Of a stretch of 38,071 nucleotides of DNA, positions 1-38,071 are shown piece after piece. A model generated the notes under the pieces. That model was not told the origin of the DNA, did not search any database, and was given only the letters and a program-made list of their open reading frames with translations. Numbering within the stretch: the first letter of the stretch is position 1; each line of letters starts with the position of its first letter. Where the stretch lies: assembly GCA_031178045.1 (NCBI GenBank), contig JAPSJT010000006.1, positions 1 to 38,071 of the forward strand, written 5' to 3'. The position numbers and the translations under genes are program-made. The stretch comes from Agromyces sp. (GTDB lineage Bacteria > Actinomycetota > Actinomycetes > Actinomycetales > Microbacteriaceae).

Positions 1-583
1 GCGCGAGGGGCATGCGCCCGCCGCGGTCGCGTGCGAGGAGCGTGGTGCCGGCGCTGAGGCCTCCGCCGGCGCTCGGGCCGCCGATGATCACTCGGGTCGG
101 ATCGAACCCGAGCTCGCCGGCATGACCGGTGAACCAGGTCCAACCCGCGTAGCAGTCCTCGAGCGGCACGGGATCGGCGGCTTCCGGGGCGAGGCGGTAC
201 TCGACGGCGGCCACGACCGCGTCGTACTCGAGCACGAGGTCGACGAGCATCGCACCGAGCGACCAGCGGCTGCCCGCGACCATGCCGCCGCCATGGATGA
301 GGTACGCGGCCGGATGCGCCGCGCCCGCGTGCTCCCGTCGGCGCAGCACCGAGACGGTGAGCTCGGTGCCGTCGGGCGCGAGCACGGCGTGATCGGTCAC
401 GTCGATGGGCCGACCCGCGACGATCTCCTCGATCGGAGGCGGCGAGGCGAGCGCGGCCCGGAAGTCGCGGATGTCCTCCGCGCGCATGGTCGTGAAGAAC
501 GGCGGCAGGCCGGCGAGCGCCGGCTCGAGCTCGGCGTCGAACGGCACACGCGGCGCGCCGGGCGAGCGGGATGGAGCGGTCAT
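1..583 (-). CDS. alpha/beta-hydrolase fold esterase, partial (C-terminus beyond window)
   Basis: The N-terminal 194 residues of an alpha/beta hydrolase of the hormone-sensitive-lipase type; the frame is open at the left edge, so the protein is cut, not truncated. Visible motifs are the oxyanion-hole HGGG (about residue 92, in LIHGGGMVAG), the conserved EYRLAPE, and the nucleophile elbow GGPSAGGG with the catalytic Ser. The acid and His of the triad lie outside. The family hydrolyses carboxyl esters in the cytoplasm; the substrate cannot be told. In this neighbourhood deacylation of sugar esters is a reasonable guess only. The ATG is chosen because GGAGG lies 6 nt upstream and the downstream sequence is conserved. 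It has its own promoter (666-694), so it need not be part of the fucosidase operon just upstream. Confidence 0.88.
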   Translation of the reverse strand, partial: MTAPSRSPGAPRVPFDAELEPALAGLPPFFTTMRAEDIRDFRAALASPPPIEEIVAGRPIDVTDHAVLAPDGTELTVSVLRRREHAGAAHPAAYLIHGGGMVAGSRWSLGAMLVDLVLEYDAVVAAVEYRLAPEAADPVPLEDCYAGWTWFTGHAGELGFDPTRVIIGGPSAGGGLSAGTTLLARDRGGRMPLA

Positions 584-665
584 CGCGAACCTCCGGGGAT
601 CAGGTCGTGAGCCCGGACATCGCGATGCGATCGACCCGCCCGTCGTCACGTGCTCGAACCCTGCG

Positions 666-694
666 ACCGTATCCATCGCCGGGACACAGGTCAA
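666..694 (-). promoter_or_regulatory. sigma70-type promoter for the esterase gene
   Basis: On the minus strand TTGACC (-35, 689-694) and TACGGT (-10, 666-671) are separated by exactly 17 bp. Transcription would start near 659 and give a leader of about 75 nt. This is the best promoter-like sequence in the 150-bp gap between fucosidase and esterase. No LacI-type operator like those elsewhere in the window is present. Confidence 0.55.
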
Positions 695-733
695 CGATCG
701 GGTTCGGCCCAAACCGCGCGCCGACGACGGGCG

Positions 734-1939
734 TCAGTCGGGCAGCGGCACCATGGTGACCGGCCGTCCGTCGCGCACGCGAACGGATGCCTCGGGGCGG
801 TCGACGACGACGACGACGCCGTCGGCCGTGGCCCAAGCGCGCCACCACGCGGCATCCGTCACCTCGAGCTCGTCGGCCGCGAGCGTGCGTCGACCGATCG
901 TCATCGGCTTGACGTGCCGCATCCACCCGGCAACGCCCTCGAGCGTCCGGCGCTGCACCGCCGGGATCTCTCCCGCGGCGGTCGGGCCGACGTTCAGCAG
1001 CAGGCGTCCGCCCCGCGAGACGACATCGGCATAGAGACGGGCGAGCTCACGGGGCGAGAGCGTGAGCGACTCGTCCTCGACGCGGTTGTAGCCGAACGAG
1101 AAACCGAGGCCGCGGCAGTGCTCCCAGCCCGGATCGGTCTCGTGCTGCGTGTGCGCGTCGTACTCGCTCGTGCGGTAGTCCCACACGTCGACGCCCCAGC
1201 GGTCGTTGACGATGCCGTCGGGCACGACGCGCCGGTAGTGCGCGAGGAGCGAGTCGATCGAGTGCGGGCCCGGCAGCTTGCCAGCGTCGGGCCAGTCGAT
1301 GTCGTTCCAGACGACGTCGGGCAGGTATCGCTCGATGAGGTCGGCGACGTGCCGGTGGGCGTACTCGTTGTACGCGGCATCCGTCGGCCGCAACCGGCTG
1401 ACGTCATCGCTCGAGCGATGCGGCGGGAGGTCGGTGACCGCCCAGTCGAGACCGCCCGAGTAGTAGACGCCGAAGCGGATTCCCTCGGCGCGCACGGCCT
1501 CGGCGAGCGGTGCGATGAGATCGCGGCGAGGGCCGCGCGCGACCGTGCTCAGCTCGCCGGCGCCCGGGGCGTCCCACAGGGCGATGCCGTCGTGGTGCTT
1601 CGTCGTCGGCACGACGTAGTCGGCGCCGACCGCCCGGAAGAGCCGTGCCCACTCCGTGGGGTCGTACGCCTCCGCCCGCCAGGCGTCGAGGAAGTCCGCG
1701 TAGGGCGCACCGCCGTACTCGCGCGCGTGGTGCCGCGCAGCGGGCGACCCGTCGATGCGGATCGTGTTCGCGTACCACTCGGCGTACGCGTTGTGCGCGA
1801 ACCACTCGTCGTCGGGCACGGCCCCGAGGGCCCCGGTCGGCTCGGCCCAGGCCGGCACCGAATACGCACCCCAGTGCACGAAGATGCCGAGGCTCGCGTC
1901 GCGCGCCCACTGCGGAAGGGCTCGTCGCGGCTCGCTCAT
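734..1939 (-). CDS. alpha-L-fucosidase (GH29), cytoplasmic
   Basis: A 401-residue GH29 enzyme, which releases terminal alpha-L-fucose by a retaining mechanism. Seen: N-terminal GIFVHWGAYSVPAWAEP, the mid-barrel TKHHDGIALWD, the GVYYSGGLDW strand, and VVWNDIDWPD, where the family's nucleophile Asp is expected, then the C-terminal LLLNVGPTAAGEIP. There is no signal peptide, so it would act inside the cell on imported oligosaccharides. The ATG overlaps the stop of the upstream DUF624 gene as ATGA, indicating translational coupling in the operon with the binding protein and permeases. A longer in-frame extension upstream exists but runs through the DUF624 gene and has no family similarity. GH29 also includes enzymes active on other L-sugars or D-arabinose-type substrates, so the exact glycoside is not certain. 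Confidence 0.9.
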   Translation of the reverse strand: MSEPRRALPQWARDASLGIFVHWGAYSVPAWAEPTGALGAVPDDEWFAHNAYAEWYANTIRIDGSPAARHHAREYGGAPYADFLDAWRAEAYDPTEWARLFRAVGADYVVPTTKHHDGIALWDAPGAGELSTVARGPRRDLIAPLAEAVRAEGIRFGVYYSGGLDWAVTDLPPHRSSDDVSRLRPTDAAYNEYAHRHVADLIERYLPDVVWNDIDWPDAGKLPGPHSIDSLLAHYRRVVPDGIVNDRWGVDVWDYRTSEYDAHTQHETDPGWEHCRGLGFSFGYNRVEDESLTLSPRELARLYADVVSRGGRLLLNVGPTAAGEIPAVQRRTLEGVAGWMRHVKPMTIGRRTLAADELEVTDAAWWRAWATADGVVVVVDRPEASVRVRDGRPVTMVPLPD

Positions 1940-2616
1940 TCGCCGCCGTCGGTCCCGGGCGCCACGCGGCCTCGTCGGGGCCGCTCGGGCACCGCGACGA
2001 TCGCGAGCGCGATGCAGCCGAGGGCGGGGATCACGAGCGGCAGGAGCTGCCAGGTCACGACGCCCGCGAAGCCCGCCGTCGCGACGAGGTACGCGCCGCC
2101 GGCGACGTCGTCGCGCAGGGCGCCCGGCACCGACTTCAGCGCGCCGAGCCAGCCGAGCTCGGGCGTCCACCGACCGGCCGCCGTGAAGAGCGCGAGCGCG
2201 AGCGCGGCGAGCCCGAGCCAGCCCACGAGCCCGACGATCGGGCCCCCCGGCAGCAGGCCCGTCGTCGCGAGATCGATGTCGAGCAGCAGCACGAGCACGA
2301 GCATCACGGATGCCGCCCCGACGCCGAGCGAACCCATGAGACCAGCGCGCACGTCTCGCCAGAACCAGTCGAGCGCGGAGTCCTCCGCCTTCAGGTAGCG
2401 CCGCAGGTGGCGCACCCCCGCGGCGAGCGCGGCGGGGAGCGTCAGCAGGGGCAGCGAGACGAGGGCGACGAGGATGCCGACGAGCAGCACCTCGCCGAGC
2501 AACCCGAACGCGCTGCGCGCGCCCGGGAAGCGGGCCTCGGCCGCGGAGTCGTCAGTGGTCGGTCCGCTGCCGGAGAGGGCGGCGCGGCGGGCGGCACGCT
2601 CGATGGCTCGCGACAT
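1936..2616 (-). CDS. DUF624 (YesL-like) membrane protein
   Basis: A 226-residue membrane protein with about five hydrophobic segments (roughly residues 37-65, 97-117, 124-147, 174-190 and 192-208) and the DUF624-like stretch HLRRYLKAEDSALDWFWRDV. YesL/DUF624 proteins are regularly encoded beside carbohydrate ABC importers, but their biochemical role is not established. Here it lies 6 bp after the MalG-type permease and overlaps the fucosidase start by 4 bp. AAGGGG about 9 nt before the ATG is a plausible ribosome-binding site. The function is left open: a transport accessory protein is the simplest reading of the context. Confidence 0.82.
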   Translation of the reverse strand: MSRAIERAARRAALSGSGPTTDDSAAEARFPGARSAFGLLGEVLLVGILVALVSLPLLTLPAALAAGVRHLRRYLKAEDSALDWFWRDVRAGLMGSLGVGAASVMLVLVLLLDIDLATTGLLPGGPIVGLVGWLGLAALALALFTAAGRWTPELGWLGALKSVPGALRDDVAGGAYLVATAGFAGVVTWQLLPLVIPALGCIALAIVAVPERPRRGRVAPGTDGGE

Positions 2617-2622
2617 CCGCGG

Positions 2623-3543
2623 CTACCCCTTGAGCCCCTGGGTCGCGACGCCCTCGACGAGGAAGCGCTGGAAGACGATGAAGAAGATGAGGATCGGCAG
2701 CAGCGCGAGGAAGGACACCGCAACGGTCGCGCCGTAGTCCGAGGTCGAGGTGGCGTCGTTGTAGAGCCGCAGGGCGATCGGCAACGGGTACTTCTCGGGG
2801 CTGTTCACGTAGAGCAGTGGACCGAGGAAGTCGTTCCACGTCCAGATGAACGTGAAGATCGCACTCGTGATGAGCGCCGGCTTGATGAGCGGCACGATGA
2901 TCGAGAAGAAGATCCGGAGGTGCCCGGCGCCGTCGATGCGCGCCGCCTCGTCCATGTCGCGCGGGATGTTGCGGATGAACTGCACGATGAGGAACACGAA
3001 GAACGCCTCGGTCGCGAGGAACTTCGGCAGGATCAGCGGCCAGTACGTGTCGACCAGTTCGAGCTTATTGAAGAGGATGTACTGAGGGATGATGATGACG
3101 TGGAACGGCAGCAGGAGCGTGCCGATCATCGCGGCGAAGAGCACGCCGACGCCCCGGAACTTGATGCGGGCGAAGGCGTACGCGGCGAGCGCCGAGGAGA
3201 TGAGCGTGCCGATGACCGCCATCACGGCGATGAACAGCGAGTTCGCGAAGAACTGCCAGAGCGGGGTGCCGCCGATGCCCTCGACGACCTTGACGTAGTT
3301 GTCGATGGTCGGGTTCTCGGGCAGCAGGCCGGGGTTCTGCCCGAACTCGCTCGAGGGCTTGAACGTCGAGAACAGCAGCCAGACGAGCGGATAGAGCACG
3401 ATCGCGGTGAACGCGAGCAGCACCACGAACCAGATGACGGTGTTGATCGTCTTGCGTCTGGGGGCGCGACGCCGCGGTGCGCGGCCGCCTTCGGTCGTGA
3501 TCTCGGCGAACTCGGCGCGAGGCACATCGGTCGTGTACGTCAT
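2623..3543 (-). CDS. carbohydrate ABC transporter permease, MalG type
   Basis: A 306-residue inner-membrane permease of the MalG/CUT1 class. After a basic cytoplasmic N-terminus (about 1-33) it has six hydrophobic segments and the EAA loop that contacts the ATPase (DEAARIDGAGHLRIFFSIIV, residues 198-217). It ends in the MalG-typical EGVATQGLKG. It pairs with the MalF-type permease upstream, whose stop overlaps this ATG (ATGA). No ATP-binding subunit is encoded anywhere in the window, so a shared MsiK/MsmX-type ATPase encoded elsewhere is expected, as in many Gram-positive sugar importers. A longer in-frame reading upstream is the shadow of the neighbouring permease. Confidence 0.94.
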   Translation of the reverse strand: MTYTTDVPRAEFAEITTEGGRAPRRRAPRRKTINTVIWFVVLLAFTAIVLYPLVWLLFSTFKPSSEFGQNPGLLPENPTIDNYVKVVEGIGGTPLWQFFANSLFIAVMAVIGTLISSALAAYAFARIKFRGVGVLFAAMIGTLLLPFHVIIIPQYILFNKLELVDTYWPLILPKFLATEAFFVFLIVQFIRNIPRDMDEAARIDGAGHLRIFFSIIVPLIKPALITSAIFTFIWTWNDFLGPLLYVNSPEKYPLPIALRLYNDATSTSDYGATVAVSFLALLPILIFFIVFQRFLVEGVATQGLKG

Positions 3544-4553
3544 CGGTTCTCTCCGGCGTAGTGCACCCAGGACTTCTGGGTCTTGAACAGGATGAAGGCG
3601 ATGATGGCGACGACGACCACGAGCACCCACGCCATCGCCGAGGCGTAGCCCATCTGCAGGTCGGCGAAGCCTCGCTTGTAGAGGTACACCGTGTAGAAGT
3701 TCGTCATGCCGGCGGGGCCGCCCGACCCGTTCGAGATGATGAACGCCGACGCGAACACCTGGAAGGCGTTGATCGTCTCGAGCAGCAGGTTGAAGAAGAT
3801 GACGGGCGAGAGCATCGGGATCGTGACCGACCAGAACTTGCGCACCGGGCCGGCGCCGTCGACCTCGGCCGCCTCGTAGAGCTCGGCCGGCACCTGCTTG
3901 AGGCCGGCGAGGAAGATCACCATGGGTGCGCCGAACTGCCACACCGCAAGCAGGATCATCATGGGCAGCACGAGGGCCACGTTGCCGACCCAGCCGCCGA
4001 GCTGGATGCCGAAGAGGTTCAGCGAGCCGTCGACCGGGCCACCCGTCGAGAACATCGCGCGCCAGACGATCGCGACCGAGACCGACGCACCGATGAGCGA
4101 GGGGGCGTAGAAGGAGGAGCGGAAGAACCCGCTGCCCTTGTTGCGGTAGTTGAGCAGCAGTGCGATGCCGAGCGCGGCGGCGAGCTTGATCGGGGTGCCG
4201 ACGAGCACGTACACGAGCGTGATCTGCACCGACTGCAGGTAGTTCGGGTCATCCGTGAACATCCGCACGAAGTTGTCGAACCCGACCCACTCGGGCTCGG
4301 TGAAGAGGTTGTACTTCGTGAAGGCGAGGTACAGCGAGTAGATCATCGGGCCGACCGTGAGGCCGAGGAAGCCGATCAGCCACGGCACGAGGAACCCGTA
4401 CCCGGCGATGGTCTCGCGGCGCCCGTGCGCCCGCCTGCCTGCGGAGACGGGTGGGGTGCCCCCGCCTTCGGCGCGGCGGAGCTCTCGCATGCCGCGCCGC
4501 ATGCTCCTCGACCCGGCTTCCGCCGTGACGATCGATTCGGTTTCCGTGCTCAC
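3540..4553 (-). CDS. sugar ABC transporter permease, MalF type
   Basis: A 337-residue CUT1-family permease. Residues 1-48 are a basic, probably disordered cytoplasmic tail; the first membrane segment begins at GYGFLVPWLIGFLGLTVGP (51-69). The EAA loop lies at 227-246 (starting EAAEVDGAGPVRKFW). Together with the MalG-type partner it forms the channel of the importer. It starts with GTG, preceded by GGGAG 8 nt upstream. The gene is separated from the binding-protein gene by an 84-bp gap containing a strong hairpin, which probably lowers permease expression relative to the binding protein. Confidence 0.94.
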   Translation of the reverse strand: MSTETESIVTAEAGSRSMRRGMRELRRAEGGGTPPVSAGRRAHGRRETIAGYGFLVPWLIGFLGLTVGPMIYSLYLAFTKYNLFTEPEWVGFDNFVRMFTDDPNYLQSVQITLVYVLVGTPIKLAAALGIALLLNYRNKGSGFFRSSFYAPSLIGASVSVAIVWRAMFSTGGPVDGSLNLFGIQLGGWVGNVALVLPMMILLAVWQFGAPMVIFLAGLKQVPAELYEAAEVDGAGPVRKFWSVTIPMLSPVIFFNLLLETINAFQVFASAFIISNGSGGPAGMTNFYTVYLYKRGFADLQMGYASAMAWVLVVVVAIIAFILFKTQKSWVHYAGENR

Positions 4554-4581
4554 GTGGGATCTCCCGGTTCCTCGCGAGAAA

Positions 4582-4629
4582 CAGTACGCCGGGCCCGGCC
4601 GGAATGCAGAGCCGGGCCCGGCGTCACTG
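4582..4629 (-). terminator. intra-operon hairpin (partial terminator / mRNA stabiliser)
   Basis: Arms ACGCCGGGCCCGGC (4586-4599) and its exact complement (4611-4624) enclose an 11-nt loop. Four further pairs (CAGT/ACTG) continue the stem beyond a single bulged base. It begins right after the binding-protein stop and precedes the permeases. There is no U tract. Hairpins at this position commonly stabilise binding-protein mRNA and reduce read-through to the permeases. Confidence 0.65.
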
Positions 4630-4637
4630 TCTCGGTG

Positions 4638-5957
4638 TTACTGGTTGAGGACGACGTCCATCTCGCTGAAGAACTGGTCGACGGCGTCATCGACGGTCAG
4701 GGTGCCGTAGCCGAGTTCCTGGCCGATGAGGCGGAACTTCTCCTCGAGCGTGCCGTAGCCGACGATCGGCACGGGCGGGGCGTCGCCGAGGCGGTCTTCG
4801 ATGGATGCCTCGTAGTCGGCGATCTGCTGGCTGAGCGGGTCGAGCTCGGCGCCCTCGAGCGCGGTCTCCGACGCGGGCAGGCCGCGGTTGGTGCCGAACG
4901 CCTCGCCCGACGCGGGCGAGTTCACAAGGAAGTTCACGAGCGTCGCGGCGGCCTCGGGGTGCTCGGTCGTCGAGGCGATCGAGTGCAGCATGGAGGGCTT
5001 CAGGTAGAGGTCCTTCGCGCCCTCTTCGGTCACCGGCGGCTCGATCAGGCCGAGCTCGGTGTAGTCGGCGCCGAGGTTGCCGAGGTAACCGGCACCGAAG
5101 TTGTCCCACGTGAGCTCGCTCGCCGTGAGGCCCGTGTCGAAGCCCGAGAGGGGGTAGACCTCCTCGAGGCGCTGCTGGCCGATCACAGTGCCGTCGGTGC
5201 GGATCGTGTCGCCCTGCTCCCAGAACTCGGCGAGGTCCTCCTCGGTGAAGTTCGGCTCGCCCTCGTCGGTGAAGAGGTCCTCACCCTTGGCGCGCTGCTG
5301 GACCTCGAAGTTCTGGATGCGGCCCGTGTAGTCGGTGCCGCCCCAGAGCTCGACGCCCGCCGCGGCGGCCGCGTCGGTCACTTCCTTCATCCACGCGTCG
5401 TAGTCCTGCCAGTCGCCGCCGGCGAACTCCTCGACCCCGACCTGCTCGAGGAGCTTCGGGTTCGTGTACATGCCCCAGGCGTTGGTCGAGGTCGGGATGC
5501 CGGTGGTCTCGCCGCCGACCACGCCGATCTGCAGGATGTTCTCGCTGAGCGGCTCGGTGTCGATGATGTTGCCGAGGTACGGCTCGAGGTCGAGCAGGAG
5601 GCCGTTCTCGGAGTACTGACGGAGGTAGGAGTAGTCGAACTGCATGACGTCGGGCAGGCCGCCGCCGGCGGCCTCGGTCTGCCGCTTCTCCCAGTACTCG
5701 GGGAAGCCGAGGAACGAGGAGTTGACGGTGATGTTCGGGTACTCCTCGTTGAATGCGGCGATGGCCTCCTCGTAGAGGGCGGCACGCACGTCGTTGCCCC
5801 AGAAGGCCAGGTTCAGGGTGACCTTCTCGTCGGGGTCGTACGTCGCGGCGGCCTCGTCGGCTCCACCGCCGGCGGCGCACCCCGTGAGCACGAGCGCTGC
5901 GCTCGCTGTGAGCGCCGCGGCGGCGGCCGCCATGCGGCGCTTGCGAATGTTGAACAT
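4638..5957 (-). CDS. extracellular sugar-binding lipoprotein of an ABC importer
   Basis: A 439-residue solute-binding protein, family 1 type. A basic start, a hydrophobic stretch and the lipobox LTGC (Cys27) define a lipoprotein signal, so the mature protein is anchored on the outside of the membrane. The body has family features such as LNLAFWGNDVRAALYEEAIA and, near the C-terminus, segments on gaining and losing sub-domains typical of CUT1 binding proteins (ASTTEHPEAAATLVNFL). The ligand is probably an oligosaccharide processed by the co-transcribed fucosidase, but that is inferred from position. GGGAGG lies 6 nt before the ATG. It is the first gene of the operon, under a strong promoter with one or two operators. 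Confidence 0.94.
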   Translation of the reverse strand: MFNIRKRRMAAAAAALTASAALVLTGCAAGGGADEAAATYDPDEKVTLNLAFWGNDVRAALYEEAIAAFNEEYPNITVNSSFLGFPEYWEKRQTEAAGGGLPDVMQFDYSYLRQYSENGLLLDLEPYLGNIIDTEPLSENILQIGVVGGETTGIPTSTNAWGMYTNPKLLEQVGVEEFAGGDWQDYDAWMKEVTDAAAAAGVELWGGTDYTGRIQNFEVQQRAKGEDLFTDEGEPNFTEEDLAEFWEQGDTIRTDGTVIGQQRLEEVYPLSGFDTGLTASELTWDNFGAGYLGNLGADYTELGLIEPPVTEEGAKDLYLKPSMLHSIASTTEHPEAAATLVNFLVNSPASGEAFGTNRGLPASETALEGAELDPLSQQIADYEASIEDRLGDAPPVPIVGYGTLEEKFRLIGQELGYGTLTVDDAVDQFFSEMDVVLNQ

Positions 5958-6008
5958 CGTTGTCCTCCCGGAAACGTCTCTGTCTGCCTGGTGCGATCAC
6001 GCTGGAAT

Positions 6009-6024
6009 GGGAAAGCGCTTCCCC
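6009..6024. promoter_or_regulatory. LacI-family operator of the ABC transporter operon
   Basis: GGGAAAGCGCTTCCCC, with the central CG of the perfect AAGCGCTT core expected for LacI-family hinge-helix insertion. On the minus strand it begins 2 bp downstream of the -10 box (6026-6031), so a bound repressor would cover the transcription start. Confidence 0.78.
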
Positions 6025-6025
6025 A

Positions 6026-6054
6026 AATGTAACCCAGCGACTCCCATGGGTCAA
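6026..6054 (-). promoter_or_regulatory. promoter of the sugar ABC transporter / fucosidase operon
   Basis: TTGACC (-35, 6049-6054) and TACATT (-10, 6026-6031) on the minus strand with a 17-bp spacer: a near-consensus housekeeping promoter. An operator lies immediately downstream, and a second weaker candidate is upstream of the -35. Confidence 0.75.
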
Positions 6055-6060
6055 CTGCGC

Positions 6061-6077
6061 GGGGAAAATCGTTTCAA
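6061..6077. promoter_or_regulatory. possible second LacI-type operator upstream of the ABC promoter
   Basis: GGGGAAAATCGTTTCAA contains GAAA-ATCG-TTTC, the general LacI-family half-site pattern, in an unusually AT-rich patch just after the stop of the GH43-like gene. It sits 7 bp beyond the -35. It diverges from the AAGCGCTT core of the other sites, so it may serve another regulator or be chance. Confidence 0.4.
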
Positions 6078-6081
6078 TTCG

Positions 6082-7020
6082 TTATCGGATGCTGCCGGCA
6101 ACCGCATCGCGGTCGCAGACGAGCCGCCCCCGCTCGACCCGGAGGGGAACGGCGAAGATCGCGCTGCGGCGCGCGGCGGCGGCATCCGCCCCCTCGATCG
6201 AGTCGAGCTCGCTCCCATCCCAGTGCGGATGCGTGAAGTAGTAGAGCGTCGCCTGCTCGCCCTCGACGACCACGTCGCCGTGGCGCCCGAACGTCTCGTC
6301 GCCGCGGCGGCGGCCGGGGGCGCCGAGGATGACCTCGTCGGGCTCACCCTGTCGAGTCCACGCGCGCGCGTCGCTCGAGCGGTGCACGCCCATCCCCCGC
6401 CACTCGTCGACGAGGAGCCACCACCAGCCGCCGAGCGCGAAGACGTTCGGGCCCTCGTGCGGCCGTCCGCCGAGCACCCGGCCCTCCACGCGCCAGTCCG
6501 CCAGGTCGTCGCTCACCGCGCACCACGTGCTCGAGGCATCCGCTTCGTCCTTGTACCAGAGTCGCCAGCGCCCGTCGGGGCAGCGCGCGACGCACGCGTC
6601 GATGACGCGATCCGAGCTCAGCGCGAGCTCGCGCGCGAACGACCACCGCTCGAGGTCGTCGCTCGTGTACTCGACGATGCGGCGGGGGTGCCCCTCCCAC
6701 CGGTCGGGCACGCCGTCGATGACCGTGAGATACATGCGATACCGCTCGCCGTCGTCGATGACCTCCGGCGCCCAGTGGGTCTCGGGGCCGGCGCTCCGCT
6801 GCAGGCCGGCGACCGTGCCGGCGTAGTGCCAGCGCCGCGCGTCGCTCGACCTGGCGACGCCGATGCGGCTGCCGTGCACCCACGCGACGCCCGGCTCGTC
6901 GACGGACGCGCGCCGCTGCGTGTAGAACATGAACCACTCCCCCGTGTCGCGATGCCGGATCACCGTGGGGTCGGTAGCGCCGTCGTGAACCGGGTCATGG
7001 AAGAGGGCGTCGTCGGTCAC
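6082..7020 (-). CDS. GH43/GH117-like five-bladed beta-propeller glycoside hydrolase
   Basis: A 312-residue protein made of repeated beta-propeller blades, for example DPTVIRHRDTGEWFMFYTQ (17-35) and repeats of the type SSDARRW. Acidic residues placed as in GH43-related enzymes are Asp17 (DPTVI), Glu86 (HWAPEV), Asp141 (VIDACV) and Glu189 (HEGPNV). There is no signal peptide, so action is cytoplasmic. The exact family (GH43, GH117, GH130-like) and the linkage cut cannot be fixed from the sequence. The start is GTG, 7 bp after the stop of the Gfo/Idh gene, with GAGAGAG as a weak ribosome-binding site inside that gene's end. It is last in the four-gene chain with DUF6807, cupin and Gfo/Idh genes. 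Confidence 0.82.
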   Translation of the reverse strand: MTDDALFHDPVHDGATDPTVIRHRDTGEWFMFYTQRRASVDEPGVAWVHGSRIGVARSSDARRWHYAGTVAGLQRSAGPETHWAPEVIDDGERYRMYLTVIDGVPDRWEGHPRRIVEYTSDDLERWSFARELALSSDRVIDACVARCPDGRWRLWYKDEADASSTWCAVSDDLADWRVEGRVLGGRPHEGPNVFALGGWWWLLVDEWRGMGVHRSSDARAWTRQGEPDEVILGAPGRRRGDETFGRHGDVVVEGEQATLYYFTHPHWDGSELDSIEGADAAAARRSAIFAVPLRVERGRLVCDRDAVAGSIR

Positions 7021-7027
7021 CGCTCTC

Positions 7028-8122
7028 TCAGCCCCGGCGCAGGTCGGTCACCGGGCTCTCGAGGCTGCGTCGACGGTCGACGTCGGCGCGCAGCGTCTCG
7101 GGCGTGACGGTGACCCCCTGCGCCGCCGAGGAGTAGATCGCCGTGACGAGTTCGAAGGAACGCGCCGGGTCGCTCGCCGTCGAAGGCAGCGGGTCACCTG
7201 CGCGGACGGCGGCGTAGATGTCGCGGATGAGCGCGTCGTGCCCGCTCGGCTCCTCGAGCTCGGGCAGCGCCCACCCGGCGGCGACCTCGGCGTCGACGTG
7301 CGGTGCGGGGGTGATCCGCCAATTGTCGTGACCGTGCCCGTAGAGGTGGTCGACCGTCACGGTCGCGAGCTCGGTGTCGATGCGGATCGAGCTCGTCTCG
7401 CGCGGTGAGACGGCACTCGTGATCACGGAGGCCACGGTGCCGTTCGCGAAGGCCACGACCGCGGTCGAGACATCCTCGGTCTGCGTCTCGCGATCGAGGC
7501 GCCAGAGCTGGCCCTGCACGCTCGCCCAGTCGCCGAGGAGCCACGCGAGCAGGTCGATCTGGTGGATGCCGTGCCCGAGCGTCGGCCCGCCGCCCTCCGT
7601 CGCCCACTTGCCCCGCCACGGCACGGCGAAGTAGGCCGGGTCACGGTACCAGAGGGTCTGGCACGTCGCGACGAGCGGGCGTCCGAGGGCGCCCGAGTCG
7701 AGGAGCCGGCGCACGTGCGCGGCGGCCGAGCCCGTGCGCTGCTGGAAGACGACGGCGAAGCGCCGGTCGTTGCGCTCGGCGGCGGCCGTCATGGCGTCGA
7801 GCTCGTCGAGCGAGAGCGCGGCGGGCTTCTCGCAGACGACGTGCAGGCCCGCGTCGAGCGCCGCGATCGCCTGATCCGCGTGGGCGACGGGCGGGGTGCA
7901 GATGTGCAGCACGTCGATGCCGCCGCGCTCGAGCAGGGCGTCGAGCGAGCCGAAGACGGCCGGACCGCCCCAACGCTCGGCGAACGCCTGCGCCGGAGCG
8001 AGCTCGCGGTCGGCGACGGCGACGAGCTCGGCATCGGGCGTCGCGGCGATCGCCGCGGCGTGCGCGTTCGCGATCGCGCCCGTGCCGATGATGGCGGCGC
8101 GCAGCGGGATGGACTCAGGCAT
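7028..8122 (-). CDS. Gfo/Idh/MocA family NAD(P)-dependent oxidoreductase
   Basis: A 364-residue sugar or cyclitol dehydrogenase. The Rossmann N-terminus has IIGTGAIANAH (11-21), and the family's EKP signature sits at 98-100 with the catalytic Lys. The C-terminal beta-sheet domain carries the substrate-side motif GGGPTLGHGIHQIDLLAWL with the conserved His/Asp. Such enzymes oxidise or reduce a hydroxyl/keto group of sugars, often at C3. The substrate is unknown. The ATG overlaps the end of the cupin gene by 8 bp, so it is translated from the same message as the DUF6807 and cupin genes, and the GH43-like gene follows 7 bp later. That arrangement suggests a joint role in oxidising and cleaving a modified glycoside. 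Confidence 0.92.
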   Translation of the reverse strand: MPESIPLRAAIIGTGAIANAHAAAIAATPDAELVAVADRELAPAQAFAERWGGPAVFGSLDALLERGGIDVLHICTPPVAHADQAIAALDAGLHVVCEKPAALSLDELDAMTAAAERNDRRFAVVFQQRTGSAAAHVRRLLDSGALGRPLVATCQTLWYRDPAYFAVPWRGKWATEGGGPTLGHGIHQIDLLAWLLGDWASVQGQLWRLDRETQTEDVSTAVVAFANGTVASVITSAVSPRETSSIRIDTELATVTVDHLYGHGHDNWRITPAPHVDAEVAAGWALPELEEPSGHDALIRDIYAAVRAGDPLPSTASDPARSFELVTAIYSSAAQGVTVTPETLRADVDRRRSLESPVTDLRRG

Positions 8123-8858
8123 CGGTCTCCTTCGAGGTCAGGGGGTGGGTCTCGTAGCGGCGCAGGCGTCCGCACATGCCGAATGCCGGCGCCGGGAGCG
8201 TGGTCGCGACCCGTCCGGTGGCGAGCCCGGGGTCGCGCCCGGCCTCGAGGGCATCGAGGCGGTCGCCCGTCTCGCCCGCCGTCGCGAGAGCGCCGGCACG
8301 CCAGCGCTCGCGCCACTCGGGGACTCTCGGCGCGACGAGGGCGCGGGCCCGCTCGTGCAGCCGGGCGAGCTGCCGCCGGTCGACGGCGCCGTCGGGATCG
8401 AAGAGCGCGAGGAACCCCTCGACCGCGAGGTCGCGCCGGGCGTGTGCGGCGGCAAGCCGCTCGCGATCGGGACGATCGGCACCGGGCAGCGTCGCCGCGG
8501 CGCGATAGCGGGCGGCGTCGGCGAGCACGTCGTCGGGGAAGGTCATGACCGCGTCGCCCGCCTCGGGCAGGCCCGCGTTCTGCATGATGACGCGCACCGC
8601 GAGTCCGCCCTCGTTGACGACGCGGTGGATGACGCCCGGGTCGAACCAGACGAGGGCGCCGGCCTCGAGCGGATGCTCCGCGAAGCCCGAGCCGTCGACC
8701 GTCTGCAGGCGTCCGCGTCCGGCGATGACGAGGTAGGCCTCGGCCGAGACGGTGTGCAGATGCGGCGTGCCGCCGGCCAGTCCGTCGGGCGCGACGCCCT
8801 CGTAGACGTCGAGCTCGCTCACCGACGTGGCACCGGGGAACACCGGCGCGCCGCTCAT
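8115..8858 (-). CDS. cupin-domain protein with helical C-terminal extension
   Basis: A 247-residue protein. Residues 20-95 form one cupin barrel: the metal motif is seen as HLH (33-35) with Glu40 and His78 (GVIHRV), so a bound divalent metal is likely. The remaining 150 residues are helical and Arg/Ala-rich (about 105-200) with no domain I recognise. Cupins of this type are often sugar isomerases/epimerases or small-molecule sensors; the reaction is not known. Its ATG overlaps the DUF6807 stop as ATGA and its stop lies within the Gfo/Idh start, so the three are tightly coupled. Confidence 0.85.
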   Translation of the reverse strand: MSGAPVFPGATSVSELDVYEGVAPDGLAGGTPHLHTVSAEAYLVIAGRGRLQTVDGSGFAEHPLEAGALVWFDPGVIHRVVNEGGLAVRVIMQNAGLPEAGDAVMTFPDDVLADAARYRAAATLPGADRPDRERLAAAHARRDLAVEGFLALFDPDGAVDRRQLARLHERARALVAPRVPEWRERWRAGALATAGETGDRLDALEAGRDPGLATGRVATTLPAPAFGMCGRLRRYETHPLTSKETDA

Positions 8859-9838
8859 GACGCACCCAGCAGGTCGCGCAGCACGCCCGACCCGGCCTCG
8901 GCGAGCCGGGCGGCGCGCTCGGGATCGCTGCTGCCGTCGGCGATGACGACGCCGTAGCGCAGCGTCATGGTCGCGCCCGGCTCGACCGCATGCTCCTCGC
9001 TGAAGAACGGCGCGGGGCAGAGGCACGCGAACTGCTCGGTGCGGGCGAACCACTGGGGCGGGTGCTGCAGGTTGCCCGGATCGTCGATCATGACGACGGT
9101 CGACGCACCGCCCGTGCCGTCGTGCCGGCCGCTGAAGCCCATCCACGGCGCCCGGGTGCCGCGCAGCTCCTCGCCGCCGACGACGCCGGGAGCGAGCAGG
9201 TCGCCGCCCGTGAACGAGCGCGGCCCGCGCCAGAAGAGGCCGCCGTAGCCGGCGTTCTCTCGCCCGCGCGTCGTCGGCGAGCCGATCGGAATGGTGCGAT
9301 CGGTGCGATTCGTCATGCGGGTCTCGAACCCGAGCAGCCACGCGTCGTCGTCGATGACGGATGCCGCGAGCGTGCGCCGCTCGTCGAAGATCGTCTCGCC
9401 CCCCTCGGTGCGCCATTCGAGGCGCTCGACGACGCGGGCCTCGCCGGCCGCGGCATCCGTCGTCGTGGCCCCGCTCGCCTCGGCCGCGCTCGCCTCGGCC
9501 GCGCTCGCCTCGGCCGCGCTCGCCTCGAAGGCGAGGTGGCGCTGCTCGCCGTTGTTCGGCAGCTGCACGTAGCCCTCGCCGCGCACGAAGGTCGGACCGC
9601 CCCAGAAGTTCTCGTCGCCCACGACGGGCAGCGACCAGGTGATGCCCTTGTGCCAGACGTGGTCGTGGGGGCGGAAGAGCGAGACGACCTCGCCGGCGAG
9701 CGTGCGGATCGGGCTGAAGTAGGGGCGCGGCGATTCGAGCCGTACGTCGGTCGGGCGGTGCACGTACTCGGCGAGCACTGCCCCGTCCGCGCGCACGATC
9801 AGCCGGTCGGCCTGCTCCTCGATGCGGAGGTCGGTCAT
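8855..9838 (-). CDS. DUF6807 (PmoA-like) protein
   Basis: A 327-residue protein of the family annotated as 'PmoA family' or DUF6807. Seen: RPYFSPIRTLAGEVVSLFRP and the signature DHVWHKGITW (59-68), then WGGPTFV and a late GYGGLFWRGPR. It is not a methane mono-oxygenase subunit: it has no membrane segments, and the name comes from a gene-neighbourhood label. The fold is probably a beta-sandwich related to sugar-mutarotase/lyase domains. Residues about 105-122 are a low-complexity insert made of repeated EASAA, encoded by a 15-bp tandem repeat. GAGGAG lies 5 nt before the ATG. It is the first gene of the four-gene operon behind its own promoter and operator. Confidence 0.85.
   Translation of the reverse strand: MTDLRIEEQADRLIVRADGAVLAEYVHRPTDVRLESPRPYFSPIRTLAGEVVSLFRPHDHVWHKGITWSLPVVGDENFWGGPTFVRGEGYVQLPNNGEQRHLAFEASAAEASAAEASAAEASGATTTDAAAGEARVVERLEWRTEGGETIFDERRTLAASVIDDDAWLLGFETRMTNRTDRTIPIGSPTTRGRENAGYGGLFWRGPRSFTGGDLLAPGVVGGEELRGTRAPWMGFSGRHDGTGGASTVVMIDDPGNLQHPPQWFARTEQFACLCPAPFFSEEHAVEPGATMTLRYGVVIADGSSDPERAARLAEAGSGVLRDLLGAS
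9473..9527. repeat. 15-bp tandem repeat inside the DUF6807 gene
   Basis: Three exact copies of GCTCGCCTCGGCCGC (9473-9517) plus 10 bp of a fourth. It encodes EASAA repeats in the protein, probably a surface loop whose length can vary by slippage without a frameshift. Confidence 0.9.
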
Positions 9839-9895
9839 CGGGCTCCTCGGAATCGTCGTCGATCAACGGATGGCGCAGCGCTGGCGCAGGGCGAC

Positions 9896-9911
9896 GGGAA
9901 AGCGCTATCCC
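9896..9911. promoter_or_regulatory. LacI-family operator of the DUF6807 operon
   Basis: GGGAAAGCGCTATCCC, 57 bp upstream of the DUF6807 start codon and 5 bp downstream of the putative minus-strand -10. It matches the other sites except for one A/T change in the right arm. Confidence 0.75.
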
Positions 9912-9916
9912 AGCCC

Positions 9917-9922
9917 ACAGTA
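9917..9922 (-). promoter_or_regulatory. -10 box of the DUF6807-cupin-Gfo/Idh-GH43 operon
   Basis: TACTGT on the minus strand, followed within 5 bp by the operator, as at the other promoters of the island. No good -35 is visible; that region lies in the last codons of the M24 gene. Confidence 0.45.
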
Positions 9923-9924
9923 CC

Positions 9925-11091
9925 TCATCGTCCGAGCTCGAGTTCGGCCGGGCGCTCGAGGGCGCCGACCCGACTCGTCGGCCAGCGCGGGTCGGTCGTG
10001 AGCACCTCGATGCCCTCGGCATCGACGAGCACGGTGTCCTCGACCTTCGCGCCGGGCGCGCTGGGGTTCCAGGCGAACGCGTGCGAGGTCTGCACGACAT
10101 CGGCAGCGCCGGGCACGGCGCGGGGGTCGCGCCCCGCGTAGCCCGCCGCACCGCCCTGGTGGTGCCGGCGCCACTCCTCGGCACCGAACCCGCTGCGGCC
10201 GTACGCCGCGGTGCCCGCGGCGAACACGTCGCCGAGCGTCGCGCCCGGGCGCGTGGCGCCCAGGAAGGCGGACTCGACGTCGAGGATGCGCCGCGCGGCA
10301 TCCGCTTCGGCAGGGTCGGCCGCGCCGAACCGCACCCAGCGCGTCGCGTTCGCGATGAGACCGTGCCGCCGGCCGCAGACCACGAGCATCGCGCGATCGC
10401 CGAGGGAACCGGCGGTCGGGAGCGGGTGCCGGTGCCGGTGCCGACTCCGTCCGGCGACGAGGGTGACGAGGGGATCGATGCCGCGCGCCACGAGTTCGTG
10501 CGCGAGCCTCGCCGCCACGAGGCGCTCGGTGTCGTACGGGCTCACGGCGGATGCGGCATCCGTCAGCACCTCGGCGACGTCGCGGCAGAGCCGGCGGTAT
10601 CGGGCGAGCTCGGCGGGCAGGAGGCTCGCGCGCGCGGCGCGCAACTCGGCGGCGAGCGCCTCCTCTTCGATGTCGGCGATTCCGGCCGGCGCGAGCGGCT
10701 CGTGCCACGGGACGCGGTCGACCGCGAGCGCCTCGAGAGCGCCGAGCTCCTCGTCGAGCATGCGGTCGGCCTCGTTGTCGAAGACCCGCAGCCGGTCGCC
10801 GCCCGGCGTCACGACCACCGCGACGACCGGATCGCCCGCGAGCGACACGTGGGTTCGCGCGCCGTCGAGGTACCAGGCGAGCGCCGTGTGCGAGCGCAGC
10901 ACCAGCGACCGGGCATCGCGGCGCTCGAGCACCTCGAGCAGTCGTGCGCGCTTCACGGCGCGGTCGGCGACCGAGGGCGGGAGGGCGCGTTCGCCGGTCG
11001 CCGCGGGCGCGCTCGTCGCGGGCGCGCTCGTCGCAGACGCGCTCGTCGCAGACGCGCTCGTCGCAGACGTGCTCGTCGCAGACGCGCTCAT
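9925..11091 (-). CDS. M24 (creatinase/aminopeptidase-fold) protein lacking most metal ligands
   Basis: A 388-residue 'pita-bread' protein: an N-terminal creatinase-like domain (about 45-150) and a C-terminal M24 domain (about 155-370). The order of M24 motifs is recognisable, but the ligands are changed. LVVCGRRHGLIANATRWVRF replaces the usual D-x-G...SDITRT, giving no first Asp and Asn248 for the second. HHQGG (310-314) keeps a His. NPSAP replaces the first Glu motif, while KVEDTVLV retains Glu351. A metallopeptidase is therefore unlikely; a creatinase-like metal-free hydrolase or binding protein fits better. Residues 1-30 are a Ser/Ala/Thr repeat. The ATG overlaps the LacI stop (ATGA), so regulator and M24 gene are co-transcribed. 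Confidence 0.85.
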   Translation of the reverse strand: MSASATSTSATSASATSASATSAPATSAPAATGERALPPSVADRAVKRARLLEVLERRDARSLVLRSHTALAWYLDGARTHVSLAGDPVVAVVVTPGGDRLRVFDNEADRMLDEELGALEALAVDRVPWHEPLAPAGIADIEEEALAAELRAARASLLPAELARYRRLCRDVAEVLTDAASAVSPYDTERLVAARLAHELVARGIDPLVTLVAGRSRHRHRHPLPTAGSLGDRAMLVVCGRRHGLIANATRWVRFGAADPAEADAARRILDVESAFLGATRPGATLGDVFAAGTAAYGRSGFGAEEWRRHHQGGAAGYAGRDPRAVPGAADVVQTSHAFAWNPSAPGAKVEDTVLVDAEGIEVLTTDPRWPTSRVGALERPAELELGR

Positions 11092-11098
11092 CGCACCG
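11009..11098. repeat. 15-bp tandem repeat at the 5' end of the M24 gene
   Basis: About six copies of GCGCTCGTCGCAGAC; the copies at 11024, 11039 and 11054 are exact and the flanking ones have few changes. It encodes the Ser/Ala/Thr-rich N-terminus. The M24 start codon and the LacI stop codon lie in the last copy, where one base change (CGTC to CATC on the plus strand) creates the ATG. Confidence 0.88.
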
Positions 11099-12098
11099 GC
11101 CCCGTGCTGCCGCGAGCCTCGAGCCTCGGCCGGTAGAGCACCGAGTGCTCGATCGGGCCGCCCGCGATGAGCGTGCGCAACCGCGCCCACACCTGTGCGC
11201 CGATCTCGGTGCGCGGCACCGACATGCTCGTGAGCGGCGGTGTCGCGAAGCTCGCCATCGGCACGTCGTCGAAGCCCGCGAGCGAGAGCTCGCCCGGCAC
11301 GTCGATGCCGAGCTCGCCGAGTCGTTGCAGCAGTCCGAGCGCGACGAGGTCGTTGAAGGCGATGACCGCCGTGGCTCCGCCGACGTGGGCAGCGACCACG
11401 GACTCGGCGGCCGCATAGCCGTCGTCGAGGCGCGAGCCGCCGGGCACGACGTCGATGCGCACATCGGGGTGGGCGGCGATCGCCTCGTCGACTCCCCGCA
11501 GTCGCTCGGCGTTCGAGGCGCTCGTCGCCGGCCCGCTGACATACGCGATGCGCCGGTGCCCGAGCTCGCGCAGGTGGTCGACGAGGTCGCGGATGCCGCG
11601 CACGTAATCGACGCCGACGATCGGCACGGCGGCATCGGGCAGCGGCCGGTTCACCACGACGACGGGTGACACGCGCCCGACGAGGCGGCGGAGTTGCGAC
11701 TCCGGCATACGCGGCGCGCACAGCACGAGCGCGTCGCATCGCTGGCGCGCCTCGAGCGCCGTCGCCTCCTCGTCGTCGACGCGCTCGGCCGTGTCGGCGA
11801 CGAGCACGCGATACCCGTCGGATGCCGCCGCTCGGCTCAGCCCCTTCAAGATGCCCTGGAAGAGCGGGTTCTCGAGGTCGGGCACGACCATCGCGATCGT
11901 GTCGTTGCGCCCGTGCACGAGGCTGCGCGCCGCGACGCTCGGTGAATAGCCGAGCGCGGCGATCGCGCTCTGCACGCTTCGCACGATGCCGGGATCGACC
12001 GATTGCTTGCCGTTGAGCACTCGAGAGACCGACGCCTGCGAGACACCGGCCTTCGCCGCGACGTCGGCGATCGTGATCGCACGAGTGCGTTCGGACAT
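11088..12098 (-). CDS. LacI-family transcriptional regulator (divergent from the uronate operon)
   Basis: A 336-residue LacI/GalR regulator. The N-terminal helix-turn-helix reads TIADVAAKAGVSQASVSRVL, followed by the hinge SPSVAARSL that inserts into the central CG of the operator. The rest is a periplasmic-binding-protein-like sensor domain (NDTIAMVVPDLENPLFQGI; late motif GFDDVPMASFATPPLTSM). AGGAGG before the second in-frame Met (12098) decides the start; the longer frame to 12200 has no leader support. It faces the dehydrogenase-kdgD-dehydratase-aldehyde dehydrogenase operon across 116 bp with two operators, so it most likely represses both. The effector is probably a uronate/aldarate or its parent sugar. 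Confidence 0.93.
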   Translation of the reverse strand: MSERTRAITIADVAAKAGVSQASVSRVLNGKQSVDPGIVRSVQSAIAALGYSPSVAARSLVHGRNDTIAMVVPDLENPLFQGILKGLSRAAASDGYRVLVADTAERVDDEEATALEARQRCDALVLCAPRMPESQLRRLVGRVSPVVVVNRPLPDAAVPIVGVDYVRGIRDLVDHLRELGHRRIAYVSGPATSASNAERLRGVDEAIAAHPDVRIDVVPGGSRLDDGYAAAESVVAAHVGGATAVIAFNDLVALGLLQRLGELGIDVPGELSLAGFDDVPMASFATPPLTSMSVPRTEIGAQVWARLRTLIAGGPIEHSVLYRPRLEARGSTGPVR

Positions 12099-12115
12099 GC
12101 GGCGGCCTCCTGCCT

Positions 12116-12131
12116 GGGAAATCGGTTCCTC
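12116..12131. promoter_or_regulatory. LacI-family operator over the LacI promoter
   Basis: GGGAAATCGGTTCCTC, a weaker match than the other sites, placed immediately downstream of the minus-strand -10 TACACT (12132-12137) of the regulator gene. The position suggests autorepression. Confidence 0.62.
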
Positions 12132-12137
12132 AGTGTA
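12132..12137 (-). promoter_or_regulatory. -10 box of the LacI gene
   Basis: TACACT on the minus strand, abutting the operator. The same hexamer serves the 21-kb operon and the 28-kb leaderless gene. No convincing -35 at 16-18 bp. Confidence 0.5.
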
Positions 12138-12146
12138 CCGATCAAG

Positions 12147-12176
12147 TTGCCGCTCACCCCAGCAATCGCCTAGGCT
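12147..12176 (+). promoter_or_regulatory. promoter of the uronate/aldarate operon
   Basis: TTGCCG (12147-12152), 18-bp spacer, TAGGCT (12171-12176). An operator begins 7 bp downstream, at the expected transcription start. Confidence 0.62.
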
Positions 12177-12182
12177 CTCGCC

Positions 12183-12198
12183 GAGAAAGCGGTTTCTC
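12183..12198. promoter_or_regulatory. LacI-family operator of the uronate/aldarate operon
   Basis: GAGAAAGCGGTTTCTC has perfect six-base arms (GAGAAA/TTTCTC). It covers the start of transcription and ends 16 bp before the GTG of the first gene. Confidence 0.75.
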
Positions 12199-12214
12199 AT
12201 TCCAAGGAGGTCAC

Positions 12215-13138
12215 GTGCGCGTCGTCGTCACCGGGTCGTCCGGCCGGCTCGGCCGGAGCGTCTGCGCGGGCCTCGCGGCATCCGGTCATGAGGTCGTCGG
12301 CATCGATCTCGCCCCGGCTGGGCTCGAGGGTGTCGACGAGCGAGGCGCCGACCTCGCCGACGCCCGCGGAACCGAGCGGATGCTCGCCGGGCTCCGGCCC
12401 GAGGCGGTCGTGCACCTCGCCGGCATCGCCGTCCCGTTCAGCGCGCCCGAGCGCGACATCCTGCTCACGAACACCGCCCTCGCGCACACGGTGCTCGCCG
12501 CGTCCGCCGCCGCCGGCGTGACGCGAGTGCTCGCGGCCTCGAGCCCCACGGTCGTCGGATACAGCTCGCCGGCATGGCGTGCCGCCTCGGTGCCGATCGA
12601 CGAGCGGCATCCGCTCGAACCGGCGCACGCGTACGCCCTCTCGAAGCTCGTGATCGAGGAGACGGTGCGCATGTTCTCGCGCACGACGGCCGGCGCGTTC
12701 GGGTTCTTCCGCCCGTGCTACGTCGTCTCGCCCGAGGAGTGGGCGGGCGCGCCGACGCAACAGGGCCACACGATGGCCGAACGCCTCGCCGACCCGGCAC
12801 TCGCCGCGGTGAGCCTCTTCAACTACGTCGACGCGCGCGACGCGGCGGGATTCGTCGACGCCTGGCTCGCGGCGCCCGGCGAGCTCGTCGACGGCGAAGG
12901 CTTCTTCGTCGGCGCGGCCGACGCGCTCGCCACCCGCCCGGTCGCCGAGCTCTGGCGCGAGTTCGCACCCGGTCTCGGCGAGTCCGCCGACCGGCTCACC
13001 GGTCGCGAGCCCGTGTTCGCGATCCGCAAGGCCGCCCATCGACTCGGCTGGACGCCCCGGCACGACTGGCGCACCGAGCTCGCCGCGGCCGTATCCCCCA
13101 CCACCCGAGGCACCACCGCCGAGACGAGGACCGCATGA
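12215..13138 (+). CDS. NAD-dependent epimerase/dehydratase-family sugar dehydrogenase (probable uronate dehydrogenase role)
   Basis: A 307-residue extended SDR protein. It has the nucleotide-binding GSSGRLG (7-13), the strand VVHLAG (65-70) and the catalytic YALSK (Tyr140, Lys144). The family includes epimerases, dehydratases and uronate dehydrogenases. Since the next three genes take an aldarate to 2-oxoglutarate, the missing first step is oxidation of a uronate or aldose, and this is the only dehydrogenase placed to do it. That assignment rests on context: it is about 40 residues longer than characterised bacterial uronate dehydrogenases. The start is GTG, with AAGGAGG 4 nt upstream. Its stop overlaps kdgD as ATGA. 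Confidence 0.86.
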   Translation: MRVVVTGSSGRLGRSVCAGLAASGHEVVGIDLAPAGLEGVDERGADLADARGTERMLAGLRPEAVVHLAGIAVPFSAPERDILLTNTALAHTVLAASAAAGVTRVLAASSPTVVGYSSPAWRAASVPIDERHPLEPAHAYALSKLVIEETVRMFSRTTAGAFGFFRPCYVVSPEEWAGAPTQQGHTMAERLADPALAAVSLFNYVDARDAAGFVDAWLAAPGELVDGEGFFVGAADALATRPVAELWREFAPGLGESADRLTGREPVFAIRKAAHRLGWTPRHDWRTELAAAVSPTTRGTTAETRTA

Positions 13139-14082
13139 CCACACCCGCTCCCGCGCTGAACTTCGACGGCGTGCTGTTCTTCCCGGTCACCCCGTTCGAC
13201 CGCGCCGGCCGCGTCGACCTCGACGTGCTCGCCGAGCACGTCGAGTCCCGCCTGCCGTTCGCGCCCGGCGCCGTGTTCCCGGCGTGCGGTACCGGCGAGT
13301 TCCACGCGCTCTCCGCTGCCGAGGTCGTCGACGTCGTGCGCCGGAGCGTCGAGGTCGTCTCGGGGCGAGTGCCCGTCATCGCCGGCGCAGGCGGACCGCT
13401 CGGACACGCCATCGAGCTCGCGCGAGGGGCAGCGTCGGCCGGTGCCGACGGACTGCTCCTCCTGCCGCCCTACCTCGTCTCGGGCACGACGGCCGGGCTC
13501 GTCGCCTGGGTCGAGGCGGTCGCCGCGGCATCCGAGCTGCCCGTCGTGGTCTACCACCGCGGCACCGCCCGCTACACGGCCGACGCGATCACACGGCTCG
13601 CGGCGAACCCGAAGGTCGCGGGCTTCAAGGACGGCACGGGCGACATCGGCCTCGCCCAGGAGATCGTGCTCGCCGCCGACGCCGCCGGTCGCGACGATTG
13701 GGCGTTCTTCAACGGCCTGCTCACCGCCGAGCTCAGCCAGGGCGCCTACCGCGGCATCGGAATCCCGCTGTATTCCTCGGCGGCGTTCGCGATGATCCCC
13801 GAACTCGCCGCGCTGCACTACGGCGCGTACGTCGGCGGTGACGAGGCGACCCGGATGACGCTGCTGCGGGAGTTCTACGCGCCGCTCGTGCGGCTGCGCG
13901 ACGAGACCCCGGGGTTCGGCGTCTCGCTCATCAAGGCGGGCCTGCGCCTGCGCGGCCTCGAGGTGGGATCGGTGCGACCGCCACTCGTCGATCCCACGCC
14001 CGAGCAGGAGGCGCGGCTCTCCGCCCTCCTCGACTCGGGGCTCGCCCTCGCCGAACGGCTCTCGCCGGTGCCGGTGCCATGA
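13135..14082 (+). CDS. kdgD: 5-dehydro-4-deoxyglucarate dehydratase (KdgD)
   Basis: A 315-residue member of the dihydrodipicolinate synthase/N-acetylneuraminate lyase family. It converts 5-dehydro-4-deoxy-D-glucarate to 2,5-dioxopentanoate, releasing CO2 and water. KdgD-type features are VFPACGTGEFHALS (47-60), the Tyr of VVVYHRG (Tyr140), the Schiff-base Lys165 in GFKDGTGDI, and NGLLTAELSQGAYRGIG with the following YSSAAF. The length is normal. The start and stop each overlap a neighbour as ATGA. The product is the substrate of the aldehyde dehydrogenase two genes downstream, which supports the call over a plain DapA-like lyase. 2-keto-3-deoxy-arabonate dehydratase is a close alternative giving the same product. 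Confidence 0.9.
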   Translation: MTTPAPALNFDGVLFFPVTPFDRAGRVDLDVLAEHVESRLPFAPGAVFPACGTGEFHALSAAEVVDVVRRSVEVVSGRVPVIAGAGGPLGHAIELARGAASAGADGLLLLPPYLVSGTTAGLVAWVEAVAAASELPVVVYHRGTARYTADAITRLAANPKVAGFKDGTGDIGLAQEIVLAADAAGRDDWAFFNGLLTAELSQGAYRGIGIPLYSSAAFAMIPELAALHYGAYVGGDEATRMTLLREFYAPLVRLRDETPGFGVSLIKAGLRLRGLEVGSVRPPLVDPTPEQEARLSALLDSGLALAERLSPVPVP

Positions 14083-15254
14083 CGACGGCCGCGGGCCCGA
14101 ACTCGAGCGCGAGAGCGGGCGCCGGCGTGGGCGGCGGGGGCGGCGATGCCACCATCCGCCGGGTGGCGACCCGCGGCATGCGCGTGCCGCTGCTGCGCCC
14201 GTGGGGCACCGACGTGCGCGAGCTCTCGCTCGTCGAGGTGGTCGTCGAGGACTCCGACGGCGCCACCGGATACGGCTTCTCGTGGACGCCGACGATCGGC
14301 GCGGCCGCCGTGCAGGCGCACCTCGACCATGACATCGCGGCGTTCGCCATCGGGCGAGAGGCGGACGCGACGACGCTCTGGGCGCCGCTCTGGCGGCATC
14401 TGCACGAGGGCGGCGGCGGCGGGATCACGACGATCGCGATGGCGGGGCTCGACCTCGCGCTCTGGGATCTCGCGGCCCGGCGCGCGGGCGTCTGCATCAC
14501 GGATCACCTCGGCCGTCGGCACGACTCGGCCACGGTCTACGGCAGCGGGGTGAACCTGCACTACCCGATCGACGAGCTCGTCGCCCAGGCCGCGCGCTGG
14601 GTCGACGCCGGGTTCGACGCCGTGAAGGTGAAGGTCGGCAGCCCCGACCTCGCCGACGACAAGCGACGCATCTCGGCCGTGCGCGACGTGATCGGACCGG
14701 ATCGCCGCCTCATGATCGACGCCAACCAGCGGTGGACCCTCGAACAGGCCGAGCGCGCGATCGGCGAGCTCGCCGCGTTCGACCTCGCCTGGATCGAGGA
14801 ACCGCTGCGGGCCGACGACCTGGCAGCGCACGTCGCGCTTCGCGGGCGCATCGACGTGCCGATCGCGCTCGGCGAGAACCTCTACACGCGCTATCGTTTC
14901 GCCGAGTTCATCGAGGCGGGCGCCGTCGACCTCGTGCAGCCGAACATCGTGCGCGTCGGCGGCATCACGCCGTTCCTCGAGATCGCGCAGCTCGCAAGCC
15001 GACGCGGCGTCGACCTCGCGCCGCACCTGCTGCTCGAGCTCTCGGCCCAGCTCGCGCTCGCACTGCCGGGCGAGCACCTCGTCGAGTCGGTCGAGGATGC
15101 CTCGTTCGAGGCGCTCGGGGCACTGGCCGCGCCGTCGCCCGTGCAGGTCGCGGGCGCCACGGTGTACACCACCGGACAACCCGGACTCGGCTTAAGATTC
15201 ACGGACGACCGAACGGATGCCGCGGCATCCGCTCACCGCACGGAGGAAGCATGA
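14079..15254 (+). CDS. enolase-superfamily aldarate dehydratase (galactarate/talarate dehydratase-like)
   Basis: A 391-residue mandelate-racemase-type protein. Residues 1-24 are a Gly/Ala-rich extension. Catalytic elements seen: KVK (183-185), metal ligands Asp214 (IDANQRW), Glu240 (WIEEPL) and Glu266 (LGENLYT), and His316 in LAPHLLLE. The stretch VRVGGITPFLEIAQLA resembles L-talarate/galactarate dehydratase. That enzyme makes 5-keto-4-deoxyglucarate, the KdgD substrate. The Asp that usually pairs with the catalytic His is Asn289 here (VQPNIV), so chemistry or stereospecificity may differ. Near the end it uses TTA-AGA codons (15192-15197), very rare in this DNA. ATGA overlaps join it to both neighbours. 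Confidence 0.88.
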   Translation: MTTAAGPNSSARAGAGVGGGGGDATIRRVATRGMRVPLLRPWGTDVRELSLVEVVVEDSDGATGYGFSWTPTIGAAAVQAHLDHDIAAFAIGREADATTLWAPLWRHLHEGGGGGITTIAMAGLDLALWDLAARRAGVCITDHLGRRHDSATVYGSGVNLHYPIDELVAQAARWVDAGFDAVKVKVGSPDLADDKRRISAVRDVIGPDRRLMIDANQRWTLEQAERAIGELAAFDLAWIEEPLRADDLAAHVALRGRIDVPIALGENLYTRYRFAEFIEAGAVDLVQPNIVRVGGITPFLEIAQLASRRGVDLAPHLLLELSAQLALALPGEHLVESVEDASFEALGALAAPSPVQVAGATVYTTGQPGLGLRFTDDRTDAAASAHRTEEA

Positions 15255-16732
15255 CCGACACCGTCACCCCGACCGCGAGCGGCGCTGCGGCCGCCGCCAC
15301 TCCGCATCTCGACGACGTCGCAGCGGCTGCACGCACGGCCTTCGGCGCGACCGTCGCGTCGACCGCAGCCGAGCGGGCGCGCTGGCTCACCGCCGCCGCC
15401 GACGCACTCGACGCCGCCGGGCCCGAGCTCGTGCCGCTCGCCGACGGGGAGACGCACCTCGGCGCCACTCGCCTCACGGGCGAACTCGCCCGCACGACCG
15501 CGCAGTTGCGGCTCTTCGCCGCGGCGATCGTCGAAGGCTCGTACCTCGAGGCGACGATCGACCACCCCGACGCGACGACCATCCCGCCGCGTCCCGATCT
15601 GCGACGGATGCTCCGCCCGCTCGGCCCGGTCGCCGTGTTCGGCGCGTCGAACTTCCCCTTCGCATTCTCGGTCGCGGGCGGCGACACCGCCTCGGCCCTC
15701 GCCGCCGGCTGCCCCGTCATCGTCAAGGGCCACCCGGCGCATCCGCGCCTCTCGCGCCGCACCGCCGAGATCGTGGCCGGCGCGCTCGCCGCCGCCGGTG
15801 CGCCCGACGGCATCTTCGGCCACGTCGAAGGACACGAGACGGGCATCGCGCTCGTGCGGCATCCCGAGATCCGTGCCGTCGGATTCACCGGCTCGCTGCA
15901 CGGCGGGCGGGCGCTCTTCGACCTCGCGGTGTCGCGCCCCGATCCCATCCCGTTCTACGGCGAGCTCAGCGCGGTGAACCCCGTGCTCATCACCGCGGCC
16001 GCGCTCGACGCGCGCGCCGACGAGCTCGCCTCGGGCCTCGCGGCATCCTTCACCCTCGGGGCCGGGCAGTTCTGCACCAACCCGGGAGTCGTCTTCGTGC
16101 CGGAGGGATCGGGCTTCGCCGCTCGCGTCGCCGCGGCGGTGCCCTCGGATGCCGCGGTCCCGATGCTCACCGACGGCATCGCGTCGGCCTTCGCCGATGG
16201 GCTCGGGGCGCTCGCCGCCCGGCCCGACGTCTCGGTCGTCGCGGGCGACCCCGTGCAGCAGCGCGGCACGGGCGCGCCCGTCGTGCTCTCGACGACGACC
16301 ACGGCCGTTCGCGAGGAGCCGAGCGCGCTGCTCACCGAGTGCTTCGGGCCGTCGACGCTCGTCGTCGAGTACTCCGACGTCGACGACGCGCTCGACGCGA
16401 TCCGAGCCGTCGGCGGCTCGCTCACGGCGACCGTGCACGCCCAGCCGGGCGAGGAACTCGGGGACATCCTCGCGGTCCTCACCGAGATCGCCGGCCGCGT
16501 GCTCTTCGCGGGCTGGCCGACGGGGGTCGCGGTGAGCTGGGCGCAGCAGCACGGCGGTCCGTGGCCGGCGACGACGTCGATCCACACCTCGGTCGGCGTC
16601 ACCGCGATGCGACGCTTCCTGCGCCCCGTCGCATACCAGGACGCCCCGGATGCCGCGTTGCCGGCCGAACTGCGGGAGTCGAATCCGCTCGGCATCCCGC
16701 GGCGCGTCGACGGCGTGCTCGAGCTGCCGTGA
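15251..16732 (+). CDS. alpha-ketoglutarate semialdehyde (2,5-dioxovalerate) dehydrogenase
   Basis: A 493-residue aldehyde dehydrogenase of the KGSADH-like branch. Seen: FGASNFPFAFSVAGGD with Asn134, the cofactor-side PVIVKGHPAHP (Lys159), general-base Glu238 in YGELSAVNP, and the nucleophile Cys275 in GAGQFCTNPG. It oxidises the semialdehyde made by KdgD to 2-oxoglutarate, which enters the TCA cycle, and so ends the oxidative uronate pathway. It is the last gene of the coupled four-gene set. The ATG at 15251 is preceded by GGAGG 5 nt upstream; a longer in-frame extension lies inside the dehydratase gene and is not used. A strong hairpin follows the stop. Confidence 0.93.
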   Translation: MTDTVTPTASGAAAAATPHLDDVAAAARTAFGATVASTAAERARWLTAAADALDAAGPELVPLADGETHLGATRLTGELARTTAQLRLFAAAIVEGSYLEATIDHPDATTIPPRPDLRRMLRPLGPVAVFGASNFPFAFSVAGGDTASALAAGCPVIVKGHPAHPRLSRRTAEIVAGALAAAGAPDGIFGHVEGHETGIALVRHPEIRAVGFTGSLHGGRALFDLAVSRPDPIPFYGELSAVNPVLITAAALDARADELASGLAASFTLGAGQFCTNPGVVFVPEGSGFAARVAAAVPSDAAVPMLTDGIASAFADGLGALAARPDVSVVAGDPVQQRGTGAPVVLSTTTTAVREEPSALLTECFGPSTLVVEYSDVDDALDAIRAVGGSLTATVHAQPGEELGDILAVLTEIAGRVLFAGWPTGVAVSWAQQHGGPWPATTSIHTSVGVTAMRRFLRPVAYQDAPDAALPAELRESNPLGIPRRVDGVLELP

Positions 16733-16737
16733 CCCGT

Positions 16738-16798
16738 CGCCGAAGTGACGCGAATCGACGTCCCTGCCTCGCCGGACGTCGATTCGCGTCATCCGGCG
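16738..16798 (+). terminator. long hairpin after the uronate operon (terminator or repeat element)
   Basis: A perfect 18-bp stem, TGACGCGAATCGACGTCC (16746-16763) with its complement at 16774-16791, and a 10-nt loop. An outer 5-bp stem (CGCCG/CGGCG) continues beyond a small internal loop. It starts 5 nt after the stop codon. No U tract follows. It separates the operon from the MFS gene. Confidence 0.7.
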
Positions 16799-16863
16799 TC
16801 CGACTCGGGCGTGCAGCGGGCGCGACCACGGCGGCGGCGACCGTCCCGGCACGAGGTCGCTGA

Positions 16864-18027
16864 GTGGGCGTCGCGGCGTACCTGATGGCGGCGACCCCGC
16901 CCCGGCTCGCGGTCGGCGGCATCACGGTGGCGATCCCCGTGCTCGCCGTCGAGCAGTTCGGCGACGTCGCCCTCGGCGGACTGCTCGCCGCCGCGGCGCT
17001 CGGGCCGAGCATCGTCACGGCGCCCGTCGTGGGGGCGGTCCTCGACCGCAGTCGCCGGCCCGGCACGCTCGTCGCGGGCGCCGGACTCGTCGCGGCGGCC
17101 GCGTTCGCGGTGGCGGCCTTCCTCGGACCCGTTCCGGCGTGGGCGGTGGCGATCGCGCTCCTGCTCGCCGGGGCGGTCACGCCGTTCCTCATGGGCGGAC
17201 TGTCGAGCTTCGTCACCGAGGGCATCGACGACGAGCGTCGGGCGTACGCGATCGACGCGCTCGCGTACAACCTGGGGTCCGTCGCCGGCCCGGCCGCCGT
17301 CGCCGCAGCGACCGCACTCGGCTCGGCTCGGCTCGCGACGCTGCTCATGGCGGGCAGCGCGCTCCTCGGAGCACTCGGCACCATTCCGCTCCGGCTCCGC
17401 CCCGCGGCATCCGAACCGCACGGCTCGATGCTGGGCACGATGGTCGCCGGATTCCGGCACATCCTCACCCATCGACCGCTCGCGGTCATCACGACGAGCG
17501 GCACCCTCAGCCAGCTCGGTTCGGGCGGCCTCGCGATCGCCGCCGTCGCGCTCTCGGTCGAACGGAGCGGCGACGCCGGAACCGGAGCGCTCATCGTGAC
17601 GGCGTTCGCGGTCGGCGGGCTGGTCGGAGCGCTCTGGTACTCGGCACGGCAGTCGGACCGTCGACCCGAGGTGGTCATGGGCGTCGGGTTCGCGGCCACT
17701 GGCGTCTTCACCGTGATCGCCGCGCTCGACCTCGGATTCGTCTGGACGATCGCCGCGATCGGCGTCTCGGGGCTGTTCACGGCCTCGAGCGCCGCGGCGA
17801 TGCTGCTGATCCGCAAGCAGCAGAGCCCGCCGTCGTTGCGCGCCCAGGTCTTCACCGTCGGGGCCGGCCTGCGTGCCGCGGCCGCTGCCGCGGGTGCGGC
17901 GATCGCGGGCGTCTCCGCCGGGCTGGGCGCGGCGACGCTCATCGTCGCCATCGGGGTCATCTGGATCGTGTCGGGCGCGATGGTCGTCGCGTACCCGAAG
18001 GGCGCACCGGCCATCGACACGGCCTGA
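16864..18027 (+). CDS. MFS transporter
   Basis: A 387-residue major-facilitator protein with about 12 hydrophobic segments. The stretch VVGAVLDRSRRPG (56-68) corresponds to the conserved loop between helices 2 and 3. The N-terminus lacks a cytoplasmic tail. The GTG start is fixed by a stop codon directly upstream (TGA-GTG), with GAGG 7 nt before it. The substrate is unknown. It could be a sugar-acid transporter by position, but the preceding hairpin and lack of overlap argue against simple co-transcription, and its drug/metabolite-efflux-like layout (family of small MFS exporters) is an alternative. It converges with the next gene with only 6 bp between stops. Confidence 0.88.
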   Translation: MGVAAYLMAATPPRLAVGGITVAIPVLAVEQFGDVALGGLLAAAALGPSIVTAPVVGAVLDRSRRPGTLVAGAGLVAAAAFAVAAFLGPVPAWAVAIALLLAGAVTPFLMGGLSSFVTEGIDDERRAYAIDALAYNLGSVAGPAAVAAATALGSARLATLLMAGSALLGALGTIPLRLRPAASEPHGSMLGTMVAGFRHILTHRPLAVITTSGTLSQLGSGGLAIAAVALSVERSGDAGTGALIVTAFAVGGLVGALWYSARQSDRRPEVVMGVGFAATGVFTVIAALDLGFVWTIAAIGVSGLFTASSAAAMLLIRKQQSPPSLRAQVFTVGAGLRAAAAAAGAAIAGVSAGLGAATLIVAIGVIWIVSGAMVVAYPKGAPAIDTA

Positions 18028-18033
18028 CCCCGG

Positions 18034-19377
18034 CTACACCCCGAGCTCGAGCTCGGCGATCCGCACGGGCTGCCCCGTCTCGAGCGAGCGGTTGCCCGCG
18101 ATGCCGACCGACACCGCCTTCACGCCGTCGGCGTAACCGGCCACCCGGCCGAGCGGCGCGTCATCCGTCACCCGCTCGAAGAGGTGCTGCAGCAGGTACG
18201 CGTCACCGCCGCCGTGGCTGCCGATGCCCTCGGGGATCTCGACGAGCTGCGCGCCCTCCCAGTGGCGCTGCACGACGAGCCGCTCGGAGTCGGGGCGCAC
18301 CGCGTCGACCGGTGACGAGTCGGGGTGCATGCTCGGGTCGACGACCACCCGGCCGTCGTCGCCGATGAGCACCGCACCGCGCTCGACCACCTCGAGCTCG
18401 GCGCGACCCTCGGTGCCGTTCACCGTGACCCGGTATCCCTCCCACGGGGCGTGCGCGTTGAGCGAGTAGCTCATCGTCGCGCCCGTGTCGTAGTCGACCA
18501 GCGCGGCGAGGTTGTCCTCGATCGTGATGCCGGCGTCGAAGACGTCACGGTCGCGCAGGTAGCCGTCGTGATGCTCCTGGTCGAGGTAGAGCTCCTTCAT
18601 CCGCGCGTCCGCGGCGAGATCGAGCGCGAACGGGTCGCCCGTCACGCCGGTGCCCCTCGCGGGTCGTCGCCCGAGACCGCGGGCGGCGGCGTTCTCGGCT
18701 CCGTAGAACCGCAGCCCGCCGCTGGCGAACACGCGCACCGGCGTCGCGTCGATCCACCAGTTCACGAGGTCGAAGTGGTGCGACGCCTTGTGGATGAAGA
18801 GTCCGCCCGAGTTCTGCTTGTCGCGGTGCCAGCGACGGAAGTAGTCGGCGCCGTGCACCGTGTCGAGCGCCCACTCGAAGTGCACGCTCGTGACCGCTCC
18901 GATGCGGCCCTCGGCGATCACCCGGCGCAGGGTCGAGTTGCGCGGGCTGTACCGGTAGTTGAACGTCGTGATGACCTCGCGACCCGTCTCGGCGATGGCC
19001 GCGCCGATGCGTCGCACGCTCTCGGCGTCGATCGTGAGCGGCTTCTCGACGACGACGTCGGCGCCGCCGCGCAGGGCGCGCACCACGTAGTCGGCGTGCG
19101 TGAAGTCGGGCGTCGTGACGATCACCCGGTCGAGACGCTCGTCGCGGATCATCCGCTCGAGATCGTCGGGCGAGTACCTGGCGGGCGCCGGCTGCTCCGC
19201 CGCGACGACCTCCCGTTCGTAGAGATCGAGCCGCCCCGGGTTCACGTCGCACCACGCGACCAGCTCGGCGATCCCCGGCACGTGCTCGGCGCCCTCGACC
19301 GTGCCGGTGAGCGCCCCGATGTACATCCCGGCGCGGCTCCCCGTGCCGACGAGTCCGTATCGTTCGCGCTGCGCCAT
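18034..19377 (-). CDS. Gfo/Idh/MocA family oxidoreductase, long type
   Basis: A 447-residue member of the Gfo/Idh/MocA family, longer than the usual 330-380 residues. The Rossmann motif is LVGTGSRAGMY (9-19) and EKP is at 111-113. The C-terminal domain has SGGLFIHKASHHFDLVNWWI and an extra segment of about 60 residues (GRRPARGTG to DRDVFDAGI). Related proteins include NAD-dependent dehydrogenases and, more distantly, the GH109 glycosidases that use NAD transiently; which applies cannot be decided by eye. GGAG lies 7 nt before the ATG. It is divergent from a LacI gene, with two operators between, so it is probably repressed by that or the other LacI regulator. Confidence 0.9.
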   Translation of the reverse strand: MAQRERYGLVGTGSRAGMYIGALTGTVEGAEHVPGIAELVAWCDVNPGRLDLYEREVVAAEQPAPARYSPDDLERMIRDERLDRVIVTTPDFTHADYVVRALRGGADVVVEKPLTIDAESVRRIGAAIAETGREVITTFNYRYSPRNSTLRRVIAEGRIGAVTSVHFEWALDTVHGADYFRRWHRDKQNSGGLFIHKASHHFDLVNWWIDATPVRVFASGGLRFYGAENAAARGLGRRPARGTGVTGDPFALDLAADARMKELYLDQEHHDGYLRDRDVFDAGITIEDNLAALVDYDTGATMSYSLNAHAPWEGYRVTVNGTEGRAELEVVERGAVLIGDDGRVVVDPSMHPDSSPVDAVRPDSERLVVQRHWEGAQLVEIPEGIGSHGGGDAYLLQHLFERVTDDAPLGRVAGYADGVKAVSVGIAGNRSLETGQPVRIAELELGV

Positions 19378-19400
19378 CGCTGCTCCACTCGAGTCGGGGT

Positions 19401-19416
19401 GAGAAAGCGCTTCCTC
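19401..19416. promoter_or_regulatory. LacI-family operator, proximal to the Gfo/Idh gene
   Basis: GAGAAAGCGCTTCCTC, 23 bp upstream of the Gfo/Idh start codon. The core AAGCGCTT is exact. Together with the site at 19457 it may hold one repressor at two places (56 bp apart, centre to centre). Confidence 0.75.
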
Positions 19417-19456
19417 GCACGCCTGCGCCGAAACGGCGCGCGGCGGGCGCCGCGCC

Positions 19457-19472
19457 GGGAAAGCGCTATCTC
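19457..19472. promoter_or_regulatory. LacI-family operator between Gfo/Idh and LacI genes
   Basis: GGGAAAGCGCTATCTC. A plus-strand -10-like TATCAT (19480-19485) begins 7 bp beyond it, so the site could overlap the -35 region of a regulator promoter as well as the minus-strand promoter, whose -10 is not clear. Confidence 0.72.
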
Positions 19473-19544
19473 AGATCGCTATCATTTCTAGCAGCACGAC
19501 CCCGGAGCGGCCAAACCGACGGTGTCGCCGCGGGCCGTGCGAGG

Positions 19545-19550
19545 TAGAGT
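19545..19550 (+). promoter_or_regulatory. candidate -10 box of the second LacI gene
   Basis: TAGAGT, 37 bp before the ATG, leaving a short leader with the AGGAGG site. No good -35. TATCAT at 19480-19485 is an alternative. Confidence 0.35.
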
Positions 19551-19587
19551 CGAGGCGCCCGACGGGCGCACACCTGCAGGAGGACGG

Positions 19588-20640
19588 ATGACCGACGGCG
19601 GCATCGAGACGGCGCGACGCACCCCGGCGACCCTGCACGACGTCGCCCGCGAGGCGGGCGTCTCGCTCGCGACCGCATCGCGCTCCCTGAACGGCAGCAC
19701 GCGCAAGGTCAACGAGGAGTACCGCAAGCGCGTGCTCGAGGCGGCCGCGCGACTCGACTACTCCCCCAACCTCTCTGCCCAGGCCGTGGCACGCGGCACG
19801 ACGACGACGGTCGCCCTGCTCGTCGCCGACATCGCCGACCCGTACTTCTCCTCGATCGCCGCGGGAGTCGTCGCCGAGGCCGACCACGAACGACTCATCG
19901 TCACGATGGCCGCGACCGAGCGCGACCCCGAGCGCGAGCTCGAGCTCGTGCGCACCCTGCGCGGGCAGCGCCCCCGCGTCATGATCCTGGCCGGATCCCG
20001 GCCGACATCGGACCCCACCGAGGGCGCCCTCGGGGAGGAGCTCCGCGCCTACGAGCGCTCGGGCGGCGTCGTCGTGCTCATCAGCCGCAACGAGCTCGAG
20101 CTGCGCACCGTGCTCGTCGAGAACCGCGACGGCGCCGAGGCGCTCGCGCGCGAGCTCGTCGGCATCGGGTACCGCCGCTTCGCGATCATCACGGGCGGTG
20201 AGGGCCTGCGCACGGCTGCCGACCGGGTCGACGGATTCCGCGCCGGCCTCGCCGCGACGGGCGGGGAGCTCCGCGACGACGACATCCTGCGTGCCGCGTT
20301 CACCCGCGACGGCGGGTACGACGGGATGCGCTCGCTCATCGAGCGCGGTCTCGGCGACCTCGAGCTCGTCTTCGCCGCGAACGACGTGATGGCCGTGGGC
20401 GCGCTCTCGGCGATCCGCGACGCGAACCTCGTTCCCGGCAGGGATGTCGCGATCGCGGGCTTCGACGACATCCCGACGGTGCGCGACGTCACGCCCGCCC
20501 TCACCACGGTGCGCGTGCCGCTCGAGGAGATCGGGCGCCGTGCGCTCCGCCTCGCGCTCGGCGATGAGGAGGCCGCGAACGAGGGCGCCATCCGCACCGA
20601 GGTCGTGCTGCGCGAGTCGACGCCCGGCATCACGCGCTGA
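19588..20640 (+). CDS. LacI-family transcriptional regulator (second)
   Basis: A 350-residue LacI/GalR regulator: helix-turn-helix TLHDVAREAGVSLATASRSL, hinge SPNLSAQAVARG, and a sensor domain with LVADIADPYFSSIAAGV and the late AGFDDIPTVRDVTPALTTV. The start is set by AGGAGG 4 nt before the ATG at 19588; an in-frame upstream start at 19522 has no such site. It lies between the long Gfo/Idh gene (divergent) and the Gfo/Idh-DUF993-isomerase operon (same strand, after a 403-bp gap). Both carry operators with the AAGCG/CGCTT core, so it probably controls both. The recognition helix (SLATAS) differs from that of the first regulator (SQASVS), so the two need not bind the same sites equally. Confidence 0.93.
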   Translation: MTDGGIETARRTPATLHDVAREAGVSLATASRSLNGSTRKVNEEYRKRVLEAAARLDYSPNLSAQAVARGTTTTVALLVADIADPYFSSIAAGVVAEADHERLIVTMAATERDPERELELVRTLRGQRPRVMILAGSRPTSDPTEGALGEELRAYERSGGVVVLISRNELELRTVLVENRDGAEALARELVGIGYRRFAIITGGEGLRTAADRVDGFRAGLAATGGELRDDDILRAAFTRDGGYDGMRSLIERGLGDLELVFAANDVMAVGALSAIRDANLVPGRDVAIAGFDDIPTVRDVTPALTTVRVPLEEIGRRALRLALGDEEAANEGAIRTEVVLRESTPGITR

Positions 20641-20664
20641 GCCCGCGCCGAGTCGCGCGGGCTC
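20639..20664 (+). terminator. hairpin terminator of the LacI gene
   Basis: A perfect 10-bp stem, GAGCCCGCGC (20639-20648) with GCGCGGGCTC (20655-20664), and a 6-nt loop, overlapping the stop codon. No U tract, as is common in high-GC actinobacteria. Confidence 0.6.
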
Positions 20665-20833
20665 GCGCCGTCGCCCGCGACACCCGGGCTCACCCGGTAA
20701 CCCCGCGGCTCTGCAGGATATTCGTCGCCTCGAGCCATGAGAGCGACTCGAAGCGCCGAGATTCCTGCGCCCCGGTGCACGATGGCTGCCACCGGCGCCG
20801 ACCAGGCAGCCGTCACTGACGACTCGCAGGGCG

Positions 20834-20853
20834 GCGTGCTCTGCAGAGCACGC
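20834..20853. promoter_or_regulatory. 20-bp perfect palindrome, possible operator
   Basis: GCGTGCTCTGCAGAGCACGC is fully self-complementary. It lies 90 bp upstream of the operon promoter and has no resemblance to the LacI-type sites. It could bind a second dimeric regulator. Confidence 0.4.
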
Positions 20854-20942
20854 GAGGCGCACTCGCGACGTCAGGTCGGCGCGGGTGCGTCGGCCGGCGG
20901 GCACGACGCAGCGAGTGGATCGGCGAGCCGGGAAGCCGGGTG

Positions 20943-20972
20943 TTGCGCAATCGCGCGCACGTGTCCTACACT
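20943..20972 (+). promoter_or_regulatory. promoter of the Gfo/Idh-DUF993-isomerase operon
   Basis: TTGCGC (20943-20948), 18-bp spacer, TACACT (20967-20972), with the operator beginning 1 bp later. Confidence 0.62.
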
Positions 20973-20973
20973 C

Positions 20974-20989
20974 GGGTAAACGCTTTCCC
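20974..20989. promoter_or_regulatory. LacI-family operator of the Gfo/Idh-DUF993-isomerase operon
   Basis: GGGTAAACGCTTTCCC, directly after the -10 box, covering the transcription start. The left half-site (GTAAACG) departs from AAAGCG; the right half is canonical. Confidence 0.72.
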
Positions 20990-21043
20990 GCAGCGGCGCG
21001 GCGGCCTCCGCCACCCGCTCCCGGCCTGAACAGGAACACGATC

Positions 21044-22300
21044 GTGGCAGACCAGACCATCGGCATCATCATGAACGGCGTCTCGGGGCGCATGGGCTAC
21101 CGGCAGCACCTGGTCCGCTCGATCCTCGCGATCCGCGAGGAGGGCGGCGTGCTGCTCTCCGACGGCGAGACCCGCGTGCAGGTCGAGCCGATCCTCGTCG
21201 GCCGCAGCGAGAAGAAGCTCGCCGAGCTCGCCGAGAAGCACGGCCTCGAGCACTACACGACGAACCTCGACGAGGCGCTCGCCGATCCGCGCTGGCAGAT
21301 CTACTCCGACTTCCTCGTCACGAAGGCCCGCGCCGCCGCCATCAAGAAGGCCATCGCGGCCGGCAAGGCCGTCTACACCGAGAAGCCGACGGCCGAGAGC
21401 TTCGAGGAGGCCCTCGAGCTCGCCCGCCTCGCGAGCGAGGCCGGCATCAAGAACGGCGTCGTGCACGACAAGCTCTACCTCCCGGGCCTGCAGAAGCTCA
21501 AGCGCCTCATCGACTCGGGCTTCTTCGGCCGTATCCTGAGCGTCCGCGGCGAGTTCGGCTACTGGGTCTTCGAGGGCGACTGGCAGCCCGCGCAGCGTCC
21601 GAGCTGGAACTACCGCGCCGAAGACGGCGGCGGCATCATCGTCGACATGTTCCCGCACTGGAACTACGTGCTCGAGAACCTCTTCGGCAGGGTCGAGTCG
21701 GTCTACGCGAAGGCCGTGACCGAGATCCCCGAGCGGGTCGACGAGAAGGGCCGGCCCTACCGTGCGACGGCGGACGACGCCGCGTACGCGATCTTCGAGC
21801 TCGAGGGCGGCATCACCGTGCAGCTGAACTCGAGCTGGACCACGCGCGTGAACCGCGACGAGCTCGTCGAGTTCCAGGTCGACGGCACGCACGGCTCGGC
21901 CGTGGTCGGCCTCTTCGGCTGCAAGATCCAGCCCCGCAACGCGACCCCGAAGCCCGTGTGGAATCCCGACCTCGCCGACGAGCACGACTACGCCGGCGAC
22001 TGGATCGAATCACCCGGCAACCGCGAGTTCCAGAACGGCTTCAAGGAGCAGTGGGAGGAGTTCATCCGCCACGTCGTCGAGGACGCTCCGAACCACTACG
22101 ACTTCCTCGCCGGTGCCCGTGGCGTGCTCCTCGCCGAGCAGGGCCTCGCCTCCAGCCGCGAAGGCCGCCGCATCGACCTGCCCGCCGTCACCCTCGAGGG
22201 GGCGGTCGACGCCAGCAGCACGAGCACCACGGAGGCCGGGTCGCCGGACGCCACGGTGCCGGCCCCGACGGACGCGACCGAGCTCGCGGGAGCACGCTGA
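21044..22300 (+). CDS. Gfo/Idh/MocA family oxidoreductase (DUF993-associated)
   Basis: A 418-residue dehydrogenase. The dinucleotide-binding loop is unusual for the family: IIMNGVSGRMGYR (8-20), reminiscent of dihydrodipicolinate reductase. EKP lies at 113-115 (VYTEKPTAES). The catalytic domain includes WNYRAEDGGGIIVDMFPHW, with the conserved Asp/His. The last 35 residues are a Ser/Thr/Asp/Ala-rich tail. The GTG start is preceded by AGGA 8 nt upstream; longer upstream frames cross the promoter and operator and are excluded. It is the first of three genes with 2-bp spacing and a 4-bp overlap. It probably oxidises a sugar to a keto-sugar used by DUF993; the substrate is unknown. Confidence 0.91.
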   Translation: MADQTIGIIMNGVSGRMGYRQHLVRSILAIREEGGVLLSDGETRVQVEPILVGRSEKKLAELAEKHGLEHYTTNLDEALADPRWQIYSDFLVTKARAAAIKKAIAAGKAVYTEKPTAESFEEALELARLASEAGIKNGVVHDKLYLPGLQKLKRLIDSGFFGRILSVRGEFGYWVFEGDWQPAQRPSWNYRAEDGGGIIVDMFPHWNYVLENLFGRVESVYAKAVTEIPERVDEKGRPYRATADDAAYAIFELEGGITVQLNSSWTTRVNRDELVEFQVDGTHGSAVVGLFGCKIQPRNATPKPVWNPDLADEHDYAGDWIESPGNREFQNGFKEQWEEFIRHVVEDAPNHYDFLAGARGVLLAEQGLASSREGRRIDLPAVTLEGAVDASSTSTTEAGSPDATVPAPTDATELAGAR

Positions 22301-22302
22301 CC

Positions 22303-23592
22303 ATGACCCCGCTCACGCTCCTCGATGCGGACGGCACGCTCCGCGCCGCCCCGCTGGCGGCGGCACCGGAGTTCGCGAAACCGCGGCATCCGCTCACGAG
22401 CCGCGTGGCCTATGCGGCCGCGCACGTCGTGCCGAAGCCGTTCGCCGACAACACGCCGGGCCGGCCGGCCGAGATCGACTGGGACGCGACGCTCGCGTTC
22501 CGCCACCACGTGTGGTCATGGGGCCTCGGCGTCGCCGATGCCATGGACACGGCGCAGCGCAACATGGGCCTCGACGCCGAGGCCACGCGTGAACTGATCT
22601 CCCGCAGTGCCGCCGAAGCGGCCTCCGTGGGTGCCCGCCTCGTCGTCGGCGTGAATACGGACCACGTCGACGACGAGTCCATCCCGCTCGAACAGGTGAT
22701 CGATGCCTACAAGCAGCAGCTCCACCACGCCGAGGACGCCGGCGCTGGGGTCGTGCTCATGGCGAGCCGGCACCTGGCCCGGGCGGCCCGGACCGCCGAC
22801 GACTACCGACGCGTCTATCGCGAGGTGCTCGGCGCCGCCGGCGGACCCGTGGTGCTGCACTGGCTCGGCGTCGCGTTCGACCCGAGCCTCGCGGGGTACT
22901 TCGGGTCGGACGACACGGATGCCGCCGCCGCGACGCTCCTGCAGATCATCGAGTACAACCGCGACAAGGTCTCGGGTGTGAAGATGAGCCTCCTCGACGC
23001 GGATGCCGAGATCGCCGTGCGCGAGCGGCTCCCCGAGACGGCGCGCATGTTCACGGGTGACGACTTCCACTACGTGGGACTCATCGAGGGCGACGGTCGC
23101 GGACACTCCGACGCGCTGCTCGGCGCCTTCGCCGCGCTCGCGCCGAACGCGTCGGCGGCCATCCAGGCGCTGGATCGCGGCGACACGGCCGCGTACCGCG
23201 ACATCCTCGCGCCGACCGAGCCGCTGTCGCAGCAGGTGTTCGCCGCGCCGACCTACTACTACAAGACGGGCGTCGCGTTCCTGTCGTGGCTCAACGGTCA
23301 TCAGGCGGCGTTCCAGATGGTGGGCGGCCTGCACGCCGCGCGCAGCCTCCCGCACCTCTCGCGCATCGTCGAGCTCGCGAACGCCTCGGGCGCCCTCGAA
23401 CGGCCCGAGCTCGCGGCGGCGCGCTGGCACGAGCTGCTCACGATCAACGGTCTCGACGTGACGGCCCCGACGGCCGCACCCGGCGGCGACGACGCCGACG
23501 GCGCCCACGACGCCGATGCCGACGCCGACGGGCACACGGCGAGCGAAGCGGATGCCGCTGCGCGAACCCGGCCCTCGGAGGTGCTCGCGTGA
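22303..23592 (+). CDS. DUF993 protein, predicted class I aldolase/lyase-like TIM barrel
   Basis: A 429-residue DUF993 protein. Its sequence has a dihydrodipicolinate-synthase-like layout: GVVLMASRHLAR (149-160), GPVVLHWLGVAFD (181-193), and Lys227 in KVSGVKMSLL, placed where the Schiff-base Lys (G-x-K-D/M) falls in that family. The late segment YYYKTGVAFLSWLNGHQAAF is conserved-looking. The C-terminal 35 residues are an Asp/Ala-rich tail with no domain. If the Lys is catalytic, the enzyme would cleave or condense a 2- or 3-keto sugar (acid). No function is established for the family as far as I know. It follows the dehydrogenase stop by 2 bp and overlaps the isomerase start (GTGA). Confidence 0.88.
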   Translation: MTPLTLLDADGTLRAAPLAAAPEFAKPRHPLTSRVAYAAAHVVPKPFADNTPGRPAEIDWDATLAFRHHVWSWGLGVADAMDTAQRNMGLDAEATRELISRSAAEAASVGARLVVGVNTDHVDDESIPLEQVIDAYKQQLHHAEDAGAGVVLMASRHLARAARTADDYRRVYREVLGAAGGPVVLHWLGVAFDPSLAGYFGSDDTDAAAATLLQIIEYNRDKVSGVKMSLLDADAEIAVRERLPETARMFTGDDFHYVGLIEGDGRGHSDALLGAFAALAPNASAAIQALDRGDTAAYRDILAPTEPLSQQVFAAPTYYYKTGVAFLSWLNGHQAAFQMVGGLHAARSLPHLSRIVELANASGALERPELAAARWHELLTINGLDVTAPTAAPGGDDADGAHDADADADGHTASEADAAARTRPSEVLA

Positions 23593-24467
23593 GCGCCCAC
23601 CCGCGCCTGTCGATGAACCAGGCGACGTTGAAGTACGCGCCGCTCGACGAGGCCCTGCGCCTCGTCGTCGCGGGCGGATACGAGTCGATCGGGCTCTGGC
23701 GAGAGCCCGTGCTCGACGTCGGCCTGGCCGAGGCGGCGCGCCGGTTGGGCGACACGGGACTCCGCTTCTCGACCTACTGCCGCGGCGGCTTCTTCACCAT
23801 GGCCGAGGGCGCGGCCAGGCGAGCGTCGATCGATGACAACCGTCGCGGCATCGAGGAGACTGCGACGCTCGCCGCCGCGGGCGCGCCCGGATCGACCCCG
23901 ATCTTCGTGCTCGTCGCCGGCGGTCTCCCCGAGGGGTCGCACGACCTCGTCGGCGCGCGCGAACGCGTCGCCGACGCGATCGCCGAGCTCGTCCCCGACG
24001 CCGAGGCCGCCGGCGTGACCCTCGCCATCGAGCCGCTGCATCCGATGTACGCCGCCGACCGGGCGGTCGTTTCGACGCTCGGGCAGGCGCTCGACCTCGC
24101 CGAGCCGTTCGACCCTGCCGTCGTCGGCGTGGCGGTCGACACGTTCCACATCTGGTGGGACCCCGAGGTGCTCCCCCAGATCGCGCGAGCCGGGGCATCC
24201 CGACGCATCGCGACGTACCAGGTGTGCGACTGGAAGACGCCCCTGCCCGCCGATGTGCTGCTGAGCCGGCACTACCCCGGCGACGGCGTCATCGACTTCG
24301 CCTCGCTGACCCGCGCGGTCGAGCAGACGGGCTACGACCGCGACATCGAGGTGGAGATCTTCAACCAGCAGATCTGGGACGCGCCGTGGCCCGAGGTCGT
24401 CGCCCGCACCGCCGAGTCGTTCGGTGCGGCGGTCGCCCCGCACCTCGTGGCATCCGTCACTGCGTGA
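23589..24467 (+). CDS. sugar phosphate isomerase/epimerase (xylose-isomerase-like TIM barrel)
   Basis: A 292-residue AP-endonuclease-2/xylose-isomerase-like barrel. Metal-binding positions of the family are visible: Glu in LAIEPLHPMY, Asp-His in AVDTFHIWWDP, and Glu in IEVEIFNQQIW. The N-terminus (LSMNQATLKYAPLDEAL) is typical of this subgroup. The GTG start overlaps the DUF993 stop as GTGA, and a longer frame upstream is a shadow of DUF993. Relatives act as isomerases, epimerases, or, in keto-glycoside pathways, as lyases. With the dehydrogenase and DUF993 it makes up a three-enzyme pathway. Its 3' end overlaps the convergent membrane-protein gene by 11 bp. Confidence 0.9.
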   Translation: MSAHPRLSMNQATLKYAPLDEALRLVVAGGYESIGLWREPVLDVGLAEAARRLGDTGLRFSTYCRGGFFTMAEGAARRASIDDNRRGIEETATLAAAGAPGSTPIFVLVAGGLPEGSHDLVGARERVADAIAELVPDAEAAGVTLAIEPLHPMYAADRAVVSTLGQALDLAEPFDPAVVGVAVDTFHIWWDPEVLPQIARAGASRRIATYQVCDWKTPLPADVLLSRHYPGDGVIDFASLTRAVEQTGYDRDIEVEIFNQQIWDAPWPEVVARTAESFGAAVAPHLVASVTA

Positions 24468-25329
24468 ATCTGCGGCTGCGCCGCTCCATCGCCACGTAGA
24501 ACGCGACGTACACCGCCGCCGAGACGACGATGCCGACCGTGAACAGCCACGCGCTCGGCCGCTCCCACTCGAGGTCGCCCGAGCGCACGACGAGGGCGAG
24601 CACGATGCACGCGAGGCTCACCAGCTGCGCCTGGAACACCTGCCGGAACGCCGACCAGCGGGCGTCCCGCAGCATCCATACGTTCACCATCCCGGGCAGG
24701 GTCAGCACCGCGCCGACGATGCGCGCGGTGAGCGGCGTGACCTCCCACGCCCACGTGCCGATGAGGAGCTGCGGCACCGCGAAGAGCACGAGCCCGGTGA
24801 CGGATGCCGCAGCGCCGACGAGTGCGAGCGAGAAGCGCCACGGCGCCGGGACGTCGACGTCCCCGCCCTCGGGTGCGCCCTCGTCCTCGCCGTGGTTCGC
24901 GATGATCGTGAGGAGCACGAGCACGGGGGTCGTCGCGTAGAGCACCACCCACGTGACGAACGACACGTGCCCGAAGTGGAAGCGATCCCAGTGCAGGAAC
25001 GTCGACGCCGAGACGAGACTCGAGAAGACGAGCACCGCCGGGAAGCCGTGCCGCACCCGGTGCCACTGCCGCTGCACGGCGACCTGCACGAAGAACCAGA
25101 TGCCGCCCGCGTACGCGGCCCCGAGGAACATGGCCGTGACGGGCGGCTGGATGGTCCACGCGAAGTGCTGTTCGGTGCCGCCCGGCAGCACCACGAGCAG
25201 GAACACGGCGGCGACGAGGAACGGGAGGATCAGGAAGGCGAGCAGTCGCGTCGAGAGCAGCACCCGATCGCTGTGCCCGTGGTGGGGCGCGGCGCTCGCC
25301 GTCACGAAGCGGGGGTCATGTCGCGGCAT
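24457..25329 (-). CDS. integral membrane protein of unknown function (about 8 TM)
   Basis: A 290-residue protein that I do not recognise. Hydrophobic segments lie near residues 27-50, 58-79, 92-108, 117-140, 160-184, 190-206, 220-240 and 250-272, with an acidic loop (GEDEGAPEGGD) near 147. The short basic C-terminus (MERRSRRFTQ) should be cytoplasmic. The ATG is supported by GGAGG 6 nt upstream, lying inside the end of the STAND gene, which it overlaps by 14 bp. That coupling is the only functional hint: it may be the membrane partner or effector of the STAND protein. Confidence 0.8.
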   Translation of the reverse strand: MPRHDPRFVTASAAPHHGHSDRVLLSTRLLAFLILPFLVAAVFLLVVLPGGTEQHFAWTIQPPVTAMFLGAAYAGGIWFFVQVAVQRQWHRVRHGFPAVLVFSSLVSASTFLHWDRFHFGHVSFVTWVVLYATTPVLVLLTIIANHGEDEGAPEGGDVDVPAPWRFSLALVGAAASVTGLVLFAVPQLLIGTWAWEVTPLTARIVGAVLTLPGMVNVWMLRDARWSAFRQVFQAQLVSLACIVLALVVRSGDLEWERPSAWLFTVGIVVSAAVYVAFYVAMERRSRRFTQ

Positions 25330-27925
25330 CCGCCACCTCCCGCTGCAGGCCGTACGCGACGGCGTCGTCGGCGTGCAGCGCGCGTCCGCGCTGCCGGGCG
25401 GCCTCGAAGTCGTGAGCATCGGGTCCCGCGAGGATGACGTCGACGTACTGCCGGTGGAACGTGAACGAGGGTGCGTTGTAGAGGCCGGTGCGCTCGCGCA
25501 CGACCTCGGCCGCGCCGAGCAGGGTCCCCGACCGCACCGGATCGCCGGCGGCAGCGGCGACCGCCGTGAGCCCCTCGAGTCCGTAGGCGACGCCCTCGTC
25601 GTGGCGGAGCTTCGCCGAGCCCGCCAGGGACTGCTCGAAGTGGCCGCGGGCTGCCGCGATGTCGCCGAGGAGCAGCTCGGCCCAGCCCAGGTGGTGCAGC
25701 GCGATCGTCTCGCCGAGCTCGTCGCCCTGCCGGTTCGCGACCGTGAGGCTCTCACCGAAGCGATCGAGCGCGCCGGGGAGGTCGCGCATGAAGAGCTGCA
25801 CGCGTCCGATGGTGACGAGGCTCATCGCCTCCCCCCACGTGTCGCCCGCCTCACGGAACAGCTCGACGCTCCGGTGCAGCGCCGCACCGGCGCGTGCCGT
25901 GTCGGGCTCGGGCCGGGCGAGCACGGCCAGGGCGAGGGAGATGAGCGCGAGCGCCTCTCCCGAGCGCTCGCCCTCCTGCTCGAACAGCCGGGCGCTCTCC
26001 GCGAGGCCCGGCACGATGTCCTCGTGCGGGTCCTGCCAGAAGGCGTTCGCGCACGTGAAGTAGAGCGCGATCGCCCGCGTGCGCGCGTCGAGGTCGTCGC
26101 CCGAGTCGAGCACCTCTCGCATCCACTCGCGCAGCTCGCCGAGATGCCCGTGGATCCACCAGTAGAGGTACAGCGTCCAGGCGAAGTGGGTCACGAGCGC
26201 CCACTGCCGCGTGTCGAGCAGTCGCCGCGCGGCGGCGCGCAGGTTGTCGGCCTCGTCGGCGAGCCGCTCGATCCAGCGCAACTGCGCCGCACCCTCGAGT
26301 TCGGCCTCCGCCTGTTCGCCGAGTCGCACGTAGAACCGCGCGTGCCGGTCGCGGAGCTCGTCGGCGTCGGGGCGGCGGTCGAGCTCGGCGAGGGCGTACT
26401 CGCGCACGGGGGTGAGCATCGTGAACACGGCGCGGTCACCGCGGTCCTGCTGGCGCACGAGGCTGCCGTCGACGAGAGCGCCGAGGTCGTCGAGCACATC
26501 GGCGTCGGGGATGCCTTCGGCGATCCACTCGGCCGCGTCGATCGTGAATCCGCCCGAGAACAGCCCGAGCCGGGCGAGCAGCTGCCGCTCGGGCGGTCGC
26601 AGGAGCTGGGTGCTCCACTCGATCGTCGAGCGGATGCTGCGCTGACGCTCTGGCAGGTCGCGCACGCCGCCGCCGAGTTCGAGCACGTGCCGGTCGAAGC
26701 GAGCGACGAGCTGTGCGGGCGTGAGCACCCGAGCCCTCGCTGCGGCGAGCTCGATCGCGAGGGGCATGCCGTCGAGCGCGATGCAGATGCGCTCGACGTC
26801 GTCGACGTTCTCGTCGGTGAGCTCGAAGTCGGGTCTCGCCGCGCGTACGCGCTCGACGAAGAGGCTCACCGCCGCAGAGCCGAGGGCGCGCGCGACGCTC
26901 GCCCCGTGCCGCATGTCGGGCAACGCGAGCGGTCCGAGTTCGATGCCGTGCTCGCCGGTGAGGCGGAGCAGGATGCGGCTCGTCGCGAGGATCGTCAGCC
27001 CCGGGGCATCCGTCAGCAGTGACCGGATGGCGGGCGCCGCCTCGACGACCTGCTCGACGTTGTCGAGGAGGAGGAGCATCCGCCGGCCGCGGACGGCCAT
27101 GCGGAGCTTCTCGTCGATGGTGCCGTCGCCGAGGTCGCGGATGCCGAGCGCGGCCGCGATCGCGCCGGGCACGAGGGCGGGGTCGCTGACGGGCGCCAGG
27201 TCGACGAAGGCGACGCCGCCCGGGAAGACGTCGGTGACCCGTGTCGCCGCCTCGACCGCGAGCCGGCTCTTGCCGATGCCGCCGGCACCCGTGATCGTGA
27301 CGAGCCGTACGTCGTCGTCGGCGAGGAGGCCGGTGACCGCGTCGAGTTCCCGGTCGCGCCCGATGATGGCGGTGAGCGCGGCGGGCACCGGTGTCGCGCC
27401 GTCCATCGAGGGCGGCGGGCCCGGCCCCGCTTCGCGGGCGTCGGTGACGAGCGTGAAGCGCTCGGCGAGGAGCGTGGCGAGGTCGCCGCGTACGAGCTCG
27501 GCGAGCTGGTCGGCATCGGTGAAGTACGCGTACGACACCCGGTCGTCGGACCGGATCCGGTCGATGAGTTCCGCGAGGCGCGGCTCGCGGGTGCCGCCCT
27601 CCTTGAAGTAGACGAGCTTCGGCAGCTCGGGGGGCGCCAGGCGGTACTCGTCCTCGAGGCCGGAGATCTCCTCGCCCGGCGCCACCCAGCCGTAGCGTTC
27701 GCCGTACAGGCCGACGAAGATGTCGCTCTGCGCGAGGTAGGCGCGATAGAGCTCGCGCGGCGGGTGGGGCCGGGCGCCGAGCTCGAACATCACGGGTGCG
27801 AGGTGCAATTGCTCGATCGCAGCCCGGACCGCGCGACGCTCCGTCGCGAGCTCGCGGAGCGTCGAACTCACGAAGACGCGGAGACGCTGGTCTGGCGTTC
27901 GGATCGCCGGGCCGGCCGGTGCCAT
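25316..27925 (-). CDS. DUF4062 - STAND (NB-ARC-like) ATPase - TPR protein
   Basis: An 869-residue three-part protein. DUF4062 (about 14-160) reads RVFVSSTLRELATERRAVR with SDIFVGLYGERYGWV and ISGLEDEY, a TIR/SIR-like signalling or protein-protein module. The STAND ATPase follows: Walker A GAGGIGKSR (213-221), Walker B LLLLDNVEQV (284-293) and the winged-helix region (DGMPLAIELAAAR). The C-terminal third (about 530-840) is a run of helical TPR-like repeats. Such proteins act as stress or invader sensors and as regulators; which is the case here is unknown. An ATG at 27925 is preferred (GGGAG 11 nt upstream); a GTG at 27955 is an alternative. It is divergent from the receiver/reductase fusion. 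Confidence 0.87.
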   Translation of the reverse strand: MAPAGPAIRTPDQRLRVFVSSTLRELATERRAVRAAIEQLHLAPVMFELGARPHPPRELYRAYLAQSDIFVGLYGERYGWVAPGEEISGLEDEYRLAPPELPKLVYFKEGGTREPRLAELIDRIRSDDRVSYAYFTDADQLAELVRGDLATLLAERFTLVTDAREAGPGPPPSMDGATPVPAALTAIIGRDRELDAVTGLLADDDVRLVTITGAGGIGKSRLAVEAATRVTDVFPGGVAFVDLAPVSDPALVPGAIAAALGIRDLGDGTIDEKLRMAVRGRRMLLLLDNVEQVVEAAPAIRSLLTDAPGLTILATSRILLRLTGEHGIELGPLALPDMRHGASVARALGSAAVSLFVERVRAARPDFELTDENVDDVERICIALDGMPLAIELAAARARVLTPAQLVARFDRHVLELGGGVRDLPERQRSIRSTIEWSTQLLRPPERQLLARLGLFSGGFTIDAAEWIAEGIPDADVLDDLGALVDGSLVRQQDRGDRAVFTMLTPVREYALAELDRRPDADELRDRHARFYVRLGEQAEAELEGAAQLRWIERLADEADNLRAAARRLLDTRQWALVTHFAWTLYLYWWIHGHLGELREWMREVLDSGDDLDARTRAIALYFTCANAFWQDPHEDIVPGLAESARLFEQEGERSGEALALISLALAVLARPEPDTARAGAALHRSVELFREAGDTWGEAMSLVTIGRVQLFMRDLPGALDRFGESLTVANRQGDELGETIALHHLGWAELLLGDIAAARGHFEQSLAGSAKLRHDEGVAYGLEGLTAVAAAAGDPVRSGTLLGAAEVVRERTGLYNAPSFTFHRQYVDVILAGPDAHDFEAARQRGRALHADDAVAYGLQREVADAAT

Positions 27926-28005
27926 GTCTGCAGTCTGCTCCCGGCGCCCCGTCACTGTAAATCCCCAGCTCGGGTGCGGGCCGTGCGATCGCGGCGCGCC
28001 GGGTC

Positions 28006-28011
28006 TACACT
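28006..28011 (+). promoter_or_regulatory. -10 box of a leaderless promoter (receiver/reductase fusion)
   Basis: TACACT ends 6 nt before the ATG, so transcription would start at about the initiation codon; a Shine-Dalgarno sequence is absent. The -35 (GTGCGA, 17 bp upstream) is weak. Confidence 0.6.
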
Positions 28012-28017
28012 CACGGC

Positions 28018-29718
28018 ATGGCAGGGCCGCCCGTGATCCTCGCCGTCTCCGCCGACGAGTCGGTTCGTTCCGCCCTGCTCGAGCCGCTCCGGCGACGGTA
28101 CTCCGCCGACTATCGCATCCTCGGCGCCGATGGCGCGGCCGCCGGACTCGACGCCATCGAAGCCCTCGCCGCGTCGGGCGATGACACGATCGCCCTCGTG
28201 CTCGCCGACGACGCGTCGCCCGTCGGCGATCACGAGAACGTCTTCGCGGCCGCCCGCCGCCACTTCCCCGACGTGCGTCGCGGACTCGTCATCGAATGGG
28301 GCTCCTGGGCCGATCGCACGACGGCCGACGAGGTGCTGCGGCTCATGTCGCACGTGCAGATCGACTATTACGTCGTGCGCCCCGTGCATTCGCCCGACGA
28401 GTCGTTCCACCGCGCCGTCACCGACTTCCTGCGGGAGTGGGAGGCCGCCGTGGGCAAGCGGCACCGCGGCTTCACGATCATCGGGGACGAGGCGCAACCG
28501 CGCACGCACGTGCTTCAGAGCCGGCTCACGCGCGGCGGCGTGCCGACCGAACGCCTCGACCCAGCCTCGCCCGATGCGGCCGCGCTGCTCGAGGAGGCGG
28601 GCGCCCGGTACGACGGCGTCCCGCTCGTGCGCACCTCGGACGGCCGCGTGCTCGCCGACCCCGACGACGCCGCCCTCGCGCGGGCCGTCGGGCTCACGAC
28701 GTCGCTGCCCGAGCAGACGGTGGACCTCGCCGTCGTGGGAGCCGGCCCCGGCGGGCTCGCCGCGGCGGTGTACGCGGCATCCGAGGGGCTCGACACCGTC
28801 GTGCTCGAAGCCGACGCGATCGGCGGGCAGGCGGGATCGAGCTCGCTCATCCGCAACTACCTCGGGTTCTCGCGCGGCGTCTCGGGCGCCGAGCTCGCCC
28901 AGCGCGCCTACCAGCAGGCGTGGGTCTTCGGCGCGCGGTTCGCGCACACGAGACGGGTCGAGGGCATGCGCGTCGTGCCCGACGGCTTCGAGCTCGAGGT
29001 CGCGCCCGGCGAGCTCGTGAGGGCGCGCTCGGTCGTACTCGCGTCGGGCGTGAGCTACCGTCGGCTCTCGGCGCCCGGCCTCGCCTCGTTCGTCGGCGCA
29101 TCGGTGTTCTACGGGGCGTCGTCGGTCGAGGCGCGCGCCCAGTCCGGCCGCGACGTGCTCGTCGTCGGCGGCGGCAACTCGGCCGGCCAGGCCGCGCTGC
29201 ATCTCGCCCGCTACGCACGTTCCGTCTCGCTCGTCGTGCGCGGGCCCTCGCTCGCCGAGAGCATGTCGAAGTACCTCATCGACCAGTTGGATGCCGCAGG
29301 CGTCGGCCTCATCACCGGCGCCCGGGTCGTCGACGCGGGCGGCTCGGCAGACCCGGGTCGGCTCGACCACGTGGTGCTCGAGCGATCCGACACCGCAGAG
29401 CGGGTCGAGGTCGCCGCCGACGCCGTCTTCATCACGATCGGCGCGAGGCCGCACACCGAGTGGCTCGCGCCGGAGGTGCTGCGCGACCGCTGGGGCTCGG
29501 TGCTGACCGGAGCCGACGTGCTCGGCGAGGGCGGGCGCCGCGCCTGGCGCGGCGACCCGGCCACGGGGCCGGCGCCGCTCGAGTCGTCGGTGCCGGGGTT
29601 CTTCGCGATCGGCGACGTGCGACGCGGATCGGTGAAACGCGTGGCCTCGGCGGTCGGCGAGGGGTCGGTCGTGATCTCATCGGTGCATTCGCATCTGGGT
29701 GCCCATGCCGGCGGGTGA
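28018..29718 (+). CDS. fused receiver-like / thioredoxin-reductase-like FAD oxidoreductase
   Basis: A 566-residue fusion. Residues 5-140 resemble a response-regulator receiver (acidic VLADDASP at 61-68; the usual Lys-Pro is Arg-Pro, VVRP at 119-122). Residues 150-228 look like a thioredoxin-fold domain without a CxxC. From 236 onward it is a thioredoxin-reductase-like flavoprotein: FAD loop GAGPGG (241-246), GGQAGSSS (269-276), NAD(P) loop GGGNSAG (384-390) and a terminal GDVRRGSVKRVASAVGEG. Where thioredoxin reductases carry CAxC, this has FYGASSVEA, so it cannot use the normal dithiol relay. This architecture is known in actinobacteria, its partner is not. The promoter appears leaderless. 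Confidence 0.9.
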   Translation: MAGPPVILAVSADESVRSALLEPLRRRYSADYRILGADGAAAGLDAIEALAASGDDTIALVLADDASPVGDHENVFAAARRHFPDVRRGLVIEWGSWADRTTADEVLRLMSHVQIDYYVVRPVHSPDESFHRAVTDFLREWEAAVGKRHRGFTIIGDEAQPRTHVLQSRLTRGGVPTERLDPASPDAAALLEEAGARYDGVPLVRTSDGRVLADPDDAALARAVGLTTSLPEQTVDLAVVGAGPGGLAAAVYAASEGLDTVVLEADAIGGQAGSSSLIRNYLGFSRGVSGAELAQRAYQQAWVFGARFAHTRRVEGMRVVPDGFELEVAPGELVRARSVVLASGVSYRRLSAPGLASFVGASVFYGASSVEARAQSGRDVLVVGGGNSAGQAALHLARYARSVSLVVRGPSLAESMSKYLIDQLDAAGVGLITGARVVDAGGSADPGRLDHVVLERSDTAERVEVAADAVFITIGARPHTEWLAPEVLRDRWGSVLTGADVLGEGGRRAWRGDPATGPAPLESSVPGFFAIGDVRRGSVKRVASAVGEGSVVISSVHSHLGAHAGG

Positions 29719-29775
29719 TCGACGGTCGACGAGATGTTGCGCCGTGCGAGGTGCGGCGCCGATGAAGGAGGATCC

Positions 29776-30531
29776 GTGAACGAGGCCATCGCCGAACGCT
29801 GGTCGCGGGTGGCCGAGGAGTGGGACGAGCACTGGGGTCGGTTCGCGATGCCGGCGTGGCGGGCGATCGCCGAGGCGACCGGCATCACGTCGGGGTCCCG
29901 AGTGCTCGACGTGGGCTGCGGGGCCGGTGGCTTCCTCGAGTTCGTCGCTCGTCACGGTGCGGTTCCGTCGGGCGTCGACCCGGCACCGGGCATGGTGCGG
30001 CTGGCCCGCCGATCGATGCCCGGGCTCGACATCCGCGAGGGGGCGGCCGAGGACCTGCCGTGGGACGACGACTCGTTCGACGTCGTCACGGCCTTCAACG
30101 CGCTGCAGTTCTCGGGCGACCGCCAGTCCGCGCTCGCGGAGGCGGCACGGGTGACGGTCCCCGGCGGACTGATCGCCGTGGCGAACTGGGCCGAGACCAC
30201 CCTCAACGAGCTCGAACGCATCGAGGATGCCGTGTCGCACGCGGCCGGCGAGCAACCCGTGCCCGACGGCCCGCTGCGTGTCGCCGGCGGGCTCGAGCGC
30301 GTGTTCGCCGAGGCGGGCCTCCAGGTCGTCGACTCGGGTCTCGTCGCCGTACCGTGGTCGGTGCCCGACGACGACCGGCTCGTGCGGGGCATCCTGTTCG
30401 GCGAGAACGACGAGACCATCCGCTCGCGGGCGGCGACCGTGATCGAGGCCGCGCAGCCGTACCGCACCCTGGGCGGCGGTTACTCGACGATGAACGCCTT
30501 CCGCTGGGCGGTCGCCCGCACCCCCGTGTGA
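29776..30531 (+). CDS. class I SAM-dependent methyltransferase
   Basis: A 251-residue small-molecule methyltransferase. Motif I is VLDVGCGAGGFLEF (about 43-56), the acidic residue of the next strand is GVDPAP, and post-I motifs are EDLPWDDDSFDVVTAFNALQ. The substrate is not predictable. A GTG start is chosen because AAGGAGG lies 5 nt upstream; a start 42 bp earlier has no such site. It follows the reductase fusion on the same strand by 57 bp and may be co-transcribed. It converges with the ABC exporter gene with 4 bp between stops. Confidence 0.9.
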   Translation: MNEAIAERWSRVAEEWDEHWGRFAMPAWRAIAEATGITSGSRVLDVGCGAGGFLEFVARHGAVPSGVDPAPGMVRLARRSMPGLDIREGAAEDLPWDDDSFDVVTAFNALQFSGDRQSALAEAARVTVPGGLIAVANWAETTLNELERIEDAVSHAAGEQPVPDGPLRVAGGLERVFAEAGLQVVDSGLVAVPWSVPDDDRLVRGILFGENDETIRSRAATVIEAAQPYRTLGGGYSTMNAFRWAVARTPV

Positions 30532-30535
30532 CGGC

Positions 30536-32305
30536 TCAGGCCGACTGCACGCGGTGCAGCTCGGCGTAGCGGCCGGCGGCGGCGACGAGCTCGTCGTGCG
30601 TGCCGATCTCGACGATGCGGCCGCGCTCGAGCACCACGATGCGATCCGCGGACCGGATCGTCGAGAGCCGGTGCGCGACGACGAGCGTCGTGCGATCCCG
30701 CATGAGGTGCTCGAGGGCGCCCTTGATCTTCGACTCCGACTCCGGGTCGAGGGCGCTCGTCGCCTCGTCGAGCAGGAGCACGCGAGGGTTCCGCACGAGC
30801 GCGCGGGCGATCGAGAGACGCTGACGCTGCCCGCCCGAGAGCCGAGCGCCGCGCTCGCCGACGATCGCGTCCCAGCCCTCGGGCTGCGCCTCGACGATCT
30901 CGAGCGCGTTCGCGTCGCGAAGCGCCGTGAGCACGCGTTCGTCGCTGACCTCGCCGAGGCCGTAGACGATGTTCTCGCGGATGGTGCCCTCGAACAGCAC
31001 CGACTCCTGCGGCACGACCGACACGAAGCGGCGGAAGGTGCGCAGGTCGAGTTCCTCCATGTCGACGCCGTCGAGCAGCACGCGCCCGCGAGTCGGCCTG
31101 AGGAAGCCGAGCACGACGTTCACGAGCGTCGACTTGCCAGAGCCCGACGAGCCGACGAACGCGACCGTCTCGCCCGGGGCGATCTCGAGCGACACGTCGT
31201 CGAGGGCGGCGGGGGCATCGGGGTCGTAACGGTACTCGACGTGTTCGAGACGGATGCCGCCGTCGACCCGATCGACGGCGCGCTTGCCCTCGTTGAACTC
31301 GAGGTCGGGCTCCTGCACGACCTCGGCGATCGAGCGGATCGACTCCGACCCGCGCGCGACGATGGGCAGGAGCATGAGCAGGTTCGTGGCGGCACCGGTG
31401 AGCAGCGCGAAGTACGAGCTCAACAGCACGACCTGGCCGGCCGTGATGGGCAGCCACCCGCTGATCGAGAGGCCGGCGGCGAGCACGAGGCATCCGACCC
31501 CGAGCAGTTGCAGGCTCACCCACGAGACCGAGGCGAAGCGGCCGTTGAGCAGGTCGAGCTGGTAGCCCGCGGTGCGCACGCCCTCGGCGCCGTCGGCCAC
31601 TCGAGTGACCGCGGTCTGCTCGAGCCCGTGCGCGCGGGTGATCGGCATGAGCGTCGCCATCTCGCCGACGCGCGCCGAGAACTGCTCGACCTCGCGGCGG
31701 AACCGCTCGTTGCGGGCACGGCTGCGCCGGTTGAGGATCGCCCGGAGCAGCACCGCGAGCGGGATCGCGAGGGCGTAGACCGGCAGGAACGCGGGCACGT
31801 TGATCGCGGTCATGACGACGGCCCCGCCGAGCACCATCGTCGCCGAGAGCAGCGGGTGAGCCGTCTGCTGCAGCATGACCTCGACGTTCTCGGCGTCTCG
31901 CACGACCTTCGTCTGCACGATCGCCGAGTTCGCCTTCGTGTGGAAGCCGATCGACAGCGACTGCAGTCGCGCTGCGAGCGCATTGCGGAGGTCGGCGCCG
32001 ATCGAGCGCACCGCCCCCATGAAGAGGCGCGTGTACATGACGTGGTTGGGGTAGTTCTGCAGGAGTGCCACGAGCGCGATGCCGGCCCACAGCGCGAGGC
32101 TCGTGAGCGGCCCGCCGGCGACGACGACGTCGATGATCTCGGCGGTGACGACGGGCAGCAGCCAGAGGGGCGTGTCCTTCAGCGCGAAGAAGCCGACGGC
32201 CGCGAGCACGCGACCCCGGTGCAGGTCGAGCAACCGGAACACCGACCGCAGCGGATGCCGCCCGTCGATGGCACGTTCGATGTGGGAAAGCGCTTGCCCG
32301 GTCAT
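30536..32305 (-). CDS. ABC exporter, fused membrane and ATPase domains
   Basis: A 589-residue type IV (MsbA/LmrA-like) half-transporter. An N-terminal six-helix membrane domain (about 30-320) precedes an ATPase domain: Walker A GSSGSGKST (385-393), Q-loop VVPQES, signature LSGGQ (489-493), Walker B VLLLDEATSALD (509-520) and the switch His545 (VVAHRLS). It would work as a homodimer, or with an unseen partner, to export lipids, drugs or peptides; the substrate is unknown. GAGGAGG lies about 12 nt before the ATG, a long spacing. The first codons contain a full LacI-type operator (32284-32299), suggesting control by the sugar regulators of the island. Confidence 0.92.
   Translation of the reverse strand: MTGQALSHIERAIDGRHPLRSVFRLLDLHRGRVLAAVGFFALKDTPLWLLPVVTAEIIDVVVAGGPLTSLALWAGIALVALLQNYPNHVMYTRLFMGAVRSIGADLRNALAARLQSLSIGFHTKANSAIVQTKVVRDAENVEVMLQQTAHPLLSATMVLGGAVVMTAINVPAFLPVYALAIPLAVLLRAILNRRSRARNERFRREVEQFSARVGEMATLMPITRAHGLEQTAVTRVADGAEGVRTAGYQLDLLNGRFASVSWVSLQLLGVGCLVLAAGLSISGWLPITAGQVVLLSSYFALLTGAATNLLMLLPIVARGSESIRSIAEVVQEPDLEFNEGKRAVDRVDGGIRLEHVEYRYDPDAPAALDDVSLEIAPGETVAFVGSSGSGKSTLVNVVLGFLRPTRGRVLLDGVDMEELDLRTFRRFVSVVPQESVLFEGTIRENIVYGLGEVSDERVLTALRDANALEIVEAQPEGWDAIVGERGARLSGGQRQRLSIARALVRNPRVLLLDEATSALDPESESKIKGALEHLMRDRTTLVVAHRLSTIRSADRIVVLERGRIVEIGTHDELVAAAGRYAELHRVQSA
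32284..32299. promoter_or_regulatory. LacI-family operator inside the 5' end of the ABC exporter gene
   Basis: GGGAAAGCGCTTGCCC; the arms GGG-AAGCGCTT-CCC are nearly perfect. It spans codons 3-8 (GQALSH), 6 bp after the start codon. Repression by road-block or at a promoter just upstream is possible. Confidence 0.6.
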
Positions 32306-32339
32306 CCCTCCATTCTGCCTCCTCGTCAGGCGGCCTCGC

Positions 32340-32345
32340 TACGCT
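32340..32345 (+). promoter_or_regulatory. -10 box of a leaderless promoter (acetyltransferase)
   Basis: TACGCT ends 6 nt before the ATG, the same spacing as at 28006. There is no Shine-Dalgarno sequence. Confidence 0.55.
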
Positions 32346-32351
32346 GGGGTG

Positions 32352-33674
32352 ATGGCCTTCGCGATCCCACTCGACCCGACCGCCGCCACCGATCTCGCCG
32401 CGCAGGGGCTCGAATACCGCACGCTCGATCACGACGACCGCGACGCGGTGCACGGCTGGATCGAGGCCGACTTCCGCGGCTTCCACCACGCGCGGCCGAC
32501 CGACGCCGAGCGCGACCACGATCTGCGGGTGCTCGCCGACCGGCTCGTGCACGGCGTCTACGACCCCGACGTCACCGATCCCGCCATCCCGGTCGCCACG
32601 GTCTCCGCGTGGCCGACGGGCCTCAGCGTGCCCGGCGGTCGCAGCGTCGACGCCTGGGCCGTGAGCTCGGTCACGGTCGCGCCGACGCACCGACGTCGCG
32701 GCATCGCCCGGGCGCTCATGCAGGGCGAGCTCGCCAACGCGGCGAGCGCCGGCGCCGCGCTCGCGATGCTCACCGCGACCGAGGCGACGATCTACGGCCG
32801 GTACGGCTACGCACCGGCGACCCGGGCAGCGACCGTGTACGTCGATCGCCGGCGTGCGAGATGGAGCGGGCCGGAGGCCCCGGGGCGCCTGCAGTTCGTC
32901 GAACCGGCGGCGCTCCGCGACAGCGCACCGGCGCTCGCTCGCCGCGCCGTGGCCCGCACCCCCGGCGAGATCGACCGCTGGCCCGGGATGCTCGATCGGG
33001 TGCTCGGCATCGCCGAACCCGAGAGCGAGCGCTCGCGTTCGATCCGCGTCGTCCGGTACGACGACGAAGACGGGCAGGCCCAGGGCTTCGTCGCCTACCG
33101 CATCCGTCGCGAGCCCAATGAGCCGGGCGTGCTCGAGTTCGACTTCCTCGCCGCCGCGACCGACGACGCCGAGCGCGCCCTGTGGCGCTTCCTCGTCGAG
33201 CAGGACTTCGTCACCGGCATCCGGGGCCTCCTGCGATCGGTCGACGAACCGCTGCCCTGGCTCCTCGACGACCCCCGCGCGATCACCCTCTCCGACGTCG
33301 TCGACCACCTCTGGGTGCGCGTGCTCGACCCGGTGGCGGCCCTCTCGGCACGCAGCTACGGGTCGGCGGGCACACTGCGGCTCGACGTGAGCGACCCCCT
33401 CGGGTACGCGGCCGGTCGCTACGAGCTCGTCGTCGACGAGTTCGGCCGCGGCCAGGCGCGGGAACTCGATGCGGCGGAGGTCGCGGCATCCGCTCGGGGA
33501 GTCCGCGCGATCAGCCTGGGCGTGCAGGAGCTCGGCGCGATCTACCTCGGAGGCACGAGCCCCTCGGTGCTCGCCCGCGCCGGTCGGCTCAGCGGCCGGT
33601 CGCAGCGTTCGATCGAGCTCGCCGACCGCATGTTCCAGTCACCGCGTACGCCGCACCTCAGCGTCTGGTTCTAG
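32352..33674 (+). CDS. Eis-like GNAT N-acetyltransferase
   Basis: A 440-residue protein with the Eis-type three-part layout. The first GNAT domain carries the acetyl-CoA loop VTVAPTHRRRGIARALM (107-123), followed by the characteristic IYGRYGYAPAT (147-157). A second GNAT-like domain (about 170-300) and a C-terminal SCP2-like domain (about 310-440) end in the free carboxylate LSVWF, which in Eis enzymes takes part in catalysis. Relatives acetylate aminoglycosides at several amines, and other amines or proteins. The natural substrate is unknown. Transcription appears leaderless from TACGCT, so the ATG at 32352 is chosen; the GTG one codon earlier is an alternative. Confidence 0.91.
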   Translation: MAFAIPLDPTAATDLAAQGLEYRTLDHDDRDAVHGWIEADFRGFHHARPTDAERDHDLRVLADRLVHGVYDPDVTDPAIPVATVSAWPTGLSVPGGRSVDAWAVSSVTVAPTHRRRGIARALMQGELANAASAGAALAMLTATEATIYGRYGYAPATRAATVYVDRRRARWSGPEAPGRLQFVEPAALRDSAPALARRAVARTPGEIDRWPGMLDRVLGIAEPESERSRSIRVVRYDDEDGQAQGFVAYRIRREPNEPGVLEFDFLAAATDDAERALWRFLVEQDFVTGIRGLLRSVDEPLPWLLDDPRAITLSDVVDHLWVRVLDPVAALSARSYGSAGTLRLDVSDPLGYAAGRYELVVDEFGRGQARELDAAEVAASARGVRAISLGVQELGAIYLGGTSPSVLARAGRLSGRSQRSIELADRMFQSPRTPHLSVWF

Positions 33675-33699
33675 GGTCGTCGGCGACGGGCGTCGACCC
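33674..33699. terminator. weak bidirectional hairpin between convergent genes
   Basis: GGGTCG (33674-33679) and CGACCC (33694-33699) enclose 14 nt. The location between the acetyltransferase and AI-2E permease stops fits a shared terminator; the stem is short. Confidence 0.35.
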
Positions 33700-33707
33700 G
33701 CCGGCAG

Positions 33708-34832
33708 CTAGAGCTGATCCTGCCGGGGGAACACGACCTTCTCCATGATGATGATGAGCGACGCGGCGACGGGGATGGCGACGAGCGCACCGAGCACCCC
33801 GCCGAGCGTGCCGCCCGCGACGGCGGCGATGACGACGAGCGCACCCGGCACGGCGACGGCGCGGTTCATGATGCGCGGGCTCAGCACGTACGCCTCGAGC
33901 TGCATGTAGATGAGGTAGTAGATCACCGCGGCGAGCGCGGTCGCCGGCGACGCCGCGAGCGACACGAGCGAGATGACCACTGCACCCGTCAAGGTACCGA
34001 CGAGCGGGATGAGCGAGGTGAGGAACGCGATGAACGCCAGCAGGATGGGCGCCGGCGCCCCGATGACCGAGAGGTAGATGAGGCTCAGCACGCCGTTGAT
34101 GGCGCCGAGGCTCACCTGTCCGATCACGTACCGGCCGACGGAACCGGTGATCTCCTCCGACACCTCGCGGTATCGCCCGCGCGAGCTCGCGGGCACGAAC
34201 CGCGCCGCGTAGCGCCGCATCGAATCGAGGGAGGCGAGGAAGTAGAGCGTGAGGATGAGCACGATCACCGCACCCGTGAAGCCGCCGGCGATGCCCGCAC
34301 CGACCGCGAGGATGCCACCTGTGAGCGAGCCGAGGTTCGCGGGGTCGGCGAGGAAGTCGCCGGCCGAGCCGATCGCCTGGTTCAGCGCGTCGCCACCGGT
34401 CATGCTGTTGAGCCACGCGACGAGATCGCTGTTCACGATGTTGTCGACGATGTCGTCCCAGTCCTCGACGATGATGGTGGTCTGCTCGACGACGATCGGC
34501 ACGATCGTGGCGATGAGCCCGACGAAGAGGCCGATGACGATCACGAAGACGAGCAGGATGGCCAGCCAGCGCGGGATCTCGCGTCGCTGCAGCCAGCTCA
34601 CCACGGGGTCGAGGCCGAGCGCGAGGAAGAGTGCGAGCGCGACGTAGAGGATGACGGTGCCGAGCTGGCCGACGATGCCGCCGAGCAGCACGGCGAGGAG
34701 CACGCCGAGCGCTCCCACGAAGCCGATGCGGAACGCCCGGATCTTCAGTTCGGGTCCGGGCGAGTCCGCGCCGCCGGTGATCTCCGCCACAGGCGGGTCG
34801 TCGACCGGTCGAGCGATTCTGCGTCTCCACAT
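33708..34832 (-). CDS. AI-2E transporter family (TqsA/PerM-like) membrane protein
   Basis: A 374-residue membrane protein with about eight hydrophobic segments. Family features are the early pair of helices (FVGALGVLLAVLLGGIVGQL), the LFLALGLDPVVSWL stretch, a large soluble loop (about 115-190) and the late GALVAIPVAASLIIIM. Members are passive exporters of varied small molecules or cations; the name AI-2E is not evidence for autoinducer-2. The ATG at 34832 is preferred: a minus-strand -10 box (TAGCGT, 34840-34845) lies 7 nt upstream, and the codons before it do not show the usual third-base GC bias. A GTG at 34922, overlapping the kinase stop as GTGA, would add 30 Arg-rich residues. Confidence 0.86.
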   Translation of the reverse strand: MWRRRIARPVDDPPVAEITGGADSPGPELKIRAFRIGFVGALGVLLAVLLGGIVGQLGTVILYVALALFLALGLDPVVSWLQRREIPRWLAILLVFVIVIGLFVGLIATIVPIVVEQTTIIVEDWDDIVDNIVNSDLVAWLNSMTGGDALNQAIGSAGDFLADPANLGSLTGGILAVGAGIAGGFTGAVIVLILTLYFLASLDSMRRYAARFVPASSRGRYREVSEEITGSVGRYVIGQVSLGAINGVLSLIYLSVIGAPAPILLAFIAFLTSLIPLVGTLTGAVVISLVSLAASPATALAAVIYYLIYMQLEAYVLSPRIMNRAVAVPGALVVIAAVAGGTLGGVLGALVAIPVAASLIIIMEKVVFPRQDQL

Positions 34833-34839
34833 GCGAGTG

Positions 34840-34845
34840 ACGCTA
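34840..34845 (-). promoter_or_regulatory. possible leaderless -10 box for the AI-2E-family gene
   Basis: TAGCGT on the minus strand, 7 nt from the ATG at 34832. It supports the shorter start; the absence of a Shine-Dalgarno sequence agrees. Confidence 0.42.
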
Positions 34846-34918
34846 CGCGGTCGGGAACGGCGGAACGGGAGCCGCGCCGAGATCCGCGCGAGCAGGCCGG
34901 CGCGCGCGGGAGTCTCGT

Positions 34919-35965
34919 TCACAGGAACCGGACGCCGGCGACGGTTCCGGCGACGAGCACTCCCGCAGCGACGAGCGAACCGCCGCGGGAGCCGGCGAAC
35001 AGGTTCGCGAGGGCCGCGCGTGCGCGCGGCAGGCCCACGGTTGCCGCGGCATCCGCCACGCCGGTTCGGTGACCGTGCCGCGCGTGGCCGCCCGACATCG
35101 AGCGAAGGATGTCGCGCATCGTCGCCGCCACGTCGTGTGCGGTCGGCCGCACCTCCGGCTCGTCGGCCGTCATGGCGGCGAGGAGCGCGCGCCAGTCGCT
35201 CGAGAGGTCGTCGGGCACGCGCGGCGGCCGTTGCAGGCGGGCGAGCGCCGCCTCGATGAGCGTTCCCCCGTACTCGCGCTCCCCGGTGAGCGACTCGAGC
35301 AACACGAGGCCGAGCGAGTAGACGTCGCTCGCGGTGCCGACGACGTCACCGCGCGCCTGTTCGGGCGAGATGTACGCGGCCGTGCCCATGATCGCGCCGT
35401 CGCTCGTGACTCGCGCTCCATCGTCGAGTTGTGCCACGCCGAAGTCGGCGAGTTTCGCCATGAGCGTGTAGCCGAACGCCGGCACCTCGTCGAGCAGGAT
35501 GTTCTCGGGCTTGATGTCTCGGTGCACGATCCCCCGGGCGTGCACGTAGCTCAGGGCGTCTCCGAGCTGCGCGCCGATCTCCGCCGCCTGGCGCGGCGTG
35601 AGCGGACCCCGGGCGAGCCGGTGACCGAGCGAACGGCCCTCGAGGAGCTCCATCACGAGGTAGCGGCGACTCCGGCCATCGTGCTCGAGGGTGCCGGCAT
35701 CATGAATCCCGACGAGCCCCGGATGCGACATGGCGCCGAGCAGGTGGATCTCGCGCTCGCGACGCTGGATGTCGGCGACGGTGCCCTCATCGTCGCGGAA
35801 CACCTTCACGGCGACGTCCCGACCGAGTTCCGTGTCATGGGCTCGGTAGACATCGGCCATGCCGCCCGAGCCGAGATGCGCGCGGAACTCGTATCGGAGT
35901 GGTGCGTGCTCGGCGGTGGAGACGCCCGTCGTCGAACCGGCGTCTGCGATTCGTCGATCGGTCAT
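34919..35965 (-). CDS. Hanks-type Ser/Thr protein kinase with C-terminal membrane anchor
   Basis: A 348-residue PknB-like kinase. Glycine loop GSGGMADVY (32-40), catalytic Lys54 (VAVKVF), HRDIKPEN (148-155), DFG (174-176) and the SPEQARGD substrate segment (200-207) are all intact, so it should be active. One hydrophobic helix at the C-terminus (about 327-345) anchors it, and no extracellular PASTA or sensor domain follows. The ATG at 35965 (AGGGGGCGAG upstream) starts just before the kinase domain; an in-frame extension of 50 residues lacks a site. Its stop overlaps a possible GTG start of the AI-2E-family gene, so the two may be one operon and the permease could be a target. Confidence 0.9.
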   Translation of the reverse strand: MTDRRIADAGSTTGVSTAEHAPLRYEFRAHLGSGGMADVYRAHDTELGRDVAVKVFRDDEGTVADIQRREREIHLLGAMSHPGLVGIHDAGTLEHDGRSRRYLVMELLEGRSLGHRLARGPLTPRQAAEIGAQLGDALSYVHARGIVHRDIKPENILLDEVPAFGYTLMAKLADFGVAQLDDGARVTSDGAIMGTAAYISPEQARGDVVGTASDVYSLGLVLLESLTGEREYGGTLIEAALARLQRPPRVPDDLSSDWRALLAAMTADEPEVRPTAHDVAATMRDILRSMSGGHARHGHRTGVADAAATVGLPRARAALANLFAGSRGGSLVAAGVLVAGTVAGVRFL

Positions 35966-36175
35966 CTCGCCCCCTGCGTGTGCGGCGTCCGCGGTCGGAG
36001 CCACGCTCCTGCTGCTGTGGTTCAATGGTCGGTCATCCGCCGCGCCGTGGGCGATTCCGGGAGCGGGCCTTGACAAACCCTCATGCATGATCGAAGCGCG
36101 GCGGGAATGAATCACGTGCCATGGCGTTGGGCTTTGCGTGCGGGGTTTCTCCGCGCCCGAGCACCGAGGAGCACC

Positions 36176-37615
36176 GTGACCGAGCAGACCGCCGTCGGCT
36201 TCCGCTCCGAGCGCGGGCCCGTGCTCATCGCGCTCATGCTCTCGACCGGTCTCGTCGCGATCGAGGCGACGATCCTCGCGACCGCGGTGCCCTCGATCGT
36301 CGCCGACCTCGGCGGGTTCAGCCAGTTCCCGTGGCTCTTCTCGATCTTCCTGCTCGCGCAGGCGGTCTCCGTGCCGATCTACTCGAAGCTCGCCGACACC
36401 GTCGGGCGGAAGCCGATCATCCTCATCGGCATCGCGCTGTTCCTCATCGGCTCGATCCTGTGCGGATTCGCATGGGACATGACCTCGCTCATCGTGTTCC
36501 GTGCGGTGCAGGGCCTGGGCGCGGGCGCCGTGCTGCCCGTGTCGATCACGATCACGGGAGACATCTACACGGTGCGCGAGCGCGCCAGGGTGCAGGGTTA
36601 CATCGCGAGCGTCTGGGCCGCATCATCCGTCGTCGGCCCGTCGCTCGGCGGCCTGTTCTCGGAGTTCCTCGACTGGCGATGGATCTTCTTCGTGAACATC
36701 CCGCTGTGCTTCATCGCCGCATGGATGCTCATGCGGGCCTACCACGAGACCGTCGAGCGCCAGCGGCACCGTCTCGACCTCGCCGGTGCCGCCGTGCTGA
36801 CGGTGGGGCTCACGCTGCTCATCCTCGCCGTGCTCGAGGGCGGACAGGCCTGGGACTGGTTCTCGTGGCAGTCGATCAGCGGCTTCTCGATCGCCGCGGT
36901 GCTGCTCGTCGCCTTCGTATTCATCGAGCGGAGAGCGGCCGAACCCGTGCTGCCCCTCTGGCTCTTCTCCCGCCGGCTCATCGTGACGACCTCGCTCATC
37001 TCGTTCGGCGTCGGCGCCGCACTCATCGGGCTCACCTCGTACGTGCCGACCTTCCTCGAGACCACGGCGGATGCCTCGCCCCTCGTCTCGGGCCTCGCCG
37101 TCGCCGCACTCACCCTCGGCTGGCCCATCTCGGCCTCGCAGTCGGGACGCCTGTACCTGCGCATCGGGTTCCGGGCGACCGCGTTCATCGGTCTCGGCAT
37201 CGCCGTCCTCGGGGCAGCGGGCGTGTACGCCTCGTCGTTCGTGCCGAACGTGTGGACGACAGCGATCGGATGCTTCGTCGTCGGCCTCGGGCTCGGCCTC
37301 GTCGCCTCGCCGACCCTCATCGCCGCGCAGTCATCGGTGGCGTGGGCGGAGCGCGGCGTCGTCACGGGTGCGAACATGTTCCTGCGATCGATGGGCAGCG
37401 CCGTGGGCGTCGCGATCTTCGGGGCCGTCGCCAACGGCGTCATCGCGACGACGGGACTCGGCGAGCACTCCCCCGTCGCGATCCAGGCGGCATCCGCCGC
37501 CGTCTTCATCGCCGTCGTGGTCGCGACCGTCGCCACCATCGCGGGCGCGATCGCGATGCCCCGCGGACACGTCGACGACATCGAGCACCAGCCGGCCGAG
37601 GCATCCGCCGCCTGA
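36176..37615 (+). CDS. DHA2-type MFS multidrug transporter
   Basis: A 479-residue MFS protein of the EmrB/QacA drug:H+ antiporter type. Motif C-like and A-like sequences are seen: LSTGLVAIEATILATAVP in helix 1, SKLADTVGRKP in the loop after helix 2 and VVGPSLGGLFSEF in helix 5. It is shorter than the usual 14-helix DHA2 proteins but has about 13-14 hydrophobic segments. It probably exports toxic or cationic compounds. The GTG start is chosen because GAGGAG lies 5 nt upstream; an extension to 36083 would cross the intergenic region. It is divergent from the kinase gene. TTGACA at 36070-36075 has no matching -10. Confidence 0.9.
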   Translation: MTEQTAVGFRSERGPVLIALMLSTGLVAIEATILATAVPSIVADLGGFSQFPWLFSIFLLAQAVSVPIYSKLADTVGRKPIILIGIALFLIGSILCGFAWDMTSLIVFRAVQGLGAGAVLPVSITITGDIYTVRERARVQGYIASVWAASSVVGPSLGGLFSEFLDWRWIFFVNIPLCFIAAWMLMRAYHETVERQRHRLDLAGAAVLTVGLTLLILAVLEGGQAWDWFSWQSISGFSIAAVLLVAFVFIERRAAEPVLPLWLFSRRLIVTTSLISFGVGAALIGLTSYVPTFLETTADASPLVSGLAVAALTLGWPISASQSGRLYLRIGFRATAFIGLGIAVLGAAGVYASSFVPNVWTTAIGCFVVGLGLGLVASPTLIAAQSSVAWAERGVVTGANMFLRSMGSAVGVAIFGAVANGVIATTGLGEHSPVAIQAASAAVFIAVVVATVATIAGAIAMPRGHVDDIEHQPAEASAA

Positions 37616-37643
37616 CGCCCGGCGTCGGTGCAGCCGCGCGGAG

Positions 37644-37667
37644 GGTCGGCCGACCGCTCAGCCGACC
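37644..37667. terminator. possible bidirectional terminator between MFS and HupE-like genes
   Basis: GGTCGGC (37644-37650) pairs with GCCGACC (37661-37667) around a 10-nt loop. The shorter perfect palindrome GGTCGGCCGACC (37644-37655) competes. It overlaps the end of the convergent HupE-like gene. Confidence 0.4.
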
Positions 37668-38071
37668 ACCCCGGCGATGATGCGCTCGGCGAACCAGTAG
37701 AGCCCGACGACCGCGACGAGGACGCCGGCGATCCGGGTCGTCGGCTCCGCCACGGCCGTGCGCCGGAGCAGCACGAGCAGTGGGAACGCCACGGCGATGA
37801 GCGCCAGCTGCACGACCTCGATGCCGAGGTTGAACGCGAGCAGCGACGCGAGCAGCTCCCATGACCAGGCCTCGTCGATGCCGAGGGCGCCCGCGAAACC
37901 GAGTCCGTGCAGGAGCCCGAACGCGAACACGACCGGCGTCCGGTAGCGCGCCGGCGGCTCCTTCCCGGCGATCGCAGCGGCAGCGGCGGCGGCGATCGAG
38001 AGGGCGATGACGGGCTCGACGACGGCCGCCGGCACCGCCACGAGTCCCACGCCCGCGAGCAGGAACGTCAC
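37658..38071 (-). CDS. HupE/UreJ-like membrane protein, partial (N-terminus beyond window)
   Basis: The C-terminal 137 residues of a multi-helix membrane protein; the frame is open at the right edge. FLLAGVGLVAVPAAVVEPVI followed by a Ser/Ala helix, then FAFGLLHGLGFAGALG, matches the second HupE/UreJ family, in which the H and E residues are conserved. These proteins have been linked to metal (nickel/cobalt) uptake, but many in actinobacteria have no known function. The true start is not in view. Confidence 0.78.
   Translation of the reverse strand: MTFLLAGVGLVAVPAAVVEPVIALSIAAAAAAAIAGKEPPARYRTPVVFAFGLLHGLGFAGALGIDEAWSWELLASLLAFNLGIEVVQLALIAVAFPLLVLLRRTAVAEPTTRIAGVLVAVVGLYWFAERIIAGVVG

Follow-up and report, generated by a model that had tools for sequence, protein, structure and literature searches.

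A DUF6807, cupin, and dehydrogenase locus behind a LacI-type operator in Agromyces, with a possible role in oxidation-assisted processing of imported glycosides

Introduction

What reaction could require a DUF6807 protein, a metal cupin, a Gfo/Idh/MocA dehydrogenase, and a propeller hydrolase to be made together? This gene set lies in a 38-kb contig (the window, meaning the whole stretch of DNA analyzed) of a 2.94-Mb draft assembly of Agromyces sp. that is about 90% complete. The original prediction was that the four genes form one unit at positions 6082 to 9838 and that their products oxidize an imported glycoside and then cleave it. DUF6807 is in places still annotated "PmoA family protein"; the portions of the literature covered by our search contain a bare mention of its number, and searches for "PmoA family protein" and for DUF993 returned nothing. 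If the proposal is right, it would give DUF6807 a function and DUF993 a role, and it would add one more fold to the cleavers of oxidized glycosides in soil and plant-associated actinobacteria. The question lends itself to direct testing: all four proteins look soluble, the operator is defined, and the partner genes are clear.

Results

The four core genes are real and coupled as predicted, their open reading frames overlapping by 4 and 8 bp and leaving a gap of 7 bp. Each product scores above its curated Pfam cut-off (DUF6807, 251.9 bits against a gathering cut-off of 27; Cupin_2, 47.2; GFO_IDH_MocA, 101; Glyco_hydro_43, 39.5), and by inspection a hydrophobic N terminus is found in none of the four, in agreement with the predicted absence of secretion signals. 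These cytoplasmic-looking proteins are encoded beside a sugar importer, which supports imported glycosides as substrates.

The predicted operator ahead of the core, GGGATAGCGCTTTCCC, falls between the stop of the M24-like gene and the start of the DUF6807 gene (Table 1). At up to 3 mismatches the window holds 14 matches, or seven palindromic sites read on both strands, against a mean of 0.39 in shuffled sequences, an enrichment that is partly built in because the pattern was derived from the window's own two sites. At up to 2 mismatches there are six sites in the 2.94-Mb assembly, five of them on the 38-kb contig, and a reversed-pattern control gave none. Independent support comes from related loci: a site lies 60 to 95 bp ahead of DUF6807 and the solute-binding protein in Agromyces (L091 to L095) and at four of four Demequina loci. 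The proposed boundaries of the unit are too narrow. Copies of the operator are also associated with the importer, with two additional Gfo/Idh genes, with DUF993 and its neighboring xylose-isomerase-like barrel, and with an ABC exporter gene, all outside positions 6082 to 9838. In Microbacterium memoriense, a 69% identical homologue of the exporter lies directly upstream of Gfo/Idh, DUF6807, and cupin genes.

Table 1. Features of the window, with positions, strands, and the basis of each assignment
Feature	Position	Strand	Basis
alpha-L-fucosidase family (PF01120) protein	734..1939	-	profile match
Small membrane protein, recurs near transporter	1936..2616	-	weak MusI-family match, 23.3 bits vs cut-off 160
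ABC sugar permease	2623..3543	-	profile match
ABC sugar permease	3540..4502	-	profile match
Solute-binding protein, sugar ABC importer; lipobox by inspection	4638..5957	-	profile match
LacI-type operator upstream of solute-binding protein	6009..6024	.	pattern search, related loci
GH159 propeller furanosidase, GTG start	6082..7020	-	7zei alignment, catalytic residues
Gfo/Idh/MocA dehydrogenase	7028..8122	-	Pfam, nearest solved structures
Metal-type cupin with helical C-terminal half, ATG start	8115..8858	-	Pfam, alignment
DUF6807 (PF14100) protein, conserved DHxxHxG, E153, R193, Y198, R204, R266	8855..9838	-	Pfam, model, alignment
LacI-type operator upstream of DUF6807	9896..9911	.	pattern search, related loci
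M24-like protein without canonical metal ligands, repeatedly partners DUF6807	9925..11091	-	profile match, alignment
LacI-family regulator	11088..12098	-	profile match
Weaker operator in the gap separating the LacI and divergent SDR genes, 3 mismatches	12183..12198	.	pattern search
SDR; uronate dehydrogenases among solved relatives (weak)	12215..13138	+	profile and structure-sequence matches
DHDPS family, 5-dehydro-4-deoxyglucarate dehydratase subfamily	13135..14082	+	PRK03620 over cut-off
Enolase-superfamily sugar-acid dehydratase/cycloisomerase-like	14079..15254	+	profile match
Aldehyde dehydrogenase (ALDH)	15251..16732	+	profile match
Second Gfo/Idh (447 aa), preceded by operators 19401 and 19457	18034..19377	-	profile match
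Second LacI-family regulator	19588..20640	+	profile match
Third Gfo/Idh; operator 20974 upstream	21044..22300	+	profile match
DUF993 protein	22303..23592	+	profile match, genome co-occurrence
Xylose-isomerase-like TIM barrel (PF01261, AP_endonuc_2)	23613..24467	+	profile match
ABC exporter-type protein, about 40 bp downstream of operator 32284	30536..32242	-	profile match

Canonical M24 metallopeptidases hold their metals through D, D, H, E, and E. In the M24-like partner, ligands 1, 2, and 4, at positions assigned by this motif, are replaced in 23 of 23 sequences, which leaves the canonical five-ligand set incomplete.

DUF6807 is linked to Gfo/Idh dehydrogenases across genomes. We called 80 DUF6807 genes, 61 from the window and stretches of its family and 19 from cupin-seeded stretches; since L103 and L107 duplicate the genomes of L035 and L034, 78 are distinct. 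By a profile trained on Gfo/Idh families near DUF6807, a Gfo/Idh domain or gene is fused, adjacent, or within 3 genes in 72 of 80 cases, or 70 of the 78 distinct ones (15 fused, 44 adjacent, 11 within 3 genes, 8 none). The sample took in 63 of the 69 match rows from other genomes, in 60 stretches; left out were second copies in G224, G050, and G120 and the rows of G214, G045, and G023, and DUF6807 escaped the gene caller at L072 and L089 (absent from the 80) and at L131 (in the set outside Microbacteriaceae). In that outside set, Gfo/Idh is adjacent in 14 of 19 DUF6807 stretches, and the arrangement extends to a haloarchaeon. The cupin behaves similarly: in 249 genomes of the family, 18 of 20 copies are partnered with DUF6807, making it a nearly obligate partner. 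In a cupin-seeded search, all 19 cases had DUF6807 immediately upstream, and 17 of the 19 were flanked by Gfo/Idh. Pairs lacking Gfo/Idh occur at L051, L078 (where DUF6807 is a split gene), and L108. The linkage of DUF6807 and cupin to Gfo/Idh dehydrogenases is thus supported, far above chance, and the original prediction, which would lose its footing if either were regularly found without a dehydrogenase in related genomes, survived this comparison.

DUF993 follows the same genomes. It is present in 47 of 52 DUF6807 genomes against 15 expected, even where the two are unlinked. Of 47 DUF993 copies in DUF6807 genomes, a count that excludes the copies in G022, G026, G039, and G203, which lack DUF6807, 23 lie within 25 kb of DUF6807. 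Among GH42-positive genomes the odds ratio is 77 by Fisher tests, which ignore phylogeny save in a genus-level version. A GH42 control was likewise enriched (50 of 52 DUF6807 genomes), so the co-occurrence partly reflects lifestyle. Elsewhere, DUF6807 is surrounded by plant-wall genes (GH10, GH62, GH43, alpha-L-AF_C, and pectate lyases), with furanosidases recurring near it.

The propeller hydrolase had been labeled GH43-like and cast as the enzyme cleaving the oxidized glycoside; neither assignment held. It matches the GH159 enzyme Ch_Gaf159A (7zei) over nearly its full length (E of 1.3e-74, query residues 5 to 306 of 312), its D17, D141, and E189 align with the catalytic residues D19, D142, and E190 of Ch_Gaf159A, and the family hydrolyzes furanosides directly (PMC9278983). 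Because all three residues are kept, the protein should, judging by its sequence, hydrolyze furanosides without help, and its step would not require prior oxidation. It also resembles Ch_Gaf159A in having no evident signal peptide, and an intracellular role on oligosaccharides is proposed for characterized GH159 furanosidases. It differs in sitting among DUF6807, cupin, and Gfo/Idh genes.

The five nearest solved relatives of the Gfo/Idh dehydrogenase are 3q2k, 3q2i, DgpA, DgpA1, and the glucuronide 3-dehydrogenase P2B11, which would fit the predicted action on glycosides. P2B11 alone of these carries a 3-dehydrogenase label; we take the other four to be C3-acting as well, 3q2k presumably being of the WlbA type. 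The motif W.R..Y..WRG.W..GGG..H..D, found in 45 of 47 members of the DUF6807-linked Gfo/Idh family, is common to P2B11 and mostly to 3q2k. At 138 bits for 3q2k and 80 bits for P2B11, the substrate may differ. No enzyme of the locus reached an equivalog cut-off for a 3-dehydrogenase; this protein scored below the models for levoglucosan (90.9 of 650), UDP-GlcNAc 3-dehydrogenase (72.5 of 450), and BT_2158 (22.1 of 750). Its top NCBIfam score, inositol 2-dehydrogenase at 113.8 bits, is far below the cut-off of 355, and free cyclitols, the alternative raised with the original prediction, may be its substrates. The genome has seven Gfo/Idh genes in all.

The structural model of DUF6807 (pLDDT 94) has a supersandwich fold like galactose mutarotases and lyases, matching proteins of this class (GalM, PL26, and the beta-galactosidase C-terminal domain) at Z scores of 14.5 to 17.6 over 193 to 255 residues, albeit at 5 to 14% identity. 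The matches include PL26 lyase, the rhamnogalacturonan lyase 1nkg, and, at Z scores of 14.5 to 16.2, GalM/aldose-epimerase-like chains; a profile comparison with 13 aldose epimerases gave no link (hhalign probability, 0.1%). The modeled fold thus allows lyase, hydrolase, or mutarotase roles. We rejected a PmoA or methane oxygenase function, for which the annotation name is the sole support. The fold is also common to noncatalytic proteins, including a TPR-domain protein (Z, 17.2) and an NDH-PSI subunit (Z, 16.3), and 4 of the 80 genes encode LacI-DUF6807 fusions in a single chain, both as expected if DUF6807 were a ligand-binding or regulatory module with cupin and Gfo/Idh as mere neighbors. 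We consider this very improbable: the conserved polar residues are retained in all four LacI fusions, and 15 of the 80 genes are fused to Gfo/Idh, with most others tightly coupled to one. The metal site of the cupin (H33, H35, E40, and H78) is complete and invariant in 18 of 18 sequences.

The divergent SDR-DHDPS-enolase-ALDH set bears on the main rival, in which a monosaccharide is oxidized and no deglycosylation occurs. GH159 and other hydrolases would free L-arabinose or a hexuronate, from which Gfo/Idh would form a lactone by oxidation at C1. DUF6807, acting like a mutarotase, would supply the right anomer or open the lactone, and the enolase-superfamily dehydratase, the DHDPS protein of the KdgD or L-KDA-dehydratase type, and ALDH would lead to 2-oxoglutarate. 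Weimberg-like and oxidative uronate routes end in that compound, the latter through Udh, cycloisomerase, KdgD, and ALDH. The DHDPS protein belongs to the KdgD subfamily by PRK03620 (382.7 bits, above 278), falling below the narrower TIGR03249 (266.6 against 373.95); the SDR matches uronate dehydrogenases weakly (39 to 44 bits), its top match being 4id9 at 68 bits, which has no stated substrate. Members of the set occur within 7 genes of DUF6807 in 16 to 22 of 80 stretches, and in Streptomyces (L122) the Gfo/Idh-DUF6807 cluster holds an L-arabinonate dehydratase (912.6 against an equivalog cut-off of 882), a DHDPS protein, GH43, and pectinases. The rival also fits the recurrent furanosidases and the GalM-type proteins that the DUF6807 model matches in fold. 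Against C1 oxidation stand the nearest solved dehydrogenases, which are 3-dehydrogenases by label (P2B11) or by presumed activity, the occurrence of Gfo/Idh-DUF6807-cupin without the divergent set (L098 and L100), and the lack of an evident place for the cupin or the DUF993/TIM set. An L-arabinose isomerase near the triad of L035 counts on both sides. This rival ranks first among those considered, and we judge it unlikely while giving it appreciable weight.

One operator, in several copies, precedes three Gfo/Idh genes and a TIM barrel of the AP_endonuc_2 family, a set that also resembles E. coli YcjS/YcjR/YcjQ, a precedent for oxidation, epimerization, and reduction. Here Gfo/Idh would form a 3-keto sugar or glycoside, the barrel or the cupin and DUF6807 would invert a neighboring center, and another Gfo/Idh would reduce it. 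The cupin head, which resembles sugar isomerases and ketoisomerases, agrees with this scheme; DUF993 and the oxidative set would seem to indicate full catabolism over interconversion, and we regard the scheme as quite improbable.

Discussion

Sequence comparison makes it plausible that imported glycosides are processed with the aid of an oxidation. As for the earlier deglycosylation proposal, its dehydrogenase link is retained and its use of the propeller as cleaver is dropped. We tentatively propose, at somewhat below an even chance, that a LacI-controlled regulon with this locus at its core imports plant cell wall oligosaccharides and dismantles them in the cytoplasm with the help of oxidation. 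By ordinary hydrolysis, GH159 would remove terminal L-arabinofuranosyl (or galactofuranosyl) residues, after which Gfo/Idh with NAD+ would oxidize a ring hydroxyl, most likely at C3, of the remaining glycoside, possibly a uronide. DUF6807 may act directly on the keto sugar, most likely cleaving it by elimination or hydrolysis, and the metal cupin could tautomerize or hydrate its product. This compound might then be reduced, isomerized, and split by the two other Gfo/Idh enzymes together with DUF993 and the xylose-isomerase-like barrel, all encoded behind copies of the operator, while the divergent set would channel a sugar acid toward 2-oxoglutarate.

Two known systems offer partial counterparts. 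The levoglucosan pathway LgdA-LgdB1-LgdB2-LgdC likewise brings together Gfo/Idh, LacI, a sugar ABC transporter, and a sugar-phosphate-isomerase-like protein, and LgdB1 and LgdB2, annotated as sugar phosphate isomerases, are proven to perform elimination and hydration (PMC7676230). DUF6807, cupin, and GH159 are absent from what we saw of that description, and the window has one isomerase-like barrel and a cleaving enzyme that is a candidate only. For the O- and C-glycoside beta-eliminases AtOGE and PuCGE, the proposed order of C3 oxidation, metal-assisted cleavage, and hydration with reduction resembles our scheme; AtOGE, however, has a TIM-barrel fold and uses Mn2+ (PMC10628242), whereas DUF6807 is modeled as a beta-supersandwich.

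A broader generalization is possible but doubtful: DUF6807, working with a fused or coupled Gfo/Idh and often a dedicated metal cupin, might be a new class of keto-glycoside-processing enzyme, an eliminase or hydrolase of mutarotase fold whose product would pass to the likewise unassigned DUF993-Gfo/Idh-TIM module and whose domain would in some bacteria be fused onto LacI. We rejected the 3-keto-disaccharide hydrolase family DUF1080 (PF06439) as the missing cleaving enzyme, since it has no match in this roughly 90% complete draft; the cleaving enzyme therefore remains a candidate assignment. The ThuA family has three matches in the genome, all on other contigs.

Results

The original prediction had proposed oxidation-assisted deglycosylation by four coupled genes, and that coupling is borne out by the coordinates, with all four genes on the - strand. 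The source is a draft assembly of 2.94 Mb in 325 contigs, and the closest named relative of its cupin is in Agromyces ramosus (Microbacteriaceae; 80% identity over the best segment), which makes an Agromyces the most likely host.

Features of the four-gene unit and its upstream operator
Feature	Position	Strand	Basis or location
DUF6807 gene	8855-9838	-	ORF and Pfam
Cupin gene	8115-8858	-	ORF and Pfam
Gfo/Idh gene	7028-8122	-	ORF and Pfam
Propeller hydrolase gene	6082-7020	-	ORF and Pfam
Operator-like palindrome	9896-9911		86-bp gap behind the M24-like gene

DUF6807 is present in 52 of 249 Microbacteriaceae genomes, and we compared 60 DUF6807 stretches, 19 cupin-seeded loci from named genomes, and the window. 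Among the 80 DUF6807 genes called, 15 were fused to Gfo/Idh, 46 were directly adjacent to it on the same strand, 11 lay within three genes, and 8 had none; two are same-genome duplicates, both adjacent, leaving 15, 44, 11, and 8 (n = 78). The total for the window's genome is 7 Gfo/Idh genes, and by chance one would fall within three positions of about 1.5% of genes, assuming a genome of about 2,800 genes. Outside the family, Gfo/Idh was adjacent in 14 of 19 stretches and not adjacent in 4, the DUF6807 gene of one stretch having been missed by the gene caller. The pair also occurs on a haloarchaeal plasmid, and at locus L058 both domains form a single chain, as confirmed by Pfam. This pairing points strongly to the substrate or product of a Gfo/Idh enzyme as the target of DUF6807. 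Four other chains join LacI to DUF6807 (L067, L071, L073, and L075, the last Pfam-confirmed) with conserved DUF6807 residues intact in all four, and in each locus a Gfo/Idh gene directly follows the fusion gene.

The cupin is rarer, being found in 18 of the 249 genomes, 17 of them also DUF6807 positive (3.8 expected), and 18 of its 20 copies there have a DUF6807 gene no more than about 3 kb away, the other two being in genomes G022 and G164. When named genomes were searched with the cupin only, DUF6807 was directly upstream in 19/19 loci and the pair was flanked by Gfo/Idh in 17/19; Gfo/Idh was missing at L108 and at L097, where the contig ends, and the family set added two such pairs, L051 and L078. 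Metal ligands H33, H35, E40, and H78 were invariant in 18/18 cupin sequences. The structure model (pLDDT 91) has a sugar-isomerase-like cupin head, which the Foldseek matches mostly cover, and a helical tail.

Clustering 1,271 predicted proteins from the 80 stretches and counting partners within seven genes of DUF6807 gave 45 stretches with the main Gfo/Idh family and 36 with the cupin (a count biased by the 19 stretches picked via cupin), followed by SDR in 22, KdgD-type in 21, M24-like in 20, enolase-type in 19, DUF993 in 17, ALDH in 16, and GH159 in 13, two stretches being duplicate genomes. Of the 249 genomes, 72 carry DUF993 (encoded at 22303-23592 in the window), among them 47 of the 52 DUF6807-positive genomes versus 15 expected; counted by genus, the figures are 24 of 26 versus 11.3. 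Physical linkage is less common, only 23 of the 47 copies being no more than 25 kb from a DUF6807 gene. A GH42 control was also enriched (50/52 versus 127/249 overall), and therefore genome lifestyle contributes to co-occurrence with DUF6807. The DUF993 association persisted within GH42-positive genomes (46/50 with DUF6807 versus 10/77 without) and was not significant among GH42-negative genomes, two of which carry DUF6807. The M24-like protein (9925-11091) and its relatives, encoded beside DUF6807/Gfo/Idh operons, lack three of the canonical metal ligands in 23/23 sequences, at positions we presume from the M24 motif. Their loss makes an aminopeptidase role unlikely, and the pita-bread fold possibly hosts a new activity.

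Among solved structures, the propeller hydrolase best matched Ch_Gaf159A (E 1.3e-74), with D17, D141, and E189 opposite D19, D142, and E190, whose mutation inactivates Ch_Gaf159A as described in PMC9278983. The GH159 enzymes characterized there have beta-galactofuranosides as substrates and show weaker activity on alpha-L-arabinofuranosides; their targets are thought to be intracellular oligosaccharides (PMC9278983). Given its retained catalytic residues and this activity on furanosides, the window's hydrolase should not need an oxidized substrate. C1 oxidation of the released sugars is the main rival to oxidation-assisted processing of the glycoside, and we consider it somewhat less probable.

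The solved chains nearest to the Gfo/Idh protein were 3q2k (138 bits), which we take to be WlbA-like, 3q2i, DgpA, DgpA1, and "P2B11 Glucuronide-3-dehydrogenase." WlbA and DgpA presumably act at C3. A W(Y/F)R..Y..PWRG.W..EGGG..G.HQ.D-type motif, found in 45/47 of the DUF6807-linked Gfo/Idh family, is common to P2B11 and partly to 3q2k. The window protein scored below every NCBIfam equivalog cutoff (best, inositol 2-dehydrogenase, 113.8 of 355). At the Microbacterium memoriense locus L101, Gfo/Idh genes (7954-9081 and 10831-11883) lie on both sides of DUF6807-cupin; the one adjoining GH159 shares 65% identity with the window protein, and the other scores lower.

The DUF6807 model (pLDDT 94) is predicted to be a galactose-mutarotase-like supersandwich. 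It matched a PL26 rhamnogalacturonan lyase (Z 17.6, 3.0 Å, 238 residues), a TPR-domain protein (Z 17.2), an NDH-PSI subunit (Z 16.3), GalM-type proteins (Z 14.5 to 16.2), and rhamnogalacturonan lyase 1nkg (Z 14.8), matches less than 1 Z apart being tied; a beta-galactosidase C-terminal domain was also among the matches, and Foldseek scores were weak (best E 1.9e-4). As modeled, such a fold leaves the reaction undecided, as it hosts mutarotases, lyases, and non-enzymes. Sequence comparison of DUF6807 with aldose epimerases found no relation. The DUF6807 gene carries 15-bp tandem repeats (9467-9527, a low-confidence loop of the model), with none seen in six relatives inspected; others lie at 11008-11095, at the 5' end of the M24-like gene.

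Discussion

In known systems of oxidation-assisted cleavage, a C3 dehydrogenase is joined by a sugar-phosphate-isomerase-like eliminase plus hydratase and by a reductase (PMC7676230, PMC10628242). The regulon has three Gfo/Idh proteins and one sugar-phosphate-isomerase-like barrel, and differs from those systems in its additional DUF6807 and metal cupin. Given the gene pairing and this resemblance, we tentatively consider it likeliest that an imported glycoside undergoes oxidation-assisted processing; epimerization, the third reading, appears improbable. Oxidation-assisted sugar catabolism is known, and the key enzyme here is without an earlier functional description; a literature search, not exhaustive, found no functional paper on DUF6807 or DUF993.

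In the window, the unit neighbors GH159, an alpha-L-fucosidase-family protein, and the KdgD-type set. Elsewhere its neighbors include GH10 (L046), GH30-type, GH10, and GH62 (a Streptomyces plasmid), an alpha-L-arabinofuranosidase C-terminal domain protein (L101), GH42 (L109), and L-arabinose isomerase (L035), while in Streptomyces L122 a cupin-less DUF6807-Gfo/Idh pair adjoins pectinesterases, pectate lyases, GH43, and L-arabinonate dehydratase. From these neighbors, we infer plant cell wall oligosaccharides with L-arabinose and/or uronic acid as a shared theme.

LacI-type operators at 6009, 9896, 12183, 19401, 19457, 20974, and 32284 mark the importer, DUF6807, a 447-aa Gfo/Idh, the Gfo/Idh-DUF993-TIM-barrel set, an ABC exporter-type gene and, weakly, the LacI/SDR divergence. 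Allowing up to two mismatches, the genome has 6 sites, 5 on this contig. The window encodes two LacI proteins, either of which may bind these sites. Agromyces L091 to L095 and four Demequina loci likewise have a site before DUF6807 and another before the solute-binding protein (0 to 3 mismatches). The exporter-type protein is 69% identical to one in Microbacterium memoriense, whose gene is directly upstream of Gfo/Idh-DUF6807-cupin and likewise preceded by the operator. In the window, the exporter-type gene and the operator about 40 bp upstream of it span 30536-32299, an arrangement that suggests a place for export or self-protection in the sugar regulon. An 824-aa protein with DUF4062, NB-ARC, and TPR matches in a STAND-like architecture is encoded at 25316-27790.
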